From positions 4,496,001 through 4,560,000 of the forward strand of contig NZ_CP065546.1 of assembly GCF_015999545.1 (NCBI RefSeq): a stretch of 64,000 bases of DNA, given 5' to 3'. The notes beneath the pieces are model-generated. The model searched no databases. It was given only the letters and a program-made list of their open reading frames with translations, and was not told the origin of the DNA. This document shows positions 1 through 64,000 of the stretch, in pieces. Numbering within the stretch: position 1 is the stretch's first letter; each line of letters begins with the position of its first letter. Source of the DNA: Lysinibacillus sp. JNUCC-52. GTDB taxonomy: Bacteria > Bacillota > Bacilli > Bacillales_A > Planococcaceae. The position numbers were made by a program, and so were the translations under genes.

Positions 1-269
1 AGAATTTTTCCAATCAATTTATAACTATAGCTATGGGAGATTACTTTACATTTATTATGGATGTTAATTGTGGGAGTATTTACGTTTATGGCTCAGAGAC
101 ATCATTTAATAAAAAAATAAAAGTGGCTGAAACTTTCACAAAACTAATTCAAACATTAGGAACAGCGTATTTTCATAGTTCTCAAAACACCCAAACTGAG
201 TTTTTAGATATTGTAATAAAGAAATTTGACGAAGAATGCATAAACTTTTGGAAAGAAATCATTAATTAA
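1..269 (+). CDS. SUKH-family (SMI1/KNR4-like) immunity protein, C-terminal part
   Basis: The reading frame is open to the left window edge (first full codon at base 3), so this is the 3' end of a gene that begins outside. The visible segment contains GMGDYFTF-type residues (AMGDYFTFIMD), then GSIYVYG and LGTAYF, the pattern I associate with the C-terminal strands of SUKH/SMI1-KNR4 proteins, which in bacteria commonly neutralise polymorphic toxins. It is the first of a same-strand row of immunity-like genes. The family call rests on a short segment, and the toxin partner is not visible. Confidence 0.6.
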   Translation, partial: NFSNQFITIAMGDYFTFIMDVNCGSIYVYGSETSFNKKIKVAETFTKLIQTLGTAYFHSSQNTQTEFLDIVIKKFDEECINFWKEIIN

Positions 270-287
270 ACACTATGTTAAGCAGTT

Positions 288-841
288 GTGGCAGTAACTA
301 AAAGTAGAGATTTTTTTCATATTCCACTACTAGAAGATGAGGATGGTTGTACATATACAACATCTATTGGAGCAAAAGATAGAAGGATAGACTATTCCGA
401 GGAATTCGAGAATTTTCTTCTATTACATATCCCTTTTGCAAATAATGATTTTTGGATTGATATTCAAACAGGTGAAACCGAATATATAGATTATGAAGAA
501 AGTTACGATCCTGATGATGATGTAATTTTTGTAAATGATGAAGAAATGAAAACATTATGCAAGTACCTTCCTATTGCGAAATCAAAAGAGAATTTTGCCC
601 CAATTGAGCAACGAATTATAGAAAACTTAAAAAAAAATTATGTGTATCTTGAAGATCCAGGTGAAAATAAAGCAAAAGTGATCCTAGCATTAAAAAAGAA
701 ACAGGACTTTCATTTGAGGAAATACGAAACCGATTAGATAGTCGTGAGTTTCTAATAGCTGAGGGCTATGGGGAAAATACTAAAGTTATAGCTGATTATT
801 TTATTTCTTTGGGCGCAATTGTAAAAATAGAACAAAAATAA
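288..841 (+). pseudogene. Frameshifted gene with L7/L12-like C-terminal domain
   Basis: The frame from a GTG at 288 runs 149 codons and stops at 737. The last residues of that frame (KKKQDFHLRK) look wrong, whereas shifting frame at the A-run near 691-697 gives ETGLSFEEIRNRLDSREF and continues to a TAA at 839-841. That tail resembles the C-terminal domain of ribosomal L7/L12 (KxxLAL+KETGL..EE+..L..), a module also found in small stand-alone bacterial proteins. One missing A (six instead of seven) explains the shift. The GTG start has no visible ribosome binding site, so the 5' end may also be damaged. Function is unknown; position suggests an immunity-type protein. A sequencing error or programmed slippage cannot be excluded. 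Confidence 0.5.
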
Positions 842-883
842 AAGATATTAGCACATTCAACTTTAAACGATTGGGGTAACATT

Positions 884-1510
884 ATGAAATACTTTATGTT
901 AGTCAATGATAGAGTTACTTCTCCCATTTATTTAGATGGGGTTTTGCACGAAAGCTTTACTGAAGATAAATATGCAGAAGGAATGAACTATGAATGGAAT
1001 CGACCATTTATTGAACAAGTGGAGTTTCCAAAAGATCTTTGGTTAATAACGAGAAGCAAAGTTCAATTTGATTATTATGAAAATTTCTTCGGTCATATAA
1101 TTTCTGGGGAGTTTTTATCTTCAATGGAACAAGTGAATGCATTACAGGATTATGTTATAGCTAATTTGGAAGTGGTGAGTACTAAAGGTAAACCAAAAGT
1201 AAATGGTTTATTTTTCTTTATAAAATGTATTAGACGACAATCATTAGTAGATTATGAAAGCTCTAAGTTTCTTACAAGAAAAGTGCCAAGCAATGCAAAA
1301 TTAAAAGTTGATGGAAGTTTTGTTGATAAGTATATAAATTTGGTGTTAAAAGACACTGATTGTGATGTATTTCAATTAAATGATTTAAAACTGGGAAGAT
1401 ACTTGTTTTGTTCGCAAAGATTTAAATCATTGTGTGAAGAGGATGCTATTAAAGGTATTCAATTTATAGATTTAGAGTCAGTGCCTAACTATCTACAATC
1501 TATAGTGTAA
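884..1510 (+). CDS. Imm11/Imm43-like immunity protein, copy A
   Basis: A 208-residue soluble protein, ATG start preceded by GGGG. It is clearly paralogous to the gene at 3297 (shared TSP.+LDGV+HE, Y.EGM.Y.WNR, FPK+LWLIT, FDYYE, GHI) and more distantly to the one at 4120. The C-terminal pattern, LVDYE.S.F followed by VFQL.DL and FCS..FK..C....IKGI.F, resembles the Imm11 (DUF1629) family, in which a C-terminal sub-domain ends with a G+.F motif. Such proteins are usually antidotes to secreted polymorphic toxins. No toxin gene adjoins it. The family assignment is by motif memory, not by search. Confidence 0.55.
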   Translation: MKYFMLVNDRVTSPIYLDGVLHESFTEDKYAEGMNYEWNRPFIEQVEFPKDLWLITRSKVQFDYYENFFGHIISGEFLSSMEQVNALQDYVIANLEVVSTKGKPKVNGLFFFIKCIRRQSLVDYESSKFLTRKVPSNAKLKVDGSFVDKYINLVLKDTDCDVFQLNDLKLGRYLFCSQRFKSLCEEDAIKGIQFIDLESVPNYLQSIV

Positions 1511-1561
1511 GTAAGGAAAACATTCTATTAACGACATCATTTGTAAGGGGGGGAATACCCA

Positions 1562-2191
1562 TTGAAAAATAAAAATGAAATATTAATAGAACAAAAAGAA
1601 AGTATTATATATCAGTTAGACAGGAACTTAGATTTTGGTAATGGATGGATTGGTGGAAATGCGCCAGCTTATTTTGATGATAAAATTGACCTGCTTAGTA
1701 ACAGTGGAACGGATTATCAATTCTATCTGTGCTTTGTAAATCCTCTAGATAAAAATAACATGATATCTATCTTTATACCAAGTGAATATGAAAATCGTGT
1801 TTCAAACAATATTTATCCAAACTGTTCATTGAATATGTTTGAGCATCCGATTTCGAAAGAAAGTTTGGATTCAACTTATACTGAAGTTGGATTAGTTAAA
1901 CACTATATTTCAGAAGGAATTAAGGTTAGTGAAGAACAAGCATTTGAAACACCTTTTTTTATTAAATTTGGAGGTAAACCCTTTCATATCCAAGAGGAGA
2001 AGTACTATTACACAGAGTTAAGAAAAGATGGATATAGTTTTTTCTGTCAAATTGACGAGGATGGCTATCCAGGTGGATTATTCCATCCAGGCACAAGCTT
2101 ACCGTTTGGCTTTGGGGCTGTATATTTGTATGCAAACATAATGGAGGATTCTATTAAAAATCCCATAGTAGGATACTGGCAATATTCTTAG
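1562..2191 (+). CDS. YwqG-like (DUF1963-type) protein, probable immunity gene
   Basis: A 209-residue protein with a TTG start, chosen because a very strong AAGGGGGGG lies 8 bases upstream and no better start is in frame. The C-terminal half reads IKFGGKPFHIQEE, then FFCQIDEDGYP and GFGAVYLYAN, the order of elements I know from YwqG/DUF1963 proteins (GGxP, fLlqid, G.lyf+). DUF1963 proteins are often encoded beside polymorphic toxins. The gene is followed after 15 bases by a colicin-type immunity gene, so the two are probably co-transcribed. No signal peptide or membrane segment is seen. Confidence 0.45.
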   Translation: MKNKNEILIEQKESIIYQLDRNLDFGNGWIGGNAPAYFDDKIDLLSNSGTDYQFYLCFVNPLDKNNMISIFIPSEYENRVSNNIYPNCSLNMFEHPISKESLDSTYTEVGLVKHYISEGIKVSEEQAFETPFFIKFGGKPFHIQEEKYYYTELRKDGYSFFCQIDEDGYPGGLFHPGTSLPFGFGAVYLYANIMEDSIKNPIVGYWQYS

Positions 2192-2206
2192 GGAAAGGTG
2201 TTAATA

Positions 2207-2422
2207 ATGGCTGAGAGAAGTTTAAATAGAAAAGAGCTCATAGAATTGGTAACTAAGATAATGAATGCTGAAGGTAAGACCGAAGAGGAAAATGATCAGT
2301 TATTAGTAAGACTTCTTGAAAACGTACTTGATCCAGAAGCAGCTAATTACATTTTCTACGATAATTTACTCCCAGAAGAAGTAGTTGATAAAGTTTTGAG
2401 TTATAAGCCCATTCAATTATAA
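2207..2422 (+). CDS. Colicin/pyocin-type bacteriocin immunity protein
   Basis: A 71-residue acidic protein starting at the ATG 8 bases after GGGAAAGG (an upstream GTG at 2198 sits inside the binding site). It matches the small four-helix immunity proteins of nuclease colicins (Im7/Im9 type): LNRKELIELVTKI near the start, then EEENDQLL, then DPEAANYIFYDN, and LLPEEVVDKVL. In the E. coli proteins, the acidic helix II and the YY pair of helix III contact the DNase; here the second tyrosine of the YY pair falls at IFYD. This implies protection against an HNH/colicin-type nuclease toxin that is not in the window. Confidence 0.7.
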   Translation: MAERSLNRKELIELVTKIMNAEGKTEEENDQLLVRLLENVLDPEAANYIFYDNLLPEEVVDKVLSYKPIQL

Positions 2423-2539
2423 GGCTATTCATTGAAATGTCAGGATTTTTTTTAGAAGATAATCCTAAAATGTGATTCGTGCAATTTAAAAGGAAGTGAC
2501 TTTACTAAATATTCTTATCAAATCGTAGAAAGAGGAGTT

Positions 2540-3127
2540 ATGGTGGAAAAAATTTTAGATACCGCAAGTTACGGAATTTGTTTATTTTCCTTAGACGTAT
2601 TAGGGGATTTTTTGAAAAAAGAAAAAGTGAGGTCGAAAAAACTTTTAAAAAATTTTCAGGATAATCATAAACGTTATTTAACTTCCCTAGCAGAAGGGAT
2701 TTGGATTCCTGTCTTACCAATAGATTCTATTGAATATGTAATCAAAGTTGAAAATTTTAATCAGTCGTTTGACGATGAATGGGATGAAAAACTAGTCCAT
2801 CATAACTTCAATATTGAAATTAAAGATTCTTTATGGATTGTTGATATTGGTTCGTTTTATACATTCGATAATAATAAATATTTAGATCAAGATAAAGTAT
2901 CATATCAAACGTTAGATGGAGAGACATTGTATTCTGGATTTAAATATAAAGTTTCTTCTGGGAAATATTTAGTATCCATAAAGGGCTATGCACGTAAGAA
3001 AAGATTAGAATATCCTCATCCGAATTTTGGGTATTTATTTACACTTGTTAAAGTAAATGACTTTGATGGGTTTAATGATCCACGTGAAGATGAAATATAT
3101 AACTTTAATGTGGCGAATATGGATTAA
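2540..3127 (+). CDS. Hypothetical protein in immunity island
   Basis: A 195-residue soluble protein with a clean AGAGGAG binding site ahead of the ATG. I do not recognise the family. It has a basic N-terminal helix region (FLKKEKVRSKKLLKNF), then a beta-rich middle (LWIVDIGSFYTF, YSGFKYKVSSGKYLVSIKGYARKK). There is no signal peptide or membrane span. The size, strand, AT-rich composition and neighbours (colicin-type immunity before, Imm11-like after) make an immunity role likely, but that is by association only. Confidence 0.5.
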   Translation: MVEKILDTASYGICLFSLDVLGDFLKKEKVRSKKLLKNFQDNHKRYLTSLAEGIWIPVLPIDSIEYVIKVENFNQSFDDEWDEKLVHHNFNIEIKDSLWIVDIGSFYTFDNNKYLDQDKVSYQTLDGETLYSGFKYKVSSGKYLVSIKGYARKKRLEYPHPNFGYLFTLVKVNDFDGFNDPREDEIYNFNVANMD

Positions 3128-3296
3128 TTCTTGCAAAAAAACTCTTTTAGCATTTTAAAAGCATAGCAGCAAGAATCTTAATAATTGGAGTTTTTTGCGA
3201 CACATTTCTGTAGAATATTTATTCATGTTTTCAATGTTATGGGCAGGTTAAATTGGCAAAATATTATTTAATACGTTAGAGATAGGGGTAAATATT

Positions 3297-3980
3297 TTGA
3301 ATAATTTTATGATTTTAAATGACAAACTTACGTCACCTACTTTCTTAGATGGGGTAATACATGAACATTTTGATGAAACAAAGTATTACGAAGGAATGGG
3401 TTATAATTGGAATCGTCATTTTTTTAACAAAGATGAATTTCCTAAAGAGTTGTGGCTAATAACAACAAGTAAAATTGAATTTGACTATTATGAAGGTTTT
3501 TTAGGTCATATTGTTGAAGAACAGTTCTTAAATCTAATGGTTGAGTCGAAATCGCAACAAGAGTACGTCTTAGCAAAACTAAATATAGTTAACACCAAGG
3601 GAAATGCAAAAATAAAGAAAAACAAAAACTATTATTTTATTAAATATTACGATGGTATTTCATTAGTGGATTATGAGAAATCGGATTTTATTTCTAGAGA
3701 AGTACCTAAACATAAAATTTTTAAATCGGAAGGTTCCTTTGTTGAAAAATATCAGAAAATAGTTTTCAAAAATACTGATTTTGATGTCTTTCGTTTAAAA
3801 GATCTAAGATTAAGTTCATACATATTTTGTTCAGAAAAATTTAAGCAACAATGCATTGCACAAAAATTAAAAGGTTTGAAATTTATTGAATTAAATGACG
3901 TGGCAAAACATATTAACGCTCATTTGGCAACAAATATAGAAAAAAGAGAACGGGTGATAATTGGAACTCCTCTGAGTTAG
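3297..3980 (+). CDS. Imm11/Imm43-like immunity protein, copy B
   Basis: A 227-residue paralogue of the 884 gene, with a TTG start 8 bases after GGGG. The two align along their whole length (FM+LND++TSP, LDGV+HE, EGM.Y.WNRH, FPKELWLIT, LVDYEKS.F, FCSE+FK), so this is a tandem family expansion. Copy B carries about 20 extra C-terminal residues (AHLATNIEKRE and onward) absent from copy A. That extension overlaps in another frame a segment that could be toxin debris, so it may be read-through into remnant DNA. Same presumed role as copy A. Confidence 0.55.
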   Translation: MNNFMILNDKLTSPTFLDGVIHEHFDETKYYEGMGYNWNRHFFNKDEFPKELWLITTSKIEFDYYEGFLGHIVEEQFLNLMVESKSQQEYVLAKLNIVNTKGNAKIKKNKNYYFIKYYDGISLVDYEKSDFISREVPKHKIFKSEGSFVEKYQKIVFKNTDFDVFRLKDLRLSSYIFCSEKFKQQCIAQKLKGLKFIELNDVAKHINAHLATNIEKRERVIIGTPLS

Positions 3981-4016
3981 AAATGTTCAGAGAGAAAGGA
4001 AAGAAGGAGGAATTTG

Positions 4017-4133
4017 ATGCACCTTGTTATACGTGGTGTTCTAGAAAAAGTACAAGGTGGGAATACGTTACAATCTAAACTGACAGGACAAGACTACATT
4101 GTTAAGGGGGGGTTACAAGATGAGTTATTTTAG
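4017..4133 (+). CDS. 38-residue ORF, possible toxin-tail remnant
   Basis: A short ORF (MHLVIRGVLEKVQGG...) with an excellent GAAGGAGG six bases before its ATG. Its stop at 4131-4133 lies inside the next gene, which starts at 4120, so the two would be translationally coupled. I recognise no family. Because the same stretch is also open in a second frame that continues from within the 3' end of the preceding immunity gene, it may be the surviving end of a deleted toxin gene instead of a functional protein. The ribosome binding site is the main argument that it is translated. Confidence 0.35.
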   Translation: MHLVIRGVLEKVQGGNTLQSKLTGQDYIVKGGLQDELF

Positions 4134-4701
4134 ATTATTGACATCGTATGAACGAGATGTATATTTCTTTTTTTCTGATGAAAATCCATACAATCGATTT
4201 GATTTGGAAAAAGGTATGTCTTATGCTCAGAATGAAAAATTACGTTACGTGGTCGATAGGTTTGATTCTTATTTAGATAAGTATGATATTTTACCAACAG
4301 TGGGTGGCAAGTTAGTAAGCGCAAAGCTAAAAAAGCTAATAGAAAGCTTAGGTTCAGATTGTGAGTTTATTCCTGCAATTATCAAATCTACAGAAACGGG
4401 AGAAATAAACGATTCCTTTTTTGTTATGAATGTATTAAATGTAATTCCTTGTTTAGACTATAAAAAGTCAGATTACGAACCATTAGTTAAATCTATACCT
4501 AATGGGCCAATTAGTTTAAATTATATTGCTCTTATTCCAGAATCCCTAAATAGCTATCATGTCGTAAGAATGAAAGAATCAAAAGAAGAGATAGTAGTAG
4601 ATAGAGTTTTCGTGGATGCGTGCAAAAAAGAAAAAATTAAAGGTGTCTTGTTAGTTAAAGAAGGAAATGTACGTAGTCCAGAATTTGTTGAACTTAGATA
4701 A
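4120..4701 (+). CDS. Imm11 (DUF1629)-like immunity protein, copy C
   Basis: A 193-residue protein starting at an ATG 7-8 bases after AAGGGGGGG (a TTG at 4099 lies upstream of that site and is less likely). It is the most Imm11-like of the three: IPCLDYKKSDY in the middle, YHVVRMKES followed by IVVDRVFVDACKKEKIKGV, matching the family's D-x-x-x-S, hIFR and vse.lk.al...gltGv pattern. It is a distant paralogue of the genes at 884 and 3297. Probable cytoplasmic antidote of a polymorphic toxin. No cognate toxin gene is present. Confidence 0.6.
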   Translation: MSYFRLLTSYERDVYFFFSDENPYNRFDLEKGMSYAQNEKLRYVVDRFDSYLDKYDILPTVGGKLVSAKLKKLIESLGSDCEFIPAIIKSTETGEINDSFFVMNVLNVIPCLDYKKSDYEPLVKSIPNGPISLNYIALIPESLNSYHVVRMKESKEEIVVDRVFVDACKKEKIKGVLLVKEGNVRSPEFVELR

Positions 4702-4832
4702 CAATGAGGCTGATGTGTATAAATCTTCATATGGAACACATTACTTCAGTAAATTGTAGTAAATTTGATTTTTTTTCATACTTAAAAGAGTAGCATCAAA
4801 CTTTCATAATCAAAATCAAAGGAGGAACCATT

Positions 4833-5159
4833 GTGAAAAAACTTGATTCGGAATTCAAATATTTATCGGATATGTACGAAGATTCTTATTATCCATCGTT
4901 TTTAGTAGATAAAATTAAATCAAACATTATTAAAGTAGTTCTTTTTATGGAAGAAGGCAATCATTCGGTTGCGGAGGTTCAGGAAAAGTTAGATGAAATG
5001 ACTGTAGCAATCAATGAACTACAGGATGAGTTTTATCAAAATGATAGTGAAATTGAAACTGTTGCACGAGATTCTATCGCAATAACCGTAGAAGAAATTT
5101 TACAATATTTTGAGGTTGATATAGATATTGAAGAAGCTTTAAGAGAAAGAGATTGGTGA
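4833..5159 (+). CDS. DUF5713-family protein
   Basis: A 108-residue acidic helical protein with a GTG start 8 bases behind AAAGGAGG. YLSDMYEDSYYPSFLVDKIK near the N-terminus, INELQDEF in the middle, SEIETVARDSI and a terminal RERDW fit the pattern I know for DUF5713. That family has no established biochemical role; members turn up beside immunity genes and toxins. It closes the immunity island: downstream are hairpins and about 480 bases without a gene. Confidence 0.6.
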   Translation: MKKLDSEFKYLSDMYEDSYYPSFLVDKIKSNIIKVVLFMEEGNHSVAEVQEKLDEMTVAINELQDEFYQNDSEIETVARDSIAITVEEILQYFEVDIDIEEALRERDW

Positions 5160-5293
5160 AAAACCAAATTACATGAGATATGACATATAATCATCTTCTT
5201 TATCTATGTTTTTTACCTGGGTAGAAGGCCAAATATATTTTAGCCTTCCTCTGACAATTAAATCAATTTCTCCTAAAGAAATAAAAAAGTAAA

Positions 5294-5334
5294 GAGTACT
5301 TGCTTGCCTAATAAGCAACAAGTGCTTTTTAATG
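5294..5334 (+). terminator. Terminator-like hairpin after the immunity island
   Basis: AGTACTTG pairs with CAAGTGCT (one U-G pair), inner CTTGC pairs with GCAAC-type bases, and the stem is followed by a short T run. It probably ends transcription from the immunity island. Confidence 0.55.
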
Positions 5335-5410
5335 TTTAAGGTAGATGCCCGACAATACTCTTGTTTTTAAATTAATCCACTTTATGCATTTTAATGTTTT
5401 TGAAACTGAA

Positions 5411-5464
5411 GAGGGGCTCCTACTAAACAGATTGCATAATATCTTCGTTTAGTAGGGGCCCCTC
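5411..5464. repeat. 18-bp inverted repeat, loop 18
   Basis: GAGGGGCTCCTACTAAAC and GTTTAGTAGGGGCCCCTC are complementary with one U-G pair. There is no T run on the plus side, so it is not an ordinary plus-strand terminator. Role unknown; could be a transcript stabiliser or regulatory site ahead of the surface-protein gene. Confidence 0.6.
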
Positions 5465-5640
5465 TAACTAATGCTAAAGAATTTGTTGAAAAGCGAACCT
5501 AGTGAATGAAATATCAATATATTACTATTTAGTAATGTTTAATAAGGAGAATTTACACCTTTTAGAAATATTCAATAAAACGAAAGAAATTATTGAAATA
5601 TGACCGATATAAACAATAGATGTATGAAGGAGGTATAAAA

Positions 5641-8517
5641 TTGAATAAAAAATTATTTATCACAGTAGCAGCTATTCCTGCAGTTCTTATTGTCCCAACA
5701 ATTGCGGGAGCGGCGGAATCAGAAGTGACAGTGACAGGTCAAAATATGGTGAATGAAGTTTTAAAAGCTTCAATAGAAAACTTACCAGCCAATACAATTG
5801 TTAAAGGTTACCAATGGTATTATGTTGAAAAGACTTCGGGCGAAAATGGAACGACTAATGTTACAAATATACCGATTTCTGGTGCAACTACTTCATCATT
5901 CACAGTACCAGTAGATGCTGCAGGGAAAACAATTTTTGTAGAAGCGATCACAACGACAGATAATAGATATAAAAGTGCAACACGAACTATAAATACACTA
6001 CAACTTGCGATTACAAAACCAGAATTTTTAATTGCTTCAAAATATATCGTACCTGGCGAAGAAGTAAAAGTGACAGTCGATGTTACTGATAGTGCAGGAG
6101 CAAAATTACAAAGTAGTCAAATTACATATAGCTACCAATGGTTTTATAAAGTTGGTGATTCTTTCACAATTATTGATGGAGCAACTAGCGGTACATATAC
6201 AGTTCCAAAAAATGCATTAGAAGAAAATATAAAAGATATTATGGTTAGGGTAAAAGCAAAAGTTGGTCCTGCAATTGTAGAATCAGATTTTTCTGATGAG
6301 ATTACTGTATCCAATGAACCAACTAACACAATGATTAATGAGATTAAAACGTTGCTTAAAAATGACCATCAATATAATATCTCAAGTCTAGCTTCATTTA
6401 AAGCGGATGTTACAGCGTTAGAGGCGAAGTACCAGGCCTTAACAGCACCTGCAAAGGCCAATGTGACAAATTATGATGTTTTAAAGCGAGCTATAGCTGA
6501 TATAGAGACATTGAGTAAGTTAAATGAGAAAGTAGATAAAGTGAGTGAGGTTGAAGAAAAGAACCTATCACAATATTTAAAAGAAATTGAAGAGGCTTAT
6601 GATAAGTTGGATTTATTACAACGCAGCTTAGATATCAATGATGCTTTATATAATAGTATTAAAACTATATTGAAAAATCCAACTGATATCGATGAATTTA
6701 AGGAAGTTAGACGATTAAATCAGGAAATTGTGGCATTATTAGCATATGAAAATTCCCTTGTGAAATATGTACCAACTAACATTAAAGCATTACAAACAGC
6801 AGTGGAAGCAATAGAAAAAGATATAGCCAAATTATCTCAAAATTATCGTTCAGCTGTTCAAAATCAAACCATTTTAAGTGATGCGAAGCAGGATATTAAA
6901 AAGGTTGAGCAATTTATTAAACTATTTGATAAGCTGTCACCCAATAATACACCTAGCAAGCAAGTGACGACAGCAAAATCAATACGTACAGCTTATGAAA
7001 AGCTAACATATAAACAATTACAGTTAGTACCAGCCAATTATGTCACGACATTACTTGAAGCGGAAAACGCAGAAGACAGTCAAATTGATAGATTAAATGC
7101 AGAAATCGACACCTACGTTGGTGATGCAGAAGACATGTACCCAATCGATCCGTCCGTACATTCTTGGCAAAGTCATGTTACGAATGTAAACCGAATTATT
7201 AATGAATATAAAGGGCTAACGAAAACTTCTGCTGCAAAAATTATTGGTTATGACCGCATTGTTACGTTGCAGAAGGATTTAAAAACAGCTGAAAAAGTAA
7301 TAAAAGAAATGGATGCTTATAAAAAGCTTTCCGAAGTTTCTGGTGTTGCCGAAAACAAGCTTAATTCAAGCTATACTAGTACGTTGAAAGCTTATAATAA
7401 GTTAACTAGCTTGCAACAATCACTCGTTTATAGTGCAGATGATTTTTTATTAAATTCGCCTAATGTTACGGTTGATGGAAATGGTAAGGTGCCTGCTGAT
7501 AAGGATGCTGCAGAAGCTTTAAAAGCAAACGTTGCAAAGCTTGCTGACGTTACAAGCTTTACATTTGCCCAATTTGAATCGGCTGTCAATGCAGCGACAG
7601 TGACATATAAGAGTCTATCTTCGCCAGCACGAAAGTATGTCACAAACTATTATTTATTAACTGCTGCTAGCAAAGATCTTTCTGGAGTTAAGTCATTCCA
7701 TAAAAAAGTTCAAACAGCACGAGAAGAAACAGATGTTACAAAACAAGCAAAAAAAATTCAAACCGTACAAACTGCTTACGCTAAACTCCCTGCCAATCAG
7801 CAGCATTTAGCGAAACAGCAATACGAAGATTTACTTAACAATCGCTTAGTGGATGGTAATGCACCAGACATAGTTGCTTTGAATAATACAATTGCGACTA
7901 TTATCTCAAATGATATGTATTCCGTTACAAAAGAGAAAATAATGGAGCTTTCCGCACAATATAATAAGTTAAGCGCTAATGATAAAAAACGTATTACGAA
8001 TGCTTCGATTTTAACTGCGGCAGTTTCTGACGTGAAAAAGGTTGAGACCTTCCTAAAGCAGTATGAAAAATCATTTATTAGTAATCCAACAACAGTGATT
8101 AAAGCTTTTGCAAAGCTATCTTCCAAACAAATGAGTTTAGTTAGCTCAGAAATCCGACAAGCTATTATTGAGAAGGAACAAGGACAGCAGCAATCGAATG
8201 AAATTGCTTTGAAATTAATTGAATCCATTAATTCGTTGCTTATTCAAGGCGAATATATTGATGATTTAGAAACGAAAGTAAAAGAAATTCGTGCAACATA
8301 TGACGCTCTAGGTACTTCTGAAAAAAGTATTGTGAAAAATTATTCAAAACTGACACAAGCAGAGAGTGACTTGAAAAAAGTTGCAGATGTTCATGCGCTC
8401 TATGTACCTGCTACAGAAGGCAACGAAGCGGCTCGTAAAGCATGGCAAAATGCCTATGCCAAGCTTTCAAAGAAATTAGAAATCCTTTATAATAAAATGT
8501 ATACAACTGATAAATAA
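5641..8517 (+). CDS. Secreted surface protein with two Ig-like domains and helical repeats
   Basis: A 958-residue exported protein. The start is the TTG at 5641, seven bases after GGAGG; the ATG at 5620 lies upstream of that site. The start gives a signal peptide (MNKKLFITVAAIPAVLIVP, cleavage near AGAA/E). Residues about 25-220 hold two beta-rich modules with YQWYYV and YQWFYK, typical of bacterial Ig-like/S-layer-associated folds. The rest, about residues 235-950, is made of repeated 70-100 residue helical units of the form '...Y..L....K..V.NY..L..A..D++KV..F' (for example VTNYDVLKRA, VTNYYLLTAA, ITNASILTAA, VKNYSKLTQA). There is no SLH domain, LPXTG motif or C-terminal anchor. Likely a secreted or non-covalently wall-associated protein; ligand unknown. 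Confidence 0.75.
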   Translation: MNKKLFITVAAIPAVLIVPTIAGAAESEVTVTGQNMVNEVLKASIENLPANTIVKGYQWYYVEKTSGENGTTNVTNIPISGATTSSFTVPVDAAGKTIFVEAITTTDNRYKSATRTINTLQLAITKPEFLIASKYIVPGEEVKVTVDVTDSAGAKLQSSQITYSYQWFYKVGDSFTIIDGATSGTYTVPKNALEENIKDIMVRVKAKVGPAIVESDFSDEITVSNEPTNTMINEIKTLLKNDHQYNISSLASFKADVTALEAKYQALTAPAKANVTNYDVLKRAIADIETLSKLNEKVDKVSEVEEKNLSQYLKEIEEAYDKLDLLQRSLDINDALYNSIKTILKNPTDIDEFKEVRRLNQEIVALLAYENSLVKYVPTNIKALQTAVEAIEKDIAKLSQNYRSAVQNQTILSDAKQDIKKVEQFIKLFDKLSPNNTPSKQVTTAKSIRTAYEKLTYKQLQLVPANYVTTLLEAENAEDSQIDRLNAEIDTYVGDAEDMYPIDPSVHSWQSHVTNVNRIINEYKGLTKTSAAKIIGYDRIVTLQKDLKTAEKVIKEMDAYKKLSEVSGVAENKLNSSYTSTLKAYNKLTSLQQSLVYSADDFLLNSPNVTVDGNGKVPADKDAAEALKANVAKLADVTSFTFAQFESAVNAATVTYKSLSSPARKYVTNYYLLTAASKDLSGVKSFHKKVQTAREETDVTKQAKKIQTVQTAYAKLPANQQHLAKQQYEDLLNNRLVDGNAPDIVALNNTIATIISNDMYSVTKEKIMELSAQYNKLSANDKKRITNASILTAAVSDVKKVETFLKQYEKSFISNPTTVIKAFAKLSSKQMSLVSSEIRQAIIEKEQGQQQSNEIALKLIESINSLLIQGEYIDDLETKVKEIRATYDALGTSEKSIVKNYSKLTQAESDLKKVADVHALYVPATEGNEAARKAWQNAYAKLSKKLEILYNKMYTTDK

Positions 8518-8526
8518 TAACAATGT

Positions 8527-8558
8527 CCCCGAATAATTTTCTATTATTCGGGGTTTTC
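8527..8558 (+). terminator. Rho-independent terminator of the surface protein gene
   Basis: CCCCGAATAA pairs with TTATTCGGGG across a short loop, followed by TTTTCG, 10 bases after the stop codon. Confidence 0.8.
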
Positions 8559-8708
8559 GTATAGTTGAAAATCTGCTGAATAAATGAAAAATATCGCTTT
8601 CATTTGTCCAGACAATCTAATTTTCGCTATACTATTTACAGTTAATTGATTAAAAAAGTGAGAATTCCTTAAAAAACAGTGCAGTTTGATAATAGAAGGT
8701 AGGAAGTT

Positions 8709-10031
8709 ATGATGTATAAAATAGGTGTTGTTGGACCGATTAAATCTGTTGAAAAAATCATCGAAATGGCACAGGAAATAGAACAGGATATGGAGTTTAT
8801 TCCATATATTTATGGCGTTGCTTCAGAAACAAGGCACATTGTGGAGACGCATAATCAAGATGTTGATTTTTGGCTATTTTCAGGATACATACCTTATACA
8901 ATTGCGAATCAGTCAAGTATTTCAAAGGATAAGCTTGCGCATATTATTTTTTCTGAGGCAGCCATCTATAAAGGCTTTTTAGAGCAAACTTATAAAATGA
9001 AGAAATTTATTGAGCGTGTAAGTATAGATATTATCCCTTCCCCTGCACAAATGGCATCAGAAGGATTAGCAGAAATTGAAAAAAGCGTGAAGAAAATGTA
9101 TGTAAAAGAATTTGATGTCGCCATTGATCCAAAGGAATTATTTAATTTCCATTATGAGCTTTGGAAGGATGGTAAAGTTGATTTTGTCATTACGTGTTAT
9201 CCATCGGTAGATGAGCAATTAAAAAAAATGGGTGTTCCTTCGCATTGGGTTTCGCCAACAAAGACCGAGATTTATCATACAGTACAGTTATTCACTGAAA
9301 AAATCAAAACGTCGTATTATAAAGAAACGCAAATTGGTGCAGTGATGCTCGAAATTAAGGACTTCGATTCATTGAAGGAACGAATGAAACAAGGGTATCG
9401 TATACAGTATCTAGAATTACGGATGAAGGAAAACTTTCTGCAATTATGTGAACAAATTGATGGCTCCTTAATTGAAGAAGGGAATGGAAGGTATACGATT
9501 TTTAGTACGAGAGGTGCAATTGAAGGGCACATACAATTTATCACTGAAAAAATGTATCAATTATCTATCGAATTGGATGCCAAGGTTACAGCGGGCATAG
9601 GTTTTGCACAAACTGTCTTTAATGCGGAATTAAATGCACACCGCGCTGTCCGACAGACGAAAGTCAATGATTCCATCGATGTTGTGATGATTCAAGAAGA
9701 TGGTACTATTATCGAATCTGTCGGAAATACAGAACAGCTCACTTATTCTTATCGAGCCGATGATCCTGAAATACTCGAAAAATTAAAAAGAGGTGGAGTC
9801 GGTATTAAAACCTATACAAAAATATTGGCTCTCGTCCAGAAAATGCGATGGAAGCATTTCACAACAAAAGATTTAGCTACCCAGCTTCAAATGAGTGAAC
9901 GAAATGCACAGCGTATCGTTGCTGATTTATGTAATGTCGGTTTAGCAAAAATGTGCGGTGAGGAATTACAGCATACACGTGGTAGACCAATTAAAATCTA
10001 TCAGCTTGTGTTGCAACATTCGACTAATTAA
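8709..10031 (+). CDS. Transcriptional regulator with C-terminal winged helix
   Basis: A 440-residue cytoplasmic protein. ATG at 8709 or 8712 follows GAAGGTAGGAAG. The N-terminal about 190 residues (KIGVVGPIKSVEKI, HNQDVDFWLFSG) look like a ligand- or response-sensing domain. Residues about 200-340 resemble a degenerate GGDEF/nucleotidyl-cyclase fold (IGAVMLEIKDFDSLKE, TAGIGFAQTVFNAELNAHRA) without a GGDEF signature. The C-terminus (TTKDLATQLQMSERNAQRIVADLC, then HTRGRP) is a helix-turn-helix. It precedes the MFS-amidohydrolase-glutaminase genes on the same strand, is separated from them by its own terminator, and is the likely regulator of them. The family name is not known to me. Confidence 0.6.
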   Translation: MMYKIGVVGPIKSVEKIIEMAQEIEQDMEFIPYIYGVASETRHIVETHNQDVDFWLFSGYIPYTIANQSSISKDKLAHIIFSEAAIYKGFLEQTYKMKKFIERVSIDIIPSPAQMASEGLAEIEKSVKKMYVKEFDVAIDPKELFNFHYELWKDGKVDFVITCYPSVDEQLKKMGVPSHWVSPTKTEIYHTVQLFTEKIKTSYYKETQIGAVMLEIKDFDSLKERMKQGYRIQYLELRMKENFLQLCEQIDGSLIEEGNGRYTIFSTRGAIEGHIQFITEKMYQLSIELDAKVTAGIGFAQTVFNAELNAHRAVRQTKVNDSIDVVMIQEDGTIIESVGNTEQLTYSYRADDPEILEKLKRGGVGIKTYTKILALVQKMRWKHFTTKDLATQLQMSERNAQRIVADLCNVGLAKMCGEELQHTRGRPIKIYQLVLQHSTN

Positions 10032-10039
10032 AATGAACA

Positions 10040-10077
10040 ATGTCCCAAACCAATTATTGGTTTTTGGGGCATTTTTT
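10040..10077 (+). terminator. Terminator of the regulator gene
   Basis: ATGTCCCAAACC pairs with GGTTTTTGGGGCAT (with mismatches) and is followed by a run of T. Confidence 0.75.
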
Positions 10078-10278
10078 ATTTTGTGAGTAGAAAATAGAAG
10101 CGTAATTACCATTAAAAAATTTCAACTAGTTTTATAAACAGAGATTAATCTAAAAATGCAGGTACATCAACGATTTTTTGTTTCGACCAACATATTTGGA
10201 AGCTATTTCCCCTCGACTATCTATTAAAAATTTTCAAAAAAATATTGTCATATTTAAATAATTTGATTATTATACGAA

Positions 10279-10303
10279 TATATAACGAAATTGTCGTTAT
10301 ATA
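10279..10303. promoter_or_regulatory. 25-bp palindromic operator candidate
   Basis: TATATAACGA, a 5-base centre, then TCGTTATATA: perfect 10-bp arms, 163 bases before the transporter start codon. A palindrome of this size between a regulator gene and its presumed target operon is a good candidate binding site for the regulator at 8709 or another dimeric factor. Confidence 0.45.
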
Positions 10304-10347
10304 AAGGGGATATTTATTTACACTAGATAGGGAGAGGTGGAAAAGTA

Positions 10348-10479
10348 GTGATATTTGTAAAAAATGGTAGTATGGGAAATTTTAAAAAATTACTCACCTT
10401 TGCCTATACTATCAATTGCAGCATTATTGGTGATAGACGTTTCATGAAACATGGGAGGGATATGGATGACAGCAAATGA
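10348..10479 (+). CDS. 43-residue leader ORF overlapping the transporter start
   Basis: GTG start seven bases after GGGAGAGGTGG, reading MIFVKNGSMGNFKK... to a TGA at 10477-10479, fourteen bases inside the MFS gene. The peptide is basic and not recognised. The overlap suggests translational coupling with the MFS gene, and the region can form a long hairpin (GGTAGTAT with ATACTATC). It may instead be leader RNA that only looks coding. Confidence 0.3.
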   Translation: MIFVKNGSMGNFKKLLTFAYTINCSIIGDRRFMKHGRDMDDSK

Positions 10480-11695
10480 AATGACAAAAAAATCTAGAAA
10501 TATAATTCTTGCACTATTATTTTTAGGATGGTCGTTAGGGAATTTAGATCGTTACATTATGAACTATGCAGTTGTAGCAATTACAGGAGATTTAAGCTTA
10601 GATGCGTCTTCTACAGGTATTATTTTAAGCGCTTTCTTTCTAGGCTATGCCATTATGCAAATTCCTGGTGGATGGTTAGCAGATAAATTTGGAGCGAAAC
10701 GAATTTTATTAATAGCAGTTATTATGTGGTCCATCTTTACGGGCTTAACTGCGATAGCGTGGTCTTTAGCAGCAATGATTGTCATTCGTTTTTTATTCGG
10801 AATTGGTGAAGGTGGGTTCCAGCCTTCTAGCTCAAAAATTATTGCAACCGTTTTCCCTAAAGAAGAAAGAGGAAGAGCAATGTCGATTATGCTTACCTCT
10901 GGAGGAATTGTATCGCTAATCGTTCCTCTACTTTCGGCTTATTTATTAGGAACGATTGGCTGGCGTATGATGTTCATTATTATCGGGTTAATAGGCGCAA
11001 TTATCGCCATTTTGTACTGGAAATATATTAAACTTCCACAAGAGCAAACCGAATCAACAGGTAATGTTGGTGAAGGAAAAGTCACTACTAAAGTTAGCTT
11101 CAAGGAGCTATTTAAGACGCCACTTATGTGGAATTTAATTATCGCTTATTTTTGTATTTATGCAGTGAACTGGGGATTAGTATCATGGATTCCAACGTAT
11201 CTACAAAAAAATCGTGGTCTTGATTTAATGTCAATCGGCTGGGCACAAACAATACCAGCAATTACAACAATTATTGGTGTTTATGGTAGTGGTTATATTA
11301 TTGATAAGCTACCACGCGGGATGGACAAAATTTTAGGTGCAATTTCTTGTGCAGTGATTGGGATTTTATTGTATTTAATGTTTACAGCAGAATCTGTGAC
11401 ATTATTTATCGGTTATCAAACAGTTGTTTCGATCTTTATTGCATTTGTTATTACATTACTACCTGCCATTGTCTTAAAAAAGTTACCATCATCTATTACA
11501 GGTTCAGCAATGGGGATTGCCAATACTGGCGGTCAATTAGCAGGGTTTGTAACACCAATGGCTATCGGCTTTATGGTCGATGCGTTTGATGGTTCTTTTG
11601 ACGCAGCCTTTTGGATGCTAATAGCATTTGCGGGTATTTGTATTATTTCATTACTAACATTAAATGATCAAAAAGGAAAACTATTAAATTTATAA
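10466..11695 (+). CDS. MFS transporter, anion:cation symporter-like
   Basis: A 409-residue membrane protein with about 12 transmembrane helices. The ATG chosen is seven bases after GGGAGGG; an earlier ATG at 10451 precedes that site. SLGNLDRYIMNYAV in helix 1 and GGWLADKFGAKR in the first cytoplasmic loop are typical of the ACS branch of the MFS (organic anion uptake). It lies 20 bases ahead of the AbgB-type amidohydrolase gene, so the imported substrate is probably an N-acyl or folate-breakdown compound, for example an aminobenzoyl-glutamate-like conjugate, that the hydrolase then splits. The substrate is inference from context. Confidence 0.8.
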   Translation: MTANEMTKKSRNIILALLFLGWSLGNLDRYIMNYAVVAITGDLSLDASSTGIILSAFFLGYAIMQIPGGWLADKFGAKRILLIAVIMWSIFTGLTAIAWSLAAMIVIRFLFGIGEGGFQPSSSKIIATVFPKEERGRAMSIMLTSGGIVSLIVPLLSAYLLGTIGWRMMFIIIGLIGAIIAILYWKYIKLPQEQTESTGNVGEGKVTTKVSFKELFKTPLMWNLIIAYFCIYAVNWGLVSWIPTYLQKNRGLDLMSIGWAQTIPAITTIIGVYGSGYIIDKLPRGMDKILGAISCAVIGILLYLMFTAESVTLFIGYQTVVSIFIAFVITLLPAIVLKKLPSSITGSAMGIANTGGQLAGFVTPMAIGFMVDAFDGSFDAAFWMLIAFAGICIISLLTLNDQKGKLLNL

Positions 11696-11715
11696 ACGTC
11701 ATTGGAGGAGAAAAT

Positions 11716-13131
11716 ATGAGTATTTATGAAAAAATATCTTCGTTAATTGAAGCAAAAAGTGAAGCAAGTGTAGCATTAAGTAATACAATTTGGGCGGTGC
11801 CTGAACTGCACTTTCAAGAGAAAAAATCGGTTCAGTATATGAAAGCAGCATTAGAAAAAGAGGGCTTTGCGACAGAAGTTGGCGTTGCTGGGCTTGAAAC
11901 GGCACTCGTAGGAACATTCGGTTCTGGAAAGCCTGTTATTGCTTTTTTAGGTGAGTATGATGCACTTCCTGGCTTGAGTCAAAAGGGTGGTGCTACCCAT
12001 TATGAACCATTAGAGAATGGAGGAAGTGGTCATGGTTGTGGACATAACTTATTAGGAACAGGCGCATTTGCTGCTGCTGTTGCGGTGAAGGATTACTTAG
12101 AACAACATAATCAGTCGGCGACGATTCGATTCTACGGTTGTCCAGCTGAGGAAAATGGTTCAGGGAAAGCTTATATGGCGAAGGCGGGTATTTTTGATGA
12201 TGTCGATATTGCAATATCTTGGCACCCAGGCACATTTACATCGGTCATGACTTGTAGCTCTCTAGCAAACTATGCAGTAACTTTTAAGTTTACTGGGAAG
12301 AGTGCACATGCTGCCGCTGCACCACATCTTGGCAGAAGTGCGTTAGATGCTGTTGAGCTCATGAATGTTGGGGTAAACTATTTACGCGAACACATTATTC
12401 CAGAGGCGCGCTTGCATTATGCGGTTACAGATTCGGGTGGAACATCTCCGAATGTTGTCCAACCATATGCGGAAGTAACTTACTTAGTAAGAGCACCTAA
12501 AAAACAACAAGTACAAGAGATATATCAACGTGTTGAAAATATTGCGAAAGGTGCAACGTTGATGACGGGAACTTCGGTGGAGATTGCCTTTGAGGGAGCT
12601 GCATCCAATCTTATTCCAAACAAAACACTGTATGACGCAATGCAAAAACAAATACTTGAAATTGGGATGCCAACTTATACAATAGAAGATGAGCAGCATG
12701 CACAAGCTATTTATAATACGTTTAGCCCTGAAATTCAAGCTTCCTCTTTCGTTGGTCTAAAAAAAGAGGATGCGATGCAATTAAAAGATAAAGTAATTGC
12801 TGATCACATTCCAAGTGTGCTGCCTGAATTTATTATGGGCGGATCAACAGATGTAGGAGATGTTAGCTGGATTGTTCCAACTGTTCAATGTACAACTGTT
12901 TGTATGGCACTCGGTACACCGCTTCATACTTGGCAGGTTGTATCACAGGGCGTCATGCCGATTGCACACAAAGGAATGCTACAGGCTGCCAACATTATGG
13001 CTTGCACGGCAGTTGAATTAATAAATAATCCTACGCTTATTGCAGAAGCTAAAAAAGAATGGAAGGAACGTCTAGATGGGGAAACTTATGTGTCATTAAT
13101 CCCAGAAGGAACAATGCCTCCAAAGCGTTAA
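11716..13131 (+). CDS. M20-family amidohydrolase, AbgB-like
   Basis: A 471-residue cytoplasmic metallohydrolase with GGAGGAG before the ATG. It carries the M20 metal site motifs GEYDALPGLSQ, GHGCGHNLLGTG, PAEENGSGK, and the dimerisation-domain signature KFTGKSAHAAAAPHLGRSALDA. Its length and the shape of the active site (GEYDALPG with HGCGHN) match p-aminobenzoyl-glutamate hydrolase subunit B and related N-acyl amino-acid hydrolases. No AbgA-like subunit lies beside it. It is flanked by a transporter and by glutaminase, giving a possible route from an imported glutamine/glutamate conjugate to free amino acid. The exact substrate is not determinable from sequence. Confidence 0.8.
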   Translation: MSIYEKISSLIEAKSEASVALSNTIWAVPELHFQEKKSVQYMKAALEKEGFATEVGVAGLETALVGTFGSGKPVIAFLGEYDALPGLSQKGGATHYEPLENGGSGHGCGHNLLGTGAFAAAVAVKDYLEQHNQSATIRFYGCPAEENGSGKAYMAKAGIFDDVDIAISWHPGTFTSVMTCSSLANYAVTFKFTGKSAHAAAAPHLGRSALDAVELMNVGVNYLREHIIPEARLHYAVTDSGGTSPNVVQPYAEVTYLVRAPKKQQVQEIYQRVENIAKGATLMTGTSVEIAFEGAASNLIPNKTLYDAMQKQILEIGMPTYTIEDEQHAQAIYNTFSPEIQASSFVGLKKEDAMQLKDKVIADHIPSVLPEFIMGGSTDVGDVSWIVPTVQCTTVCMALGTPLHTWQVVSQGVMPIAHKGMLQAANIMACTAVELINNPTLIAEAKKEWKERLDGETYVSLIPEGTMPPKR

Positions 13132-13225
13132 ATGAAAAAGGAGTCTTCGTAGATGAACTATGAGGGCTCTATTTTTCCTAGTTAGAAAAAATGATGGCAT
13201 TCATCTAAGAGAGGAGAATAGTATA

Positions 13226-14209
13226 ATGCTTACCAATCATACTAACAACGATTACGATAATCCGCATCAACTTCTTGTAGCTGAGTGGGTAAAGGAGTTT
13301 CGACCATTTGCACAAGAGGGTAAATGTGCAAGCTATATTCCAGCATTAGCTCAAAAAGATCCTCATCAATTGGCCATTTCAATTATCGGACCAAATAATG
13401 ACGAAATCAATGGAGGGGAGACAACTGAACTTTTTACGCTTCAAAGTGTTTCGAAAGTTGTAACATTTATTTTAGCGTGTATGGATCGAGGGTTGCCTTA
13501 TGTGTTAGAGCGTGTAGATGTGGAGCCTACAGGTGATACTTTCAATTCAATTATTCGTCTGGAAAGTCATCAGCCTGGAAAACCGTTTAATCCGATGATT
13601 AATGCAGGAGCCATTACAGTTTCCTCGATGCTTGCAGGTAATTCCCCGCAGGAGAAAGTTTCAAAAATCCTCTATTTTTTAGAGAAAATTGTTGGGAAGA
13701 AATTAAAGGTAAATGAAGAAGTTTTTCAATCTGAATGGCACACCGCCAATCGCAATCGGTCATTAGCGTATTATTTAATGGATTCGGGCTTTTTAGATTG
13801 CCCTGTAGAAGAGGCATTGGAAGTGTATTTGAAGCAATGTGCAATTGAAGTAAATGTTTCGGATTTAGCGATGATCGGTTTAATCATTGCCAATGATGGC
13901 TATCATCCACTATTACAAACACAGCTGTTTCCTAAGCAGGTGGCAAAACTAGCGAAGGCATTGATGGTGACATGCGGTATGTATAATGCATCAGGTAAAT
14001 TCGCTGCATTTATTGGATTACCCGCTAAAAGCGGTGTCTCGGGCGCCATTGTTGCGGCAGTTCCAAGTCACGCAAGCTTAGGTTCACCTTTCCCTGCTGG
14101 TTGTGGTATTGGCATTTATGGACCTGCTATAGATGAAATCGGCAATAGTGTCGCAGGAGTAAAATTACTAAAGCATGTGGCAGCTGAGTGGGATATGAAT
14201 ATTTTTTAA
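13226..14209 (+). CDS. glsA: Glutaminase
   Basis: A 327-residue enzyme converting glutamine to glutamate and ammonia. The ATG at 13226 follows GAGAGGAG; an upstream in-frame start at 13160 is rejected because it has no binding site and adds 22 atypical residues. The family's serine-lysine catalytic motif is seen in LQSVSKV, followed by FNPMINAGAI, the ENRN-equivalent region HTANRNRSLAYYL, and the C-terminal GLPAKSGVSGAI signature. The whole length matches bacterial GlsA (about 305-330). It is the last gene of the transporter/amidohydrolase group and is followed by a terminator. Confidence 0.92.
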   Translation: MLTNHTNNDYDNPHQLLVAEWVKEFRPFAQEGKCASYIPALAQKDPHQLAISIIGPNNDEINGGETTELFTLQSVSKVVTFILACMDRGLPYVLERVDVEPTGDTFNSIIRLESHQPGKPFNPMINAGAITVSSMLAGNSPQEKVSKILYFLEKIVGKKLKVNEEVFQSEWHTANRNRSLAYYLMDSGFLDCPVEEALEVYLKQCAIEVNVSDLAMIGLIIANDGYHPLLQTQLFPKQVAKLAKALMVTCGMYNASGKFAAFIGLPAKSGVSGAIVAAVPSHASLGSPFPAGCGIGIYGPAIDEIGNSVAGVKLLKHVAAEWDMNIF

Positions 14210-14220
14210 TAAGGTAAACA

Positions 14221-14264
14221 AATAGCGTAGATAAGTACAGAGACTTACTTACGCTATTCTTTTA
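14221..14264 (+). terminator. Terminator after glsA
   Basis: AATAGCGTA pairs with TACGCTATT across a 20-base loop and is followed by CTTTTATT. It lies between convergent genes and could also serve the minus-strand exporter gene. Confidence 0.65.
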
Positions 14265-14371
14265 TTAATTTAATAAATATTAATTGCAAGTGAAGACTAG
14301 TCGAAATTAAAAAGTGTATTCATTCATATAGAATTGGATTTCTCTTTGCTAGTTTGGAAAAAGGACTTAAG

Positions 14372-15616
14372 CTATGACATCTTTTCTAAAGAAACATTCG
14401 ATTTTTTGAAAAATAAGAGATAGAAACCAAACGTAACAGTGATAATTCCTGTTATAATGATTAAATTTTCTACGTCATCATATATCATAGGTATTAACAA
14501 ACATGTAACTATAGCAAAAGACGAAACTGTATTAATAACAGAAGTCACTTTGCCAATATGGTGAAAATCATAAAAATGATAAATCATTTTTCCATAAACT
14601 GTTCCTGACATACCAATTAATAAAAATGTTAATGCAAAGAGTGCGGTTTTTATGGCTATACTATCAATGAAAGCTATCAGTGTAATAGAAGCGCCAGAAA
14701 CCAAATAATCTATCATGAAAAAGTTTTTAAAAGGCATTTTAATACGGTTTGAGAGAAAAGCTCCAACAAGCTCGGACCCTCTCTGGATAGCTAAAAGGAC
14801 ACCTAGATATTCAACGCCAATATTTAGTATTACTAGATAAGCACCGATAATACGCATGACCATGGTTGTAAGACCGCTTAAGATACCTTCCATTACAACT
14901 ATTCGTGACGGGGTTTTTTCTTTCCAAAAATATTTAAAAGCATACAAAATATTATTTTTAAAATTAGGTTTGTCTTGAATTTGATTATTATTGTTTGGAT
15001 GATATACAATATTTTTTACGTAAATTTTCAAAAATAATGCTATACATAAGAAAAAAGTAAACATGTCAATGAGTAGTATACTAATTACAGATATATATAT
15101 AAGAATCACTGAAGATAGGAAATTAGATATTATATCAACTGTATTATTGGTAATATTCATGACATAAACAGATTTTTCAATATCTGTTTTTTTGAATCGT
15201 AGTATTTCAGGAATATAACTGGATTGAACTGGATAAATCAATGTATTCGCAAATGAAAATATAAAATGACATATGAAAATTAAGAGGATATCTAATCTGA
15301 AGTATACTGTGCATAATATGCCTGTAATAGAGAATAATTGTACAATTTCTAAAGAGATTAATAGGCTTTTTTTATTTCTACAGTTATCTATTAAAGTTCC
15401 AAAGGCAAAGTTAATTAAGGAGGGTAAAAAGGCGATTAATCCGATGAGTGCTAAAGAATCTGCACCTAGATTGTATATAGAGATAGTTATATAGGCTAAT
15501 ACAACAGTATATAAGCTATCTCCAAAATTTGTTATCACTCTACCGGATATAAAGTAAATAAAATTTTTATTTTTTCTTAAGGTCATATTTATATACATTC
15601 CAATTAAATAAATCAA
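14372..15616 (-). CDS. MFS exporter, MccC-like, of a microcin C-like cluster
   Basis: A 414-residue protein with about 12 membrane spans (GRVITNFGDSLYTVVLAYI near the N-terminus, GSELVGAFLSNR in the middle). It starts at a TTG nine bases after AGAGG, inside the 3' end of the adenylating-enzyme gene (about 50 bases overlap); ATG codons at 15598 and 15586 are alternatives. In microcin C clusters the third gene, mccC, encodes an MFS pump that exports the peptide-nucleotide and gives partial self-immunity. Position, overlap and family all fit that role here, but MFS sequence alone does not reveal substrate. Composition is very AT-rich, like the rest of the cluster. Confidence 0.75.
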   Translation of the reverse strand: MIYLIGMYINMTLRKNKNFIYFISGRVITNFGDSLYTVVLAYITISIYNLGADSLALIGLIAFLPSLINFAFGTLIDNCRNKKSLLISLEIVQLFSITGILCTVYFRLDILLIFICHFIFSFANTLIYPVQSSYIPEILRFKKTDIEKSVYVMNITNNTVDIISNFLSSVILIYISVISILLIDMFTFFLCIALFLKIYVKNIVYHPNNNNQIQDKPNFKNNILYAFKYFWKEKTPSRIVVMEGILSGLTTMVMRIIGAYLVILNIGVEYLGVLLAIQRGSELVGAFLSNRIKMPFKNFFMIDYLVSGASITLIAFIDSIAIKTALFALTFLLIGMSGTVYGKMIYHFYDFHHIGKVTSVINTVSSFAIVTCLLIPMIYDDVENLIIITGIITVTFGFYLLFFKKSNVSLEKMS

Positions 15617-16556
15617 TTTGAATTGCCTCTGGTTTATAATTTAGTTGTGTAATAACGCTGAAAGCTTGATAAGAGATTAATCCTGCAGCCATATAAGTTA
15701 CTGGTGCTATAACACTTGTAGAGAATGTAGTGTTTCCCAAAAGTTGTTCTCTTGGAGCACCTTGCTCATCATACAATTCAGAGCTTGTTATCGTTAAATT
15801 TGGATTCATACAAAATGTGTTGATAACTGTAGAAGCATATGAACCTGAAATAAAAGGTTTATTAAACTCTATTGATAAATCATCAAACCATACGACAATT
15901 TTGTATTTTGGCGTATCTGCACAACATATAGAAATATCAAAGTCATATTTTTGGAAAATATTCTTTAAATCATTTCTTGTAGCTAAATATTTATTTAATT
16001 TATTCACAATTATTTTTGAATCAATTTTTTTTATATATTTTTCAACGATGTCTACTTTATTTTTCCCTATGTCCTCCTCGAAATATGTTCCCTGTCTCGT
16101 TAAATTTGTTTCATCTATTTGATCATTATCAATGATAGTGAATGTTTGAATACCAAGTCTAGCTAAGATTTCACATACATTGGCACCAATCCCACCTAAA
16201 CCTACGATCAAAACATGTCCTTTATTTAATTTTCTTTGATAAATCGAAGGGTCAGTATTATTTGAAATATCCATCCATTCGAAGAAATTTATGTTGCGTG
16301 AATATTTATATTGTTTATCATATTCATTTATAGTAAGTAGACCTAAATCTTTTAAAACCTTAACCTTATTATTAAATTCTTCTGTGCTTATTGATAATTG
16401 ATCACGCTTTTTCTCGCCATTTAATACTTTTAAAATATCAATATTTTGTTCGTTTTTTTCTATTGACCTTTCTATTCCATCTTGACCAAAACCGAAGATT
16501 ATTTTTTCGCCTACAATTAAAGGTTGTAAAGTCCTTTTTATTTTTAATAGAGTCAT
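15567..16556 (-). CDS. MccB-like E1-type adenylating enzyme
   Basis: A 329-residue ThiF/MoeB/E1-superfamily protein. The ATG at 16556 is eight bases after GGAGG; a longer frame to 16634 has no site. Residues about 1-100 form a small winged-helix-like 'peptide clamp' domain and the rest an adenylation domain. VLIVGLGGIGANVCEILARLG is the nucleotide-binding loop, followed by IDNDQIDETNLTRQ and DIGKNKV. These segments, and the KYSRNINFF linker, closely resemble E. coli MccB (RYSRN, GCGGIGN, IDNDQIENTNLTRQ, DVGKNK), which adenylates the C-terminal Asn of the MccA heptapeptide. The two CxxC zinc pairs of MccB are missing. It sits between a 10-residue ORF and an MFS exporter, as in mccABC. A ThiF/MoeB housekeeping role is unlikely given the clamp domain and context. 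Confidence 0.8.
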   Translation of the reverse strand: MTLLKIKRTLQPLIVGEKIIFGFGQDGIERSIEKNEQNIDILKVLNGEKKRDQLSISTEEFNNKVKVLKDLGLLTINEYDKQYKYSRNINFFEWMDISNNTDPSIYQRKLNKGHVLIVGLGGIGANVCEILARLGIQTFTIIDNDQIDETNLTRQGTYFEEDIGKNKVDIVEKYIKKIDSKIIVNKLNKYLATRNDLKNIFQKYDFDISICCADTPKYKIVVWFDDLSIEFNKPFISGSYASTVINTFCMNPNLTITSSELYDEQGAPREQLLGNTTFSTSVIAPVTYMAAGLISYQAFSVITQLNYKPEAIQIDLFNWNVYKYDLKKK

Positions 16557-16576
16557 CGAAATATTCCTCCGTTTAA

Positions 16577-16619
16577 GAATGAAAACAAAACAGAAAGAAT
16601 ATAAATCCCTCCTGTTTTG
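16577..16619 (-). terminator. Weak terminator between the peptide gene and the MccB-like gene
   Basis: On the minus strand CAAAACAG and CTGTTTTG pair across an 18-base loop and are followed by TTTTCATTC. An imperfect terminator here would let most transcripts carry only the peptide gene, with some read-through into the enzyme gene, the arrangement described for E. coli mccA-mccB. Confidence 0.45.
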
Positions 16620-16637
16620 CTTTATTGGAATCAAATT

Positions 16638-16680
16638 GCTAATATTAACAATTTTGATTTATATAATTGTTAATATTAGC
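16638..16680 (-). other. 16-bp perfect hairpin joined to the peptide stop codon
   Basis: GCTAATATTAACAATT and AATTGTTAATATTAGC pair perfectly around an 11-base loop. On the minus strand the stem begins in the last sense codon (CGC) and includes the TAA stop of the 10-residue ORF. Ribosomes finishing the peptide would therefore cover the base of the stem. Confidence 0.75.
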
Positions 16681-16708
16681 GGTCTCCATTACGAAATGCT
16701 GGTAGCAT
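16676..16708 (-). CDS. Putative MccA-like precursor peptide, MLPAFRNGDR
   Basis: A 10-codon ORF preceded by GGGGGTG with a nine-base gap to ATG, the strongest ribosome binding site in this region. It is the first ORF of the transcript that continues into the MccB-like and MccC-like genes. The first seven residues, MLPAFRN, have the size and C-terminal Asn of known MccA heptapeptides (MRTGNAN in E. coli; from memory MKLSYRN in Helicobacter and MHRIMKN in Lactobacillus). Here the frame continues for Gly-Asp-Arg before TAA. A single change of GGA to TGA would end it at Asn7. It may be a precursor needing trimming, a stop-loss variant, or an enzyme substrate of a different kind. No other small ORF nearby has a comparable binding site. 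Confidence 0.6.
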   Translation of the reverse strand: MLPAFRNGDR

Positions 16709-16740
16709 AAAAAATCACCCCCAACTAATTTCTTAGTGAC

Positions 16741-16770
16741 ATTATAAAAAAAATAGCTGAAAATTCGCAA
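16741..16770 (-). promoter_or_regulatory. Promoter of the microcin C-like cluster
   Basis: On the minus strand TTGCGA, an 18-base spacer and TATAAT, ending 33 bases before the peptide's ATG. The -10 is a perfect consensus. Confidence 0.55.
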
Positions 16771-16794
16771 TAAAAAATAAATGAAAATGCGCAA
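16745..16794 (-). repeat. Tandem direct repeat at the cluster promoter
   Basis: Two adjacent near-identical units on the minus strand: TTGCGCATTTTCATTTATTT... and TTGCGAATTTTCAGCTATTT.... The second copy supplies the -35 element. It could be a binding site for an activator or repressor, or a local duplication. Confidence 0.5.
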
Positions 16795-17043
16795 TTTTTT
16801 CTCCCTATTATTCAGTCTAAATATATAGTAAAAATTTTTTATATTAGTAAACAATAAGTATGTGTGAGGAGAGACTGTTGTTGAATTGTTATCACAACTA
16901 TATCCTGACAACTAGATTAGTATTGCACTAAATTGAAGATACAGAGTTAAATGACAGTAAATAGAGAAGGGGTTATGGCTGTTAGAGTAATATCAGTGCT
17001 ACAGCTACACATTGTAGCGCTAGATAATTGGGGAACTGTAATA
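16795..17043. other. Gene-free interval upstream of the microcin C-like cluster
   Basis: No gene with a credible start is seen on either strand. The interval separates the divergent-looking cluster promoter from the terminator of the permease gene at 17044-17081. Confidence 0.5.
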
Positions 17044-17081
17044 ATGAAAGCAAAGACGCAATGGTTAGATTGCGTCTTTGC
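17044..17081 (-). terminator. Terminator of the permease gene
   Basis: GCAAAGACGCAAT pairs with ATTGCGTCTTTGC across six bases; on the minus strand it is followed by a T-rich CTTTCATTAT. Confidence 0.75.
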
Positions 17082-17093
17082 TGTGGATGTGGT

Positions 17094-18443
17094 TTATTGT
17101 TGGCGATTTTTGCGTTTGTATAGAATGAAAAGACCGATAAACCAGATAGGTGTTAGTAAAAGAGCCGTTCTTGTTTCTTCGGAAATTAACATAACAACTA
17201 ATAAAAACGCGAAGAAAGCGAGTACTAAATAGTTCACAAATGGTGTTAATGGTGCTTTGAAAATTGACGCTTCATGTAGGGCGCGATTTTTACGTTTATA
17301 AATGATATGAGAGATTAAAATAATACTCCATACCCAAATAAAACAAATTGCACTAATTGTTGTCACGACGCTAAAGGCGTTTTCTGGCATGAGCTTACTT
17401 AGTAATGCGCCCACTGATACAACGATAGCAGAAATGGTAAGTGCATTACTTGGTACACTATTTTTATTTAGCTTTGCAAATGAAGCGGATGCTTGTTTAT
17501 TGCGACCAAGATTATACAGCATGCGACTTGTCGAAAATAAACCACTATTGCCTGCTGATGCGGCAGATGTCAATACGACAAAATTAATAATACCTGCTGC
17601 AATAGGTATACCAGCTAATGTAAAAACTTGTACGAAGGGACTGCTTGTTCCAGACATTTCATACCAAGGGTTGATGCATAAGATGATTACTAATGCCCCT
17701 ACATAAAACAATAAAATTCGGAGTGGAATTTTATTGATTGCAGATGGAATGTTTTTTTGAGGATCAGCGGTTTCAGCAGCAGAAACACCAACTAATTCTA
17801 CCCCAACAAAAGCGAAGACAACCATTTGGAATGCCATTAGGAAGCCATATATACCGTTAGGGAAGAGCCCACCATGTGCCCAGAGGTTTTCCACGGATAC
17901 TGTTCCAGAGCTTGTTTGGAATCCAGTGAATAGCATGAATAATCCAATAATTATAAGCGCAACAATTGTTACCACTTTTATAAGAGCAAACCAAAATTCG
18001 AGTTCCCCAAATAGTTTTACAGTCAATAAATTTAAAAATAATAAAAGGACTAAACAGCCAATTGCAGGCACCCATTGCGGGATATTAAGCCAATATTGTA
18101 TGTAGACACCGACGGCAATAATATCAGCCATTGCAGTCATAATCCAGCAAAACCAATAGGTCCAGCCAGTGACATATCCTGCCCAAGAGCCGATGTACTC
18201 TGTAGCGAAATCTGTAAATGACGTATAGCCAGCATTCGATAATAACAGTTCTCCAAGCGCTCGCATAACGAAAAATAAAGCAGTGCCGACGATAAGATAG
18301 GCTAAAATAATAGATGGTCCTGCTAAAGCAATCGCTTTACCTGCTCCTAAAAATAAACCTGTACCAATTGTACCGCCAATCGCAATAAGTTGCACATGGC
18401 GATTTTTTAATTCACGTTTTAATTGTTGTTGTTCCACGTTCAT
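17094..18443 (-). CDS. Amino-acid permease, CycA-type (glycine/D-alanine/D-serine)
   Basis: A 449-residue APC-superfamily permease with about 12 membrane spans. HVQLIAIGGTIGTGLFLGAG is the helix-1 substrate loop of the AAT family; YWFCWIMTAMADIIAVGVY in helix 3 is of the CycA/YtnA type that carries glycine, D-alanine or D-serine. GGGGG lies too close to ATG 18443 and seven bases before a GTG at 18437, so translation may begin two codons later. A glycine riboswitch and a terminator lie in its leader, which independently supports glycine (or alanine) as substrate. It is a single-gene transcript. Confidence 0.85.
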   Translation of the reverse strand: MNVEQQQLKRELKNRHVQLIAIGGTIGTGLFLGAGKAIALAGPSIILAYLIVGTALFFVMRALGELLLSNAGYTSFTDFATEYIGSWAGYVTGWTYWFCWIMTAMADIIAVGVYIQYWLNIPQWVPAIGCLVLLLFLNLLTVKLFGELEFWFALIKVVTIVALIIIGLFMLFTGFQTSSGTVSVENLWAHGGLFPNGIYGFLMAFQMVVFAFVGVELVGVSAAETADPQKNIPSAINKIPLRILLFYVGALVIILCINPWYEMSGTSSPFVQVFTLAGIPIAAGIINFVVLTSAASAGNSGLFSTSRMLYNLGRNKQASASFAKLNKNSVPSNALTISAIVVSVGALLSKLMPENAFSVVTTISAICFIWVWSIILISHIIYKRKNRALHEASIFKAPLTPFVNYLVLAFFAFLLVVMLISEETRTALLLTPIWFIGLFILYKRKNRQQ

Positions 18444-18475
18444 TCCCCCATAAGATTCGTAGAAGCTGTGACTGG

Positions 18476-18509
18476 AAAATAAAAAGAGACTAGTTGCGAC
18501 ACTAGTCTC
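18476..18509 (-). terminator. Riboswitch-controlled terminator in the permease leader
   Basis: On the minus strand GAGACTAGT pairs with ACTAGTCTC around a six-base loop, followed by TTTTTATTTT, between the glycine riboswitch and the permease start codon. This is the likely expression platform. Confidence 0.85.
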
Positions 18510-18609
18510 GTAAACGTCAGAATAACAATTACCATGTTCGAAAGTTCGGTTAGTTTAAAATAAATTCAACATTCGTGTGGTATAGCTTTCGTGATGAAAG
18601 TTTATATTA

Positions 18610-18701
18610 CTCCTCTGTCCTTTTGCCTGAGATAGTGAACCCTTCGGCGACGCAAATTGCGCTCTCTCCAGAAATGCTCCTGCTATAGTTTAATCCATAG
18701 C
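18610..18701 (-). promoter_or_regulatory. Single-aptamer glycine riboswitch
   Basis: On the minus strand the core reads TTTCTGGAGAGAGCGC, then CGCCGAAGG, then TCTCAGGCAAAAGGACAGAG, the conserved elements of the gcvT/glycine aptamer. The P1 stem pairs TTTCTG with CAGAGG. Upstream, GCTAT ... ATAGC (18682-18701) forms a small hairpin like the 'ghost' second-aptamer stem that accompanies singleton glycine aptamers. It senses glycine and controls the terminator at 18476-18509. Whether glycine turns the permease on or off cannot be decided by eye. Confidence 0.9.
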
Positions 18702-19072
18702 ATTCATAGCTTTAATCTATACATTATTTTAAGATATTATTTATCCTATCAATGCCTAGCAATTAATTCAAGGGAAAATTTCAGTAGTTTTCATCAAAAA
18801 AGAAGAATTAAGTTTATGCTGATAAATTTGTTACGAAAGTTAGTTATTTTGGACATACTGTTTTTTGTAATGGGGAAGGGTATAGCAAGTATGGAGGGGG
18901 CAGAAAATTCATATTTACGCCAAAAATCTCTTTTTGCTATATGGACGGGACACTGCATTAGAGCAGTTTAACATTCTACTATTTATTTTGTGATAAAGAA
19001 AATGAGAAAGCTAAACGACATGGTTAGTCGTTAGACAACTACTATTATATAGAAGAAACTCTGGATATTAGC
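18702..19072. other. Gene-free interval
   Basis: No supported gene. An open frame on the plus strand (105 codons ending at 18971) overlaps the riboswitch and lacks a ribosome binding site. The promoter for the permease transcript should lie just above 18701 on the minus strand; no clear consensus pair was identified. Confidence 0.5.
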
Positions 19073-19114
19073 AAAAAGAATCCATTACCAATGCAATTGG
19101 AATGGATTCTTTTT
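19073..19114. terminator. Bidirectional terminator downstream of yqhL
   Basis: AAAAAGAATCCATT and AATGGATTCTTTTT pair around a 14-base loop, with A run on one side and T run on the other. Confidence 0.8.
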
Positions 19115-19218
19115 GTGCGAAAATAAGTATTGCTGTCGATTTATACAACATACTTGCTTTACGGAGAATTGTACTATTGAAAATAGTCACTTTTACCTTA
19201 TAAAATTCGCAGTGATTA

Positions 19219-19602
19219 TTATTTTTTTGTTTTAATTTTACCAGTCCAATTACGGAAGCCGCCATCAAGCTGGTAGATTTGATTGTAACCACGTTTTTTT
19301 AGGAAAAGAGCAGCACGCGCACTACGACCTGTATTTTGACAGTATAAGTATACTGGTAAATCTGGGCGGATTTCTTTATGACGTTGACGTAATGCTGTAG
19401 AAGGAACGTTACGAGCACCAAGAATATGACCTGCATCAAATTCTTTTTGTTCACGCACATCGATTAGTTGCGCTTTACGGTAGCCTTCAATAAATTGTTC
19501 TTGTGTTAAGTTGGTTACGGCTTTTTTTAGACGCATTGCATTAATAGCGATATATGCAATTAGAACTACTAAAATAACACCAATTGTGATAAGTATATCC
19601 AA
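19219..19602 (-). CDS. yqhL: Membrane-anchored rhodanese-like protein YqhL
   Basis: A 127-residue protein: an N-terminal membrane helix (ILITIGVILVVLIAYIAINA) followed by a single rhodanese domain. LIDVREQKEFDAGHILGARN and the active-site loop YCQNTGRSA, with the catalytic Cys, are intact, and LDGGFRNW closes the fold. Rhodaneses carry persulfide sulfur; the physiological acceptor of YqhL is unknown. In B. subtilis yqhL is likewise divergent from yqhM (lipM), as here. Confidence 0.85.
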   Translation of the reverse strand: MDILITIGVILVVLIAYIAINAMRLKKAVTNLTQEQFIEGYRKAQLIDVREQKEFDAGHILGARNVPSTALRQRHKEIRPDLPVYLYCQNTGRSARAALFLKKRGYNQIYQLDGGFRNWTGKIKTKK

Positions 19603-19726
19603 TTTCTTCTTACCCCTTTCTATCTTCTTTATTATTATAAAAGATGCGCTAGCGATAGTCCAATGAGTTTGATAAAATTAACTAGATTGTGGCTAGAAAT
19701 GATCTATAGATGTAGGAGATGACGTA

Positions 19727-20557
19727 ATGACAACTTGGTATTTTCTAAATTCAGGAAAATGTAGTCCTTCTTTTAATATGGCACTAGATGAGGCATTGCT
19801 TGATTGGCATAGTGAGGGATTAATTCCTCCTGTCATTCGTTTTTACGAGTGGGAGCCAGCGACATTGTCGATTGGTTATTTTCAACAAGCGAAAAGAGAT
19901 ATTAATTTAGATGCGTTACGTGAACAAGGAATAGGGTTTGTTCGTCGACCAACAGGCGGTCGAGCAGTTTTACATGAACATGAATTGACATATAGCGTAA
20001 TTGTTACTGAAAGCTATCCTAATATGCCTGAATCAGTAACAGAGGCGTATCGCGTACTAAGTGAAGGGATATTAGAGGGCTTTCATAATTTAGGAATGGA
20101 TGCGTATTTTAGCGTACCTGATACAGAAGAAAAGAAGGCAGATTTGAAACAGCCAAAAAGTGCCGTATGCTTTGATGCACCAAGTTGGTATGAGCTTGTC
20201 GTAGAAGGCAAAAAAATAGCAGGTAGTGCACAAACACGTCAAAAAGGTGTTATTTTACAGCATGGTGCGATTTTACTTGATTTAGATGAAGAGAAATTAT
20301 TATCTGTATTTAATTTTTCTAGTGAAGAAGCAAAAGAGCGTATGCGAAAAAAACTACCAGAGAAGGCGGTTGCTATTAATAGTCTTGTTCAAAAACCTGT
20401 TTCTATTGAACAATGTGTCACTGCTTTCCGAGATGGCTTTGCAAAATCGTTGCAAATTGAATTAAAAGCATTTACACTTTCTGAGGAGCAATTAAATTAT
20501 GTGCGTGATTTAGAGGAAAAAAAATATGCTCATGATGATTGGAACTTTAAAAAGTAA
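19727..20557 (+). CDS. lipM: Octanoyl-[acyl carrier protein]:GcvH octanoyltransferase LipM
   Basis: A 276-residue lipoate-pathway enzyme that moves octanoate from ACP to the GcvH lipoyl domain. The biotin/lipoate ligase-fold motifs [19 protein letters not shown] and [20 protein letters not shown] are present, and [16 protein letters not shown] supplies the catalytic Cys that forms the acyl-enzyme in this family. Length matches B. subtilis LipM (about 278). Monocistronic, head-to-head with yqhL, with the ATG preceded by TAGGAGATG. Confidence 0.9.
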
Positions 20558-20681
20558 AATATGGTATAAGAAAAATATTTTTTATCGTTTAAACCTTGTA
20601 ATGGCAAGCAGTAACCATTCTACTTGAAATTGCAAGAGTTGAATTAATAAACTATATATAGTATCTTTTTAAAAGCAACAT

Positions 20682-20719
20682 ACACAATATGTAGTGTTTA
20701 CCAACACATGATATTGTGT
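20682..20719 (+). promoter_or_regulatory. Paired NrdR boxes upstream of nrdJ
   Basis: ACACAATATGTAGTGT (20682-20697) and ACACATGATATTGTGT (20704-20719) both match the NrdR consensus (ACACwAtATmTwGTGT). Their starts are 22 bases apart, about two helical turns, so two NrdR units can bind on the same DNA face. NrdR represses ribonucleotide reductase genes in response to the dATP/ATP ratio. Confidence 0.85.
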
Positions 20720-20758
20720 ATTTATTATTGTAAGGCTTAAAATAAGGGAGGCAAAACG

Positions 20759-21550
20759 ATGGTACTCACAAATCATCAACCCGATGTAAACAAACAAATT
20801 GAACAGTTAAACAAAGATATTGAGCAATTCCCACAGGTTCACCCTGTTACGCCTGATATGCACATTACGCATACAGGTGTATCAAGACTTGTAATGATCG
20901 ATCGCTACTCGTTTAAAGATACGGAAAAGAAAACATTAAAAGCTGGTGATTTCGTCGTATTAACGGTGAAGGCAGATCCAAAATTCCCTGCTCGTGGTTT
21001 AGGAACAATACAACATATTGATATGTCTACAAAAACAGCAGACATTTTGATTGAGGAAGACTACCGTAGCGCATTAGATGATCCAAAAGAGCAAGAAACA
21101 GGTGTGATCACACGTTCAATTGACGTGCTAGAAAAGCCTCTTGAAATTTTTTATGAGCAAATCGCAAAACGAAATGCAACAGGGCTTGCTTCAGTTGAAA
21201 AAACAGCCGAAAAACGCCAAGAATGGTTTGAGAAATTTTATAAACAGCTTTTATCATTGAAATTTGTACCAGCTGGCCGTGTCATTTATGGAGCAGGTTC
21301 TGAAACAGATGTAACCTTCTTCAATTGCTATGTAATGCCGTTCGTTGCGGATTCACGCGAAGGGATTAGTGATCACCGTAAGCAAGTAATGGAAATTATG
21401 AGCCGTGGTGGTGGTGTAGGAACGAATGGTTCAACACTACGCCCTCGCAATACGTTAGCACGTGGTGTGAACGGTAAATCTTCAGGTTCCGTATCATGGC
21501 TAGATGACATTGCAAAACTGACTCACCTTGTCGAGCAAGGTGGATCCCGT
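20759..21550 (+). CDS. nrdJ: Class II ribonucleotide reductase NrdJ, exon 1
   Basis: First 264 codons of the B12-dependent ribonucleoside (di/tri)phosphate reductase; the protein continues at 22690 after removal of a group I intron, giving 856 residues. The ATG follows GGGAGG by seven bases. TFFNCYVMP holds the first redox Cys of the active site; MSRGGGVGTNGSTLRPR and NGKSSGSVSWLDDIAKL are part of the barrel. There is no N-terminal ATP-cone domain. Unspliced mRNA stops at the first intron codon (TAA), giving a truncated, inactive product. Two NrdR boxes lie upstream. Confidence 0.93.
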
Positions 21551-22689
21551 TAACCAAAACGGCGGGATTAAAATCTCGTGAATTGCTGGAACACCCTGAG
21601 AGCTTTTCTTGCTACAACGTAAACTGTGAAGTTAAACGTGAATGCTTAAAAAAAGAAAAGATTGGGCAATCAGCAGCGAAGCATCTGTGGAAATGCAGAT
21701 GAACGTTCAACGACTATTGAACCTTCCTAAACTTATATGCCACTTTGGAGGTGGGAGCATGGAAGAAGTAAATCGTAATGTACGGAGACGTCCTTACGAG
21801 GCGCGAGACAAAGAACGATTGATTAAAGAGATAATTGAGTTACATGAGCATGGAATGAGCCAAGTAGATATTGCGAAAACGCTTTGTATAGGAAGAGGAA
21901 CGATTCTTAGATGGAATAAAGAATTAGAACTTTTTAAACCGAGAACACCTGGTGAAGCTGGTAAGCTGAAAAATAAGAAATATCGTTATAATGAACACTA
22001 CTTTAAACAAGTAGATACAGCGAATAAGGCTTATTTAGTAGGTTATATTACAGGTGATGGAACGATTTTTGATCGTGGGAAATCTAAACGCCTTGTGTTA
22101 TCACTCGCAGAGCAAGATCGACAACTACTAGATGATATCGCTAAAGAATTATGTATGTTGGAAGCAATGAAATTCCGACCAAGCACAGCGCCAAATGAGC
22201 AAAATAAATATGCTTTACCAATCAATTCAACAGAAATGTGTAATGATTTAATTAAATTAGGGATTACACCACGAAAAACAGGTTTTGAAAGTTGGATTAA
22301 TTTTGGAAGAGAAGATTTACAGTGGGCGTATTTAAGAGGTTTTTTTGATGCAGATGGTCATATATCAAGTCGTGGAAGACTGGGGTTTACAGGAAATAGT
22401 CATATGCTCCTGTCATTGCTACAATTTCTTCATAATAACCAGCTAGCTTTATCAGTCCATAAACTTTATCCGAAACAAGGTTGTGTAGACTTATACATTA
22501 CTCGTAAAGATGATGTGAAAAAGATTGCGCAACAGTTATATAAGTATGGCTCTATACGACTCAATCGCAAATATGAAAAAATCAAATCCTTCTTTGATGA
22601 TATAGTCTGATCTTATGTGAAAGCATAAGAATGTGGCAGAAATGACCACATCATAAAAGTATTTTAATATACTTTTTTGTAACAAAAAG
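21551..22689 (+). mobile_element. Group I intron in nrdJ (1,139 bases)
   Basis: The reading frame of nrdJ resumes exactly when 21551-22689 is removed. P1 pairs exon bases 21544-21550 (ATCCCGT) with 21562-21568 (GCGGGAT), ending in the required U-G pair at the 5' splice site. The last intron base is G. P10 can form between ACG (21559-21561) and exon CGT (22690-22692). AATTGCTGGAA (21581) is the P/P4 segment, ATCAGCAGCGAAGC (about 21669) the Q segment, GACTAT (21712-21717) and ATAGTC (22602-22607) form P7. Three 3' hairpins follow (22612-22629, 22631-22651, 22654-22675). It encodes a LAGLIDADG endonuclease. Confidence 0.92.
21759..22610 (+). CDS. Intron-encoded LAGLIDADG homing endonuclease
   Basis: A 283-residue protein inside the nrdJ intron. 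I start it at the ATG at 21759, nine bases after TTGGAGGTGGG; the longer frame back to 21642 would read through the ribozyme core. Residues about 15-55 carry a helix-turn-helix (LIKEIIELHEHGMSQVDIA, IGRGTILRWNKE). Two LAGLIDADG-type helices follow, LVGYITGDG (about residue 95) and LRGFFDADG (about residue 200), each with the catalytic acidic residue, so it should act as a monomer. Its TGA stop lies within the S/P7 region of the ribozyme. It would cut intronless nrdJ alleles at the exon junction and may act as a maturase. Confidence 0.9.
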   Translation: MEEVNRNVRRRPYEARDKERLIKEIIELHEHGMSQVDIAKTLCIGRGTILRWNKELELFKPRTPGEAGKLKNKKYRYNEHYFKQVDTANKAYLVGYITGDGTIFDRGKSKRLVLSLAEQDRQLLDDIAKELCMLEAMKFRPSTAPNEQNKYALPINSTEMCNDLIKLGITPRKTGFESWINFGREDLQWAYLRGFFDADGHISSRGRLGFTGNSHMLLSLLQFLHNNQLALSVHKLYPKQGCVDLYITRKDDVKKIAQQLYKYGSIRLNRKYEKIKSFFDDIV

Positions 22690-24468
22690 CGTGGGGCACA
22701 AATGATTATGCTGGCAGATTGGCATCCTGATATCGTGGAATTTATTATTTCAAAAATGCAAAATCCACGTATTCTACGATACTTAATGGAAAATACAGCA
22801 GATGAGACGATTATTCGTCTAGCGAAAGAAAAATTAAACTTTAAGCCGCTTACAACGCAAGAAGAAGCGATGTATCAGGGCATTGTTAATTATAAAGGTA
22901 TAGAGGGATTAGGCGGATTCGACAGTGGAATTATCCGTGAAGCAGAAAATAAATTACGTGATGGTGGTACGTACACAGTTCATAACCCAGAGTTTTTAAC
23001 AGGTGCGAACATCTCTGTAACGTTAACAAAAGAATTTATGGCAGCTGTTGAAGCAGATGCTGACTTCGAGCTTCGTTTCCCAGCCGTTGAAGAATATTCA
23101 AAAGAAGAAATGGCTATATACAACAGTGAATGGCATAAAGTTGGAGATGTACGTGAATGGGAGAAGATGGGCTACAAAGTACGCACATATCGTACGATTA
23201 AGGCAAAAGAGCTTTGGAACCTCATCAACGTCTGTGCAACATACTCTGCAGAGCCAGGTATTTTCTTTATCGACAATGCTAACGATATGACAAATGCTAA
23301 AGCTTATGGTCAAAGTGTTGTAGCAACTAACCCATGTGGGGAACAACCACTAGCACCATATTCAGTTTGTAACTTAGCTGCTGTCAACTTAGCTCAGTTT
23401 GCGGATAAAGAACACCAAACAGTCGATTATGAAGCATTACGTGAAACAGTTCGTGTTGGTGTTCGTATGCAGGATAATGTTATTGATGCAACACCTTACT
23501 TCCTAGAAGAAAACCGAGTACAAGCTCTTGGTGAGCGCCGTGTCGGTTTAGGGGTAATGGGCTTAGCGGATTTACTTATTTATTGTGAAAAAGAATATGG
23601 CTCAGATGCGGGTAATGCACTTGTAGATGAAATCTTTAAAACAATTGCAGAAACGGCATATGAAGCTTCGACAGAGCTTGCAAAAGAACGTGGTAGCTTC
23701 CCATTCTTAGTTGGAGCGACAGAGGAAGAAACGGCCCGTTTACGCAAAGCGTTCACTGAAACAGGCTTCATGCAAAAAATGCCTGCACACATTAAAGAGC
23801 AAATTTTAGCAACAGGTATTCGTAACTCACATTTACTAACGGTTGCGCCAACTGGTTCTACTGGAACAATGGTAGGCGTAGCTACAGGTCTAGAACCGTA
23901 TTTCTCATTTACTTATTATCGTTCTGGCCGATTAGGTAAATTTATTGAAGTAAAAGCGGAAATTGTTCAAGAATACTTAGACCGCCATCCAGAAGCTTCA
24001 GAAGATAAATTGCCTGAATGGTTTGTTACGGCAATGGAATTAAAACCAGAAGCGCATGCAGATGTGCAATGCATTATTCAAAAATGGATTGACTCATCAA
24101 TTTCTAAAACAGTGAATGCTCCAAAAGGCTATACAGTTGAACAAGTAGAAAAAGTGTACGAGCGCTTATATAAAGGTGGCGCTAAAGGCGGGACGGTCTA
24201 TGTTGATGGTAGCCGTGATTCACAAGTGCTTACACTAAAAGCAGAAGAAAATGATATGGATCAGTTATCATTTGAAGAAGAATTAGTCGAAGAGCACACA
24301 AAACGTCCAGTTGTATTAGTTGATACGATTCAAGCGCTTGAGTCTACAACTGTAATTGGCTCGGATGTAGGAAACACATGCCCAGTATGTCGTAAAGGAA
24401 CAGTCGAAGAAATGGGTGGCTGTAACACATGTACAAACTGTGGTGCACAATTAAAATGCGGTTTGTAA
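22690..24468 (+). CDS. nrdJ: Class II ribonucleotide reductase NrdJ, exon 2
   Basis: Remaining 592 codons, beginning CGT-GGG-GCA-CAA directly after the intron (RGAQMIMLADWHPD). It carries the thiyl-radical Cys loop and catalytic Glu region NPCGEQPLAPYSVCNLAAVNL, the substrate phosphate loop PTGSTGTMVGVATGLEP and a C-terminal cysteine cluster, CPVCRK ... CNTCTNCGAQLKCGL, used for zinc binding and re-reduction. The insertion site follows GGSR, within a strongly conserved stretch. A start at the internal ATG 22702 is not expected to be used. A terminator follows at 24498. Confidence 0.93.
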   Translation, partial: RGAQMIMLADWHPDIVEFIISKMQNPRILRYLMENTADETIIRLAKEKLNFKPLTTQEEAMYQGIVNYKGIEGLGGFDSGIIREAENKLRDGGTYTVHNPEFLTGANISVTLTKEFMAAVEADADFELRFPAVEEYSKEEMAIYNSEWHKVGDVREWEKMGYKVRTYRTIKAKELWNLINVCATYSAEPGIFFIDNANDMTNAKAYGQSVVATNPCGEQPLAPYSVCNLAAVNLAQFADKEHQTVDYEALRETVRVGVRMQDNVIDATPYFLEENRVQALGERRVGLGVMGLADLLIYCEKEYGSDAGNALVDEIFKTIAETAYEASTELAKERGSFPFLVGATEEETARLRKAFTETGFMQKMPAHIKEQILATGIRNSHLLTVAPTGSTGTMVGVATGLEPYFSFTYYRSGRLGKFIEVKAEIVQEYLDRHPEASEDKLPEWFVTAMELKPEAHADVQCIIQKWIDSSISKTVNAPKGYTVEQVEKVYERLYKGGAKGGTVYVDGSRDSQVLTLKAEENDMDQLSFEEELVEEHTKRPVVLVDTIQALESTTVIGSDVGNTCPVCRKGTVEEMGGCNTCTNCGAQLKCGL

Positions 24469-24497
24469 ATTGAAGAATTGATATAAAAGCTTTGTGG

Positions 24498-24543
24498 AAT
24501 CATCTTACCTCTAAACATAATTAGGGGTGAGGTGATTTTTTTA
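24498..24543 (+). terminator. Terminator of nrdJ
   Basis: AATCATCTTACCTCTAA pairs with TTAGGGGTGAGGTGATT (several U-G pairs) across six bases, followed by TTTTTTT. Confidence 0.8.
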
Positions 24544-24612
24544 TTGGTAATTAATGTTATGATTATAGACAGAACTAAGAAACTAGGTTTCTACATAGTT
24601 GGGGGCGAAGAC

Positions 24613-25005
24613 ATGAAGCGTTCGTTGTGTAATATAACTAGGATAATGGGTATCGCATGCGCTATTTCAGCAATTTTTTATATTCGTAAGTGTATGTCTG
24701 GTAAAGCTCTCTTTGTTTCTAGTGGAATAAAAGTAGAGTACCCTCTTATTAATTTGGAAAACAGTCAGGTCACTGCTTATGTTACATATGATGGAAAGAC
24801 ATATATGCGTGTTCAATATAATGTATTAACAGAAGAAACAAAAGTCATTGGAAGTATAGAATCAATAAAATTAAATCGTTTGATAAAAAATAACATTACA
24901 TTAACCGATGCTGACTTTATAGAAATGATTCAAAGCTCAGCGCGATTTTTTGTTGAAAATGAAATTGCTCATCCTGACGAATTTTACAGACAAAACCCCT
25001 CATAA
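24613..25005 (+). CDS. Hypothetical membrane-anchored protein
   Basis: A 130-residue protein starting at the ATG seven bases after GGGGG; an earlier frame start at 24532 lies in the nrdJ terminator. One N-terminal hydrophobic segment (ITRIMGIACAISAIFYI) is followed by a hydrophilic, probably extracytoplasmic domain (AYVTYDGKTYMRVQYNVL). No family recognised. Followed by its own terminator at 25009-25041. Confidence 0.5.
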   Translation: MKRSLCNITRIMGIACAISAIFYIRKCMSGKALFVSSGIKVEYPLINLENSQVTAYVTYDGKTYMRVQYNVLTEETKVIGSIESIKLNRLIKNNITLTDADFIEMIQSSARFFVENEIAHPDEFYRQNPS

Positions 25006-25008
25006 AAA

Positions 25009-25041
25009 ACTGCATCCAGTTAGATGCAGTCTTATTTTTTT
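25009..25041 (+). terminator. Terminator
   Basis: ACTGCATC and GATGCAGT pair around a six-base loop, followed by CTTATTTTTTT. Its T run overlaps the 3' end of the minus-strand 35-residue ORF. Confidence 0.8.
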
Positions 25042-25139
25042 CTAATCAGTGTATCGCCAAGCGGTATTCCAATCACTACAACCAAAACTGTTAAAACTAA
25101 CAAGGCTTGAAATATAAAATACGCAATTTGATCAAACAT
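25032..25139 (-). CDS. 35-residue single-span membrane peptide
   Basis: On the minus strand an ATG five bases after GGAAGGAGAG opens MFDQIAYFIFQALLVLTVL... and ends after 35 residues with a basic tail (RKK). The hydrophobic core and terminal positive charges give a clear single membrane helix with N-out/C-in topology. Small membrane peptides of this kind are easily missed; the role is unknown. Confidence 0.55.
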   Translation of the reverse strand: MFDQIAYFIFQALLVLTVLVVVIGIPLGDTLIRKK

Positions 25140-25378
25140 CGTATCTCTCCTTCCTTTTATTCTTATAGTACCCAATTGTTGCAGAGCCAAACTAATGTAA
25201 TAAAGCATAAAATCATTTGAGCCTTTTATAATATAGTTTACTGCAAACCAACGTATGTATGCAGTCGACTTAAATTTTTTAAACTTTCATAATAGCGCAC
25301 AATGTATTAATAAGCATCACTGTTCTTCTTATACTTTTGGGGAAGGGTAGTTGTACAAAGTTCGATAACAATTTTAAA

Positions 25379-25804
25379 TTATTGTGGTGGATATTTATAC
25401 GTCTTTAGGTGGGTGTGTTTTATCAATGTAATTTCTGGTCCAGCAGAAATTTCATAGGTCATTTGATCTTTCCCAACTGGAATCCACTGGCCACCATCGG
25501 TTGGTTCGATTTCAAATGTAATTTGCAATTTAAATCCTCGGAAACCATTTACTCTACTCGTTTCTAACACTTCGATTTTCCAAGGAGTGACAGCAGGTGA
25601 AAAATCCTTTAAAATTTTTGGATAATAATAGCGATTTAAATCTTTTTCAATATAAGGACTAAGCATTAACATGAGCATATCCTGTAATCTTAGCTGATCA
25701 GAATCTTGCGTTGGTTCTGCTGATGAAACGGTTGTTGTTTGAAAAGAAGTAATGAGAACAAGTGAGAGTATAAAAACGAGTACTATCTTTTTCATTTTCT
25801 TCAA
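25379..25804 (-). CDS. Secreted DUF3888-family protein
   Basis: A 141-residue protein with a Sec signal peptide (KKIVLVFILSLVLITSFQTT, cleavage near VSSAEP). The mature region begins LRLQDMLMLMLSPYIEKDLNRYY, which is characteristic of DUF3888, and ends with a beta-rich half (GFRGFKLQITFEIEP, EITLIKHTHLKTYKYP). Members are small exported Bacillales proteins without a known activity. Confidence 0.7.
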   Translation of the reverse strand: MKKMKKIVLVFILSLVLITSFQTTTVSSAEPTQDSDQLRLQDMLMLMLSPYIEKDLNRYYYPKILKDFSPAVTPWKIEVLETSRVNGFRGFKLQITFEIEPTDGGQWIPVGKDQMTYEISAGPEITLIKHTHLKTYKYPPQ

Positions 25805-25914
25805 TACACCTCTCTACGATTTTTCCCTAATTAAAGTGTATTGTTAACTTATATTAAATAAAGTATGTACTTTTTGAATTAACGAGTGCGATGATTTAAA
25901 AGGGGTGAAATAGC

Positions 25915-26349
25915 ATGAGTCGTGATAAGAGATATAAGAAAATAAAAGGCAAAGTAATATACGGTAAGACGACCGAAGAACGATTTCAAGAAGTACATGG
26001 GATTACAATTGAGGAATGGGAAGCAAAAGGAGAAGAAAAATTTAAAGCAAAAATGGGAATGAGCTCCGACGAATGGTATATAAAACAGGTTAAATCCTTA
26101 ACATCAATTGAGTATCTTAAATATAAAGGTGTTGATGTTTCTAAAGATGATGTAGATTTAGTTATGGATTTACAAGAGTTGGGATTAAATGATGGTGTTA
26201 TAAATGTATTACTGGATTATGTAATAATTGTTAGTAAAATTGGGTTTATTCACTCATTGGTAAGAGAAATGGGTGAAAGTTGGCACAATAAGAATATCTC
26301 AACTATTGAGCGTGCAATGGCCTTCGTAAGGGAAGTGTGGAAAAACTAA
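25915..26349 (+). CDS. Stand-alone DnaD/DnaB C-terminal-like domain protein
   Basis: A 144-residue cytoplasmic protein. The N-terminal half is charged and unrecognised. The second half (GLNDGVINVLLDYVIIV, then SWHNKNISTIERAMAFVRE) closely follows the DnaD/DnaB_2 domain pattern 'GL..gVINVLldYvl ... W....I.TvE.Am', known from primosome proteins DnaD and DnaB and from phage replication proteins. The N-terminal winged helix of DnaD is absent. It may be a relic of a mobile element or a replication accessory factor. ATG preceded by AAAAGGGGTG. Confidence 0.5.
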   Translation: MSRDKRYKKIKGKVIYGKTTEERFQEVHGITIEEWEAKGEEKFKAKMGMSSDEWYIKQVKSLTSIEYLKYKGVDVSKDDVDLVMDLQELGLNDGVINVLLDYVIIVSKIGFIHSLVREMGESWHNKNISTIERAMAFVREVWKN

Positions 26350-26429
26350 CGTCCTCGAATTTTTAAGCCGCATCGCTGTAGTTTTAGAATAGTGATACAT
26401 GGAAGATAGAAATGTTATAGTATCAACTA

Positions 26430-26446
26430 TTAGTATCTGGTGGTAA
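26430..26446 (+). promoter_or_regulatory. Possible FapR operator before fabZ
   Basis: TTAGTATCTGGTGGTAA matches 13 of 17 positions of the FapR site as I remember it (TTAGTACCTGATACTAA). FapR represses fatty-acid synthesis genes, which fits fabZ, but the match is imperfect. Confidence 0.35.
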
Positions 26447-26492
26447 AATTGATGTTTAGGATATGAATTACATTGTGATGGGGGATTTAATA

Positions 26493-26918
26493 ATGTACGA
26501 TACTCAAAAAATAAAAGAAATTATTAAACATCGTTATCCATTTCTTTTAGTTGATAGGATTTTGGAATTAGAAGAAGGAAAACGTGCCGTTGGAATGAAA
26601 AATGTAACTATAAATGATAATTTTTTTAAAGGGCACTTCCCTCATTACCCTGTTATGCCTGGTGTTTTAATTGTAGAAGCATTAGCTCAGGTAAGTGCTG
26701 TTGTAATGTTAACTAAAGCAGGCAATCAAGGACGATTAGGGCTGTTAGCAGGAGTAGATAACTGTCGTTTCAAACGGCAAGTAAAGCCTGGAGATCAACT
26801 CCGTCTCGAGGTTGAAATCACGCGATTAAAAGGTCCTATTGGAAAAGCAAAAGGTATCGCTACAGTGGACGGGGAGCTGGCATGTGAAGCAGAAATTCTA
26901 TTTGCTTTTGGTGATTGA
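26493..26918 (+). CDS. fabZ: 3-hydroxyacyl-[ACP] dehydratase FabZ
   Basis: A 141-residue hot-dog-fold enzyme of the fatty-acid elongation cycle. The ATG at 26493 follows GGGGGA by six bases. [11 protein letters not shown] at the N-terminus and [20 protein letters not shown], with the catalytic His and Glu, are complete, as is the C-terminal [10 protein letters not shown]. In B. subtilis fabZ (ywpB) lies elsewhere, so this is a relocated gene. Monocistronic in this window. Confidence 0.93.
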
Positions 26919-27147
26919 AAGCAATTAGTAAAAAGTTACTCAAAATCTAAAACGAACAGTTAGCATATGCAACTCAATGTTCTTTGGTAAATTACAAGGA
27001 ACTCTTATAGATAAAAGAATAGGATAAATAATTTGCTTGTGTCTATGATTTGTAATCTAAGATACAAGTTTTTTTATGTCAGTTATAATTATAAGGATGT
27101 TTTTCAATAAAAAGAAAATGCTTATAAAATAAATATTTTTTGGAAAT

Positions 27148-27177
27148 TGAACCTATTTAAATTTGTTAGTCGTCTAA
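27148..27177 (+). promoter_or_regulatory. ECF-type promoter before the sigma factor gene
   Basis: TGAACC and CGTCTAA are separated by 17 bases, the form of ECF-recognised promoters (TGAACn - N16 - CGTC). It lies 40 bases before the start codon and suggests autoregulation by the encoded sigma factor. Confidence 0.65.
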
Positions 27178-27216
27178 TAGCAGAATTTGAAGTTAGTTGA
27201 AAGGGAGGGTAGTAGA

Positions 27217-27744
27217 GTGGAGAAAGATGAAAAAGATTTTTTACTAGAAAAAGTAATGATTGAGTATGGGAATGAGCTGGTACGATTGGCATTTTCTTAT
27301 GTGAAAGATTCGGAGACTGCTAAGGATTTAGTGCAAAATACGTTTATTAAATGCTACAAAAATTTAGATTCCTTTCGATTTGATTCACAAATAAAAACAT
27401 GGCTCTATCGTATAACAATTAACGAATGTAAAGATTATTTAAAAAGTTGGCATTATAAAATGGTGCAAGTAAAAAGTTTTATACAAGAAACTGCAAAGTC
27501 AATATACCCATCTACCGAAAAAACAGTTATTGATAAATATCATAATGAAGAAATTAAAGATACAATCTTTTCTCTTCCGAAAGTGTATCGTGAAGTCGTT
27601 TATTTATACTATTATGAGTCGTTAAAGACAGAGGAAATTGCTGATATTTTAGATATTCCAGTAAATACAGTAAAAACGAGATTAAGACGGGCAAAACAGA
27701 GGTTAGAGACGATGATAAAGGAGGCAGAGTTGAATGGAAGATAA
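27217..27744 (+). CDS. ECF-type RNA polymerase sigma factor
   Basis: A 175-residue sigma factor of the SigX/SigV/SigM size. The GTG start follows GGGAGGG by seven bases. Region 2 is clear (LVRLAFSYVKDSETAKDLVQ, FIKCYKN), with the -10-melting segment FDSQIKTWLYRITINECKDY, and region 4 (LPKVYREVVYLYYYESLKTE, NTVKTRLRRAKQRL) for -35 binding. It overlaps its downstream partner by 11 bases, the usual sigma/anti-sigma arrangement, and has an ECF promoter upstream. The signal is probably envelope stress, judging from the partner. Confidence 0.9.
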   Translation: MEKDEKDFLLEKVMIEYGNELVRLAFSYVKDSETAKDLVQNTFIKCYKNLDSFRFDSQIKTWLYRITINECKDYLKSWHYKMVQVKSFIQETAKSIYPSTEKTVIDKYHNEEIKDTIFSLPKVYREVVYLYYYESLKTEEIADILDIPVNTVKTRLRRAKQRLETMIKEAELNGR

Positions 27745-28747
27745 ACATGTAAGAGAAAAATTTTATAAGACTTCCGAAAAAGAATTAATATTTACACAAG
27801 AAGACCGACATGTAGTATTTGAACAAATTCGTACACTGGAGAAGAAAGATAAAATGCAAAAGAAATCTCTTTTTTCTTCCCCAAAAAGACTCGCGCCACT
27901 TACAGTTTCATTATTAGCAATAGGCTTATGTTTATTTTTATTTATTCCATCGATTTTTGTTGGAACTGGAAATGTTCAAAACGAGCTTAACAAAAGTGAT
28001 ATTAGTGGGGATGCCTATCAGGATGATGCCATTTTAACTACGCTCATTACTGTGAAGGCAAAAACGGAGGATAACAGAATACCACTTAATCTATTACTTA
28101 CATATAGTAAAAATAAAAAGATGATGAAAGTTTTATCTATTCCAAGCGCTACGTATGCACCGATAAAAAACATGGATGGAACAACTTCGAACGATAAATT
28201 GTTATTTGCGTATGCCTACGGTTTGGGAGGGGCAGAAAATGTTAAAGCAACAGTGTCAAAACTATTTAATTTACCAATTGATTATTATGCTGTTATAGAT
28301 TTAGAAACCTTTTCCACATTCATACATGCTGTGAATGGTATAGATTACGACTTACAGGAAGATACTCGAGTACGAGCTATAACGAGTGTGGCATTTGATT
28401 TTCAAAAAGGAACCAATCGGTTAAATGGGGAAGAGGTTGTGGCATTAATGATGGCGGCTACAGATGGAAGAAATTTAAGTGAAGAAAACCTCTTGCATCT
28501 CATTCATGCAGTTAGTAATAAAATGGAAAATGAAATGCCAGAAGAACAATTAAAAGAACTGCTATCTCAAATTGAAACTAATCTACCACTCGATCAATTG
28601 TTAGAGCAAAACCTAGAAATTAAATCAATTGAATCATTATCTTTAAGTGCTGGAACTAGAGATGACATGATAGATGGAAAATATTATGTGATGTTTGAGG
28701 AAGAATATTTAAAAACTGTTGCAGAAGAGTTACTTATATTTAACTAA
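27734..28747 (+). CDS. Anti-sigma-like protein fused to a degenerate LytR-CpsA-Psr domain
   Basis: A 337-residue single-span membrane protein. Residues 1-55 are cytoplasmic and charged, as in anti-sigma domains; residues about 56-75 (PLTVSLLAIGLCLFLFIPSI) span the membrane; the extracellular part resembles LCP glycopolymer ligases: TLITVKAKTEDNRIPL, MKVLSIPSATYAPI, KLLFAYAYGLGGAENV, PIDYYAVIDLETF, GTNRLNGEEVVALMMAATDG. The catalytic Arg of the LCP motif (iPRDT) is replaced (IPSAT) and the later R.R pair is also missing, so it is probably a sensor and not an enzyme. It overlaps the ECF sigma gene, so it is the likely membrane regulator of that factor. A terminator follows. Confidence 0.7.
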   Translation: MEDKHVREKFYKTSEKELIFTQEDRHVVFEQIRTLEKKDKMQKKSLFSSPKRLAPLTVSLLAIGLCLFLFIPSIFVGTGNVQNELNKSDISGDAYQDDAILTTLITVKAKTEDNRIPLNLLLTYSKNKKMMKVLSIPSATYAPIKNMDGTTSNDKLLFAYAYGLGGAENVKATVSKLFNLPIDYYAVIDLETFSTFIHAVNGIDYDLQEDTRVRAITSVAFDFQKGTNRLNGEEVVALMMAATDGRNLSEENLLHLIHAVSNKMENEMPEEQLKELLSQIETNLPLDQLLEQNLEIKSIESLSLSAGTRDDMIDGKYYVMFEEEYLKTVAEELLIFN

Positions 28748-28754
28748 CTTAAAG

Positions 28755-28791
28755 TGTCTATCCGTCAAATGAGGTGGATAGGCATTTTTTT
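28755..28791 (+). terminator. Terminator of the sigma/anti-sigma operon
   Basis: TGTCTATCC pairs with GGATAGGCA across a 12-base loop and is followed by TTTTTTT. Confidence 0.75.
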
Positions 28792-28910
28792 ATGCACACG
28801 ACTTATTCTTATAACGGATCAATTTTCGAAAAGGAAGATTTATAAAATTAGTTCGTAAAGTAGGGATTTTATGATATTAATAGAATATTTAATAAAAAGG
28901 GGGAGAGTAT

Positions 28911-29819
28911 ATGTCACGATTACCAATTATTGTAGCACCGATGTTTTTAGTATCAAATCCAGCGATGGTCATTGAGGCTAGTCGAGCGGGGGCTATTGGC
29001 TCGTTTCCGTTATTAAATGCAAGACCTGCGTCAACTTGCGCCGAATGGTTACAAGAGATTAAAGAAGCATTACCAACGGAGCTGTGGGCAGTCAATTTTA
29101 TTTGTCATCCAGTAGCGAATGCACGTTTTGAGGAAGATTTGCAGTTAATTGAGGAATTTGAGCCGCCGATTGTTATTACATCGCTTGGTAATCCGAAAAG
29201 GGTCATCGACATTGTCCATCGCTATGGCGGTAAAGTATATGCTGATGTAGCAAACGTTAAGCATGCGGAGAAATCAGCCGCTACAGGTGTGGACGGCTTA
29301 ATTCTTGTCTGTGCAGGGGCAGGTGGACATGGTGGGCAATTAAATCCATTTGGCTTTGTGTCGGCCGTTAAGAAATTCTTTAATGGAACAATTATATTAT
29401 CAGGGTCTCTTTCAAGTGGTGCCGATGTTTTGGCAGCGCAAATTATTGGTGCGGACTATGCATATTTAGGAACGCGATTTATCGCTTGTCATGAAGGGAA
29501 TGCTCCAGAGGATTATAAAAAGATGATTATCGACAGCAAAACAGATGATGTTTTATATACAGATGCGTTCAGTGGGGTTCATGTGAATGTGTTAATTCCA
29601 TCTTTATTAAAGGAAGGGATTGACCCGACGACCTTAAAGCCGAGGGAAGATATTGATTTAACACACCTTGTAAATGTGAAGGCTTGGCGTGATATTTGGT
29701 CAGCAGGGCATGGTGTCACAAATATTGAAAAACGCGAGTCAGTCCTTGAAATTATTACGACATTACAAGAGGAATATGAATGTGCAAAGCAGCAATTAAA
29801 TGCTGTTCAGTCTTTATAA
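28911..29819 (+). CDS. Nitronate monooxygenase-like FMN protein
   Basis: A 302-residue TIM-barrel flavoprotein of the NMO/2-nitropropane dioxygenase family. PIIVAPMFLVSNP at the N-terminus, AGAGGHGGQLNPFGF and IIGADYAYLGTRFIA are the FMN-binding signatures. The start is an ATG after AAAGGGGGAG. These enzymes oxidise alkyl nitronates or act on related electrophiles; the physiological substrate is not clear. A second, divergent member of the family is encoded at 33759. Confidence 0.82.
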   Translation: MSRLPIIVAPMFLVSNPAMVIEASRAGAIGSFPLLNARPASTCAEWLQEIKEALPTELWAVNFICHPVANARFEEDLQLIEEFEPPIVITSLGNPKRVIDIVHRYGGKVYADVANVKHAEKSAATGVDGLILVCAGAGGHGGQLNPFGFVSAVKKFFNGTIILSGSLSSGADVLAAQIIGADYAYLGTRFIACHEGNAPEDYKKMIIDSKTDDVLYTDAFSGVHVNVLIPSLLKEGIDPTTLKPREDIDLTHLVNVKAWRDIWSAGHGVTNIEKRESVLEIITTLQEEYECAKQQLNAVQSL

Positions 29820-29845
29820 AAGGCATTTAAGGTATAAAAAATGTA

Positions 29846-29888
29846 AAACGCACAATGCTATAGAATTCAGCGTATTGTGCGTTTTTAT
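29846..29888. terminator. Terminator between convergent genes
   Basis: AAACGCACAAT and ATTGTGCGTTT pair around an 18-base loop, with T run on the plus side and an A-rich lead on the other, so it may serve both the NMO-like gene and yqhQ. Confidence 0.75.
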
Positions 29889-29892
29889 TATG

Positions 29893-30828
29893 CTAGTCGT
29901 GATTTAATGTAGCAGCAATTTCAGGTTGCTGTTCGACTTGGAGTAACATATTGAAAGATGCAATTGCTACTTCCACTTGTTCGTCCTGAGGCTCTCTTGT
30001 TGTTAATAATTGTAGCCAAAGGCCAGGATAGCCTAAGTATCGTAACAAAGGAATGTTACGGCATGCATTTGTTGCCTGTAATACTTCAAATGATACCCCT
30101 AAAACAACGGGAATTAATAAAATACGGTCTACAATTCGTAACCACAGAGGATCTGTTGGTACGAAGAAATACAAAAACATACCAACGAATACAGTGAATA
30201 ACATAAAGCTACTACCACAACGATAATGTAAACGAGATTGCGCTTGTACATTTTTTACAGTAATATCCATACCTGCTTCATAGCAATTGATTACTTTATG
30301 CTCGGCACCGTGATATTGGAAAACGCGTTTAATAATCGGTGTTAAAGAAATAAAGTATAAATAGGTAAGCAAAAGAAGTAGTTTAATGCCACTTTCCAGA
30401 AGGACTTGGCCTACTTTACCATCAATCCATCTAGAAAAGAAATCGGCAATAAATACTGGAATTAAAGTAAAGGCGAATTTCCCAAATAGAAAGGAAAGAA
30501 TGCCGACAACGGCAACGCCTAAAATCATTTGTAACTTTGAGCCGCCTTCTTCTACATTTTCAGCTTCTTCGCCTGGTGTAACGTCATAACGATCCCCTGA
30601 AAATTGCATATGGCGTGAACCTAAACCTGCTGATTCGATAAGTGCAACAACACCACGTACGAATGGGATTTTTTTTAGCTTTTGCAGAATCGGTTTTTGA
30701 ACCTTTTTATAATGATAATAATCAATGGAATCATCGTTACGGCGAATGGCAGTAATCGTATGTTCCTTTCCTCCGAACATCACACCTTCTAATTGTGCTT
30801 GTCCCCCGTAAACAGGTGAATTGCTCAA
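29893..30828 (-). CDS. yqhQ: DUF1385 membrane protein YqhQ
   Basis: A 311-residue integral membrane protein. I start it at the TTG at 30828, giving MSNSPVYGGQAQLEGVMFGG, which matches the YqhQ N-terminus; a longer frame to 30867 adds 13 residues with no better site. Four to five membrane helices lie in the second half. YHGAEHKVINCYEAG and RLHYRCGSSFMLF, the conserved His/Glu/Cys motifs of DUF1385, are intact and suggest metal or thiol chemistry. In Bacillus yqhQ neighbours yqhR and aroQ; here it is divergent from yqhR. Its biochemical role is unsettled. Confidence 0.85.
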   Translation of the reverse strand: MSNSPVYGGQAQLEGVMFGGKEHTITAIRRNDDSIDYYHYKKVQKPILQKLKKIPFVRGVVALIESAGLGSRHMQFSGDRYDVTPGEEAENVEEGGSKLQMILGVAVVGILSFLFGKFAFTLIPVFIADFFSRWIDGKVGQVLLESGIKLLLLLTYLYFISLTPIIKRVFQYHGAEHKVINCYEAGMDITVKNVQAQSRLHYRCGSSFMLFTVFVGMFLYFFVPTDPLWLRIVDRILLIPVVLGVSFEVLQATNACRNIPLLRYLGYPGLWLQLLTTREPQDEQVEVAIASFNMLLQVEQQPEIAATLNHD

Positions 30829-31060
30829 GGCTAACACCACTCTCTTTATATATTTCAACTGTACCATTGTACTAAATTTAGCGAAAAACCTCTAGAGGTA
30901 CGCATAGTAAATTTTCTATATGGTTACACTTATTGTGTAATTTTGTATTTTCAGAAAGATTGCTTTGTATGTGTACAATGATATAACACTACGAGCCATT
31001 GTGTTAAGGATCATGCTGCAATGCTCGCATGCACAAAGGTCAAAATAGGAGGTATTAATT

Positions 31061-31486
31061 ATGAAGGTAGGCTTAATTACTTCAGTTGTTTATGCGATTG
31101 TTTTAGCGATAAGTTTAAAAGGACTTCATTTTTTTCATTTAATTTCTTGGAATCCAATAGGTTTTTATAAGAAGTGGGAATTGTTTGAGGATAGCTCCAA
31201 ATTATTTCATTGGAGTTTTCTAACATTAGCACTATTTGTAGTAGGTTTCTTTTTATATATGACTTTACGATATACGCATATTATACCAGCAGTATTGACT
31301 TCTTTTTTACTAGGACTAATTGTAACAATCACATTAGAATGGTTCTTGTTGGATTTACCAATGCAATCGACATCGTTTAAAAAAGTATCTATTCCTTTTA
31401 TCGTTGTCGTAATTTGTCTTCTTCGCTTTTTACTTGAAACAGCTAATTTTCATCAGAAAGAGCATACAGCACAAAAAGGAAATTAG
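31061..31486 (+). CDS. yqhR: YqhR-like membrane protein
   Basis: A 141-residue protein with four predicted membrane helices ([56 protein letters not shown]). Identification rests mainly on position between yqhQ and aroQ, where Bacillales carry yqhR, and on the four-span architecture. Start ATG after AATAGGAGG. Unknown function. Confidence 0.65.
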
Positions 31487-31548
31487 TTGCTGTATGCATT
31501 TGGTATGATAAAATAAAAAACAAGTACATAGAAAGAGGCGAATACTGC

Positions 31549-31983
31549 GTGAAGTTATTATGTTTGAATGGACCAAACTTAAATCGACTAGGGAAACGTG
31601 AGCCCCATATATACGGTCATGAAACACTAGAAGATGTAAAGAATAATGTTCAAAATCTCGCGGCTTCTCTTGGTGCGACAGTCGAGTTTCGTCAATCGAA
31701 TCACGAGGGTGTTCTTGTTGATTGGGTACACGAAGCAGAGGATGAAAAGTATGATGGTATTATCTTTAATCCAGGTGCATATACCCATACAAGTGTAGCA
31801 TTACATGATGCAATTGCAGGAGTTGCCGTACCAGTTATTGAAGTACATATTTCCAATATTCACAAACGTGAGGCTTTTCGCCATCATTCCTATCTTGCAC
31901 CAGCCTGCCTTGGCCAAATTAGTGGACTTGGTACGAAAGGCTATGAACTAGCATTACGCACTTTTATTGAGAGGGAGAAATAA
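31549..31983 (+). CDS. aroQ: 3-dehydroquinate dehydratase, type II
   Basis: A 144-residue shikimate-pathway enzyme. GTG start after [21 protein letters not shown] at the N-terminus holds the catalytic Tyr/Arg region, with [15 protein letters not shown] and [14 protein letters not shown] completing the active site. Two bases separate its stop from the peptidase gene, so aroQ, the peptidase and efp form an operon, as in Bacillus. Confidence 0.95.
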
Positions 31984-31985
31984 TT

Positions 31986-33047
31986 ATGTTGAAATTACAA
32001 AAGCTTCGTAAAACACTTCAAGAAAAAAACATCGATGGCATTTTAATTACAAACGAGTACAACCGTCGATACATGACAGGGTTTACAGGTACAGCAGGAG
32101 TGGCAATCGTGTCACAAAATGATGCTGTATTTATTACTGACTTCCGATATACTGAGCAAGCAGCTGCGCAAATACAAGATTTCCGTATTGTACAACACGA
32201 AGTAACGCTTCTAGAAGAAATTGCGACACAAGTCAAAGCAATGAGTATTAAATCATTGGGATTTGAGAAAGATACTGTAAGCTTTGGAACATATGAGTTA
32301 TATAAAAATGTGATTCAAGCTGATTTAATACCCGTTTCTGGATTAATTGAAAAAATTCGCTTGATTAAGACTGAACAAGAGATTAATATTATTAAGGTTG
32401 CGTGTGAAATTGCAGATCACGCATTTACACATATTTTAGACTTCATCAAGCCAGGTAAAACAGAGCTTGAAGTTTCGAATGAATTAGAGTTTTTCATGCG
32501 ACAACAAGGAGCAACACAGTCCTCATTTGATACAATTGTAGCGTCTGGTCTTCGCTCAGCACTACCACATGGTGTTGCTACGAATAAGGTTATTGAAAAA
32601 GGCGACTTTGTCACATTAGATTTTGGTGCACTATACAATGGCTATATTTCGGATATAACACGTACAGTGGCAGTTGGTGAGCCATCTGAAAAATTAGTAG
32701 AAATGTATAATACAGTACTTGCATCGCAACTTTTATCACTTGAAAAAGTTGGCCCTGGTTTAACGGGTATTCAGGCAGATGCAATTGCACGTGACTATTT
32801 AACAGAAAAAGGCTATGGTGAGGCATTTGGTCATTCTTTAGGACATGGTATTGGTCTTGAAGTACATGAAGGCCCTGGCTTATCGAAGCGTTCTGAAACG
32901 GTATTAGAACCGGGGATGGCTGTAACGATAGAACCAGGTGTTTATGTACCAGGAGTTGGTGGTGTACGTATCGAGGACGATATTTTAATCACTGAGTCAG
33001 GTAATGAACTGCTAACACATTCGACTAAAGAACTCATCATTTTATAA
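31986..33047 (+). CDS. yqhT: M24-family aminopeptidase (Xaa-Pro type), YqhT
   Basis: A 353-residue creatinase/prolidase-fold peptidase. The N-terminal domain begins [20 protein letters not shown]; the catalytic domain carries the dinuclear metal ligands in [17 protein letters not shown] (two Asp), [14 protein letters not shown] (His), [11 protein letters not shown] (Glu) and RIEDDI (Glu). Located between aroQ and efp as in B. subtilis. Releases N-terminal residues ahead of proline. Confidence 0.92.
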
Positions 33048-33064
33048 ACAATGGAGGAACACAA

Positions 33065-33622
33065 ATGATTTCAGTAAACGATTTCCGTACAGGTCTAACA
33101 ATTATTGTTGATGGCCAATTATACCGCGTGTTAGATTTCCAACACGTTAAGCCAGGTAAAGGTGCTGCATTCGTGCGTTCTAAATTACGTAACTTACGTA
33201 ACGGTTCTGTGAATGAGAAAACATTCCGTGCTGGTGAAAAAGTAGAAAAAGCACAAATTGATAACCGTAAAATGCAATATTTATATGCTCAAGGTGATGA
33301 GCATGTATTTATGGATTTAGAATCATATGAGCAAACTGAACTAGCTTCAGCTGCTATTGAATATGAATTAAAATTCCTAAAAGAAAACATGGAAGTACAC
33401 ATCCAATCTTACCAAGGCGAAATGCTAGGTGTAGAATTACCAAACACGGTTGAATTAGAAGTAACAGAAACAGAACCAGGTATTAAAGGTGATACAGCTT
33501 CAGGTGGTACAAAACCTGCAACACTTCAAACTGGTCTTATTGTTCAAGTTCCATTCTTCGTTAACCAAGGTGATGTGTTAATTATCAACACTACAGAAGC
33601 TTCATACGTATCACGCGCATAA
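33065..33622 (+). CDS. efp: Translation elongation factor P
   Basis: A 185-residue EF-P. The three-barrel layout is visible: the N-terminal KOW-like domain with [16 protein letters not shown], whose Lys in the PGKG loop is the modified residue, then [19 protein letters not shown], and the C-terminal [18 protein letters not shown]. It relieves ribosome stalling at polyproline. SD GGAGG; terminator at 33636. Confidence 0.97.
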
Positions 33623-33635
33623 GTGCTATTTATTG

Positions 33636-33668
33636 AACCTACTCTTTTCATAAAGAGTAGGTTTTTTT
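33636..33668 (+). terminator. Terminator of efp
   Basis: AACCTACTCTTT and AAAGAGTAGGTT pair around a four-base loop, followed by TTTTT. Confidence 0.9.
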
Positions 33669-33758
33669 CATCTATTATCACAAAATACAAAAATATGTAA
33701 AAAATTTGCAGGTCTTCTGGCTAAATAACGTTTACAATACAGATAAGAGGTGAAAGCA

Positions 33759-34760
33759 ATGTTAAAAAAATTTGAGATGCAATATCCAATAATTCAAGCA
33801 CCGATGGCAGGCGTGACGACACCGAAATTTGTTGCAGCTTGTGCAGAGGAAGGTATTTTAGGGTCTATTGGAGCGGGTTATTTAAATGGAGAGCAAACTA
33901 GAGACTTTATAAAAGAAGTGAAAAAGCTTACCAATAAACCTTTTGCGGTCAATTTATTTGTTCAGGAAGAGCCACGTATTGATATAGAAGTGCTCCACAA
34001 AGCACGTATGGCGTTGCAGCCATACTATGATGAGTTAGGATTATCACCTGTACAAAGCGTGACGTCTAACGAAGTGTTTGAAGGGCAATTACAGGCAGTA
34101 CTGGAAGAGCAGGTAGCCGTTTGTTCATTTACATTTGGCATCCCATCGTCAGCGGTTATTCAACGTCTAAAAGACAACGGTGTATATGTCATTGGCACTG
34201 CTACTACGTTAGAAGAAGCTATTCATGTTGAACAAGCGGGTATGGATGCAGTCGTATTACAAGGTGGCGAGGCTGGTGGCCACCGCGGGTCTTTCATTGA
34301 ACCACTCCAATTAATTGCTCGGGAAGATTTATTACAGCAAGTAGCGGGCAAAATTGCAATTCCAATCATAGTAGCTGGTGGCATTATCTCAAAAGAAGAT
34401 GTAAAGCGCGCATTAGCAGGTGGTGCACAGGCGGTACAAATAGGTACAGCATTATTAGTTGCCGATGAATGTGAAATATCACCGCTATATAAAAATGCTA
34501 TATTACAGTCGAAGGCACATCAGACGACTATAACGTATGCATTTACTGGCAAAGCGGCACGTGGCTTAGCCAATCATTTTACAGAACAAATGAAGGGTGC
34601 TGTCGTAGCTCCATATCCATTACAACATTATTTAACATCTACTATTCGTAAAGAAAGTACATTGCAAGGAAATGCTCAATATTTATCGATGTGGATGGGT
34701 GAAAATAGTCATCTAGTGGAACCAGGTACAGTGAAAGCTATCATTGAAAAATTAGTATAG
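33759..34760 (+). CDS. Nitronate monooxygenase, second copy
   Basis: A 333-residue FMN-dependent monooxygenase. ATG at 33759 lies six bases after AGAGGTG (the GTG at 33750 is inside the site). MQYPIIQAPMAGVTTPKFVA, LQGGEAGGHRGSF with the catalytic His region, PIIVAGGI and ALAGGAQAVQIGTALL are all typical. More canonical than the homologue at 28911. It occupies the place where Bacillus has yqhV and the start of spoIIIA, and is followed by a strong hairpin terminator. Confidence 0.9.
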   Translation: MLKKFEMQYPIIQAPMAGVTTPKFVAACAEEGILGSIGAGYLNGEQTRDFIKEVKKLTNKPFAVNLFVQEEPRIDIEVLHKARMALQPYYDELGLSPVQSVTSNEVFEGQLQAVLEEQVAVCSFTFGIPSSAVIQRLKDNGVYVIGTATTLEEAIHVEQAGMDAVVLQGGEAGGHRGSFIEPLQLIAREDLLQQVAGKIAIPIIVAGGIISKEDVKRALAGGAQAVQIGTALLVADECEISPLYKNAILQSKAHQTTITYAFTGKAARGLANHFTEQMKGAVVAPYPLQHYLTSTIRKESTLQGNAQYLSMWMGENSHLVEPGTVKAIIEKLV

Positions 34761-34819
34761 GTGCCAGTCACTCAAACAATTCTGAATTGTTTGAGTGACT
34801 GGCACTGTTCTTTTTTTTT
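34761..34819 (+). terminator. Long perfect hairpin terminator before spoIIIAC
   Basis: 34761-34805 is a 45-base perfect palindrome with one central base (arms start GTGCCAGTCACTCAAAC), followed by a run of ten T. It isolates the spoIIIA genes from the upstream gene. Its length and sequence suggest a dispersed repeat-type terminator. Confidence 0.85.
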
Positions 34820-34859
34820 GGAGAGCGACATATATTGCTGTACACGAGGGGGCGTATGA

Positions 34860-35069
34860 ATGGAATTACAGGACGTATTAAGAGTCGCTGGAGTGGGACT
34901 AGTAGTAGCGCTTCTTCATGTTTTTTTTGATCAAACAGGGAAGAAAGAATTTTCATTTTTCTTATTTTTCATTGCCTACTTATATATGACAGCAGAATTA
35001 CTCAGATTTCTACGTCTATTTTTCACTGAAATATTAACATTCTTCCAGTGGTTGACCTCATCTGGGTAA
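34860..35069 (+). CDS. spoIIIAC: Stage III sporulation protein AC
   Basis: A 69-residue, two-span membrane protein. VLRVAGVGLVVALLHVFFDQTGKKE matches the SpoIIIAC start pattern (IAGVGIVVAFLH... QMGKEE), the rest is another hydrophobic helix. It is part of the forespore-mother cell channel. SD GGGGG seven bases before ATG. It is the first recognisable spoIIIA gene here: spoIIIAA and spoIIIAB, which normally precede it, are absent. Confidence 0.8.
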   Translation: MELQDVLRVAGVGLVVALLHVFFDQTGKKEFSFFLFFIAYLYMTAELLRFLRLFFTEILTFFQWLTSSG

Positions 35070-35073
35070 GTAA

Positions 35074-35451
35074 ATGGAAATTGTCATTGTTGCTGTTGTC
35101 ATGCTGCTTTTATTGTTGCTTATAAAAGAAGTCATACAGCCACTCCACGCGCTAATAAGTGTTATGTTTTCGTTTTTGTTGTTCAGTCTTTTGTTTACGA
35201 CACTCCTGTTGCCATTTATTAAACAATTACTCGGAATGCTTACATTTTTGCCATATGCAAAAGCCATAGTGATGAGTGCTAGCCTTTTTTATGTAGGGCA
35301 ATGGGTGTCTATGTTATTAGTGGAGAATAGCTATAAAATTCTCGGCAGTATTGTTTTCGATGCTGTAAAAATTGTTATTTTGTTGTATTGGTTTAAAGAA
35401 TTTTTGGATGTTTTACAGGGGGTGTCCGCTATTTTACAAAGGTTAAACTAA
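35074..35451 (+). CDS. spoIIIAD: Stage III sporulation protein AD
   Basis: A 125-residue protein, almost entirely hydrophobic with three to four spans. Divergent in sequence; identified by position after spoIIIAC, length close to B. subtilis SpoIIIAD (about 133) and topology. Four bases separate it from spoIIIAC, and its weak ribosome binding site suggests coupled translation. Confidence 0.7.
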   Translation: MEIVIVAVVMLLLLLLIKEVIQPLHALISVMFSFLLFSLLFTTLLLPFIKQLLGMLTFLPYAKAIVMSASLFYVGQWVSMLLVENSYKILGSIVFDAVKIVILLYWFKEFLDVLQGVSAILQRLN

Positions 35452-35463
35452 GGGGCGAGGCTG

Positions 35464-36375
35464 GTGCAGGAGCAACTCATTTCATTTTTAATCGATCCAT
35501 TTTTTCTCTTGCTCAAGATGACGCTTATATTGTGTGGCTACGTCATCATTTTTTTGATTGTTAACATGATCATACCAGAATTTGAAAAAGGGACAAGAAT
35601 ACTTTTTTTTCTTATTGTGTTAGCAACTATAGGGCCTGTAGTCGTCAATTCATTTCAACTAATTGATGAAATTGCAAAAGGACTTTCACATATATTTACG
35701 GCATTTTATCCCATTCTTACTTCAAGTTTTTTGTTATCTAGCAGCATCACTGCTATTGCTTCTTGGCAGCCTTTTTTGCTTTTTTTTGTACAAGTCCTCA
35801 CGATTATTAGTAGTAAATGGCTTATCCCAGGTGTGCTTTTTGCCATCGTTTTTGATGTATGTAGTGTCATTGTCAAAGAAATATCTTTTACAAGAATTGC
35901 AGAGTTAATCCGTTTTACCATTATGAGTATCGTTTCAGCATCCGTTATTTGCTACATCATTTTAATGTCGGCAAGCGGAGTTGCAGCATTTAGTGTTAAT
36001 AAAGCTGTTGCTGAGCCAGTAAAAAAATTAATTGAAGAAAATATTCCAGTAGTCGGTTCATTTATTGTTGATAGTTTTTCGATGTTTCAGCATATGACTC
36101 AATTTTCTACATCCATTAGTAGTATCAGTGCCTTTATAGCAGTTATTACAGTATCGTTTATTCCGACTGTCCAGCTCGTAGTGAGTGCATACTCGTTGAA
36201 ACTATTAGCAGCTATTTTAGAACCGATTGCTTTTGATGATATTTGTAAATTACTCGATCATGTTAGTAAATCTCTATTTACTTTATGTGCAGTATCATTT
36301 CTAATTGCTTTTTCATTTATGTTTTCTTGTTTTTTCCTTATCGTTTTCGTGCAAGTGATGGTTGGGGGGAGATAG
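35464..36375 (+). CDS. spoIIIAE: Stage III sporulation protein AE
   Basis: A 303-residue polytopic membrane protein with about eight spans; GTG start after AAGGGGCGAGG. The order in the operon and GVAAFSVNKAVAEPVKKLIEE-like and VVGSFIVDSFS segments fit SpoIIIAE, but it is about 90 residues shorter than the B. subtilis protein (about 399) at its N-terminus, which lacks the signal-like region. Component of the feeding-tube/channel complex. Confidence 0.75.
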   Translation: MQEQLISFLIDPFFLLLKMTLILCGYVIIFLIVNMIIPEFEKGTRILFFLIVLATIGPVVVNSFQLIDEIAKGLSHIFTAFYPILTSSFLLSSSITAIASWQPFLLFFVQVLTIISSKWLIPGVLFAIVFDVCSVIVKEISFTRIAELIRFTIMSIVSASVICYIILMSASGVAAFSVNKAVAEPVKKLIEENIPVVGSFIVDSFSMFQHMTQFSTSISSISAFIAVITVSFIPTVQLVVSAYSLKLLAAILEPIAFDDICKLLDHVSKSLFTLCAVSFLIAFSFMFSCFFLIVFVQVMVGGR

Positions 36376-36376
36376 A

Positions 36377-36520
36377 TTGATTCTTTTATTGGCGTTGCTC
36401 TTTATTTGTCAATTATTCGTATTTCTAACTGATGACCAACAAATAATTTCACTAACAAAACTTGTCATTACGTTAGTATTTTTGCAAATGCTATTAAAGA
36501 TTCCATTTATCAATTCATAG
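36377..36520 (+). CDS. 47-residue hydrophobic ORF at the spoIIIAF position
   Basis: TTG start right after GGGGGGAGA, two bases past the spoIIIAE stop, reading MILLLALLFICQLFVFL... to TAG. It has two short hydrophobic segments separated by DDQQ. SpoIIIAF, which normally occupies this slot, starts with two membrane helices before a soluble domain of about 150 residues; here only the membrane part remains. It may be a reduced SpoIIIAF or an unrelated small membrane protein. Confidence 0.5.
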   Translation: MILLLALLFICQLFVFLTDDQQIISLTKLVITLVFLQMLLKIPFINS

Positions 36521-36582
36521 GAGGAAACAAGCGTACATACACTTGAAAAAGAGATGATGAAAGGAGGCAATGTAGAAGTGAT

Positions 36583-37002
36583 GTGGAAAAGGTACGAAAA
36601 AAAACAACGTCATTTATTGTATTAATGCTTATTGCTGCCTCCGTAGGAATTTTCATCGTGTTACCTATGTATCAAACGAATTCAACAAATGACCAAGTAA
36701 CACCGAATACGAATGAAGAAAAACTTGAGCAAACGCTTAAGGCTATGCAAGGCGTTGGGGAGGTAAAAGTATATTTTTATTACGGAGAGATGACAGATGC
36801 GAAGGATGAAAATAAACTATTTAGCCAGTATTTTCGAGGGACTGACCAAAGTACGAAGGATGTAACAGGAATGCTAATTGTTTCAGAAGGTGCATCAGAT
36901 ATTTTTGTCAAAAATGAAATACGTGCTGTCGTCAGTCAAGTGATGCAATTACCTATTCATCGAATTATTATCGTTCCAATGGAAAATAAGGAGGAAAAGT
37001 AA
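36583..37002 (+). CDS. spoIIIAG: Stage III sporulation protein AG
   Basis: A 139-residue single-pass protein. One N-terminal membrane helix (SFIVLMLIAASVGIFIVLP), then EEKLEQTLKAMQGVGEVKVYFYY and TGMLIVSEGASDIFVKNEIRAVVSQVMQLPIHRIIIVPM, the ring-building motif fold of SpoIIIAG. B. subtilis SpoIIIAG is about 229 residues, so the linker region is shortened. The GTG is 15 bases from AAGGAGG, an unusually long gap, so the start is uncertain. One base separates its stop from spoIIIAH. Confidence 0.82.
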   Translation: MEKVRKKTTSFIVLMLIAASVGIFIVLPMYQTNSTNDQVTPNTNEEKLEQTLKAMQGVGEVKVYFYYGEMTDAKDENKLFSQYFRGTDQSTKDVTGMLIVSEGASDIFVKNEIRAVVSQVMQLPIHRIIIVPMENKEEK

Positions 37003-37560
37003 ATGCGCGTACGTAGAAGAACAGTTTGGTTTATGACATTATTAAGTCTAGTAGCAGTAATTTCAGTTTATTATTTGGTTGATCCTGCAAAACAATTTAA
37101 TGGCTTAACAATTTTTACAGATGATACATTACAGCAAACAGCGATTACAGGTGTTACAGATCAGGAGGCAACGAATCAAGATGCAACGCAAGAAGTATTG
37201 TCTCCAAGTCACTTATTTGAAGAAATGCGTATGCAAGTTAGTGATGAAAGAAGTCAATTACGTCAACAGCTAACACAAAAAATTGGTTCAGAAGAATATA
37301 CTGCTGAAGAAAAAAATGAAGCCTTTAATGAAATTGACGGTTTAATTAAACAGGAATCGGCAGAGGCAATGCTTGAAATGCTTATTAAATCATTAGGCTA
37401 TTCCGATGCTTTTGTTAGAGCGGAAGGTGAGAAAGTTTCTGTCACAGTTATGGCGGAAGAGTTATCAAAATCACAAGCAAATGAGATTATTTATCTAGTA
37501 AAAACAGAGTGGGAAGGCGCAAATGACGTGCAAGTTAAATTCAGCGCAAACAACTACTAG
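37003..37560 (+). CDS. spoIIIAH: Stage III sporulation protein AH
   Basis: A 185-residue mother-cell membrane protein. An N-terminal helix (TVWFMTLLSLVAVISVYYLV) is followed by an extracellular YscJ/FliF-like ring domain: EEMRMQVSDERSQLRQQLTQ, ALGY-like KSLGYSDAFVRAEGEKVSVTV, and QANEIIYLVKTEW. It pairs with forespore SpoIIQ across the intermembrane space. Ends the spoIIIA operon; a terminator follows at 37626. Confidence 0.9.
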   Translation: MRVRRRTVWFMTLLSLVAVISVYYLVDPAKQFNGLTIFTDDTLQQTAITGVTDQEATNQDATQEVLSPSHLFEEMRMQVSDERSQLRQQLTQKIGSEEYTAEEKNEAFNEIDGLIKQESAEAMLEMLIKSLGYSDAFVRAEGEKVSVTVMAEELSKSQANEIIYLVKTEWEGANDVQVKFSANNY

Positions 37561-37625
37561 AAAATTTAAAGAAAAAAAGGAATATTCCGTTTATTAACTC
37601 ATCGTTGTTATATATCAGCATAATG

Positions 37626-37663
37626 AAAAGGCTTTCGTTTAGTAAAAGAAAGCCTTTTATTAT
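37626..37663 (+). terminator. Terminator of the spoIIIA operon
   Basis: AAAAGGCTTTC and GAAAGCCTTTT pair around an 11-base loop, followed by ATTATG. Confidence 0.8.
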
Positions 37664-37762
37664 GTTTATATTTACTTAATTTTCATTTAAGTGTTTCAAA
37701 TTGTGTCAAAAAAATATAGAATAGTGATTGTAGTAGATTTTATTTCATAAGGAGAGTTAGAA

Positions 37763-38257
37763 ATGTTCAAAATTCAAGAAATTCGTGAAATTATTAAATT
37801 AGTAGATTCTTCTTCAATCGACGAGTTCGTTTATGAAGTAGATGGCGCAAAAGTTAAATTAAAAAAGAATGGTGTTGTTGTTACTGAAACTGTGGCACCT
37901 AAAAAAGTAGAAACAGCCCCTGTTGTACAACAATCTGCACCAGCTACACCTGTAGCAGCTCCAGCTCCAGCAAAAGTTGAAGAAGCACCCGCAACACCTG
38001 CAAGTAACGACCCATCGTTACATAAAATTGTATCACCAATGGTAGGTACGTTCTATGCAGCTCCAAACCCAGATTCACCAGCATACGTAAAAGTGGGCGA
38101 CAAAGTAGGCGACGAAACAATTGTTTGTATCGTAGAAGCGATGAAGCTATTCAACGAAATCGAAGCAGAAGTTAAAGGTGAAATCGTTGAAGTACTAGCT
38201 AAAGATGGCGATTTAGTAGAATACGGTCAACCATTATTCCTTGTAAAAGCTGAGTAA
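37763..38257 (+). CDS. accB: Biotin carboxyl carrier protein of acetyl-CoA carboxylase
   Basis: A 164-residue BCCP. The N-terminal helix binds the carboxylase, the middle (about residues 45-85) is an Ala/Pro-rich swinging linker, and the C-terminal biotinyl domain has [11 protein letters not shown], the Lys of EAMKL being the biotin site. Followed after 12 bases by accC as in B. subtilis. Confidence 0.97.
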
Positions 38258-38269
38258 GGAGTGCAAACC

Positions 38270-39628
38270 ATGAAAAAAGTTTTAATCGCAAACCGCGGCG
38301 AAATCGCTGTACGTATTATTCGTGCTTGTAAAGAGTTAGGCATCAAATCAGTTGCCGTATTTTCTGAAGCAGATGCAGATGCATTACATGTGAAGTTAGC
38401 AGACGAAGCTTATTGTATCGGTCCGAAGCTATCAAAAGATTCTTATTTAAGCTTCCCAGCATTATTAAGCGTGGCAGAAAAAACAGGAGCAGACGGTATC
38501 CATCCTGGTTACGGTTTCGTTTCTGAAAATGCTGATTTTGCTGAGGCGTGTGAAAATGCGGGCATTAAATTTATTGGTCCTTCATCTGATTCAATTAAAA
38601 TCATGGGGATTAAAGACGTTGCTCGTACAACAATGGAAGCTGCAGGTGTTCCACTTGTTCCAGGTACTGGTATTGTACCAGATATCGAAACAGGTAAAGA
38701 GTGGGCTGCGAAAATCGGTTACCCTGTAATTATTAAAGCAACTGCTGGGGGTGGCGGTAAAGGTATCCGTGTAGCTCGTACAGAAGAAGATCTTGTAAAA
38801 GGCATTGATATTACGCAAAAAGAGGCTGCTGCAGCGTTCGGTAACCCTGGCGTATATTTAGAAAAATTCATCGAATACTTCCGTCACTGTGAAATTCAAG
38901 TGTTAGCTGATAGTTTCGGTAATGTCGTACATTTAGGCGAACGTGACTGTACAGTACAACGTCGTATGCAGAAGTTAGTAGAGGAAGCTCCATCTCCTGC
39001 ACTATCATCTGAACGTCGTGCAGAAATGGGTGCAGCAGCGGTGAAAGCAGCCGAAGCCTGTAACTATGAAGGTGCTGGTACAATCGAGTTCATCTACGAC
39101 TATCAAGAGGACAAGTTCTACTTCATGGAAATGAATACGCGTATCCAAGTAGAACACCCAGTAACAGAAATGATTTCTGGTGTCGATCTTGTGCAACAAC
39201 AATTAAAAATTGCATCTGGTGAGAAACTTCCATTCACACAAGATGATATTAAAATAAATGGTTGGGCAATTGAATGCCGTATTAACGCAGAAAATGCATA
39301 CAAAAACTTCATGCCATCAGCTGGTACTGTAGACACTTACATCACACCAGGTGGCTATGGTGTACGTATCGATTCTGCTGTTTATGCAGGTTATACAATT
39401 CCTCCATACTACGATTCAATGGTAGCAAAACTTATTGTTCATGCTGATACGCGTGAAGAAGCCATTGCAAAAATGAATCGCGCGCTTGGCGAATTTGAAG
39501 TAGCTGGTCCTGGTATCAATACGACAATTCCATTCCACCAAGCACTAATGAACAATGACGTTTTCAAATCTGCGCAATTCAACACGAAATTCTTGGAAGA
39601 GAACGACGTATTAGGAACAAGCAAATAA
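38270..39628 (+). CDS. accC: Biotin carboxylase subunit of acetyl-CoA carboxylase
   Basis: A 452-residue ATP-grasp enzyme. Start ATG 38270 after AAGGAG (GTG at 38261 is in that site). MKKVLIANRGEIAVRIIRAC, HPGYGFVSENADF, ATAGGGGKGIRVA (nucleotide loop), RDCTVQRRMQKLVEEAPSPAL and MEMNTRIQVEHPVTE all match AccC. Carboxylates AccB-biotin. Operon with accB; terminator at 39645. Confidence 0.97.
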   Translation: MKKVLIANRGEIAVRIIRACKELGIKSVAVFSEADADALHVKLADEAYCIGPKLSKDSYLSFPALLSVAEKTGADGIHPGYGFVSENADFAEACENAGIKFIGPSSDSIKIMGIKDVARTTMEAAGVPLVPGTGIVPDIETGKEWAAKIGYPVIIKATAGGGGKGIRVARTEEDLVKGIDITQKEAAAAFGNPGVYLEKFIEYFRHCEIQVLADSFGNVVHLGERDCTVQRRMQKLVEEAPSPALSSERRAEMGAAAVKAAEACNYEGAGTIEFIYDYQEDKFYFMEMNTRIQVEHPVTEMISGVDLVQQQLKIASGEKLPFTQDDIKINGWAIECRINAENAYKNFMPSAGTVDTYITPGGYGVRIDSAVYAGYTIPPYYDSMVAKLIVHADTREEAIAKMNRALGEFEVAGPGINTTIPFHQALMNNDVFKSAQFNTKFLEENDVLGTSK

Positions 39629-39644
39629 TTGATTTGTTAATACC

Positions 39645-39676
39645 CTTCTGACTTTTACTAGTCAGGAGGTTTTTTT
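39645..39676 (+). terminator. Terminator of accBC
   Basis: CTTCTGACT and AGTCAGGAG pair around a six-base loop, followed by TTTTTTT. Confidence 0.85.
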
Positions 39677-39766
39677 GCGTCTAAAGAGAAATGGGGAGGG
39701 ATTATTTTTTCTATTTTATGTTAAAATTATTAATTAATAGAAATAGCGAATTGATAGGGGGCTAAC

Positions 39767-40540
39767 ATGGTTTTTTATAATTTTGAAGAATACGATGACC
39801 CGACTTTATATGATAAAGAAAATGAACAATACATGCCCGAATTGCCATTTTTGCAAAAATGGGCATCAAATACGCAAGGTACTATTATTGATTTAGCTTG
39901 TGGCACGGGGAGAATAACTATTCCATTGGCTACAAACGGTTGCAAATTGATAGGAGTAGACATACATGAAGGCATGTTAAATGAGGCAAAGAAAAAGGCA
40001 TCTAATCTTGATTTGCCAATCAAATGGGTGGAACAAGATTGTACGAAATTGAATTTAACAACTAAAAGTAATTTCATCTATTCAGTAGGTAATACATTTC
40101 AACATTTCCTTACAAACCAATTGCAAGATGAATTCCTTTCCTCTGTGCACAAGCATTTAGAAATTAGTGGCATTTTCATTTTTGGTACAAGGTTCCCGAG
40201 TGTTGAGGAATTGCTGCAACCGAGCACAGAAGAATATTGGAGAACTTATACTGATAGTGAAACGCTTCAAATTGTAGACCTTTATACGATTAGTCATTAT
40301 GATTCATTAAATCAAATTCAACACTATACGACGAATAGAAAGTATAAAAACAATGATGGTCAAATTGTAGATGAAAAGAGCACTAAAATTAGCTTAAGAT
40401 ATGTCTTTCCAAAAGAAATGGAAAGGTTGTTGTTTTACAATGGCTTTGAAATCATTGCGGTTTATCAGGATTGGAACGAAACGCCAGCCACAAATGATAG
40501 TTATGGGTTAGTATATGTTTGTAAAAAAATAAGCAAATGA
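39767..40540 (+). CDS. Class I SAM-dependent methyltransferase
   Basis: A 257-residue cytoplasmic protein with the Rossmann methyltransferase core: IIDLACGTGRITIPLA is motif I, LIGVDIHEGML motif II and SVGNTFQHFLTNQLQDEFL motif IV/V. The C-terminal beta-rich half is typical of small-molecule methyltransferases. SD AGGGGG. Substrate unknown. It is an insertion between accC and yqhY relative to Bacillus, with its own terminator. Confidence 0.8.
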   Translation: MVFYNFEEYDDPTLYDKENEQYMPELPFLQKWASNTQGTIIDLACGTGRITIPLATNGCKLIGVDIHEGMLNEAKKKASNLDLPIKWVEQDCTKLNLTTKSNFIYSVGNTFQHFLTNQLQDEFLSSVHKHLEISGIFIFGTRFPSVEELLQPSTEEYWRTYTDSETLQIVDLYTISHYDSLNQIQHYTTNRKYKNNDGQIVDEKSTKISLRYVFPKEMERLLFYNGFEIIAVYQDWNETPATNDSYGLVYVCKKISK

Positions 40541-40562
40541 AATATTGAAATGATTTTCTTTT

Positions 40563-40594
40563 CCTTCAACTTTAAGTAGATTGAAGGTTTTTTT
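40563..40594 (+). terminator. Terminator of the methyltransferase gene
   Basis: CCTTCAA pairs with TTGAAGG across 11 bases and is followed by seven T. Confidence 0.8.
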
Positions 40595-40660
40595 ATGTAA
40601 GCATCCTAAAGAACTTACGTATAAGCATATATCTTATCCCAGAAGTTCATGATGTAAAAA

Positions 40661-40879
40661 TTAATATAGTTTATTCATTAAGAAAAAATTTAGCCCCCAA
40701 CCAATAATTGAAACAACAATAATACTCCAAGCATGTTTCTTGCGCTGTTTTACACCGACAATTCCCATAATCAACCCTAATAATGGAAATATAATTAAAC
40801 CGATAATATATGCAAAAATATTGTAGGTTTGATAACTGTATATTTCGCTTTCTTCATTTTCAATTGTTTCAGTTTCCAT
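40661..40879 (-). CDS. Small two-span membrane protein, DUF4190-like
   Basis: A 72-residue protein starting at the second in-frame ATG, seven bases after AGGGG. An acidic N-terminus (ETETIENEESE) precedes two membrane helices (FAYIIGLIIFPLLGLIMGIVG, AWSIIVVSIIGWGLNFFL) joined by VKQRKKHA. The pattern resembles DUF4190 proteins, which have no known biochemistry. Confidence 0.55.
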   Translation of the reverse strand: METETIENEESEIYSYQTYNIFAYIIGLIIFPLLGLIMGIVGVKQRKKHAWSIIVVSIIGWGLNFFLMNKLY

Positions 40880-40885
40880 CTTCAT

Positions 40886-41204
40886 TCCCCTATCTACTGC
40901 TGTCTGAATAATCTTTATGTATTATAGCATTTAGGAAAAGAGAATGGTAGATAAATGGAAAAGGGGGCGTGAAGACCAAATAAGCAAATTCCTTTAGCTT
41001 GAAAAATGCTGCTTGTTTTTGGGCGTTTTTGGATGGAAATGATTGAATGTAGTTTTTCGATGTTCTATAATAAAACCGTAAAACGAATGGCTCGTGGCTG
41101 GATTGATTGAACTTAAAACTGTAACATAAACATCCAAAAACAATCATGAAAACCACTTAAACTTCTTGATAAATCATAGGAAAAATTTCTAGGGGGATAT
41201 CAAA
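40886..41204 (+). other. Leader/promoter region of the fructose PTS operon
   Basis: No gene is supported here; a minus-strand frame (40890-41156) has no ribosome binding site. The promoter for the fructose operon must be in this interval, and a FruR or CcpA site may be too; I could not identify a convincing consensus. TAGGGGG lies before the HPr start. Confidence 0.5.
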
Positions 41205-41474
41205 ATGAAAAAAACATTCAAAATTACAGTACTAGAAGGTTTACATGCAAGACCATCGACATTATTAGTAACAACTGTGTCCTCATTTAAATCGGACGTT
41301 ACCATTACATACAAAGATAGATCTGCAAATTTAAAATCAATTATGGGCGTTATGTCACTGGCGATTTCACTGGGTTCAGTTATAGAAATTTCAGCTGAAG
41401 GTGCAGACGCACAACAATTAATGGATAAAGTAACAAAAGTAATCATCTCTCAAGGGATTGGTGAAGAATGCTAG
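41205..41474 (+). CDS. ptsH: Phosphocarrier protein HPr
   Basis: An 89-residue HPr. The phosphorylatable His is in EGLHARPST and the regulatory Ser site KSIMGVMSL, target of HPr kinase in Firmicutes, is also present. It takes phosphate from EI and hands it to EIIA of FruA. It overlaps the EI gene by seven bases. Being the first gene of a fructose operon, it may be a dedicated FPr-like HPr or the cell's only copy. Confidence 0.93.
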   Translation: MKKTFKITVLEGLHARPSTLLVTTVSSFKSDVTITYKDRSANLKSIMGVMSLAISLGSVIEISAEGADAQQLMDKVTKVIISQGIGEEC

Positions 41475-43189
41475 AAATAAAAGGGATTGCTGTTTCCGAT
41501 GGTATCGCTGTAGCGAAAGCTTATTGTTTAGTTGAACCCGACTTGTCGTTTAAAAAAGAAAGGATTGAGGATATCGATGCAGAAAAGGATAGATTGCAAG
41601 AGGCGATTATCAAAGCAAAATTGGAATTAGAAAATATCCGCGCTATTGCCAATCGAAAATTCGGCGCTGAAAAGGCAGCTATTTTTTCCGCGCATTTATT
41701 GCTGTTAGCTGATCCAGAAATTATGGTAGCAATTGAAACAATAATTAATGATGGCTGGAATGCAGAATTTGCTGTCCAAAAAACCGCCAATACATATATT
41801 GAAATGTTTGAAGCAATGGAAAATGGATATATGCAAGAACGTGCGGCAGATATTCGCGATATTTCAACTCGCTTACTAGCTCATTTGATAGGTATAGAAA
41901 TAGCGGATTATAGCCGTATATCTACAGATGTCATTATTGTTGCGGAAGATTTAACTCCATCTATAACGGCCCAATTAGATACATCCTATGTAAAAGGCTT
42001 TATTACTAATATAGGGGGCGTAACTTCACATTCTGCTATTTTAGCGAGAATGATGGAGATTCCCGCTATTGTGGGCACTAAAACAGCCACGCAAGATATT
42101 GTGCAAGGGGCTCCAGTTATTATTGATAGTGCGAGTGGCAAAGTAATTATAAATGCTACGGAGGAAATACTCGATAATTACTTGGAGAAACAGAAAGCTT
42201 ACAATGAGAAGAAACAATTACTGAAGCAATACTGTTTTAGTGATAGCGTGAGCGCTGATGGTTATCGTGTAGAAATTGCAGGGAACATCGGGAAGCCAGA
42301 AGATGTGGAATCGATTATTGCAAATGGTGGGGATGGAATCGGACTATTTCGTACCGAATTTTTATATATGAATCGCCATGAATTGCCAACTGAAGAAGAG
42401 CAATTTATAGCGTACAAAACGGTTCTTGAAAAAATGCAAGGCAAACCTACTGTCGTTCGCACATTGGATATTGGTGGCGATAAAAACCTTCCTTATTTAA
42501 AACTAGAGCATGAGATGAATCCTTTTTTAGGTTATCGTGCAGTACGTCTCTGTTTAGACATGCGGGGCATTTTCCGTACGCAATTACGTGCCCTTTTAAG
42601 AGCAAGCATTTACGGTAATTTGAAAATAATGTTCCCAATGATTGCAACACTTGAAGAATTTAGAGAGGCAAAATCATTATTATTTGAGGAAAAACAAAAG
42701 CTTCTAAATGAAGGAATTGCAGTATCTAAAACGATTGAAGTAGGGATGATGGTTGAAATCCCATCTGCAGCAATTATTGCTGATATATTCGCGCAAGAGG
42801 CTGATTTTCTATCAATTGGAACGAATGATTTAATACAATATACTTTAGCAGCAGACCGTATGAATGAAAAAGTTTCGTATTTGTATCAGCCTTATCATCC
42901 TGCCATTTTAAGGCTTGTGAAAACAGTCATTGAGGCTGCACATAAAAATGGTAAATGGGTAGGAATGTGTGGTGAAATGGCTAGAGACGAAATAGCTATT
43001 CCGATTTTGTTGGCGCTTGGATTAGATGAATTTTCAATGAGTGCTCCGTCTATATTAAAGGCACGTGCACAAATTGCGAAATTAGCTAAAACGGAACTAA
43101 CTGAGCATCTTGAGCAAATATTTAAACTAACGACAGCGCTTGAAGTAGAAGGTTACGTTAAAAAGTATTTATTAAAATCGTGTCAATAA
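41468..43189 (+). CDS. ptsI: PTS enzyme I (phosphoenolpyruvate-protein phosphotransferase)
   Basis: A 573-residue EI. The N-terminal phospho-His domain has GGVTSHSAILARMMEIPAIVG with the active His; the C-terminal PEP-binding barrel has NGGDGIGLFRTEFLYM, PTVVRTLDIGGDKNLPYL, and EVGMMVEIPSAAI/FLSIGTNDLIQYTLA. It starts the phosphate chain PEP to EI to HPr to FruA. An imperfect terminator lies after it, so downstream genes may be expressed at a different level. Confidence 0.96.
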   Translation: MLEIKGIAVSDGIAVAKAYCLVEPDLSFKKERIEDIDAEKDRLQEAIIKAKLELENIRAIANRKFGAEKAAIFSAHLLLLADPEIMVAIETIINDGWNAEFAVQKTANTYIEMFEAMENGYMQERAADIRDISTRLLAHLIGIEIADYSRISTDVIIVAEDLTPSITAQLDTSYVKGFITNIGGVTSHSAILARMMEIPAIVGTKTATQDIVQGAPVIIDSASGKVIINATEEILDNYLEKQKAYNEKKQLLKQYCFSDSVSADGYRVEIAGNIGKPEDVESIIANGGDGIGLFRTEFLYMNRHELPTEEEQFIAYKTVLEKMQGKPTVVRTLDIGGDKNLPYLKLEHEMNPFLGYRAVRLCLDMRGIFRTQLRALLRASIYGNLKIMFPMIATLEEFREAKSLLFEEKQKLLNEGIAVSKTIEVGMMVEIPSAAIIADIFAQEADFLSIGTNDLIQYTLAADRMNEKVSYLYQPYHPAILRLVKTVIEAAHKNGKWVGMCGEMARDEIAIPILLALGLDEFSMSAPSILKARAQIAKLAKTELTEHLEQIFKLTTALEVEGYVKKYLLKSCQ

Positions 43190-43209
43190 AATTTATAGTT
43201 AAATTAGGC

Positions 43210-43252
43210 TGTAGCTAAAGTCGAAGTTTTCGAGTTTAACTGCAATTTTTTT
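43210..43252 (+). terminator. Internal terminator between ptsI and fruR
   Basis: TGTAGCTAAAGTCGAA pairs with TTCGAGTTTAACTGCA with three mismatches or U-G pairs, followed by a seven-T run. It could attenuate read-through into fruRKA. Confidence 0.6.
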
Positions 43253-43278
43253 ATAACATAACAAGAGGGTGTAGGCTT

Positions 43279-44031
43279 ATTATTACAGCGGAACGACATC
43301 ATATTATTTTAGATTTATTAACTTCTAATGGTGTAGTGGAGTTGCAGAATTTAGTGCTAAGAACGAAAACATCCGAGTCAACGATTAGGAGAGATTTAGC
43401 ACTTTTAGAAGAGCAAGGACTACTGAAGCGGATTCATGGAGGAGCAACGCATCCTTCTTCCAAAATTGATGAGCCAACAATCCATGATAAATCATCCATC
43501 AACCTTTATGATAAGCAAATCATTGCTAAAGCTGCCGCGAGCATGATTCGTGACGGAGATTGTGTTTATTTTGATGCAGGATCGACTGTTTCTGAAATGA
43601 TTCCTTTTGTCAAAAATAAAAAAATCATCGTTGTAACGAATGGCTTGATGCATGTTGATGCATTAACGTCAGCCAATATCCCGACCTATATATTAGGCGG
43701 AAGAATAAAAATGAATACGAAAGCAATAGTTGGCACTGTAGCGCAAGAAAATTTAAAACAGTATCGATTTGATAAGTGCTTTTTAGGTATGAACGGCGTT
43801 GATGTAAAGTATGGATTTACAACGCCTGATCCTGAAGAAGCTGCGCTTAAGAAAACTGCAATGCAATTAGCTGAAGAAACGTTTGTTTTGGCTGATAAGA
43901 GTAAGTTCTCAGAAATATTTTTTGCAAAAGTAGCGGAGATAGAAAAGGCAAGCATTATGACAACGAATGTGGATAATGACACTATTAAAGAATACTTAGA
44001 AAAAACAAGCTTGAAGGTTGTGACATCATGA
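43279..44031 (+). CDS. fruR: DeoR-family fructose operon repressor FruR, ATT start
   Basis: A 250-residue regulator. An in-frame ATT at 43279 (or 43282) seven bases after AGAGGGTG gives IITAERHHIILDLL, the normal DeoR beginning, and restores the whole helix-turn-helix (VELQNLVLRTKTSESTIRRDLALLEEQGLLKRIHGGA). The first ordinary start, GTG at 43336, would cut off the first helix and has no site. The C-terminal sugar-phosphate domain has YFDAGSTVSEMIP and VTNGLMHVDAL. It likely represses the operon and responds to fructose 1-phosphate. Overlaps fruK by four bases. Confidence 0.85.
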   Translation: MITAERHHIILDLLTSNGVVELQNLVLRTKTSESTIRRDLALLEEQGLLKRIHGGATHPSSKIDEPTIHDKSSINLYDKQIIAKAAASMIRDGDCVYFDAGSTVSEMIPFVKNKKIIVVTNGLMHVDALTSANIPTYILGGRIKMNTKAIVGTVAQENLKQYRFDKCFLGMNGVDVKYGFTTPDPEEAALKKTAMQLAEETFVLADKSKFSEIFFAKVAEIEKASIMTTNVDNDTIKEYLEKTSLKVVTS

Positions 44032-44939
44032 TTTATACAGTAACACTTAATCCCTCTATTGACTTAGTTGTTGAGGTGGCCAATTTTCAAATCAATCAAA
44101 TCAATCGTATTGAGCGTGAGCGTAAATTTCCAGGTGGAAAAGGAATCAATGTATCTCGTGTTTTAAACACGATTGGCGTCCCTTCTGTCGCATTAGGTTT
44201 TATTGGAGGCTTTACAGGAGCATTCATTCAAGGCGCGTTAGAAAGTGAAGGGATTCAAACAGATTTGGTAAAAATACAGGAAGATACTCGAATAAACATC
44301 AAGCTGAAAACAGGGAAAGAGACTGAAATGAATGCTCAAGGACCTGCTCTAACCGAACAAAATATACGGGAGTTATATAAAAAGTTAGAGAGCTTACAAC
44401 AAGGCGATTTTTTAGTTTTAGCAGGCAGCATCCCTCCTTCACTGCCTAAAACCTTTTATTCAGATTTAACAAGGATGTATCGTACACGTGGAGTGAAAGT
44501 TGTAGTGGATGCGGGTGGAAATGTTTTGGCTGAAGTATTACAAAATAAGCCCTTTTTAGTAAAACCGAATCATCATGAGTTAAGCGATTTGTTCGGCGTT
44601 GCAATTAAGACGTTTGATGAAATCATTTCATACGGTAAAAAAGTTGTAGAAATGGGAGCTGAAAATGTGATTGTTTCAATGGCTGGCGATGGCGCACTGC
44701 TATTTACAAATGGTGAAGTTTACAAGGCTTCTATACCGAAAGGTGAAGTGGTGAATTCTGTAGGAGCAGGTGACTCGTTAGTAGCAGGCTTTATTGGCAC
44801 TTATGCGAAAGAGCAAAACTTTAGTAAAGCATTCCAAATGGCTGTTGCAAGCGGAAGTGCTACTACTTTTAGCGAAGATTTAGCTTCAAAAGAAAAAATT
44901 GATTTTTTATTTGATCAAGTAACTATCAAAAAAATTTAA
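44028..44939 (+). CDS. fruK: 1-phosphofructokinase
   Basis: A 303-residue PfkB-family sugar kinase. TLNPSIDLVVEV at the N-terminus, PGGKGINVSRVL (substrate loop) and NSVGAGDSLVAGF, with the catalytic Asp and ATP anion hole, are intact. Converts fructose 1-phosphate to fructose 1,6-bisphosphate. ATG overlaps the fruR stop (ATGA), so expression is coupled. Confidence 0.95.
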   Translation: MIYTVTLNPSIDLVVEVANFQINQINRIERERKFPGGKGINVSRVLNTIGVPSVALGFIGGFTGAFIQGALESEGIQTDLVKIQEDTRINIKLKTGKETEMNAQGPALTEQNIRELYKKLESLQQGDFLVLAGSIPPSLPKTFYSDLTRMYRTRGVKVVVDAGGNVLAEVLQNKPFLVKPNHHELSDLFGVAIKTFDEIISYGKKVVEMGAENVIVSMAGDGALLFTNGEVYKASIPKGEVVNSVGAGDSLVAGFIGTYAKEQNFSKAFQMAVASGSATTFSEDLASKEKIDFLFDQVTIKKI

Positions 44940-44959
44940 TATAGGTGGTGTAGTCGACT

Positions 44960-46816
44960 ATGAAAATTACGGATTTATTAAAAAAAGATACCGTTATTAT
45001 CGATTTGGCTGCTACTAGCAAAGATGCAGCTATAGATGAAATGGCTAAAAAATTACATATAGCTGGATGTTTAAACAATTTTGATGGATTTAAAGAAGCG
45101 ATCTTAAAGAGAGAATATCAGAGTACTACTGGTATCGGGGAAGGGATTGCGATTCCTCATGCAAAAACAGATGCAGTAAAAACACCATCCATTTTATTTG
45201 CAAAATCTGCGAAAGGTGTAGATTATGAATCATTAGATGGACAACCAGCCCATCTATTATTTATGATTGCAGCAAGTGATGGTACTAATAATGAGCATCT
45301 TGAAACATTATCTCGTCTTTCTTCCTTATTGATGGATACAACGTTGCGCGAGAATTTATTAGCGGCGCAATCTCCAGAAGATGTGATTCGTATAATTGAA
45401 GCGAAAGAAAATGAAGAAGAAACTGCAAAAAAGAAAGACAGAGAGCGACTAATTCTAGCTGTAACTGCATGTCCTACAGGTATTGCTCATACATATATGG
45501 CTGCTGATGCATTACAGGCAAAAGCAAAAGAAAGAGGAATTGCAATAAAAGTTGAAACAAATGGTTCAACTGGAATTAAGAACGCTTTAACTGCAAAGGA
45601 AATTGACAAAGCAACAGCGATTATCGTTGCAGCCGATAAGCAAGTTGAAATGAGCCGTTTTGACGGTAAACATGTCATTAAAGTACCTGTTGCAGCGGGT
45701 ATTCGTAAACCAGATGAGTTGCTTGACCGTGCTTTAAATCAAGATGCACCAATTTTTAATGTAACACGTGAATCTAGTGGCAATACTGAAGAAGGCATTA
45801 CTGAAAATAGGTTCAAAGAATACTTCTATAAACCATTGATGAACGGTATCTCTAATATGTTACCGTTTGTTGTTGGTGGCGGTTTATTAATTGCTTTATC
45901 TTTCTTAATCGGAGGAATTAATGCTGAAGGACTTTTTGCTGAAGCTCTAAATTTAATAGGTGGTGGAAATGCCTTTGCATTACTTATACCCGTATTAGCT
46001 GGATTTATTGCAATGGGGATTGCTGATCGTCTTGGTTTAGCGCCTGGTATGGTTGGTGGTTTCTTAGCTGCTTCAGGTGGTGCGGGATTTTTAGGGGGAT
46101 TAGTGGCAGGGTTTTTAGCAGGTTATGTTGTTTTAGGCTTAATAAAACTATTTTCTCATTTACCTCAGTCATTCGAGGGAATCAAGCCTGTACTGCTATA
46201 TCCATTTTTTAGCATGGTGATTGTCGGCTTCATTATGATATTTGTTGTGAATACCCCTGTGAAATGGATAATGGATGGATTAACTGCATGGTTAAATAGT
46301 TTAAGCGGAACAAATATCATATTTTTAGGTATTATCCTTGCGGGGATGATGGCAGTTGATATGGGGGGCCCAATTAATAAGGCGGCCTTCACATTCGGTA
46401 TAGCGATGATCGATGCAGGTCATTATGCTCCTCAGGCAGCAGTCATGATTGGTGGTATGATTCCACCGCTTGGTTTAGCCCTCGCTACAACATTCTTTAA
46501 AAAGAAATTTACGCTAGCTCAACGTGATGCTGGTAAAACAAACTTTGTTATGGGTCTTTCCTTCATTACAGAAGGAGCAATTCCATTTGCAGCAGCAGAT
46601 CCGATACGTGTTATCGTTAGTTCTGTTATCGGTGCAGCAATTGCTGGTGGTTTAGCTTTATATTTTGGCTGTACACTTCAAGCTCCACACGGTGGTATCT
46701 TTGTCATTTGGGCCGTGAAAAACCCACTTATGTACCTAGTGTCGTTAGTAGTTGGTGCAGTGGTTACGGCTGCTATCGTTGGATTGTGGAAAAAGCCACT
46801 TGTAGAAAAAATGTAA
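44960..46816 (+). CDS. fruA: Fructose-specific PTS enzyme IIABC
   Basis: A 618-residue permease/kinase with three domains. EIIA (about 1-145) has GIGEGIAIPHAKTDAVK with the phospho-His; EIIB (about 165-265) has VTACPTGIAHTYMAADALQ with the phospho-Cys; EIIC (about 285-615) has about nine spans including NMLPFVVGGGLLIAL and GAIPFAAADPIRV. It imports fructose as fructose 1-phosphate, the FruK substrate. Last gene of the HPr-EI-FruR-FruK-FruA locus. Confidence 0.95.
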   Translation: MKITDLLKKDTVIIDLAATSKDAAIDEMAKKLHIAGCLNNFDGFKEAILKREYQSTTGIGEGIAIPHAKTDAVKTPSILFAKSAKGVDYESLDGQPAHLLFMIAASDGTNNEHLETLSRLSSLLMDTTLRENLLAAQSPEDVIRIIEAKENEEETAKKKDRERLILAVTACPTGIAHTYMAADALQAKAKERGIAIKVETNGSTGIKNALTAKEIDKATAIIVAADKQVEMSRFDGKHVIKVPVAAGIRKPDELLDRALNQDAPIFNVTRESSGNTEEGITENRFKEYFYKPLMNGISNMLPFVVGGGLLIALSFLIGGINAEGLFAEALNLIGGGNAFALLIPVLAGFIAMGIADRLGLAPGMVGGFLAASGGAGFLGGLVAGFLAGYVVLGLIKLFSHLPQSFEGIKPVLLYPFFSMVIVGFIMIFVVNTPVKWIMDGLTAWLNSLSGTNIIFLGIILAGMMAVDMGGPINKAAFTFGIAMIDAGHYAPQAAVMIGGMIPPLGLALATTFFKKKFTLAQRDAGKTNFVMGLSFITEGAIPFAAADPIRVIVSSVIGAAIAGGLALYFGCTLQAPHGGIFVIWAVKNPLMYLVSLVVGAVVTAAIVGLWKKPLVEKM

Positions 46817-47019
46817 TGTATATAAAAAAACAATTCAAAACTGAAAAAATAAACTTAACAATTTGCTCGCTTCGTTTTGAAAAGAGGGATTATAATCAAT
46901 GACCGAGCTGTATTCAAAAAATGAAAAGCGTCTTTCCTAAGCTAAACCTTCCTTTTTATAGTATAATAAGCATAACAACAGCATTTGCTTGCGATGCGTA
47001 GTGGAAAGGATGATATTGT

Positions 47020-47427
47020 ATGGCAGAGAAAGTAGGACAATCTTTCGTACAACCAACTCCTTCTGGTAAAGAAGAGCTTGGGAAAATTGAAGTAGCTGCA
47101 GAAGTGATTGAAATTGTAGCTGGAATCGCGGTTAACGAGGTAGAGGGTATCGCAGCAACTCGTGGCAATATTGCAACTGGCGTCGTTGAACGTTTCGGTA
47201 AAAAAGTACACAATAAAGGCATTAAATCAGGTGTCACAGAAAATGGAGAAATCGCTATTGATGTATTTTGCTCTGTAAAATATGGCTATGCGATTCCGAA
47301 AGTGGCAAAGGATGTACAAACGCAAATTCGCCAAGCAATTTTAAATATGACTGCACTTGAAACAGCCGAGGTGAATGTACATATTACAGGTATTCACTTC
47401 GAAAAAGAGGAAGTAATGATACAATAA
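47020..47427 (+). CDS. yqhY: Asp23/Gls24-family protein YqhY
   Basis: A 135-residue cytoplasmic protein. GKIEVAAEVIEIVAGIAVNEVEGIAATRG and VDVFCSVKYGYAIPKVAKDVQ-like residues (IDVFCSVKYGYAIPKV) are the family's marks. In B. subtilis yqhY lies between accC and nusB and influences acetyl-CoA carboxylase activity; here it has been separated from both by insertions. SD AAAGGA. Bidirectional terminator at 47431. Confidence 0.92.
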   Translation: MAEKVGQSFVQPTPSGKEELGKIEVAAEVIEIVAGIAVNEVEGIAATRGNIATGVVERFGKKVHNKGIKSGVTENGEIAIDVFCSVKYGYAIPKVAKDVQTQIRQAILNMTALETAEVNVHITGIHFEKEEVMIQ

Positions 47428-47430
47428 TTA

Positions 47431-47495
47431 AAAAAAGAGGGGCTGCCAGCGTGGTGAATATTTCACCATAGCAGGCAACTCCTCTTTTTTATTTT
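47431..47495. terminator. Bidirectional terminator between yqhY and the efflux gene
   Basis: AAAAAAGAGG ... CCTCTTTTTT form the outer stem (inner GGGGCTGCC with GGCAACTCC and GGTGAA with TTCACC), with A and T runs on opposite sides. Confidence 0.85.
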
Positions 47496-47515
47496 GTGAT
47501 TAACAACTTTAACAG

Positions 47516-48685
47516 TTATAAAGCGATATCTTTTGGTTTCCTCCAGAAAAATGCGAGGATAATACCGAAAACTAAGACGATTGTAGCGAAGTAATATGGA
47601 TAGTTTAAATCAATGTCGAATAACATGCCTCCAATGATTGGTCCAAAAATATTTCCGAGACTTGTGAACATTGAGTTCATTCCTCCGACAAAGCCTTGCT
47701 CATTCCCCGCGATTTTAGATAAATAAGAAGTAACGGCAGGTCTGATTAAATCGAAGCCAACAAAAATAAAGAATGTAACAAATAATATGGCGAAATAATG
47801 ATTAACCATTGTCATCGCAAATGTCAGTACAGCAGAAAGGATGAGTGAGTATCGAATTACGTTGATTTCGCCCATTTTCTTTGTAAGCCAATCAAATAAT
47901 AACAACTGTGCAAGTGCGCCAATAATTCCACTTCCGGTAATAATAATGGCAATATCCGATGGTGTAAATGCAAATTTATGATCGACGAATAAACTAAAGA
48001 GTGATTCGAATGCTGCTAGACCAAAGGAAAGGACAAAAATAAGCACAAACGCGATAAAGTATAAAGGACTAAAAACACGCTTTGCACTGCTTAAAATAGA
48101 TGGAGCAGCTTCAGTGTCATCCATTGCACGTGTAGGTTCTTTTAATAGTGTAAACGATAATATTGCCGCTATAAAACCGAGTACACCTGCAGCGTAAAAA
48201 GGTATACGTGTGCCGAATTCTGCTAAAAATCCACCGAGTCCTGGTCCGATAATAAAACCAGTGCTAATCGCTGCACTCATATAGCCGAGTGCTTTTGGAC
48301 GCTGTGCCATTGTTGTGATATCGGCGATAAATGCAGTTACTGCGGGCATGATAAAAGCAGCACTTACACCACCAAGCATGCGTGATATAAATAAAATTTC
48401 AATTGAGCGGCCCATCCCGAATAAAAGTTCTGAAAGTCCAAAAATAATTAGACCAACAACAATCATAACTTTTCGACCAACGCGATCGACTAGTCTTCCT
48501 GCGATTGGCGATACAATAAGTTGGGTAATGGCAAATGCTGCAACCATATAGCCAACGACAGAGCCTGTTATATTCAGTTCATTCATGATAGTTGGCAATA
48601 CGGGAATAACCAATCCTATCCCTAAAAAGGCAATGAATAAATTGGATAACAAAATAGTTAAGGTTAAAGCTTGTTTCTTGTTCAT
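47516..48685 (-). CDS. MFS multidrug efflux pump, Bmr/NorA-like
   Basis: A 389-residue, 12-span antiporter of the DHA1 family. Start ATG after AAGGAGAG (an upstream frame to 48715 is not needed). GIGLVIPVLPTIMNELN, AGRLVDRVGRKVMI (loop 2-3 motif A) and GFIIGPGLGGFLA (motif C of drug:H+ antiporters) are seen. It faces a BmrR/BltR-like regulator gene at 48908 on the same strand and has a MerR-type promoter with a 19-base spacer. Confidence 0.88.
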   Translation of the reverse strand: MNKKQALTLTILLSNLFIAFLGIGLVIPVLPTIMNELNITGSVVGYMVAAFAITQLIVSPIAGRLVDRVGRKVMIVVGLIIFGLSELLFGMGRSIEILFISRMLGGVSAAFIMPAVTAFIADITTMAQRPKALGYMSAAISTGFIIGPGLGGFLAEFGTRIPFYAAGVLGFIAAILSFTLLKEPTRAMDDTEAAPSILSSAKRVFSPLYFIAFVLIFVLSFGLAAFESLFSLFVDHKFAFTPSDIAIIITGSGIIGALAQLLLFDWLTKKMGEINVIRYSLILSAVLTFAMTMVNHYFAILFVTFFIFVGFDLIRPAVTSYLSKIAGNEQGFVGGMNSMFTSLGNIFGPIIGGMLFDIDLNYPYYFATIVLVFGIILAFFWRKPKDIAL

Positions 48686-48750
48686 TTTTCTCTCCTTCAA
48701 CATTTCACAATACATGAGATTGATAATCTACTAGAAGATTTCCATCTAAT

Positions 48751-48781
48751 ACAATAAACCCTATAGTAACTATAGGGTCAA
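48751..48781 (-). promoter_or_regulatory. MerR-type promoter of the efflux gene
   Basis: On the minus strand TTGACC and TATTGT are 19 bases apart and the spacer contains the dyad ACCCTATAGT/ACTATAGGGT. Over-long spacers with a dyad between the -35 and -10 are the signature of promoters activated by MerR-family regulators. Confidence 0.85.
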
Positions 48782-48907
48782 AAGATTTGTTTTAATTTTT
48801 GTTATTACTTTCTAGGCATTATTAGTGTGCAAGTAAAACGCAATAGTTATACAGTATACATCCATTAAAAACCTGTTAAAAGAGGGGTTAAAGCGCAAAA
48901 GAGAAGG

Positions 48908-49747
48908 CTAAATAGCATTTTGTCTAATTTTTAATTCGACAATAAATTTCTTTTCACGCTCAGATGAAATTGTTGTAGGCATATAAAATTCGTAAACGGT
49001 TGATTCAAATGATGCTTTCTGAGAATCTACATGTTTTTTAAGCTTTTCATAAAAAGAAAAATACGTATCGGGATGGTAAATAAAAGCGATGCAAGCATAC
49101 TTACCTCCTGGTACAATCGTTTGCTTTACGTTAGCAGACAGTTTAGAAAAAGTCCGTTCCGTTAATAGTGGTGTGAATATTGCATCATAAATAATATCAT
49201 TCACATCTTGATAATGCGCGAGCGGAAAAATACATCCATATCGACTATTTAAGACACTTCCTTCGTTTTCAATGATTTTTGTTAATGTTCCATAATACGT
49301 ATTGGTGCTAGATGTAGGCGTAAGTTCAGTCGTAGTAACTTGTAATATAGGCATTTCTTCTTCAAAACGTGTATATACCTCTCCGAAGATTGGAATTTCA
49401 ATTTGCTCTTGCATCTGTTTTTTCGTTTTTAATAAGGTATATTTCACTTCGTTGAGTCGTGAAATTTTCTCCTCCAAACGTTGCTCTTGGTGTTCTAAAA
49501 AGCCAAGTAGCTCCTCAGATGTCAGCATAAGTGCCTTTTTTATATCCTCTAGCGATGTGCCAATGTATTTGAGCGATTTAATGATATCTAAATAAAAAAT
49601 CTGACTATCTTTATAATAGCGATAATTGCTAGCGGAATCTGTATAAGCAGGTTTAAACAAATCAATTTGGTCATAATATCGCAGTGTTTGCACAGATAGA
49701 TTTGCTAATTTTGCGACCTCACCAATAGTATAATAATGTTCTTTCAT
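48908..49747 (-). CDS. MerR-family multidrug-sensing activator, BmrR/BltR-like
   Basis: A 279-residue regulator. ATG six bases after GGAGG. The N-terminal MerR DNA-binding domain is complete (YYTIGEVAKLANLSVQTLRYYDQIDLFKP), followed by a dimerisation helix (about 80-115, LGFLEHQEQRLEEKI) and a C-terminal effector-binding GyrI-like domain (YGTLTKIIE, GGKYACIAFIYH, YEFYMP). It should twist and activate the 19-base-spacer promoter of the adjoining efflux gene when bound to lipophilic cations. Confidence 0.9.
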   Translation of the reverse strand: MKEHYYTIGEVAKLANLSVQTLRYYDQIDLFKPAYTDSASNYRYYKDSQIFYLDIIKSLKYIGTSLEDIKKALMLTSEELLGFLEHQEQRLEEKISRLNEVKYTLLKTKKQMQEQIEIPIFGEVYTRFEEEMPILQVTTTELTPTSSTNTYYGTLTKIIENEGSVLNSRYGCIFPLAHYQDVNDIIYDAIFTPLLTERTFSKLSANVKQTIVPGGKYACIAFIYHPDTYFSFYEKLKKHVDSQKASFESTVYEFYMPTTISSEREKKFIVELKIRQNAI

Positions 49748-50262
49748 AGTTGGCCTCCACTAGTGTTAATGTAGCATTTGCTTTTAGTTTATTTTTAGAC
49801 ATAAAGGTTTATTGAAAGTATTATAGAACATTTTAGACTTCTATCCATTACAAAATATAATGTAGCTCATAATAATAAGGAAGTTAATAATTATGTCAAT
49901 AAAATGAAGACGGAGTTTTAAATAATTTCGGCTGAAAAAGAAAATGCTTTAGTCATGTTGTACAAGGTTTCTTAAGTTAAGCATTTTGTTTTCAATTACA
50001 GAAAAAATTTGAATCAGCTAGGATTGTCTACGATTTGGGGAACCTTAAATGGTGTTTTTCCGTATTAATAAATGAAAGATTTATTAAAGAAAAAACAAAG
50101 GTAGCATTTCTTTTTATTCATATCAACAAAGTTGAAGAGAAAAATAAGTAGAAAGTTGCTTGAAAAAGGTTTCAGATTATTGAAAACTTGCTTGAATTCG
50201 TGTTTCTCGTATGAATTTATGCTATTATAAACCTTAATGCCACTTAAGAAGGAGAGCTTTAC
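49748..50262. other. Gene-free interval before nusB
   Basis: No gene is supported. AAAATGCTT (49941) and AAGCATTTT (49979) can pair across a long loop and are followed by GTTTTC. The promoter of the nusB operon must lie near 50220; TATTAT-like boxes are present but not convincing. Confidence 0.5.
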
Positions 50263-50643
50263 ATGAAACGACATGAAGCACGTGAAAAAGCGTTGCAAGT
50301 TTTGTTTCAGCTAGACAATACTGATCTTACAGTCGAAGAAGCAAAAGAACATATTAAAGGTCAACCTACAAATGCTTTCTACGAAAAGATTATTAATGGA
50401 ACAGCTGAACATTTAGAGGAAATTGATGCGGCATTATCGCAGCATCTAGAAAAGTGGTCACTTGCCCGTCTACCGAAAATTGAGAGAACAGTTTTAAGAC
50501 TAGCTGTATATGAACTTTTATACATGCAAGAAACACCAAAAAGAGTAGTACTTAATGAAGCAATCGAGTTATGCAAAACATTTGGAGACGATGGTTCGTC
50601 GAAATTTGTCAATGGCGTACTTTCTAAATTTACAGAACAATAA
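50263..50643 (+). CDS. nusB: Transcription antitermination factor NusB
   Basis: A 126-residue all-helical protein. Starts MKRHEAREKALQVLFQLD, with KWSLARLPKIERTVLRLAVYELLY and VVLNEAIELCKTFGDDGSSKFVNGVL being the conserved RNA/S10-binding regions. Acts with NusE on rrn boxA. SD AAGGAGAG. In Bacillales it directly follows yqhY; here the efflux pair separates them. Confidence 0.95.
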   Translation: MKRHEAREKALQVLFQLDNTDLTVEEAKEHIKGQPTNAFYEKIINGTAEHLEEIDAALSQHLEKWSLARLPKIERTVLRLAVYELLYMQETPKRVVLNEAIELCKTFGDDGSSKFVNGVLSKFTEQ

Positions 50644-50677
50644 AAACGTGTTGAATTGGAAGGAGTAACTAAGGTTT

Positions 50678-51538
50678 ATGTCAAGTGCAATTATTAATGG
50701 TAAAGAGATTGGTCAAGAAATTCGTAATTCAGTAGCAGAGCGCGTTGCTCGATTAAAAGAGCAAGGATTAACACCAGGCTTAGCAGTTGTTCTAGTAGGG
50801 GACAACCAAGCTTCGGCTACATATGTGAGAAATAAGCAAAAATCTTGTGAAGCGATTGGGATGTTTTCGGAGTTAATTAAACTACCTGAGGAAACGACAC
50901 AAGACGAGCTTTTAGTGCAAATTGAATTATTAAATACTCGTGAAGATATTCATGGGATTTTAGTACAATTACCACTGCCAAAACATATTGATGAGAATAT
51001 TGTTATAGCTACAATCGCTGTTGAAAAAGACGTTGATGGCTTCTCGCCTGTCAGCGTTGGGAAGATGATGCTTGGCCAAGAAACATTTTTACCATGTACA
51101 CCGTTTGGCGTGATGAAACTTCTTGAATATTCAGGGATTGAAATCGCAGGTAAGCATGCAGTAATTGTTGGTAGAAGTCATATCGTAGGGAAACCGATGG
51201 GCCAACTATTATTACAAAAAGATGCAACAGTGACATATACACATTCAAAAACACCAGATTTACCTTCATTCACAAAACAAGCGGATATTTTAATTGCAGC
51301 GGTTGGTCGTGCGAATTTTATTACAAAAGAGCATGTCAAAGAAGGGGCTGTTGTTATTGATGTCGGTATTAACCGTGATGAAAACAACAAACTTTGCGGA
51401 GATGTAAACTTTACAGAGGTTGACGGTATTGCATCTCACATTACACCAGTACCAGGCGGTGTAGGACCGATGACAATCACAATGTTACTCTTCAACACAG
51501 TGCAGGCAGCAGAAATAAAACTTGCAAAAATAAAGTAA
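50678..51538 (+). CDS. folD: Methylenetetrahydrofolate dehydrogenase/cyclohydrolase
   Basis: A 286-residue bifunctional enzyme. [16 protein letters not shown] holds the catalytic Lys region, [13 protein letters not shown] the folate site, and [19 protein letters not shown] the NADP-binding loop; [18 protein letters not shown] ends it. Interconverts 5,10-methylene- and 10-formyl-tetrahydrofolate. Terminator at 51568. Confidence 0.97.
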
Positions 51539-51567
51539 TAATTTAAAATAGAATCTTTCGTTTGCTT

Positions 51568-51606
51568 AGAGAGCCATCTCAGTACTTTTGAGGTGGCTCT
51601 CTTTTT
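51568..51606 (+). terminator. Terminator of folD
   Basis: AGAGAGCCATCTCA pairs with TGAGGTGGCTCTCT (one U-G), followed by TTTTT. Confidence 0.9.
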
Positions 51607-51660
51607 GCAAATTACAACGAGTAGACTTGGGACGAAAAATTTTGGTTAGAGTATAGTGAA

Positions 51661-51742
51661 CGCCGATAGAATAGAGGAAATCACCACTAAAATAAAGCTA
51701 ATCGCCGATAGAGCGAATCCAATCGCTGATTAACATAAGCAA
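51661..51742. repeat. Short intergenic repeats around CGCCGATAGA
   Basis: The units CGCCGATAGAAT (51662), TCGCCGATAGAGCGAATCC (51699) and TCGCTGATTAA (51723) recur at irregular spacing in a stretch without genes. Such repeats of the type ATCGCCGATA are, from memory, scattered in intergenic DNA of related Bacillales. Function unknown. Confidence 0.5.
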
Positions 51743-51942
51743 AACTCGAAAAGACAGACAAAAAGAAGCGACTTTTACGAGCCAAGATGGGAATAAATAT
51801 GTTACAGTATTGTTTTCAAGTAGTCTGAAAGACAGACGTTTTTTCTATTGAAACTGTATTTTCTCACGTCAGGCGCATTAAAAAATGTTATGATAAGTGT
51901 AGTTTTGTGAAAAACTTGATTTTAGTAAAGGAGCCGAAAATA

Positions 51943-53298
51943 ATGTCATCAGCTTCTTCATATTTAACTGTAAAAGCGTTAACGAAATATATTAAACGAA
52001 AATTCGATGCTGATCCACATCTGCGTGAAGTGTATGTCAAAGGTGAACTATCAAATGTGAAAGTACACCAATCTGGACATATTTACTTTACTTTAAAAGA
52101 TGATGGGGCACGTATTGCTGCAACGATGTTTAAAACCGCAGCAACAAAATTAGCTTTTGAGCCAAAAGATGGCATGCAAGTATTTATCCGAGGCGATGTA
52201 AACGTTTACGAGGGCTATGGTACATATCAATTATATGTGCAGGAAATGCAACCAGATGGTATCGGTAGCTTATTTGTTGCCTTTAACCAACTGAAAGAAC
52301 AGCTTCAAAAAGAAGGTCTTTTTAAACCTGAATGGAAGCAGCCAATTCCGAAGTTTCCTGAAAAAATCGGTGTTTTAACGTCCACTACTGGTGCAGCAAT
52401 TCGTGATATTTGTACAACATTAAAACGACGCTATCCACTTGCTGAAATAATCATTTATCCAACACTTGTACAAGGAGCACAAGCTGCGCCTAGTATCGTT
52501 CAAAATATCGAACGAGCTAATCAAGATGCAATATGTGATGTATTGTTAGTTGGACGTGGTGGGGGATCTATTGAAGATCTATGGGCGTTTAATGAAGAAG
52601 TAGTTGCACGCGCCATATTTGACAGTCGGATTCCAATTATTAGCGCAGTAGGGCATGAAACCGATACGACGATTGCCGATTTTGTGGCAGATTTGCGTGC
52701 GCCGACTCCTACTGCAGCAGCTGAAATGGCTGTTCCTGATCAGCAGGAGCTATATCAACGAGTATTGACGCAAAAATCACAGCTCCACCAAATTGTGAGG
52801 GCGCAACTTATAACAGAACGACAACGTCTAAATAAGCTACAGCAGTCTTATCCTTTAGCGATGCCAGATAGATTGTATCGACCATTTACAGAACGCTTAG
52901 CACAGCTTGAGACGACTTTACAAAAAGCAATGCAAGTTGATTTGATGAAAAAAGAAGCTAAGCTACAAAAATTGCATAGCGCTGTGGAGCAGCAATCACC
53001 GAAAAAGGCACTTGTTTTTCATCAAAGAGAGTTGGAACACCGTATTCAGCAGCTAACACGTTCAGCTTCACAATATGTGACAAAGCAGAAGCAACAATTT
53101 GAGGCATCTGTGCGAACACTTGAAGCTTTAAATCCACTTGCTATTTTAACGAGGGGATTTACTGTAGCCTACAAAGATGACAAAGTGTTGAAATCGTCTA
53201 CTGACTTAAAGCGGCAGGACCAACTAACACTGTCCTTCCACGATGGGAAAGTAATTGCCGAAGTGACAAATGTCTTGCCAAATAATAAGGAGGAATAG
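51943..53298 (+). CDS. xseA: Exodeoxyribonuclease VII large subunit
   Basis: A 451-residue protein. ATG 51943 after AAAGGAG. The N-terminal OB fold (YLTVKALTKYIKRKFDAD, VYVKGELSNVKVHQSGHIYF) is followed by the catalytic domain with GVLTSTTGAAIRDI, GRGGGSIEDLWAFNEE and SAVGHETDTTIADFVADLRAPTP, then a coiled coil. Operon with xseB and ispA, with gaps of 2 and 5 bases. Confidence 0.96.
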   Translation: MSSASSYLTVKALTKYIKRKFDADPHLREVYVKGELSNVKVHQSGHIYFTLKDDGARIAATMFKTAATKLAFEPKDGMQVFIRGDVNVYEGYGTYQLYVQEMQPDGIGSLFVAFNQLKEQLQKEGLFKPEWKQPIPKFPEKIGVLTSTTGAAIRDICTTLKRRYPLAEIIIYPTLVQGAQAAPSIVQNIERANQDAICDVLLVGRGGGSIEDLWAFNEEVVARAIFDSRIPIISAVGHETDTTIADFVADLRAPTPTAAAEMAVPDQQELYQRVLTQKSQLHQIVRAQLITERQRLNKLQQSYPLAMPDRLYRPFTERLAQLETTLQKAMQVDLMKKEAKLQKLHSAVEQQSPKKALVFHQRELEHRIQQLTRSASQYVTKQKQQFEASVRTLEALNPLAILTRGFTVAYKDDKVLKSSTDLKRQDQLTLSFHDGKVIAEVTNVLPNNKEE

Positions 53299-53300
53299 AA

Positions 53301-53534
53301 ATGGCGAAAAAGCAACAAACATTCGCAGAAGCAATGACGGCACTTGAAGAAATAGTCCGCCAATTAGAACAAGGTGATGTACCATTAGAGAATGCGATTG
53401 ATTTATATAAACAGGGCATGGAGCTTTCTCAATTTTGCCATAGCAAACTACAGCATGCCGAAGAACAACTAATTTCAATTGTCCAAGAGACAGGTGAAAC
53501 AACAGCATTTGATCCGCTAAAGGGAGAGAACTAG
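53301..53534 (+). CDS. xseB: Exodeoxyribonuclease VII small subunit
   Basis: A 77-residue helical hairpin protein. TFAEAMTALEEIVRQLEQGD and LENAIDLYKQGMELSQFC are conserved. Forms the holoenzyme with XseA. SD AAGGAGG. Confidence 0.95.
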   Translation: MAKKQQTFAEAMTALEEIVRQLEQGDVPLENAIDLYKQGMELSQFCHSKLQHAEEQLISIVQETGETTAFDPLKGEN

Positions 53535-53539
53535 TTAAA

Positions 53540-54421
53540 ATGAACGAACAATTAAAACATTTTATTCAAAGCAACACACCACAAGTAGAAGCTGAAATGT
53601 TTGCACTTGTTGAAAAAATTGACGCACCGACCAATTTAAAAGAGTCGATGCTATATTCATTAAAAGCAGGAGGCAAGCGTATTCGCCCACTGTTTGTATT
53701 AGCAGTTTTAGAACAATACGGGAAAGACAGTAAAGCAGGGCTGACAGTCGGTGCCGTTATTGAAATGATTCATACGTATTCTTTAATACACGATGATCTA
53801 CCAAGCATGGACAACGATGATTTCCGTCGTGGTAAACCAACTAACCATAAAGTATTTGGTGAGGCGCTAGCAACACTTGCAGGTGACGCATTAAATACAT
53901 TAGCATTTGGCATTTTAGCGCGCATGGATATTGCGGCAGAGCAACGAATAGAACTAGTAAATCTTCTAAGCGTAGCAGCTGGTGCAGAAGGAATGGTTGG
54001 CGGTCAAGTATTGGATATGGAAGGTGAGCAACGCCAGCTTAACTTAACTGAACTAGAGCATGTCCATGTTAATAAAACTGGAGCTCTATTAAGATTCAGT
54101 ATTGAATCAGGTGCAGTTCTAGCTAATGTTTCGCAAGAAGAACGAGCTACTTTAAAGGAATATGCACATCACATCGGCTTAGCCTTCCAAATTCAAGACG
54201 ATATTTTAGATATTGAAGGAACAACAGAAGAATTAGGCAAAACTGCAGGAAAGGATGTTGCTAGTGATAAAAGCACATATCCTGCATTATTAACTTTAGC
54301 GGGTGCTAAAGAAAAACTTGCTGACCATTATCAGCTCGCAATAGCAGCGCTTGAGAAGCTACAAGTAGATGTAAGCTTACTGCGTGAGTTTGCAGCCTAT
54401 ATTGTTCATCGTAAAAACTAA
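53540..54421 (+). CDS. ispA: Polyprenyl (farnesyl/geranylgeranyl) diphosphate synthase
   Basis: A 293-residue trans-prenyltransferase. First Asp-rich motif HDDLPSMDNDDFRRGKPTNH, second QIQDDILDIEGTTEELGKT, and the KAGGKRIRP IPP site. Condenses IPP with DMAPP. In one operon with dxs and yqxC, supplying quinone and undecaprenyl precursors. Confidence 0.95.
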   Translation: MNEQLKHFIQSNTPQVEAEMFALVEKIDAPTNLKESMLYSLKAGGKRIRPLFVLAVLEQYGKDSKAGLTVGAVIEMIHTYSLIHDDLPSMDNDDFRRGKPTNHKVFGEALATLAGDALNTLAFGILARMDIAAEQRIELVNLLSVAAGAEGMVGGQVLDMEGEQRQLNLTELEHVHVNKTGALLRFSIESGAVLANVSQEERATLKEYAHHIGLAFQIQDDILDIEGTTEELGKTAGKDVASDKSTYPALLTLAGAKEKLADHYQLAIAALEKLQVDVSLLREFAAYIVHRKN

Positions 54422-54585
54422 GAGAAAAAAAGGGCTTTACAGGTCAAGAATATGCTAGAATAGGTGGGGACGTTTGCCAATAGGCAAACAATAAAGTGTT
54501 CGTACTTTTAGCATATGGATAACACTGTTATAATGGTGGAAACACGATTGCGGTGAATAATTTATTGAAAAGGTGTGTGAGAAAG

Positions 54586-56487
54586 GTGGATTTAAACAAC
54601 ATTTCTAGTCCATCCTTTTTAAAAAACTTAGATAAGAAAGGCCTTGAACAGCTTGCAAAAGAGATTCGAACTTTCTTAATCGAAAAATGTTCTGTCACAG
54701 GTGGTCATATTGGACCAAACCTAGGTGTTGTGGAGCTTACAATTATGCTTCATAAAATGTTTGACAGTCCAAAAGATAAGTTTTTATGGGATGTTGGCCA
54801 CCAAGCTTACGTGCATAAAATTTTGACAGGTCGTGCGAGTCAATTTGACACATTACGTCAGTTCAAAGGGCTTTGTGGTTTTCCGAAGCTTGTGGAGAGT
54901 GAACATGATGAATGGGAAACAGGTCATAGCTCGACATCGTTGTCAGCAGCCATGGGTATGGCAGCAGCACGTGATATAAAAAATGAGAAAAACTTCGTCG
55001 TACCGATTATTGGGGACGGTGCTTTAACAGGCGGTATGGCGCTTGAAGCTTTAAATCATATTGGGCATGCAAAAACAAACATGATTGTCATTTTAAATGA
55101 TAATGAAATGTCCATCGCTCCGAACGTTGGAGCATTACACAATGTATTAGGACGTTTACGTACTGCTAAAGAATATTCAAAAGCAAAAGAAGAGCTAGAA
55201 TCGTTAATCAATAAAATTCCTGTTCTAGGTGGTAAGCTTGCTTCCACTGCTGAACGTTTGAAAGACAGTTTGAAATATTTAGTAGTTTCTGGTGTCTTTT
55301 TTGAGGAATTAGGATTTAAATATTTAGGTCCTATCGATGGTCACGACTTCGAAGCGCTTGAAACAACATTATCTTATGCTAAAAAAGTAAAAGGCCCAGT
55401 TCTTGTTCATGTTATTACGAAAAAAGGGAAAGGCTATAAACCAGCGGAAGATGATACAATCGGTAACTGGCACGGAACAGGTCCATATAAAATGGAGACT
55501 GGTGCATTTGTAAAGTCCGAGACAAAAGGTCCTGCTTGGAGTAGTTTAATCGCTGAAACTGTTCGTAAAATTGCCCATGAGGATGAACGTGTTGTTACAA
55601 TCACACCTGCAATGCCTGTTGGCTCAAAATTACAGGGCATTCAAAAAGATTTTCCGAAACGCTTTTTTGACGTGGGGATCGCTGAGCAGCATGCTGCTAC
55701 AATGGCGGCAGGTCTAGCTACTCAAAAGATGAAGCCGTTTTTAGCTATTTACTCAACATTTTTACAACGTGCTTATGACCAAGTCCTTCATGACATTGCG
55801 CGTCCCAATTTAAATGTTTTTATCGGGATTGACCGTGCTGGTTTAGTTGGTGCAGATGGCGAAACACATCAAGGCGTCTTTGATATTGCATTCCTTCGTC
55901 ATATTCCAAACATGGCGATTATGATGCCAAAGGATGAAAATGAAGGTCAGCATATGGTGAAAACAGCCATTGATTATAATGGCGGTCCGATTGCCCTTCG
56001 TTATCCACGCGGAAATGGGATAGGTGTCCCGCTTGATGATGAGCTGATGGCTTTACCAATTGGTAGCTGGGAAGTATTACGTGAGGGGAAAGATGCTACC
56101 ATATTAACATTTGGTACAACTATTCCTATGGCCATGGAAGCGGCACTTATGCTAGCTCAACAGGGCATAGAAATCGAAGTAGTAAATGCACGTTTTATTA
56201 AGCCGATGGATGAGGATATGCTGCATCGCATATTTACTAGCAATAAGCCAGTGTTAACGATTGAAGAGGCAGTATTACGAGGTGGCTTTGGTAGTGGCGT
56301 ATTAGAATTTGCCCATGACCATAGTTATTTAAATGCAATAATCGATCGTATGGGCATACCTGATCAATTTATTGAGCATGGAAATGTCGATCAACTGCTT
56401 GAAGAAATTCATATGACAGCAGAAGATACAGTGGCACGCATGCAAGTGTTACTACAACAAAAACAGCAAGTAGGTTTAAATAAATAA
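54586..56487 (+). CDS. dxs: 1-deoxy-D-xylulose-5-phosphate synthase
   Basis: A 633-residue thiamine diphosphate enzyme, first step of the MEP pathway. The GTG at 54586 gives [15 protein letters not shown], matching the B. subtilis start and length; the earlier GTG at 54553 adds 11 residues. [32 protein letters not shown] with NDNEMSI (TPP motif) and [15 protein letters not shown] are intact. Overlaps yqxC by one base. Confidence 0.96.
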
Positions 56488-57305
56488 TGACAAAACAACC
56501 GAAAGAACGTGTAGACATTTTACTTGTTGAGCGTGGACTATGTGAAACACGGGAGAAGGCAAAACGATCCATTATGGCAGGTCTTGTCTTTTCCAACGAG
56601 ATACGCATCGACAAAGCAGGAGAAAAAATCACCATAGATGCTCCGCTACAAGTAAAAGGTTCGGATTTAAAATATGTGAGCCGTGGAGGCTTAAAGTTAG
56701 AAAAAGCTTTACAAATTTTTGATATGTCTGTAGAAGGAAAGCTGATGCTTGACATCGGCTCTTCTACAGGTGGATTTACCGACTGTGCCTTACAGAATGG
56801 TGCTAGACATTGTTATGCTCTAGACGTTGGTTCCAATCAGTTAGCGTGGAAAATTCGCTCAGATGAACGTGTAACCGTTATGGAAAAAACAAATTTCCGT
56901 TACACAACAGCTGCTGATTTAACTGAGGGCTTACCAGAGTTTGCCACTATAGATGTCAGCTTCATCTCTTTATCATTGATTTTACCAGTACTAAAAACGG
57001 TATTAATGCCTGGCGGCGATGTCATGGCTTTAGTAAAACCGCAATTTGAAGCAGGTAAAGAAAATGTAGGTAAAAAAGGCATTGTCCGTGATAAAAAGGT
57101 ACATCTCGATGTTTTAGAAAAAACAGCTGCTATGGCAACAGAAGTTGGCTTTGTGGTAAAAGATGCTTCTTATTCTCCAATTACAGGTGGGGAAGGAAAC
57201 ATTGAATTTTTATTCCATCTAGTGAATCCAATTGCTGATGAGGTTATCCAGCCATATACAGCTTTTAATGCACTCGTCGAAGAAGCGCATAGTGCACTAA
57301 AATAA
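56487..57305 (+). CDS. yqxC: TlyA/YqxC-family rRNA methyltransferase-like protein
   Basis: A 272-residue protein with an N-terminal S4 RNA-binding domain (DILLVERGLCETREKAKRSI, followed by KYVSRGGLKLEKAL) and a C-terminal FtsJ-like Rossmann domain (MLDIGSSTGGFTDCALQNGA, PGGDVMALVKPQFEAGKE). TlyA methylates 16S/23S rRNA in mycobacteria; the Bacillus homologue is uncharacterised. Co-transcribed with dxs. Confidence 0.9.
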   Translation: MTKQPKERVDILLVERGLCETREKAKRSIMAGLVFSNEIRIDKAGEKITIDAPLQVKGSDLKYVSRGGLKLEKALQIFDMSVEGKLMLDIGSSTGGFTDCALQNGARHCYALDVGSNQLAWKIRSDERVTVMEKTNFRYTTAADLTEGLPEFATIDVSFISLSLILPVLKTVLMPGGDVMALVKPQFEAGKENVGKKGIVRDKKVHLDVLEKTAAMATEVGFVVKDASYSPITGGEGNIEFLFHLVNPIADEVIQPYTAFNALVEEAHSALK

Positions 57306-57406
57306 CACGTGCTCAGTAAGTAGAGCCGTGTTTTTTCTTGTGCTTTTATGCTGGAGATGGTAGTGTAATTATACAAATATTTAACTATTTATAAGAGGTG
57401 AACGAT

Positions 57407-57856
57407 ATGAATAAAGGACAAAGACATATACGAATTCGAGATATTATTGCGAATCATGAAATCGAAACACAAGATGATTTAGTCGATTTTTTAAAGGATG
57501 CAGGCTATAATGTGACACAAGCAACCGTATCAAGAGATATTAAAGAATTGCATTTAGTGAAAGTGCCATTGCAGGATGGACGTTATAAATATAGCTTACC
57601 CGCAGACCAACGATTCAATCCTGTACAAAAATTACATCGTGCGCTAGCTGATGCTTTTGTGAGTATTGACGGTGCATCACATTTTCTAGTCATGAAAGCA
57701 CTTCCTGGTAACGCGAATGCAATTGCTTCATTACTTGATCATTTAGATTGGCCAGAAATTTTAGGTACCATTTCTGGAGACGATACAATTTTGATTATTT
57801 GTCGTGATGAAGGTGAACGTGAAAATACAAAAAATCGCTTATTGGACATGCTATAA
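57407..57856 (+). CDS. argR: Arginine repressor
   Basis: A 149-residue ArgR/AhrC. ATG 57407 after AGAGGTG, matching the AhrC beginning. The winged helix ([31 protein letters not shown]) binds ARG boxes and the C-terminal domain ([34 protein letters not shown]) hexamerises and binds arginine. Normal yqxC-argR-recN order. Confidence 0.95.
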
Positions 57857-58003
57857 AATGTAACTTTAATCGGTGTTAATCTACCTTTTAATAGTAAAGA
57901 GAATTTCAATACTACAGATGCTTAATTTTTTCCATTAAAGGGTATATGCATCTGTTAGTACGAATTTCAATAGCAGTTGAATTTAATTCAGAGGTGACCT
58001 TTT

Positions 58004-59695
58004 GTGTTAAGAGAGCTTAGTATTCGAAATTTTGCCATTATTGAGGATTTAACAGTTAGTTTTTCAGATGGGCTAACTGTGTTAACAGGAGAAACTGGTG
58101 CTGGTAAGTCAATAATTATTGATGCGGTACATTTACTTGCTGGTGGTAGAGGTAATTCGGAATTTATACGTCATGGTGCAAAAAAAGCCGAATTAGGTGG
58201 GCTATTTCAAATTTCAAGTGCTGCACATCCTGTATATAAAAAACTGGAGGAGGCAGGCATTGAAATAGAAGAGGATTCCATTATTTTGCGTCGGGACTTA
58301 AATGACTCGGGCAAAAGTGTCTGTCGGGTTAATGGTAAATTAGTGCCATTATCGGTTTTGCGTGACATTGGTGCAAGTCTTATTGATATTCATGGTCAAC
58401 ATGAAAACCAAGAACTTATGGATGAAAAGCAACATATTTATTTACTCGATCACTTCGCGGAAGAGCAACTAGCACCAATTCTTGAAAAATACAGTAAACA
58501 ATATAACGAATATCGTGCATTGAAAAAAGAATTAGCGACAATTTCTATAGATGAGCAGTTAATGGCTCAGCGTATTGATTTGTATCAGTTCCAAATAAAA
58601 GAACTTGAAGATGCAAATTTAAAGCTAGGTGAAGAAGATGAGCTTCTTGATGAACGTCGACGTCTGATGAATTTTAATAAAATATTTGAGCGCTCAAGTG
58701 CTGCTTATGAAGCGATTCAAGGTGAAACAAAAGGTCTTGACTGGATCGGCACAGCAATGGGAGCATTAGATGATGCAGCGACGATTGATGAACAGTTTAA
58801 AGAGGCATCTGAGTCAGTAACAACTGCCTTTTACGCACTGCAAGATGCAGCATATCAAGTGAAAAACGTTTTAGATGAGCTAGAATTTGATCCAGCGCGC
58901 TTAAATGAAGTTGAGCAACGCCTTGCGCTGTTCCAAAACTTAAAGCGTAAATATGGCTCAACAGTCGAAGAAATGATTGCCTATTATGAAAAAATTAAAA
59001 CTGAGCTAGGTGAGCTTTTAAATCGCGATGAAATTTTACAAGTAAAAGAACGGAAAGTACTTGAAATGGAAGTCATATTAGGCGAACTTGCAGAAGAACT
59101 ATCACATGTTCGAAAAGAAGCGGCAAATGACTTAAGTGAAGCCATTATGGCAGAGCTACGTGAATTACATATGGAAAAAGCAAAATTTATTGTAAATTTT
59201 GATACTTTACCTTATTTTGATGTAAATGGTAAAGATCAAGTTGTATTTTATATTTCAACGAATGTCGGTGAACCACCTAAATCTTTACCGAAAATTGCTT
59301 CTGGTGGAGAACTATCACGTATGATGTTAGCCCTAAAGACAATTTTCTCATCTTCAAACGGTGTGACGTCCATCATTTTCGATGAAGTGGATACTGGTGT
59401 AAGTGGTCGAGTGGCGCAAGCAATTGCTGAAAAAATTGCAGCCATTTCGGTTAATTCTCAAGTGCTGTGTATTTCACATCTTCCACAAGTGGCAGCGATG
59501 GCCGATCATCATTACTTTATTAAAAAAGAGGTTGAACATGATCGTACATTTACATCATTAGCTGAAATTGATACCCATGCACGTATTGAGGAAGTAAGCA
59601 GAATGATGTCAGGTGCAGAAATTACCGAATTAACTTTACAGCATGCGACAGAATTGTTAAAGATGGCTAACGAACGAAAAAAACATATGCGCTAA
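58004..59695 (+). CDS. recN: DNA repair protein RecN
   Basis: A 563-residue SMC-like ATPase. GETGAGKSIIIDAVHLL (Walker A), a long coiled-coil middle, then KIASGGELSRMMLALK (ABC signature) and SIIFDEVDTGVSGRVAQAI (Walker B/D loop). GTG start after AGAGGTG. First responder to double-strand breaks. Terminator at 59703. Confidence 0.96.
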   Translation: MLRELSIRNFAIIEDLTVSFSDGLTVLTGETGAGKSIIIDAVHLLAGGRGNSEFIRHGAKKAELGGLFQISSAAHPVYKKLEEAGIEIEEDSIILRRDLNDSGKSVCRVNGKLVPLSVLRDIGASLIDIHGQHENQELMDEKQHIYLLDHFAEEQLAPILEKYSKQYNEYRALKKELATISIDEQLMAQRIDLYQFQIKELEDANLKLGEEDELLDERRRLMNFNKIFERSSAAYEAIQGETKGLDWIGTAMGALDDAATIDEQFKEASESVTTAFYALQDAAYQVKNVLDELEFDPARLNEVEQRLALFQNLKRKYGSTVEEMIAYYEKIKTELGELLNRDEILQVKERKVLEMEVILGELAEELSHVRKEAANDLSEAIMAELRELHMEKAKFIVNFDTLPYFDVNGKDQVVFYISTNVGEPPKSLPKIASGGELSRMMLALKTIFSSSNGVTSIIFDEVDTGVSGRVAQAIAEKIAAISVNSQVLCISHLPQVAAMADHHYFIKKEVEHDRTFTSLAEIDTHARIEEVSRMMSGAEITELTLQHATELLKMANERKKHMR

Positions 59696-59702
59696 CTTTT
59701 TG

Positions 59703-59741
59703 AAAAATCCAGAGGCAGGTCAACTGTTTCTGGGTTTTTTT
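59703..59741 (+). terminator. Terminator of recN
   Basis: AAAATCCAGA pairs with TCTGGGTTTT, followed by T run. Confidence 0.8.
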
Positions 59742-59822
59742 CATTTTGCGCAAATATTTACCGCTTATAAGAACGGTACAACAACACATAGTATAAAGAC
59801 AAAATTCAAAAGGAGGTGTCGT

Positions 59823-60770
59823 ATGAATCGTCGTTGGCGTCAATTTGTCATTTTGCCTATGCTCATCGTTTTGTTATTTATGCCCATACAGGCTTTTGCG
59901 GCCAAAAAATTAATACCGATGGGCGAAGCAATTGGAATTCAACTTCAGTTATCACATGTCTTTGTTGCTCATGATGTGTTGTTAGCTTCCAATCAATGGA
60001 TGAAAGGGGGCGCTGTTATTGAAAAAATAAATGATACAACAGTCAAAACACTTGCTGAGGCCAAGCAAGCAATTGCTCGTCAAGGGCAACAAAAATGGAC
60101 GATAAAAAGTGAAGGTAAAGAAGTTACAGTTGACTTACAAAAACAAGAAGCAGAACATGTCATCTCTTTTTTAAAGGATGAAACAGATGGAGTAGGAACA
60201 TTGACATACATTGATCCAGAGACATCAAATTACGGAGCGTTAGGCCATCAAATTGTCGATTCAACTCTTCAAGAAGCACCTGTCTTCAGAGCAGGCTCCA
60301 TTTTTTTAGCATCCATTCAGCAAATCCGTAAAAGCCTACCTGGTCAACCTGGCTACAAAATATCCTCTATTGAAAAACATCAGGAAAGATTAGGTAGTAT
60401 CGATAAAAATACGGTTTATGGAATATTTGGCCGTTGGGAAGATAGTTATCAACAAAGATTGCCAAAAGCCATCGAAATTATGCATGCAAAAGATATAAAA
60501 ATGGGTCATGCTGAAATCTATACAGCCATTGAAGGCAGTAAAGTCGAAACATTTTCTATTGAAATTACCAAAGTGGAAAATGAAAGGCTTGAATTTATTG
60601 TCTCTGATGAGAAGCTCATTGAAAAAACAGGTGGAATTTTACAAGGTATGAGTGGTAGCCCAATCATACAGGACGGGCGTTTTGTTGGCGCTGTCACACA
60701 TATGTTTGTAGAAGAACCGAAAAAAGGGGCAGCTATTACAGTGGCTGAAATGTTAAAAAAATCATCATGA
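59823..60770 (+). CDS. spoIVB: SpoIVB peptidase (S55 family), short form
   Basis: A 315-residue secreted serine protease of the forespore that triggers sigma-K activation. ATG after AAAGGAGGTG. A signal anchor (FVILPMLIVLLFMPIQAFA), a PDZ-like part (KGGAVIEKINDTTVKTLAEAK) and the protease domain with YGALGHQIVD (catalytic His) and LQGMSGSPIIQDGRFVGAVTH (catalytic Ser) are present. It is about 110 residues shorter than the B. subtilis protein, mostly before the PDZ domain. The recN-spoIVB-spo0A order is normal. Confidence 0.9.
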   Translation: MNRRWRQFVILPMLIVLLFMPIQAFAAKKLIPMGEAIGIQLQLSHVFVAHDVLLASNQWMKGGAVIEKINDTTVKTLAEAKQAIARQGQQKWTIKSEGKEVTVDLQKQEAEHVISFLKDETDGVGTLTYIDPETSNYGALGHQIVDSTLQEAPVFRAGSIFLASIQQIRKSLPGQPGYKISSIEKHQERLGSIDKNTVYGIFGRWEDSYQQRLPKAIEIMHAKDIKMGHAEIYTAIEGSKVETFSIEITKVENERLEFIVSDEKLIEKTGGILQGMSGSPIIQDGRFVGAVTHMFVEEPKKGAAITVAEMLKKSS

Positions 60771-61131
60771 ATGGGATGGGGCTGCCTTTGGTAGCTCCGT
60801 TCGTTCTTTCTTGAAAAAATTAGGTTAAACTAGCTCTTTCCCTAAGTATTTCATGTTGTTTGCTGACCAGTTTCGCGATACTTAAAAAAAAGTGTAGTTT
60901 TATCTCAGTTTTTTCACTAAAATAAGGGGTAAGAGCATTCGACAATTTGCAGTTAAGTATCGTAACTTGTCGAGAAAAAAAGAAAGTATCGGACTACATA
61001 CTCATTTTTGGAAATAGAAAAGGTTTTTAAAGCAAAAATGTCGAAAATTCCACAGTGTGTCAAAATAGACATTAGGGGTAAAAGGTTTGTGCTTTGAATA
61101 GTCAAAGCAAAGTCCAGAAGGAGGAATTGAA
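60771..61131 (+). promoter_or_regulatory. spo0A regulatory region with three 0A boxes
   Basis: TTCGACA at 60938-60944 (reverse box), TGTCGAG at 60968-60974 (one mismatch) and TGTCGAA at 61039-61045 match the Spo0A-binding heptamer. AAAGGTTTT (about 61018) and GTCGAAAAT (about 61040) could form a sigma-H-type promoter. A weak GC hairpin at about 60778-60798 may end spoIVB. The interval has no gene. Confidence 0.65.
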
Positions 61132-61923
61132 ATGACAAAGGTAAAAGTGGCGATAGCAGATGATAATCGTGAATTATTAAAAACAATGGAGCAGTATTTT
61201 CAAGGTCATCCCGAAATTGAAATCATAGCAACTGCTTCAAACGGGAAAGTGTGTCTTCAAATGCTTGAAGAGTTTTCTCCTGATATTTTATTACTGGATA
61301 TTATTATGCCTCATCTAGATGGATTAGCTGTTTTAGAGGCGATGTACCAAAATGATCGCATGTCTTCCATACAAGTCATCATGCTAACTGCATTTGGTCA
61401 AGAAGATGTCATGAAACAAGCAGTGGATTTAGGTGCATCATACTTTATGTTAAAACCGTTTGAATTTGATCAGCTCGTTCAAAAAATATTGCATTGTGCT
61501 GGCCAAAAGGCAGCAATACCGAAAAAATCAAGTGTATTACAGCCGACAACTCCTCAAAAATTAAATCAGCATCAGCTTGATAGCACTATTACAGCGATTA
61601 TTAAAGAAATCGGTGTTCCTGCACATATTAAAGGTTACTCTTATTTACGTGAAGCTATACAAATGGTGTTTGAAGATATCGAGTTATTAGGATCTGTGAC
61701 GAAAATCCTTTATCCTGAAATTGCAAAAAAATTCAACACAACACCATCACGCGTAGAACGTGCCATTCGTCATGCCATTGAAGTCGCATGGAATCGTGGC
61801 AATTACGAGTCTATTTCGTCGATGTTTGGCTACACAGTGCACCATTTAAAGTCTAAACCAACAAATAGCGAATTCATCGCGATGATAGCGGACAAGATTC
61901 GTATAGATATGATGGCGAGCTAA
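61132..61923 (+). CDS. spo0A: Sporulation master regulator Spo0A
   Basis: A 263-residue response regulator. Receiver domain: ADDNRELL acidic pair, [12 protein letters not shown] phospho-Asp, and MLKPFEFD Lys. DNA-binding domain from about residue 150: [23 protein letters not shown], then [25 protein letters not shown], the near-invariant recognition helix. SD AAGGAGG. This gene confirms that the host is an endospore former. Confidence 0.97.
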
Positions 61924-62265
61924 GAGCTATCTCTATGTTTATGGACGGCAGGCTAGCGGGGAATAGCCAGTAAACTTATTTTATGTATTGATTATATAAT
62001 GGTAATTTTAACGCCTTATTAAGCAGTTTACGCCGACTGTTTAGGGGGCGTATTTTTTTGTCTAAATGTATATTTATAGATAAAACGCTCGTAAATGGAT
62101 GAACAGAAGGGCGAGAAATAGAAATTAGACGCGAAGTGTAATGAAATTCACAATATGGCAATTAGTGCGTTAGAAGTGATTGATTTTATGAATACTATAG
62201 TCTGTAATATTGTAGTAAAATGTAAGATATACTATATAAAGGTTGAACAATTGGAGGGAGCATAA
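61924..62265. other. Gene-free interval after spo0A
   Basis: Contains a probable terminator at 62029-62059 (TACGCC with GGCGTA followed by seven T) and a promoter-like stretch near 62220 for the PH-domain gene. No gene seen. Confidence 0.55.
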
Positions 62266-62643
62266 ATGGGTCTTTTTGATGGTTTGATGGGAAATGCAAG
62301 CGAAGTGAATTTAGATAAATTACAGGAAGAAATGAAAGAAATATTAATACCAAATGAGACAATTCAAAATGCATATAAAATTATTAGAGATACATTTATC
62401 TTTACGAATAAGCGACTAATCTTAATCGATAAACAAGGGGTAACAGGTAAGAAAACGGAATATCATTCGATTCCATATAAGAATATTCTTCATTTTTCTG
62501 TTGAGACGGCGGGGACATTTGATTTAGATGCTGAGTTGAAAATTTGGGTATCAGGTAGTCAGGTTCCCATTCAGAAAAATTTCAATAAATCCACTAATAT
62601 CTACAAAGTTCAAAGTGTATTAGCAGAATACGTGTTAGTGTAG
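62266..62643 (+). CDS. PH-domain protein (bacterial bPH_1 type)
   Basis: A 125-residue soluble protein. IRDTFIFTNKRLILIDKQGVTGKK is the hallmark of short bacterial PH-like domains, with SIPYKNILHFSVETAG in the second sheet. SD GGAGGGAG. Function unknown; homologues are common in Bacilli. Confidence 0.8.
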   Translation: MGLFDGLMGNASEVNLDKLQEEMKEILIPNETIQNAYKIIRDTFIFTNKRLILIDKQGVTGKKTEYHSIPYKNILHFSVETAGTFDLDAELKIWVSGSQVPIQKNFNKSTNIYKVQSVLAEYVLV

Positions 62644-62841
62644 CAATTTTGACGGTTAACAGTTAGCTGTTAATCGTTTTTATATGCATTTTCCTATCAA
62701 CTAGAGTTGAAATACCTGAAATAAAGGAAGCAGTCGCTAACATAGATATTTTAGCGAAACTTTTTGAGCAGTCTTGAAAAAATGAAGAAGCGCTTATGCC
62801 GTGGTATTATTGTTGCTATAGAATTAAACAGGGGGATACAA

Positions 62842-63042
62842 ATGAAAAGTGTAAACTTTCAGCTTGACCATCACAATTCATTAGAATTAACACAAATAGA
62901 TGAGCAATTATTTGAGGTCCGACTCGAAATGAATGGCCGTATTAGTCTTTTCTATATGACGCGCGAACAATTGGGTGCTGATGGTCGAATTGAAGCGCTT
63001 CAGAAGCGATTAGTTAGTGGTTTTTTTCCAGATAGCAACTAA
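62842..63042 (+). CDS. Hypothetical 66-residue protein
   Basis: Start ATG six bases after GGGGG; a longer frame to 62764 has no site. Soluble, acidic and basic mix (NFQLDHHNSLELTQIDEQLF, YMTREQLGADGRIEALQ). Not recognised. Followed by a terminator. Confidence 0.45.
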   Translation: MKSVNFQLDHHNSLELTQIDEQLFEVRLEMNGRISLFYMTREQLGADGRIEALQKRLVSGFFPDSN

Positions 63043-63071
63043 AGCGAAACATATTAGCCTTAATATTCGTT

Positions 63072-63100
63072 AAACGCTCCTTTCTGAAAGGGCGTTTTTT
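63072..63100 (+). terminator. Terminator
   Basis: AAACGCTCCTTT pairs with AAAGGGCGTTT around three bases, followed by six T. A second weaker hairpin with T run follows at 63128-63158. Confidence 0.8.
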
Positions 63101-63407
63101 AGTAGACAAGACCTAAATCAAAATGATCGCTAAGTGGATAGCGCTTTTTCTTTTTTCTTTCCTTTATTGCGGATTACCTAAAATATGACTGTATTTTTAT
63201 ACATTCCACACATTTGCACTTTTGCAATGAAGGAAAACTTGCTTTTTTATAGGATATATCGTCTATTTTTTAGAGGAAAATTGTATGAGCTATATGAAGT
63301 ACTTACTGATAAAGTAGGGGTATTTTCTTTATGAGTAGTGACAATTGTCTCTAAACAAATGTAAATAGATTGTATATACTTACATATAGAGGGAAGGAGG
63401 AGGTAGC
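63101..63407 (+). other. Gene-free interval before the FapA-like gene
   Basis: Apart from the second hairpin, no gene is seen. GGAAGGAGGAGG at 63393-63403 is the ribosome binding site of the next gene. Confidence 0.5.
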
Positions 63408-64000
63408 GTGATTCTAGTTCGAAATGATAACTTCGAAATATCGGAAGAAAACGGAAAGGTATTTATGCTTACATATAGTGCGGGATTTCCATTAAAAGAA
63501 TTTGATGGTATCTTACGTAGTCATCCACGACTAAAGTTATCTAATTTTTCTATTTTAAAAACTGTACTAGCGACAGAAAGCACTAGTCCTGTTGAAATTG
63601 GACGCTGGCTTCCAAATGTTGAAGCTGAAATTGCACGAGATAAAATGTCTGCCTCTATATTTATATATGAAACACATGATTACATTCAAAAGAATAAAGA
63701 AAAGTTAACAGCACAAATTACTGATACACTAGCTAGCGAAGGCATAACCTATGGCATTTTAGATTTTGATATTTTAAAAATTGAGCCAGGAAAAGCGTTT
63801 TTAATTGCACAAGGCACACCACCTGTCGCAGGCATGGATGCGCAAATTACATACTTACCAAAACCAGAGAGAAAACCCGTTATTCGAGATGATGGAAAAG
63901 CTGATTACTATGACATGAATTTTATTTCAGAAATTTCTGAAGGATCTTGGCTTGGGGAAAAAATTCCTGCAACGTTGGGCGAGCCTGGTCAAAATGTACT
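63408..64000 (+). CDS. FapA-like DUF342 protein, 5' part
   Basis: Opens at a GTG five bases after GGAGGAGG and remains open to the right window edge (197 codons visible). GITYGILDFDILKIEPGKAFLIAQGTPP, KPVIRDDGKADYYDMNFI and GEKIPATLGEPGQNV match the conserved region of DUF342/flagellar assembly protein A, a beta-helix protein. No membrane segment. The rest of the gene lies outside. Confidence 0.75.
   Translation, partial: MILVRNDNFEISEENGKVFMLTYSAGFPLKEFDGILRSHPRLKLSNFSILKTVLATESTSPVEIGRWLPNVEAEIARDKMSASIFIYETHDYIQKNKEKLTAQITDTLASEGITYGILDFDILKIEPGKAFLIAQGTPPVAGMDAQITYLPKPERKPVIRDDGKADYYDMNFISEISEGSWLGEKIPATLGEPGQNV

What the first reader, a model, noticed from the sequence alone, without database searches (positions are those of the whole stretch)
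14372..16794. Minimal microcin C-like peptide-nucleotide cluster
Seen: a promoter, a 10-codon ORF with a very strong ribosome binding site, a perfect hairpin, a weak terminator, a gene for an MccB-like adenylating enzyme with a peptide-clamp N-terminus, and an overlapping MFS exporter gene, all on one strand. Known: mccA-mccB-mccC encodes the heptapeptide, the adenylating enzyme and the exporter of microcin C, a Trojan-horse inhibitor of aspartyl-tRNA synthetase. Inference: this strain makes a peptide-nucleotide antibiotic. No mccD/E/F homologue is in the window, so it would be a core (Helicobacter-like) version.
Basis: partly seen in the sequence, partly recalled or inferred. Interest (0 to 1): 0.92.

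Follow-up and report, generated by a model that had tools for sequence, protein, structure and literature searches.

The report
Peptide-modifying cassette with C-terminal arginine
A three-gene cassette in a soil-type bacterium encodes a ten-residue peptide, an enzyme related to the one that builds the antibiotic microcin C, and an export pump; the peptide ends in a conserved arginine motif instead of the asparagine that microcin C chemistry needs, so it is probably a sister kind of peptide product with untested chemistry.

Summary
In detail: on the minus strand, a 10-codon ORF (MLPAFRNGDR) with a strong ribosome-binding site, hairpins, a 329-aa MccB-like ThiF enzyme and an overlapping MFS exporter gene. 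The naming needs correcting. Same-clade operons were found in 2 other genomes of the genus, in Streptococcus, an Aerococcus MAG and Alloscardovia. Each of the 11 intact genomes found (7 distinct peptides) has a short ORF ending R-x-G-x-R-stop: FRNGDR, HRVGGR, HRLGGR, YRIGGR or YRVGQR. Shuffles reach this in 0-1 of 2000 per locus; none of 26 other ThiF-type loci tested has it. Microcin C precursors end in Asn, needed for the N-P bond; these end in Arg, and 5 of 7 have no Asn in the last six residues. The enzyme clade is well supported, apart from E. coli/H. pylori MccB (marginal test, p 0.046), and lacks their CxxC pairs; E. coli MccB is still its nearest solved relative by sequence. Best reading: a distinct minimal ThiF-type RiPP class whose enzyme adenylates a C-terminal Arg carboxylate; capture by an intramolecular nitrogen or a nucleotide is undecided. 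AspRS-targeting microcin C is not supported. A lactic-acid-bacteria ThiF survey that I could not read may already include this group.

The parts
16741..16770 (-). putative sigma-70-type promoter (TTGCGA-18-TATAAT) of the cassette
   Evidence: 10 of 12, best of the stretch; the overall count is not above shuffles; TATAAT region also present in G017 and in G029, which lacks the cassette genes at this place
16715..16722 (-). strong Shine-Dalgarno (GGGGGTGA) of the peptide ORF
   Evidence: kept in G017 and, as GGAGGTGA, in G007
16676..16708 (-). 10-codon precursor peptide ORF MLPAFRNGDR, C-terminal motif R-x-G-x-R
16638..16680 (-). perfect 16-bp inverted repeat overlapping the end of the peptide ORF; role unknown, not kept as such in G017 or G007
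16582..16623 (-). intergenic hairpin with U-rich 3' side, putative attenuator between peptide and enzyme genes
   Evidence: kept in G017 and, weaker, in G007
15567..16556 (-). MccB-like ThiF adenylyltransferase, 329 aa, ATG start behind GGAGG
14372..15586 (-). MFS exporter, 404 aa, overlapping the enzyme gene by 20 nt

Best explanation
A minimal, horizontally moving RiPP cassette of a class distinct from microcin C. Shown: a short ORF ending R-x-G-x-R is co-inherited with an MccB-like enzyme gene and an MFS gene. From established ThiF/MccB/E1 enzymology: the enzyme binds the peptide and uses ATP to adenylate its C-terminal carboxylate, here that of arginine. Inferred: the arginyl-adenylate is then captured. 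I put about 50% on one-ATP intramolecular capture with loss of water, by the guanidine of the conserved Arg at -5 (macrocycle, with Gly at -3 as the turn) or by the side chain of the last residue (six-membered ring; Gln in a related lineage could do the same), about 30% on a nucleotide adduct as in microcin C, and the rest on amidation or another intermolecular nucleophile. The whole peptide, too short for a separate leader in the 10-mers and with no protease gene recognised beside it, is probably the product. It is exported by the MFS protein, most likely as an antibacterial or signalling compound; the two streptococcal loci whose neighbours I scanned lie next to an Rgg gene or an HTH regulator gene with a Phr-like peptide.
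For: R-x-G-x-R-stop ORFs upstream of the enzyme in all 11 genomes with an intact copy found, 7 distinct peptides, lengths 10, 16 and 17; 0-1 of 2000 shuffles for each of nine loci; 0 of 26 other ThiF loci tested; the same kind of scan recovers MRTGNAN in E. coli and MKLSYRN in H. pylori. Only synonymous differences in FRNGDR among three congeners. Enzyme clade (with the degenerate L071 inside) at 100/99 and 100/98; L072/L073 as its sister at 96/97 in the 29-row tree (unresolved in the 43-row tree). L073 carries ...NRVGGQ-stop, a hairpin and an MFS gene. GxGGxG, NLTRQ, Lys167 and Asp214 are kept. Best solved-structure matches are E. coli MccB by sequence and, narrowly, by fold. Per PMC12150305 and PMC12250964, PaaA, GrcB, EnfB and IndF use adenylation for ring closure.
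Against: No chemistry was or could be tested. The very short precursor, MFS exporter and attenuator resemble microcin C more than IndF or EnfB, which have longer precursors. The test that the clade plus microcin C MccBs form one clade is only marginally rejected (p 0.046). Known spread is narrow: 3 of 261 family genomes, 7 of 284 streptococci, one of them partly deleted. The related L072 locus has a different short ORF and no MFS gene seen; L071 has no such peptide. The structure model is of modest confidence (mean pLDDT 64.6), so the peptide clamp is weakly supported.
Confidence: 0.72

Rival explanations
1. A true microcin C-type peptide nucleotide: MLPAFRNGDR is trimmed to MLPAFRN and the exposed Asn gets AMP or CMP through an N-P bond, giving an AspRS-targeting Trojan horse.
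For: MccB is the closest solved relative; operon layout as in mcc; MLPAFRN would be a heptapeptide ending in Asn; H. pylori MccA ends ...YRN.
Against: GDR-stop is kept in all three congeneric copies; peptides of the clade outside the genus have V, L or I in place of Asn; no protease gene in the cassette; the enzyme lies outside the E. coli/H. pylori group (joint clade rejected only marginally).
Confidence: 0.06
2. A nucleotide is attached to the C-terminal arginine (through its carboxylate or guanidine), giving a Trojan horse that mimics arginyl-AMP and would hit arginyl-tRNA synthetase.
For: Leaderless short peptide plus MFS exporter as in microcin C; E. coli MccB still O-adenylates a peptide whose last Asn is replaced by Gly (PMC13255007, passages), so C-terminal activation does not need Asn.
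Against: No immunity gene recognised in the cassette; a second argS is present in all 5 genomes of the genus examined, including 2 without the cassette, and the 2 streptococci with the cassette that were examined have one, so there is no cluster-linked resistant synthetase.
Confidence: 0.25
3. The peptide is a quorum-sensing signal and the enzyme matures it (for example by cyclisation), with no antibiotic role.
For: Rgg gene about 0.3 kb upstream of the peptide ORF in L039 (NCBIfam RGG_Cterm E 2e-62); an HTH regulator and a Phr-like 44-aa peptide ORF upstream in S. parasanguinis L037.
Against: The regulator and Phr-like peptide look like controllers of the cassette rather than its receptor (inference); in the window and G017 the neighbours are a glutaminase and a permease gene, and no regulator was recognised by eye in the ORF lists of Aerococcus L038 or Alloscardovia L042, which were not scanned.
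Confidence: 0.2
4. A ThiF/MoeB housekeeping enzyme with a chance ORF upstream.
For: Pfam ThiF domain. In the 43-row tree the genome's own L003 (258 aa, branch length 3.07) falls unresolved at the same basal fork (support 42/55).
Against: ThiF-type enzymes incl. the genome's own L002 form a separate group (100/100; 100/99); NCBIfam scores far below ThiF and MoeB cut-offs; peptide motif conserved beyond chance.
Confidence: 0.02

Closest known systems
Microcin C (mccA-mccB-mccC core; E. coli and H. pylori types)
   Same: Very short precursor ORF with strong SD, MccB-like enzyme overlapped or followed by an MFS gene; MccB is the nearest solved structure (86 of 310 aligned residues identical to the E. 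coli enzyme). A terminator between mccA and the other genes is reported for E. coli (PMC6495379, passage).
   Different: Precursor ends in Arg (R-x-G-x-R), not Asn; the two CxxC pairs of E. coli and H. pylori MccB are missing; separate, well-supported clade; exporter 15% identical to E. coli MccC.
IndF / ind cluster (S. pneumoniae, Trp-Ile indolylamide; PMC12150305)
   Same: ThiF-like RiPP enzyme that activates the precursor's C-terminal carboxylate; found in streptococci.
   Different: Precursor ...EDTTNWYFI with a leader and a peptidase gene; IndF (L106) falls elsewhere in the tree and is a long branch.
EnfB / enterofaecin, GrcB / GRC thiolactone (reviewed in PMC12250964)
   Same: C-terminal activation by ThiF-like enzymes in lactic acid bacteria; the enterofaecin cluster holds quorum-sensing-related regulators.
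   Different: Precursor C-termini WWIVI or ...Cys, longer precursors, other partner genes. Enzyme sequences of EnfB and GrcB themselves were not fetched.
PaaA / pantocin A
   Same: ThiF-like peptide modifier; 5ff5 is in the sequence and fold hit lists.
   Different: Acts on a Glu-Glu-Asn core inside a longer peptide (recalled); weaker match than MccB.

Membership tests
Microcin C family | Precursor peptide with C-terminal Asn (site of the N-P bond) | tested here: not met
   All 7 distinct clade peptides found end in Arg; PMC6495379 section 6: precursors were found beside most MccB homologues and all of them end in Asn.
Microcin C family | MccB-like ThiF adenylyltransferase | tested here: met
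   Pfam ThiF E 6e-39; PDB MccB E 5e-28 single sequence, 8e-34 profile.
Microcin C family | Enzyme inside the microcin C MccB clade | tested here: inconclusive
   Clade and the E. coli/H. pylori/Borrelia group each 100/99 and separate in the 29-row tree; holding them together gives p-AU 0.046. Only two enzymes with a recovered Asn-ending precursor were in the set.
Microcin C family | Very short precursor gene with strong SD upstream of the enzyme gene | tested here: met
   10 to 17 codons, SD-like sequence in every intact copy found; distance to the enzyme gene 79-125 nt, 382-394 nt in the L039/L041 type.
Microcin C family | MFS exporter gene directly behind the enzyme gene | tested here: met
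   P0002 and orthologues; the Aerococcus and Alloscardovia exporters gave no Pfam hit at E 0.001 but align with the others.
Microcin C family | Nucleotide joined through an N-P bond | not testable with these tools
   Needs enzyme assay and mass spectrometry.
ThiF/MoeB housekeeping adenylyltransferases | Clusters with ThiF/MoeB in a phylogeny | tested here: not met
   L002, L017, L018, L020 and S. saprophyticus ThiF form their own group (100/100); L003 of the same genome is unresolved at a 42/55 fork; scores far below the ThiF and MoeB NCBIfam cut-offs.
IndF (indolylamide) class | Precursor ending NWYFI and IndF-like enzyme | tested here: not met
   Peptides differ; IndF, found through its precursor, is outside the clade.
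EnfB and GrcB classes | Precursor ending WWIVI-like, or with C-terminal Cys | tested here: not met
   Clade peptides end R-x-G-x-R; trees with EnfB and GrcB themselves were not made.

The most novel reading that the evidence does not exclude
A new RiPP class in which an E1-like enzyme activates a C-terminal arginine and a guanidine nitrogen makes the new bond: an acylguanidine macrocycle between Arg at -5 and the C-terminus of R-x-G-x-R, or an arginine lactam or phosphoramidate that mimics arginyl-adenylate.
Probability: 0.35. Interest if true: 0.85.

Novelty: new variant of a known kind. Interest (0 to 1): 0.6.

Why it matters
The ThiF/E1 superfamily is being recognised as a source of diverse peptide chemistry, with only a handful of reactions known. 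This cassette offers one of the simplest systems possible (one 10-residue substrate, one enzyme, one pump) with a substrate end that none of the ThiF-type peptide modifiers described in the papers I read uses. It departs from the reported rule that MccB-like enzymes with very short precursors act on a C-terminal Asn, and one mass-spectrometry experiment would show the chemistry. Copies in streptococci (including a record titled S. pneumoniae 19F) and in Alloscardovia give it possible relevance to the human microbiota.
Full report
What is in the window. The window is part of a 4.68-Mb single-contig genome. Between a glutaminase gene (13160-14209, +) and an amino-acid permease gene (17094-18443, -) lies a minus-strand cassette: peptide ORF MLPAFRNGDR (16708-16676), two hairpins, a ThiF-family enzyme of 329 aa (16556-15567) and an overlapping MFS gene (15586-14372). 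Its enzyme and MFS genes have 28% G+C against 38% and 40% for the two flanking genes.

A mobile module. The orthologue in G017 sits between the same two neighbours, that in G007 at a different place. Of 32 genus genomes, 30 returned a glutaminase locus; in 25 of these 30 the permease gene was found beside it, 40-903 nt apart between aligned parts; the 5 without it within the fetched flank are G000, G017, G007, G013 and G010. In G029, whose glutaminase is 98% identical, similarity runs from the permease side to about position 16724, just before the peptide's ribosome-binding site, after which a different short reading frame follows. The close orthologue is in 3 of 261 genomes of the family, all three in this genus.

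The peptide is real and its end is the point. In the three congeners the last six residues FRNGDR are identical with synonymous differences at F, G and D, while the residues before (LPA or NPH) and the untranslated region vary. A pattern-based scan of one genome per species for 84,980 species returned six further operons of the same clade outside the genus: S. parasanguinis, three other Streptococcus records, an Aerococcus MAG and Alloscardovia omnicolens (44-48% identity). Each has a short ORF behind a ribosome-binding site upstream of the enzyme: MTVVAVQTFPGHRVGGR, MTAEVVNRPGYRIGGR, MSAVPYSFQGHRLGGR (two), MSAVPCSFQGHRLGGR, MFPTYRVGQR. Streptococcus as a genus: 7 of 284 species genomes have the enzyme; six have the peptide, one has a deletion that removes it together with the enzyme's start. 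Counting each genome once (loci that share contig length and place are taken as one genome), 11 intact genomes give 7 distinct peptides, all ending R-x-G-x-R. In dinucleotide shuffles of nine upstream regions such an ORF turned up in 0-1 of 2000 each; among 26 other ThiF-type loci tested, even without requiring a ribosome-binding site, none had one ending R-x-G-x-R or R-x-G-x-Q (a few fetched ThiF loci were not in that set). As positive controls, scans of this kind gave MRTGNAN for E. coli mcc and MKLSYRN for H. pylori. L073 (G1144), a more distant relative, has MDIQEVIEVHESLQNRVGGQ, a hairpin with a T run, an enzyme and an MFS gene; its start codon has only a weak ribosome-binding site, and the filtered scan missed it.

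The enzyme. By sequence its nearest solved relative is E. coli MccB; by fold MccB leads, with MoeB within one Z unit. The nine clade members share K7-T9-L10-Q11-P12, SRNINFFEW, GxGGxG, NLTRQ, Lys167, Asp214 and SYASTVIN. They lack the two CxxC pairs found in 24 of the 34 other rows of the tree set, including E. coli and H. pylori MccB; 2 rows have one pair and 8 none, among these L071-L073. In trees of 43 and 29 proteins the clade, with L071 inside, has 100/99 and 100/98 support, and E. coli, H. pylori and Borrelia enzymes form another group (97/89 and 100/99). L072/L073 join the clade at 96/97 in the 29-row tree and are unresolved in the 43-row tree. Holding clade and microcin C enzymes together costs 15.1 log-likelihood units, p-AU 0.046, which I treat as marginal. 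ThiF-type housekeeping enzymes and IndF lie elsewhere; L003 of the same genome is a long, unresolved branch. IndF was identified through its precursor ...EDTTNWYFI as described in PMC12150305 (parts 1 and 2 of 3 read). The exporters follow the enzymes: the window's exporter is 28-34% identical to those of the clade aligned and 15% to E. coli MccC. The AlphaFold model from seven sequences is modest (mean pLDDT 64.6): the core of the adenylation domain is modelled well, the last quarter poorly, and the N-terminal strands and helices are compatible with a peptide clamp, not proof of one.

How it most likely works. Established for MccB, GrcB, EnfB and IndF (PMC12250964, sections 7, 8, 17, 20 and 26 and passages; PMC12150305): the enzyme adenylates the C-terminal carboxylate of a bound peptide, and the products differ by which nucleophile captures it. 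By homology this should hold here; the carboxylate is that of arginine. Then either a nitrogen of the peptide closes a ring (the Arg at -5 is invariant and Gly at -3 would allow a turn; or the last residue's own side chain, Arg or, in L073, Gln) or a nucleotide is added. The first fits the ring closures described for PaaA, GrcB, EnfB and IndF, the second fits the leaderless short peptide and MFS exporter. I give about 50% and 30%. Regulation: an Rgg gene upstream in L039 (E 2e-62) and an HTH regulator plus a Phr-like 44-aa peptide ORF in S. parasanguinis suggest density control in streptococci; other streptococcal loci were not scanned for it. No immunity gene was recognised; argS copy number does not track the cassette.

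What is known. PMC6495379 (section 6 and passages read) reports that the precursors found beside most MccB homologues all end in Asn; this clade does not follow. ThiF-type RiPPs in lactic acid bacteria have been surveyed: PMC12250964 tells of eleven sequence clusters in Streptococcus and a figure of 8 groups with precursor logos, after its reference 22. I take that to be Wang et al. 2024 (title seen in reference lists), which is not held; the figures could not be seen. PMC12445099 (passages) reports ThiF or radical SAM genes in 11 of 21 regions around rgg genes in S. thermophilus. So the streptococcal group may be drawn somewhere already. In the listings of the paper searches, and in the passages read, I saw no description of an R-x-G-x-R precursor class or of a Lysinibacillus member; most listed papers were not opened. 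Hence 'new variant of a known kind', interest 0.6.

Noticed in passing
window 20759-24468 (+): Ribonucleotide reductase large subunit split into 20759-21553 and 22702-24468 with a LAGLIDADG-type reading frame (21642-22610) between; looks like an intron or intein with a homing endonuclease. Rfam gave no group I intron at the gathering score in 14000-25000.
   Followed up: partly
window 18605-18681 (-): Glycine riboswitch aptamer (Rfam RF00504, 50.8 bits) upstream of the amino-acid permease gene 17094-18443.
   Followed up: no
L031 (G064), about 8340-8490 on the minus strand: Another ThiF-type RiPP-like cluster in a family member: two identical 18-residue ORFs MRIVKVKPTTKRLLVNRS, each behind GGAGGTGATA, before a ThiF-like gene.
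   Followed up: no
L037, 5594-5728: Phr-like 44-residue peptide ORF MRSLFRKIATVLVIGL...EIDPGPANIIRR between an HTH regulator gene and the precursor ORF in S. parasanguinis.
   Followed up: partly
L071 (G975): Relative of the enzyme that lost the GxGGxG and NLTRQ motifs and lies beside an unrelated reading frame; perhaps a repurposed or decaying copy.
   Followed up: no
L102 (Borreliella garinii lp25 plasmid), 2483-4369: MccB-like enzyme gene followed by an MFS gene on a Borreliella plasmid, grouping with H. pylori MccB; the annotated enzyme is short (233 aa) and the scan found no Asn-ending precursor within 400 nt upstream.
   Followed up: no
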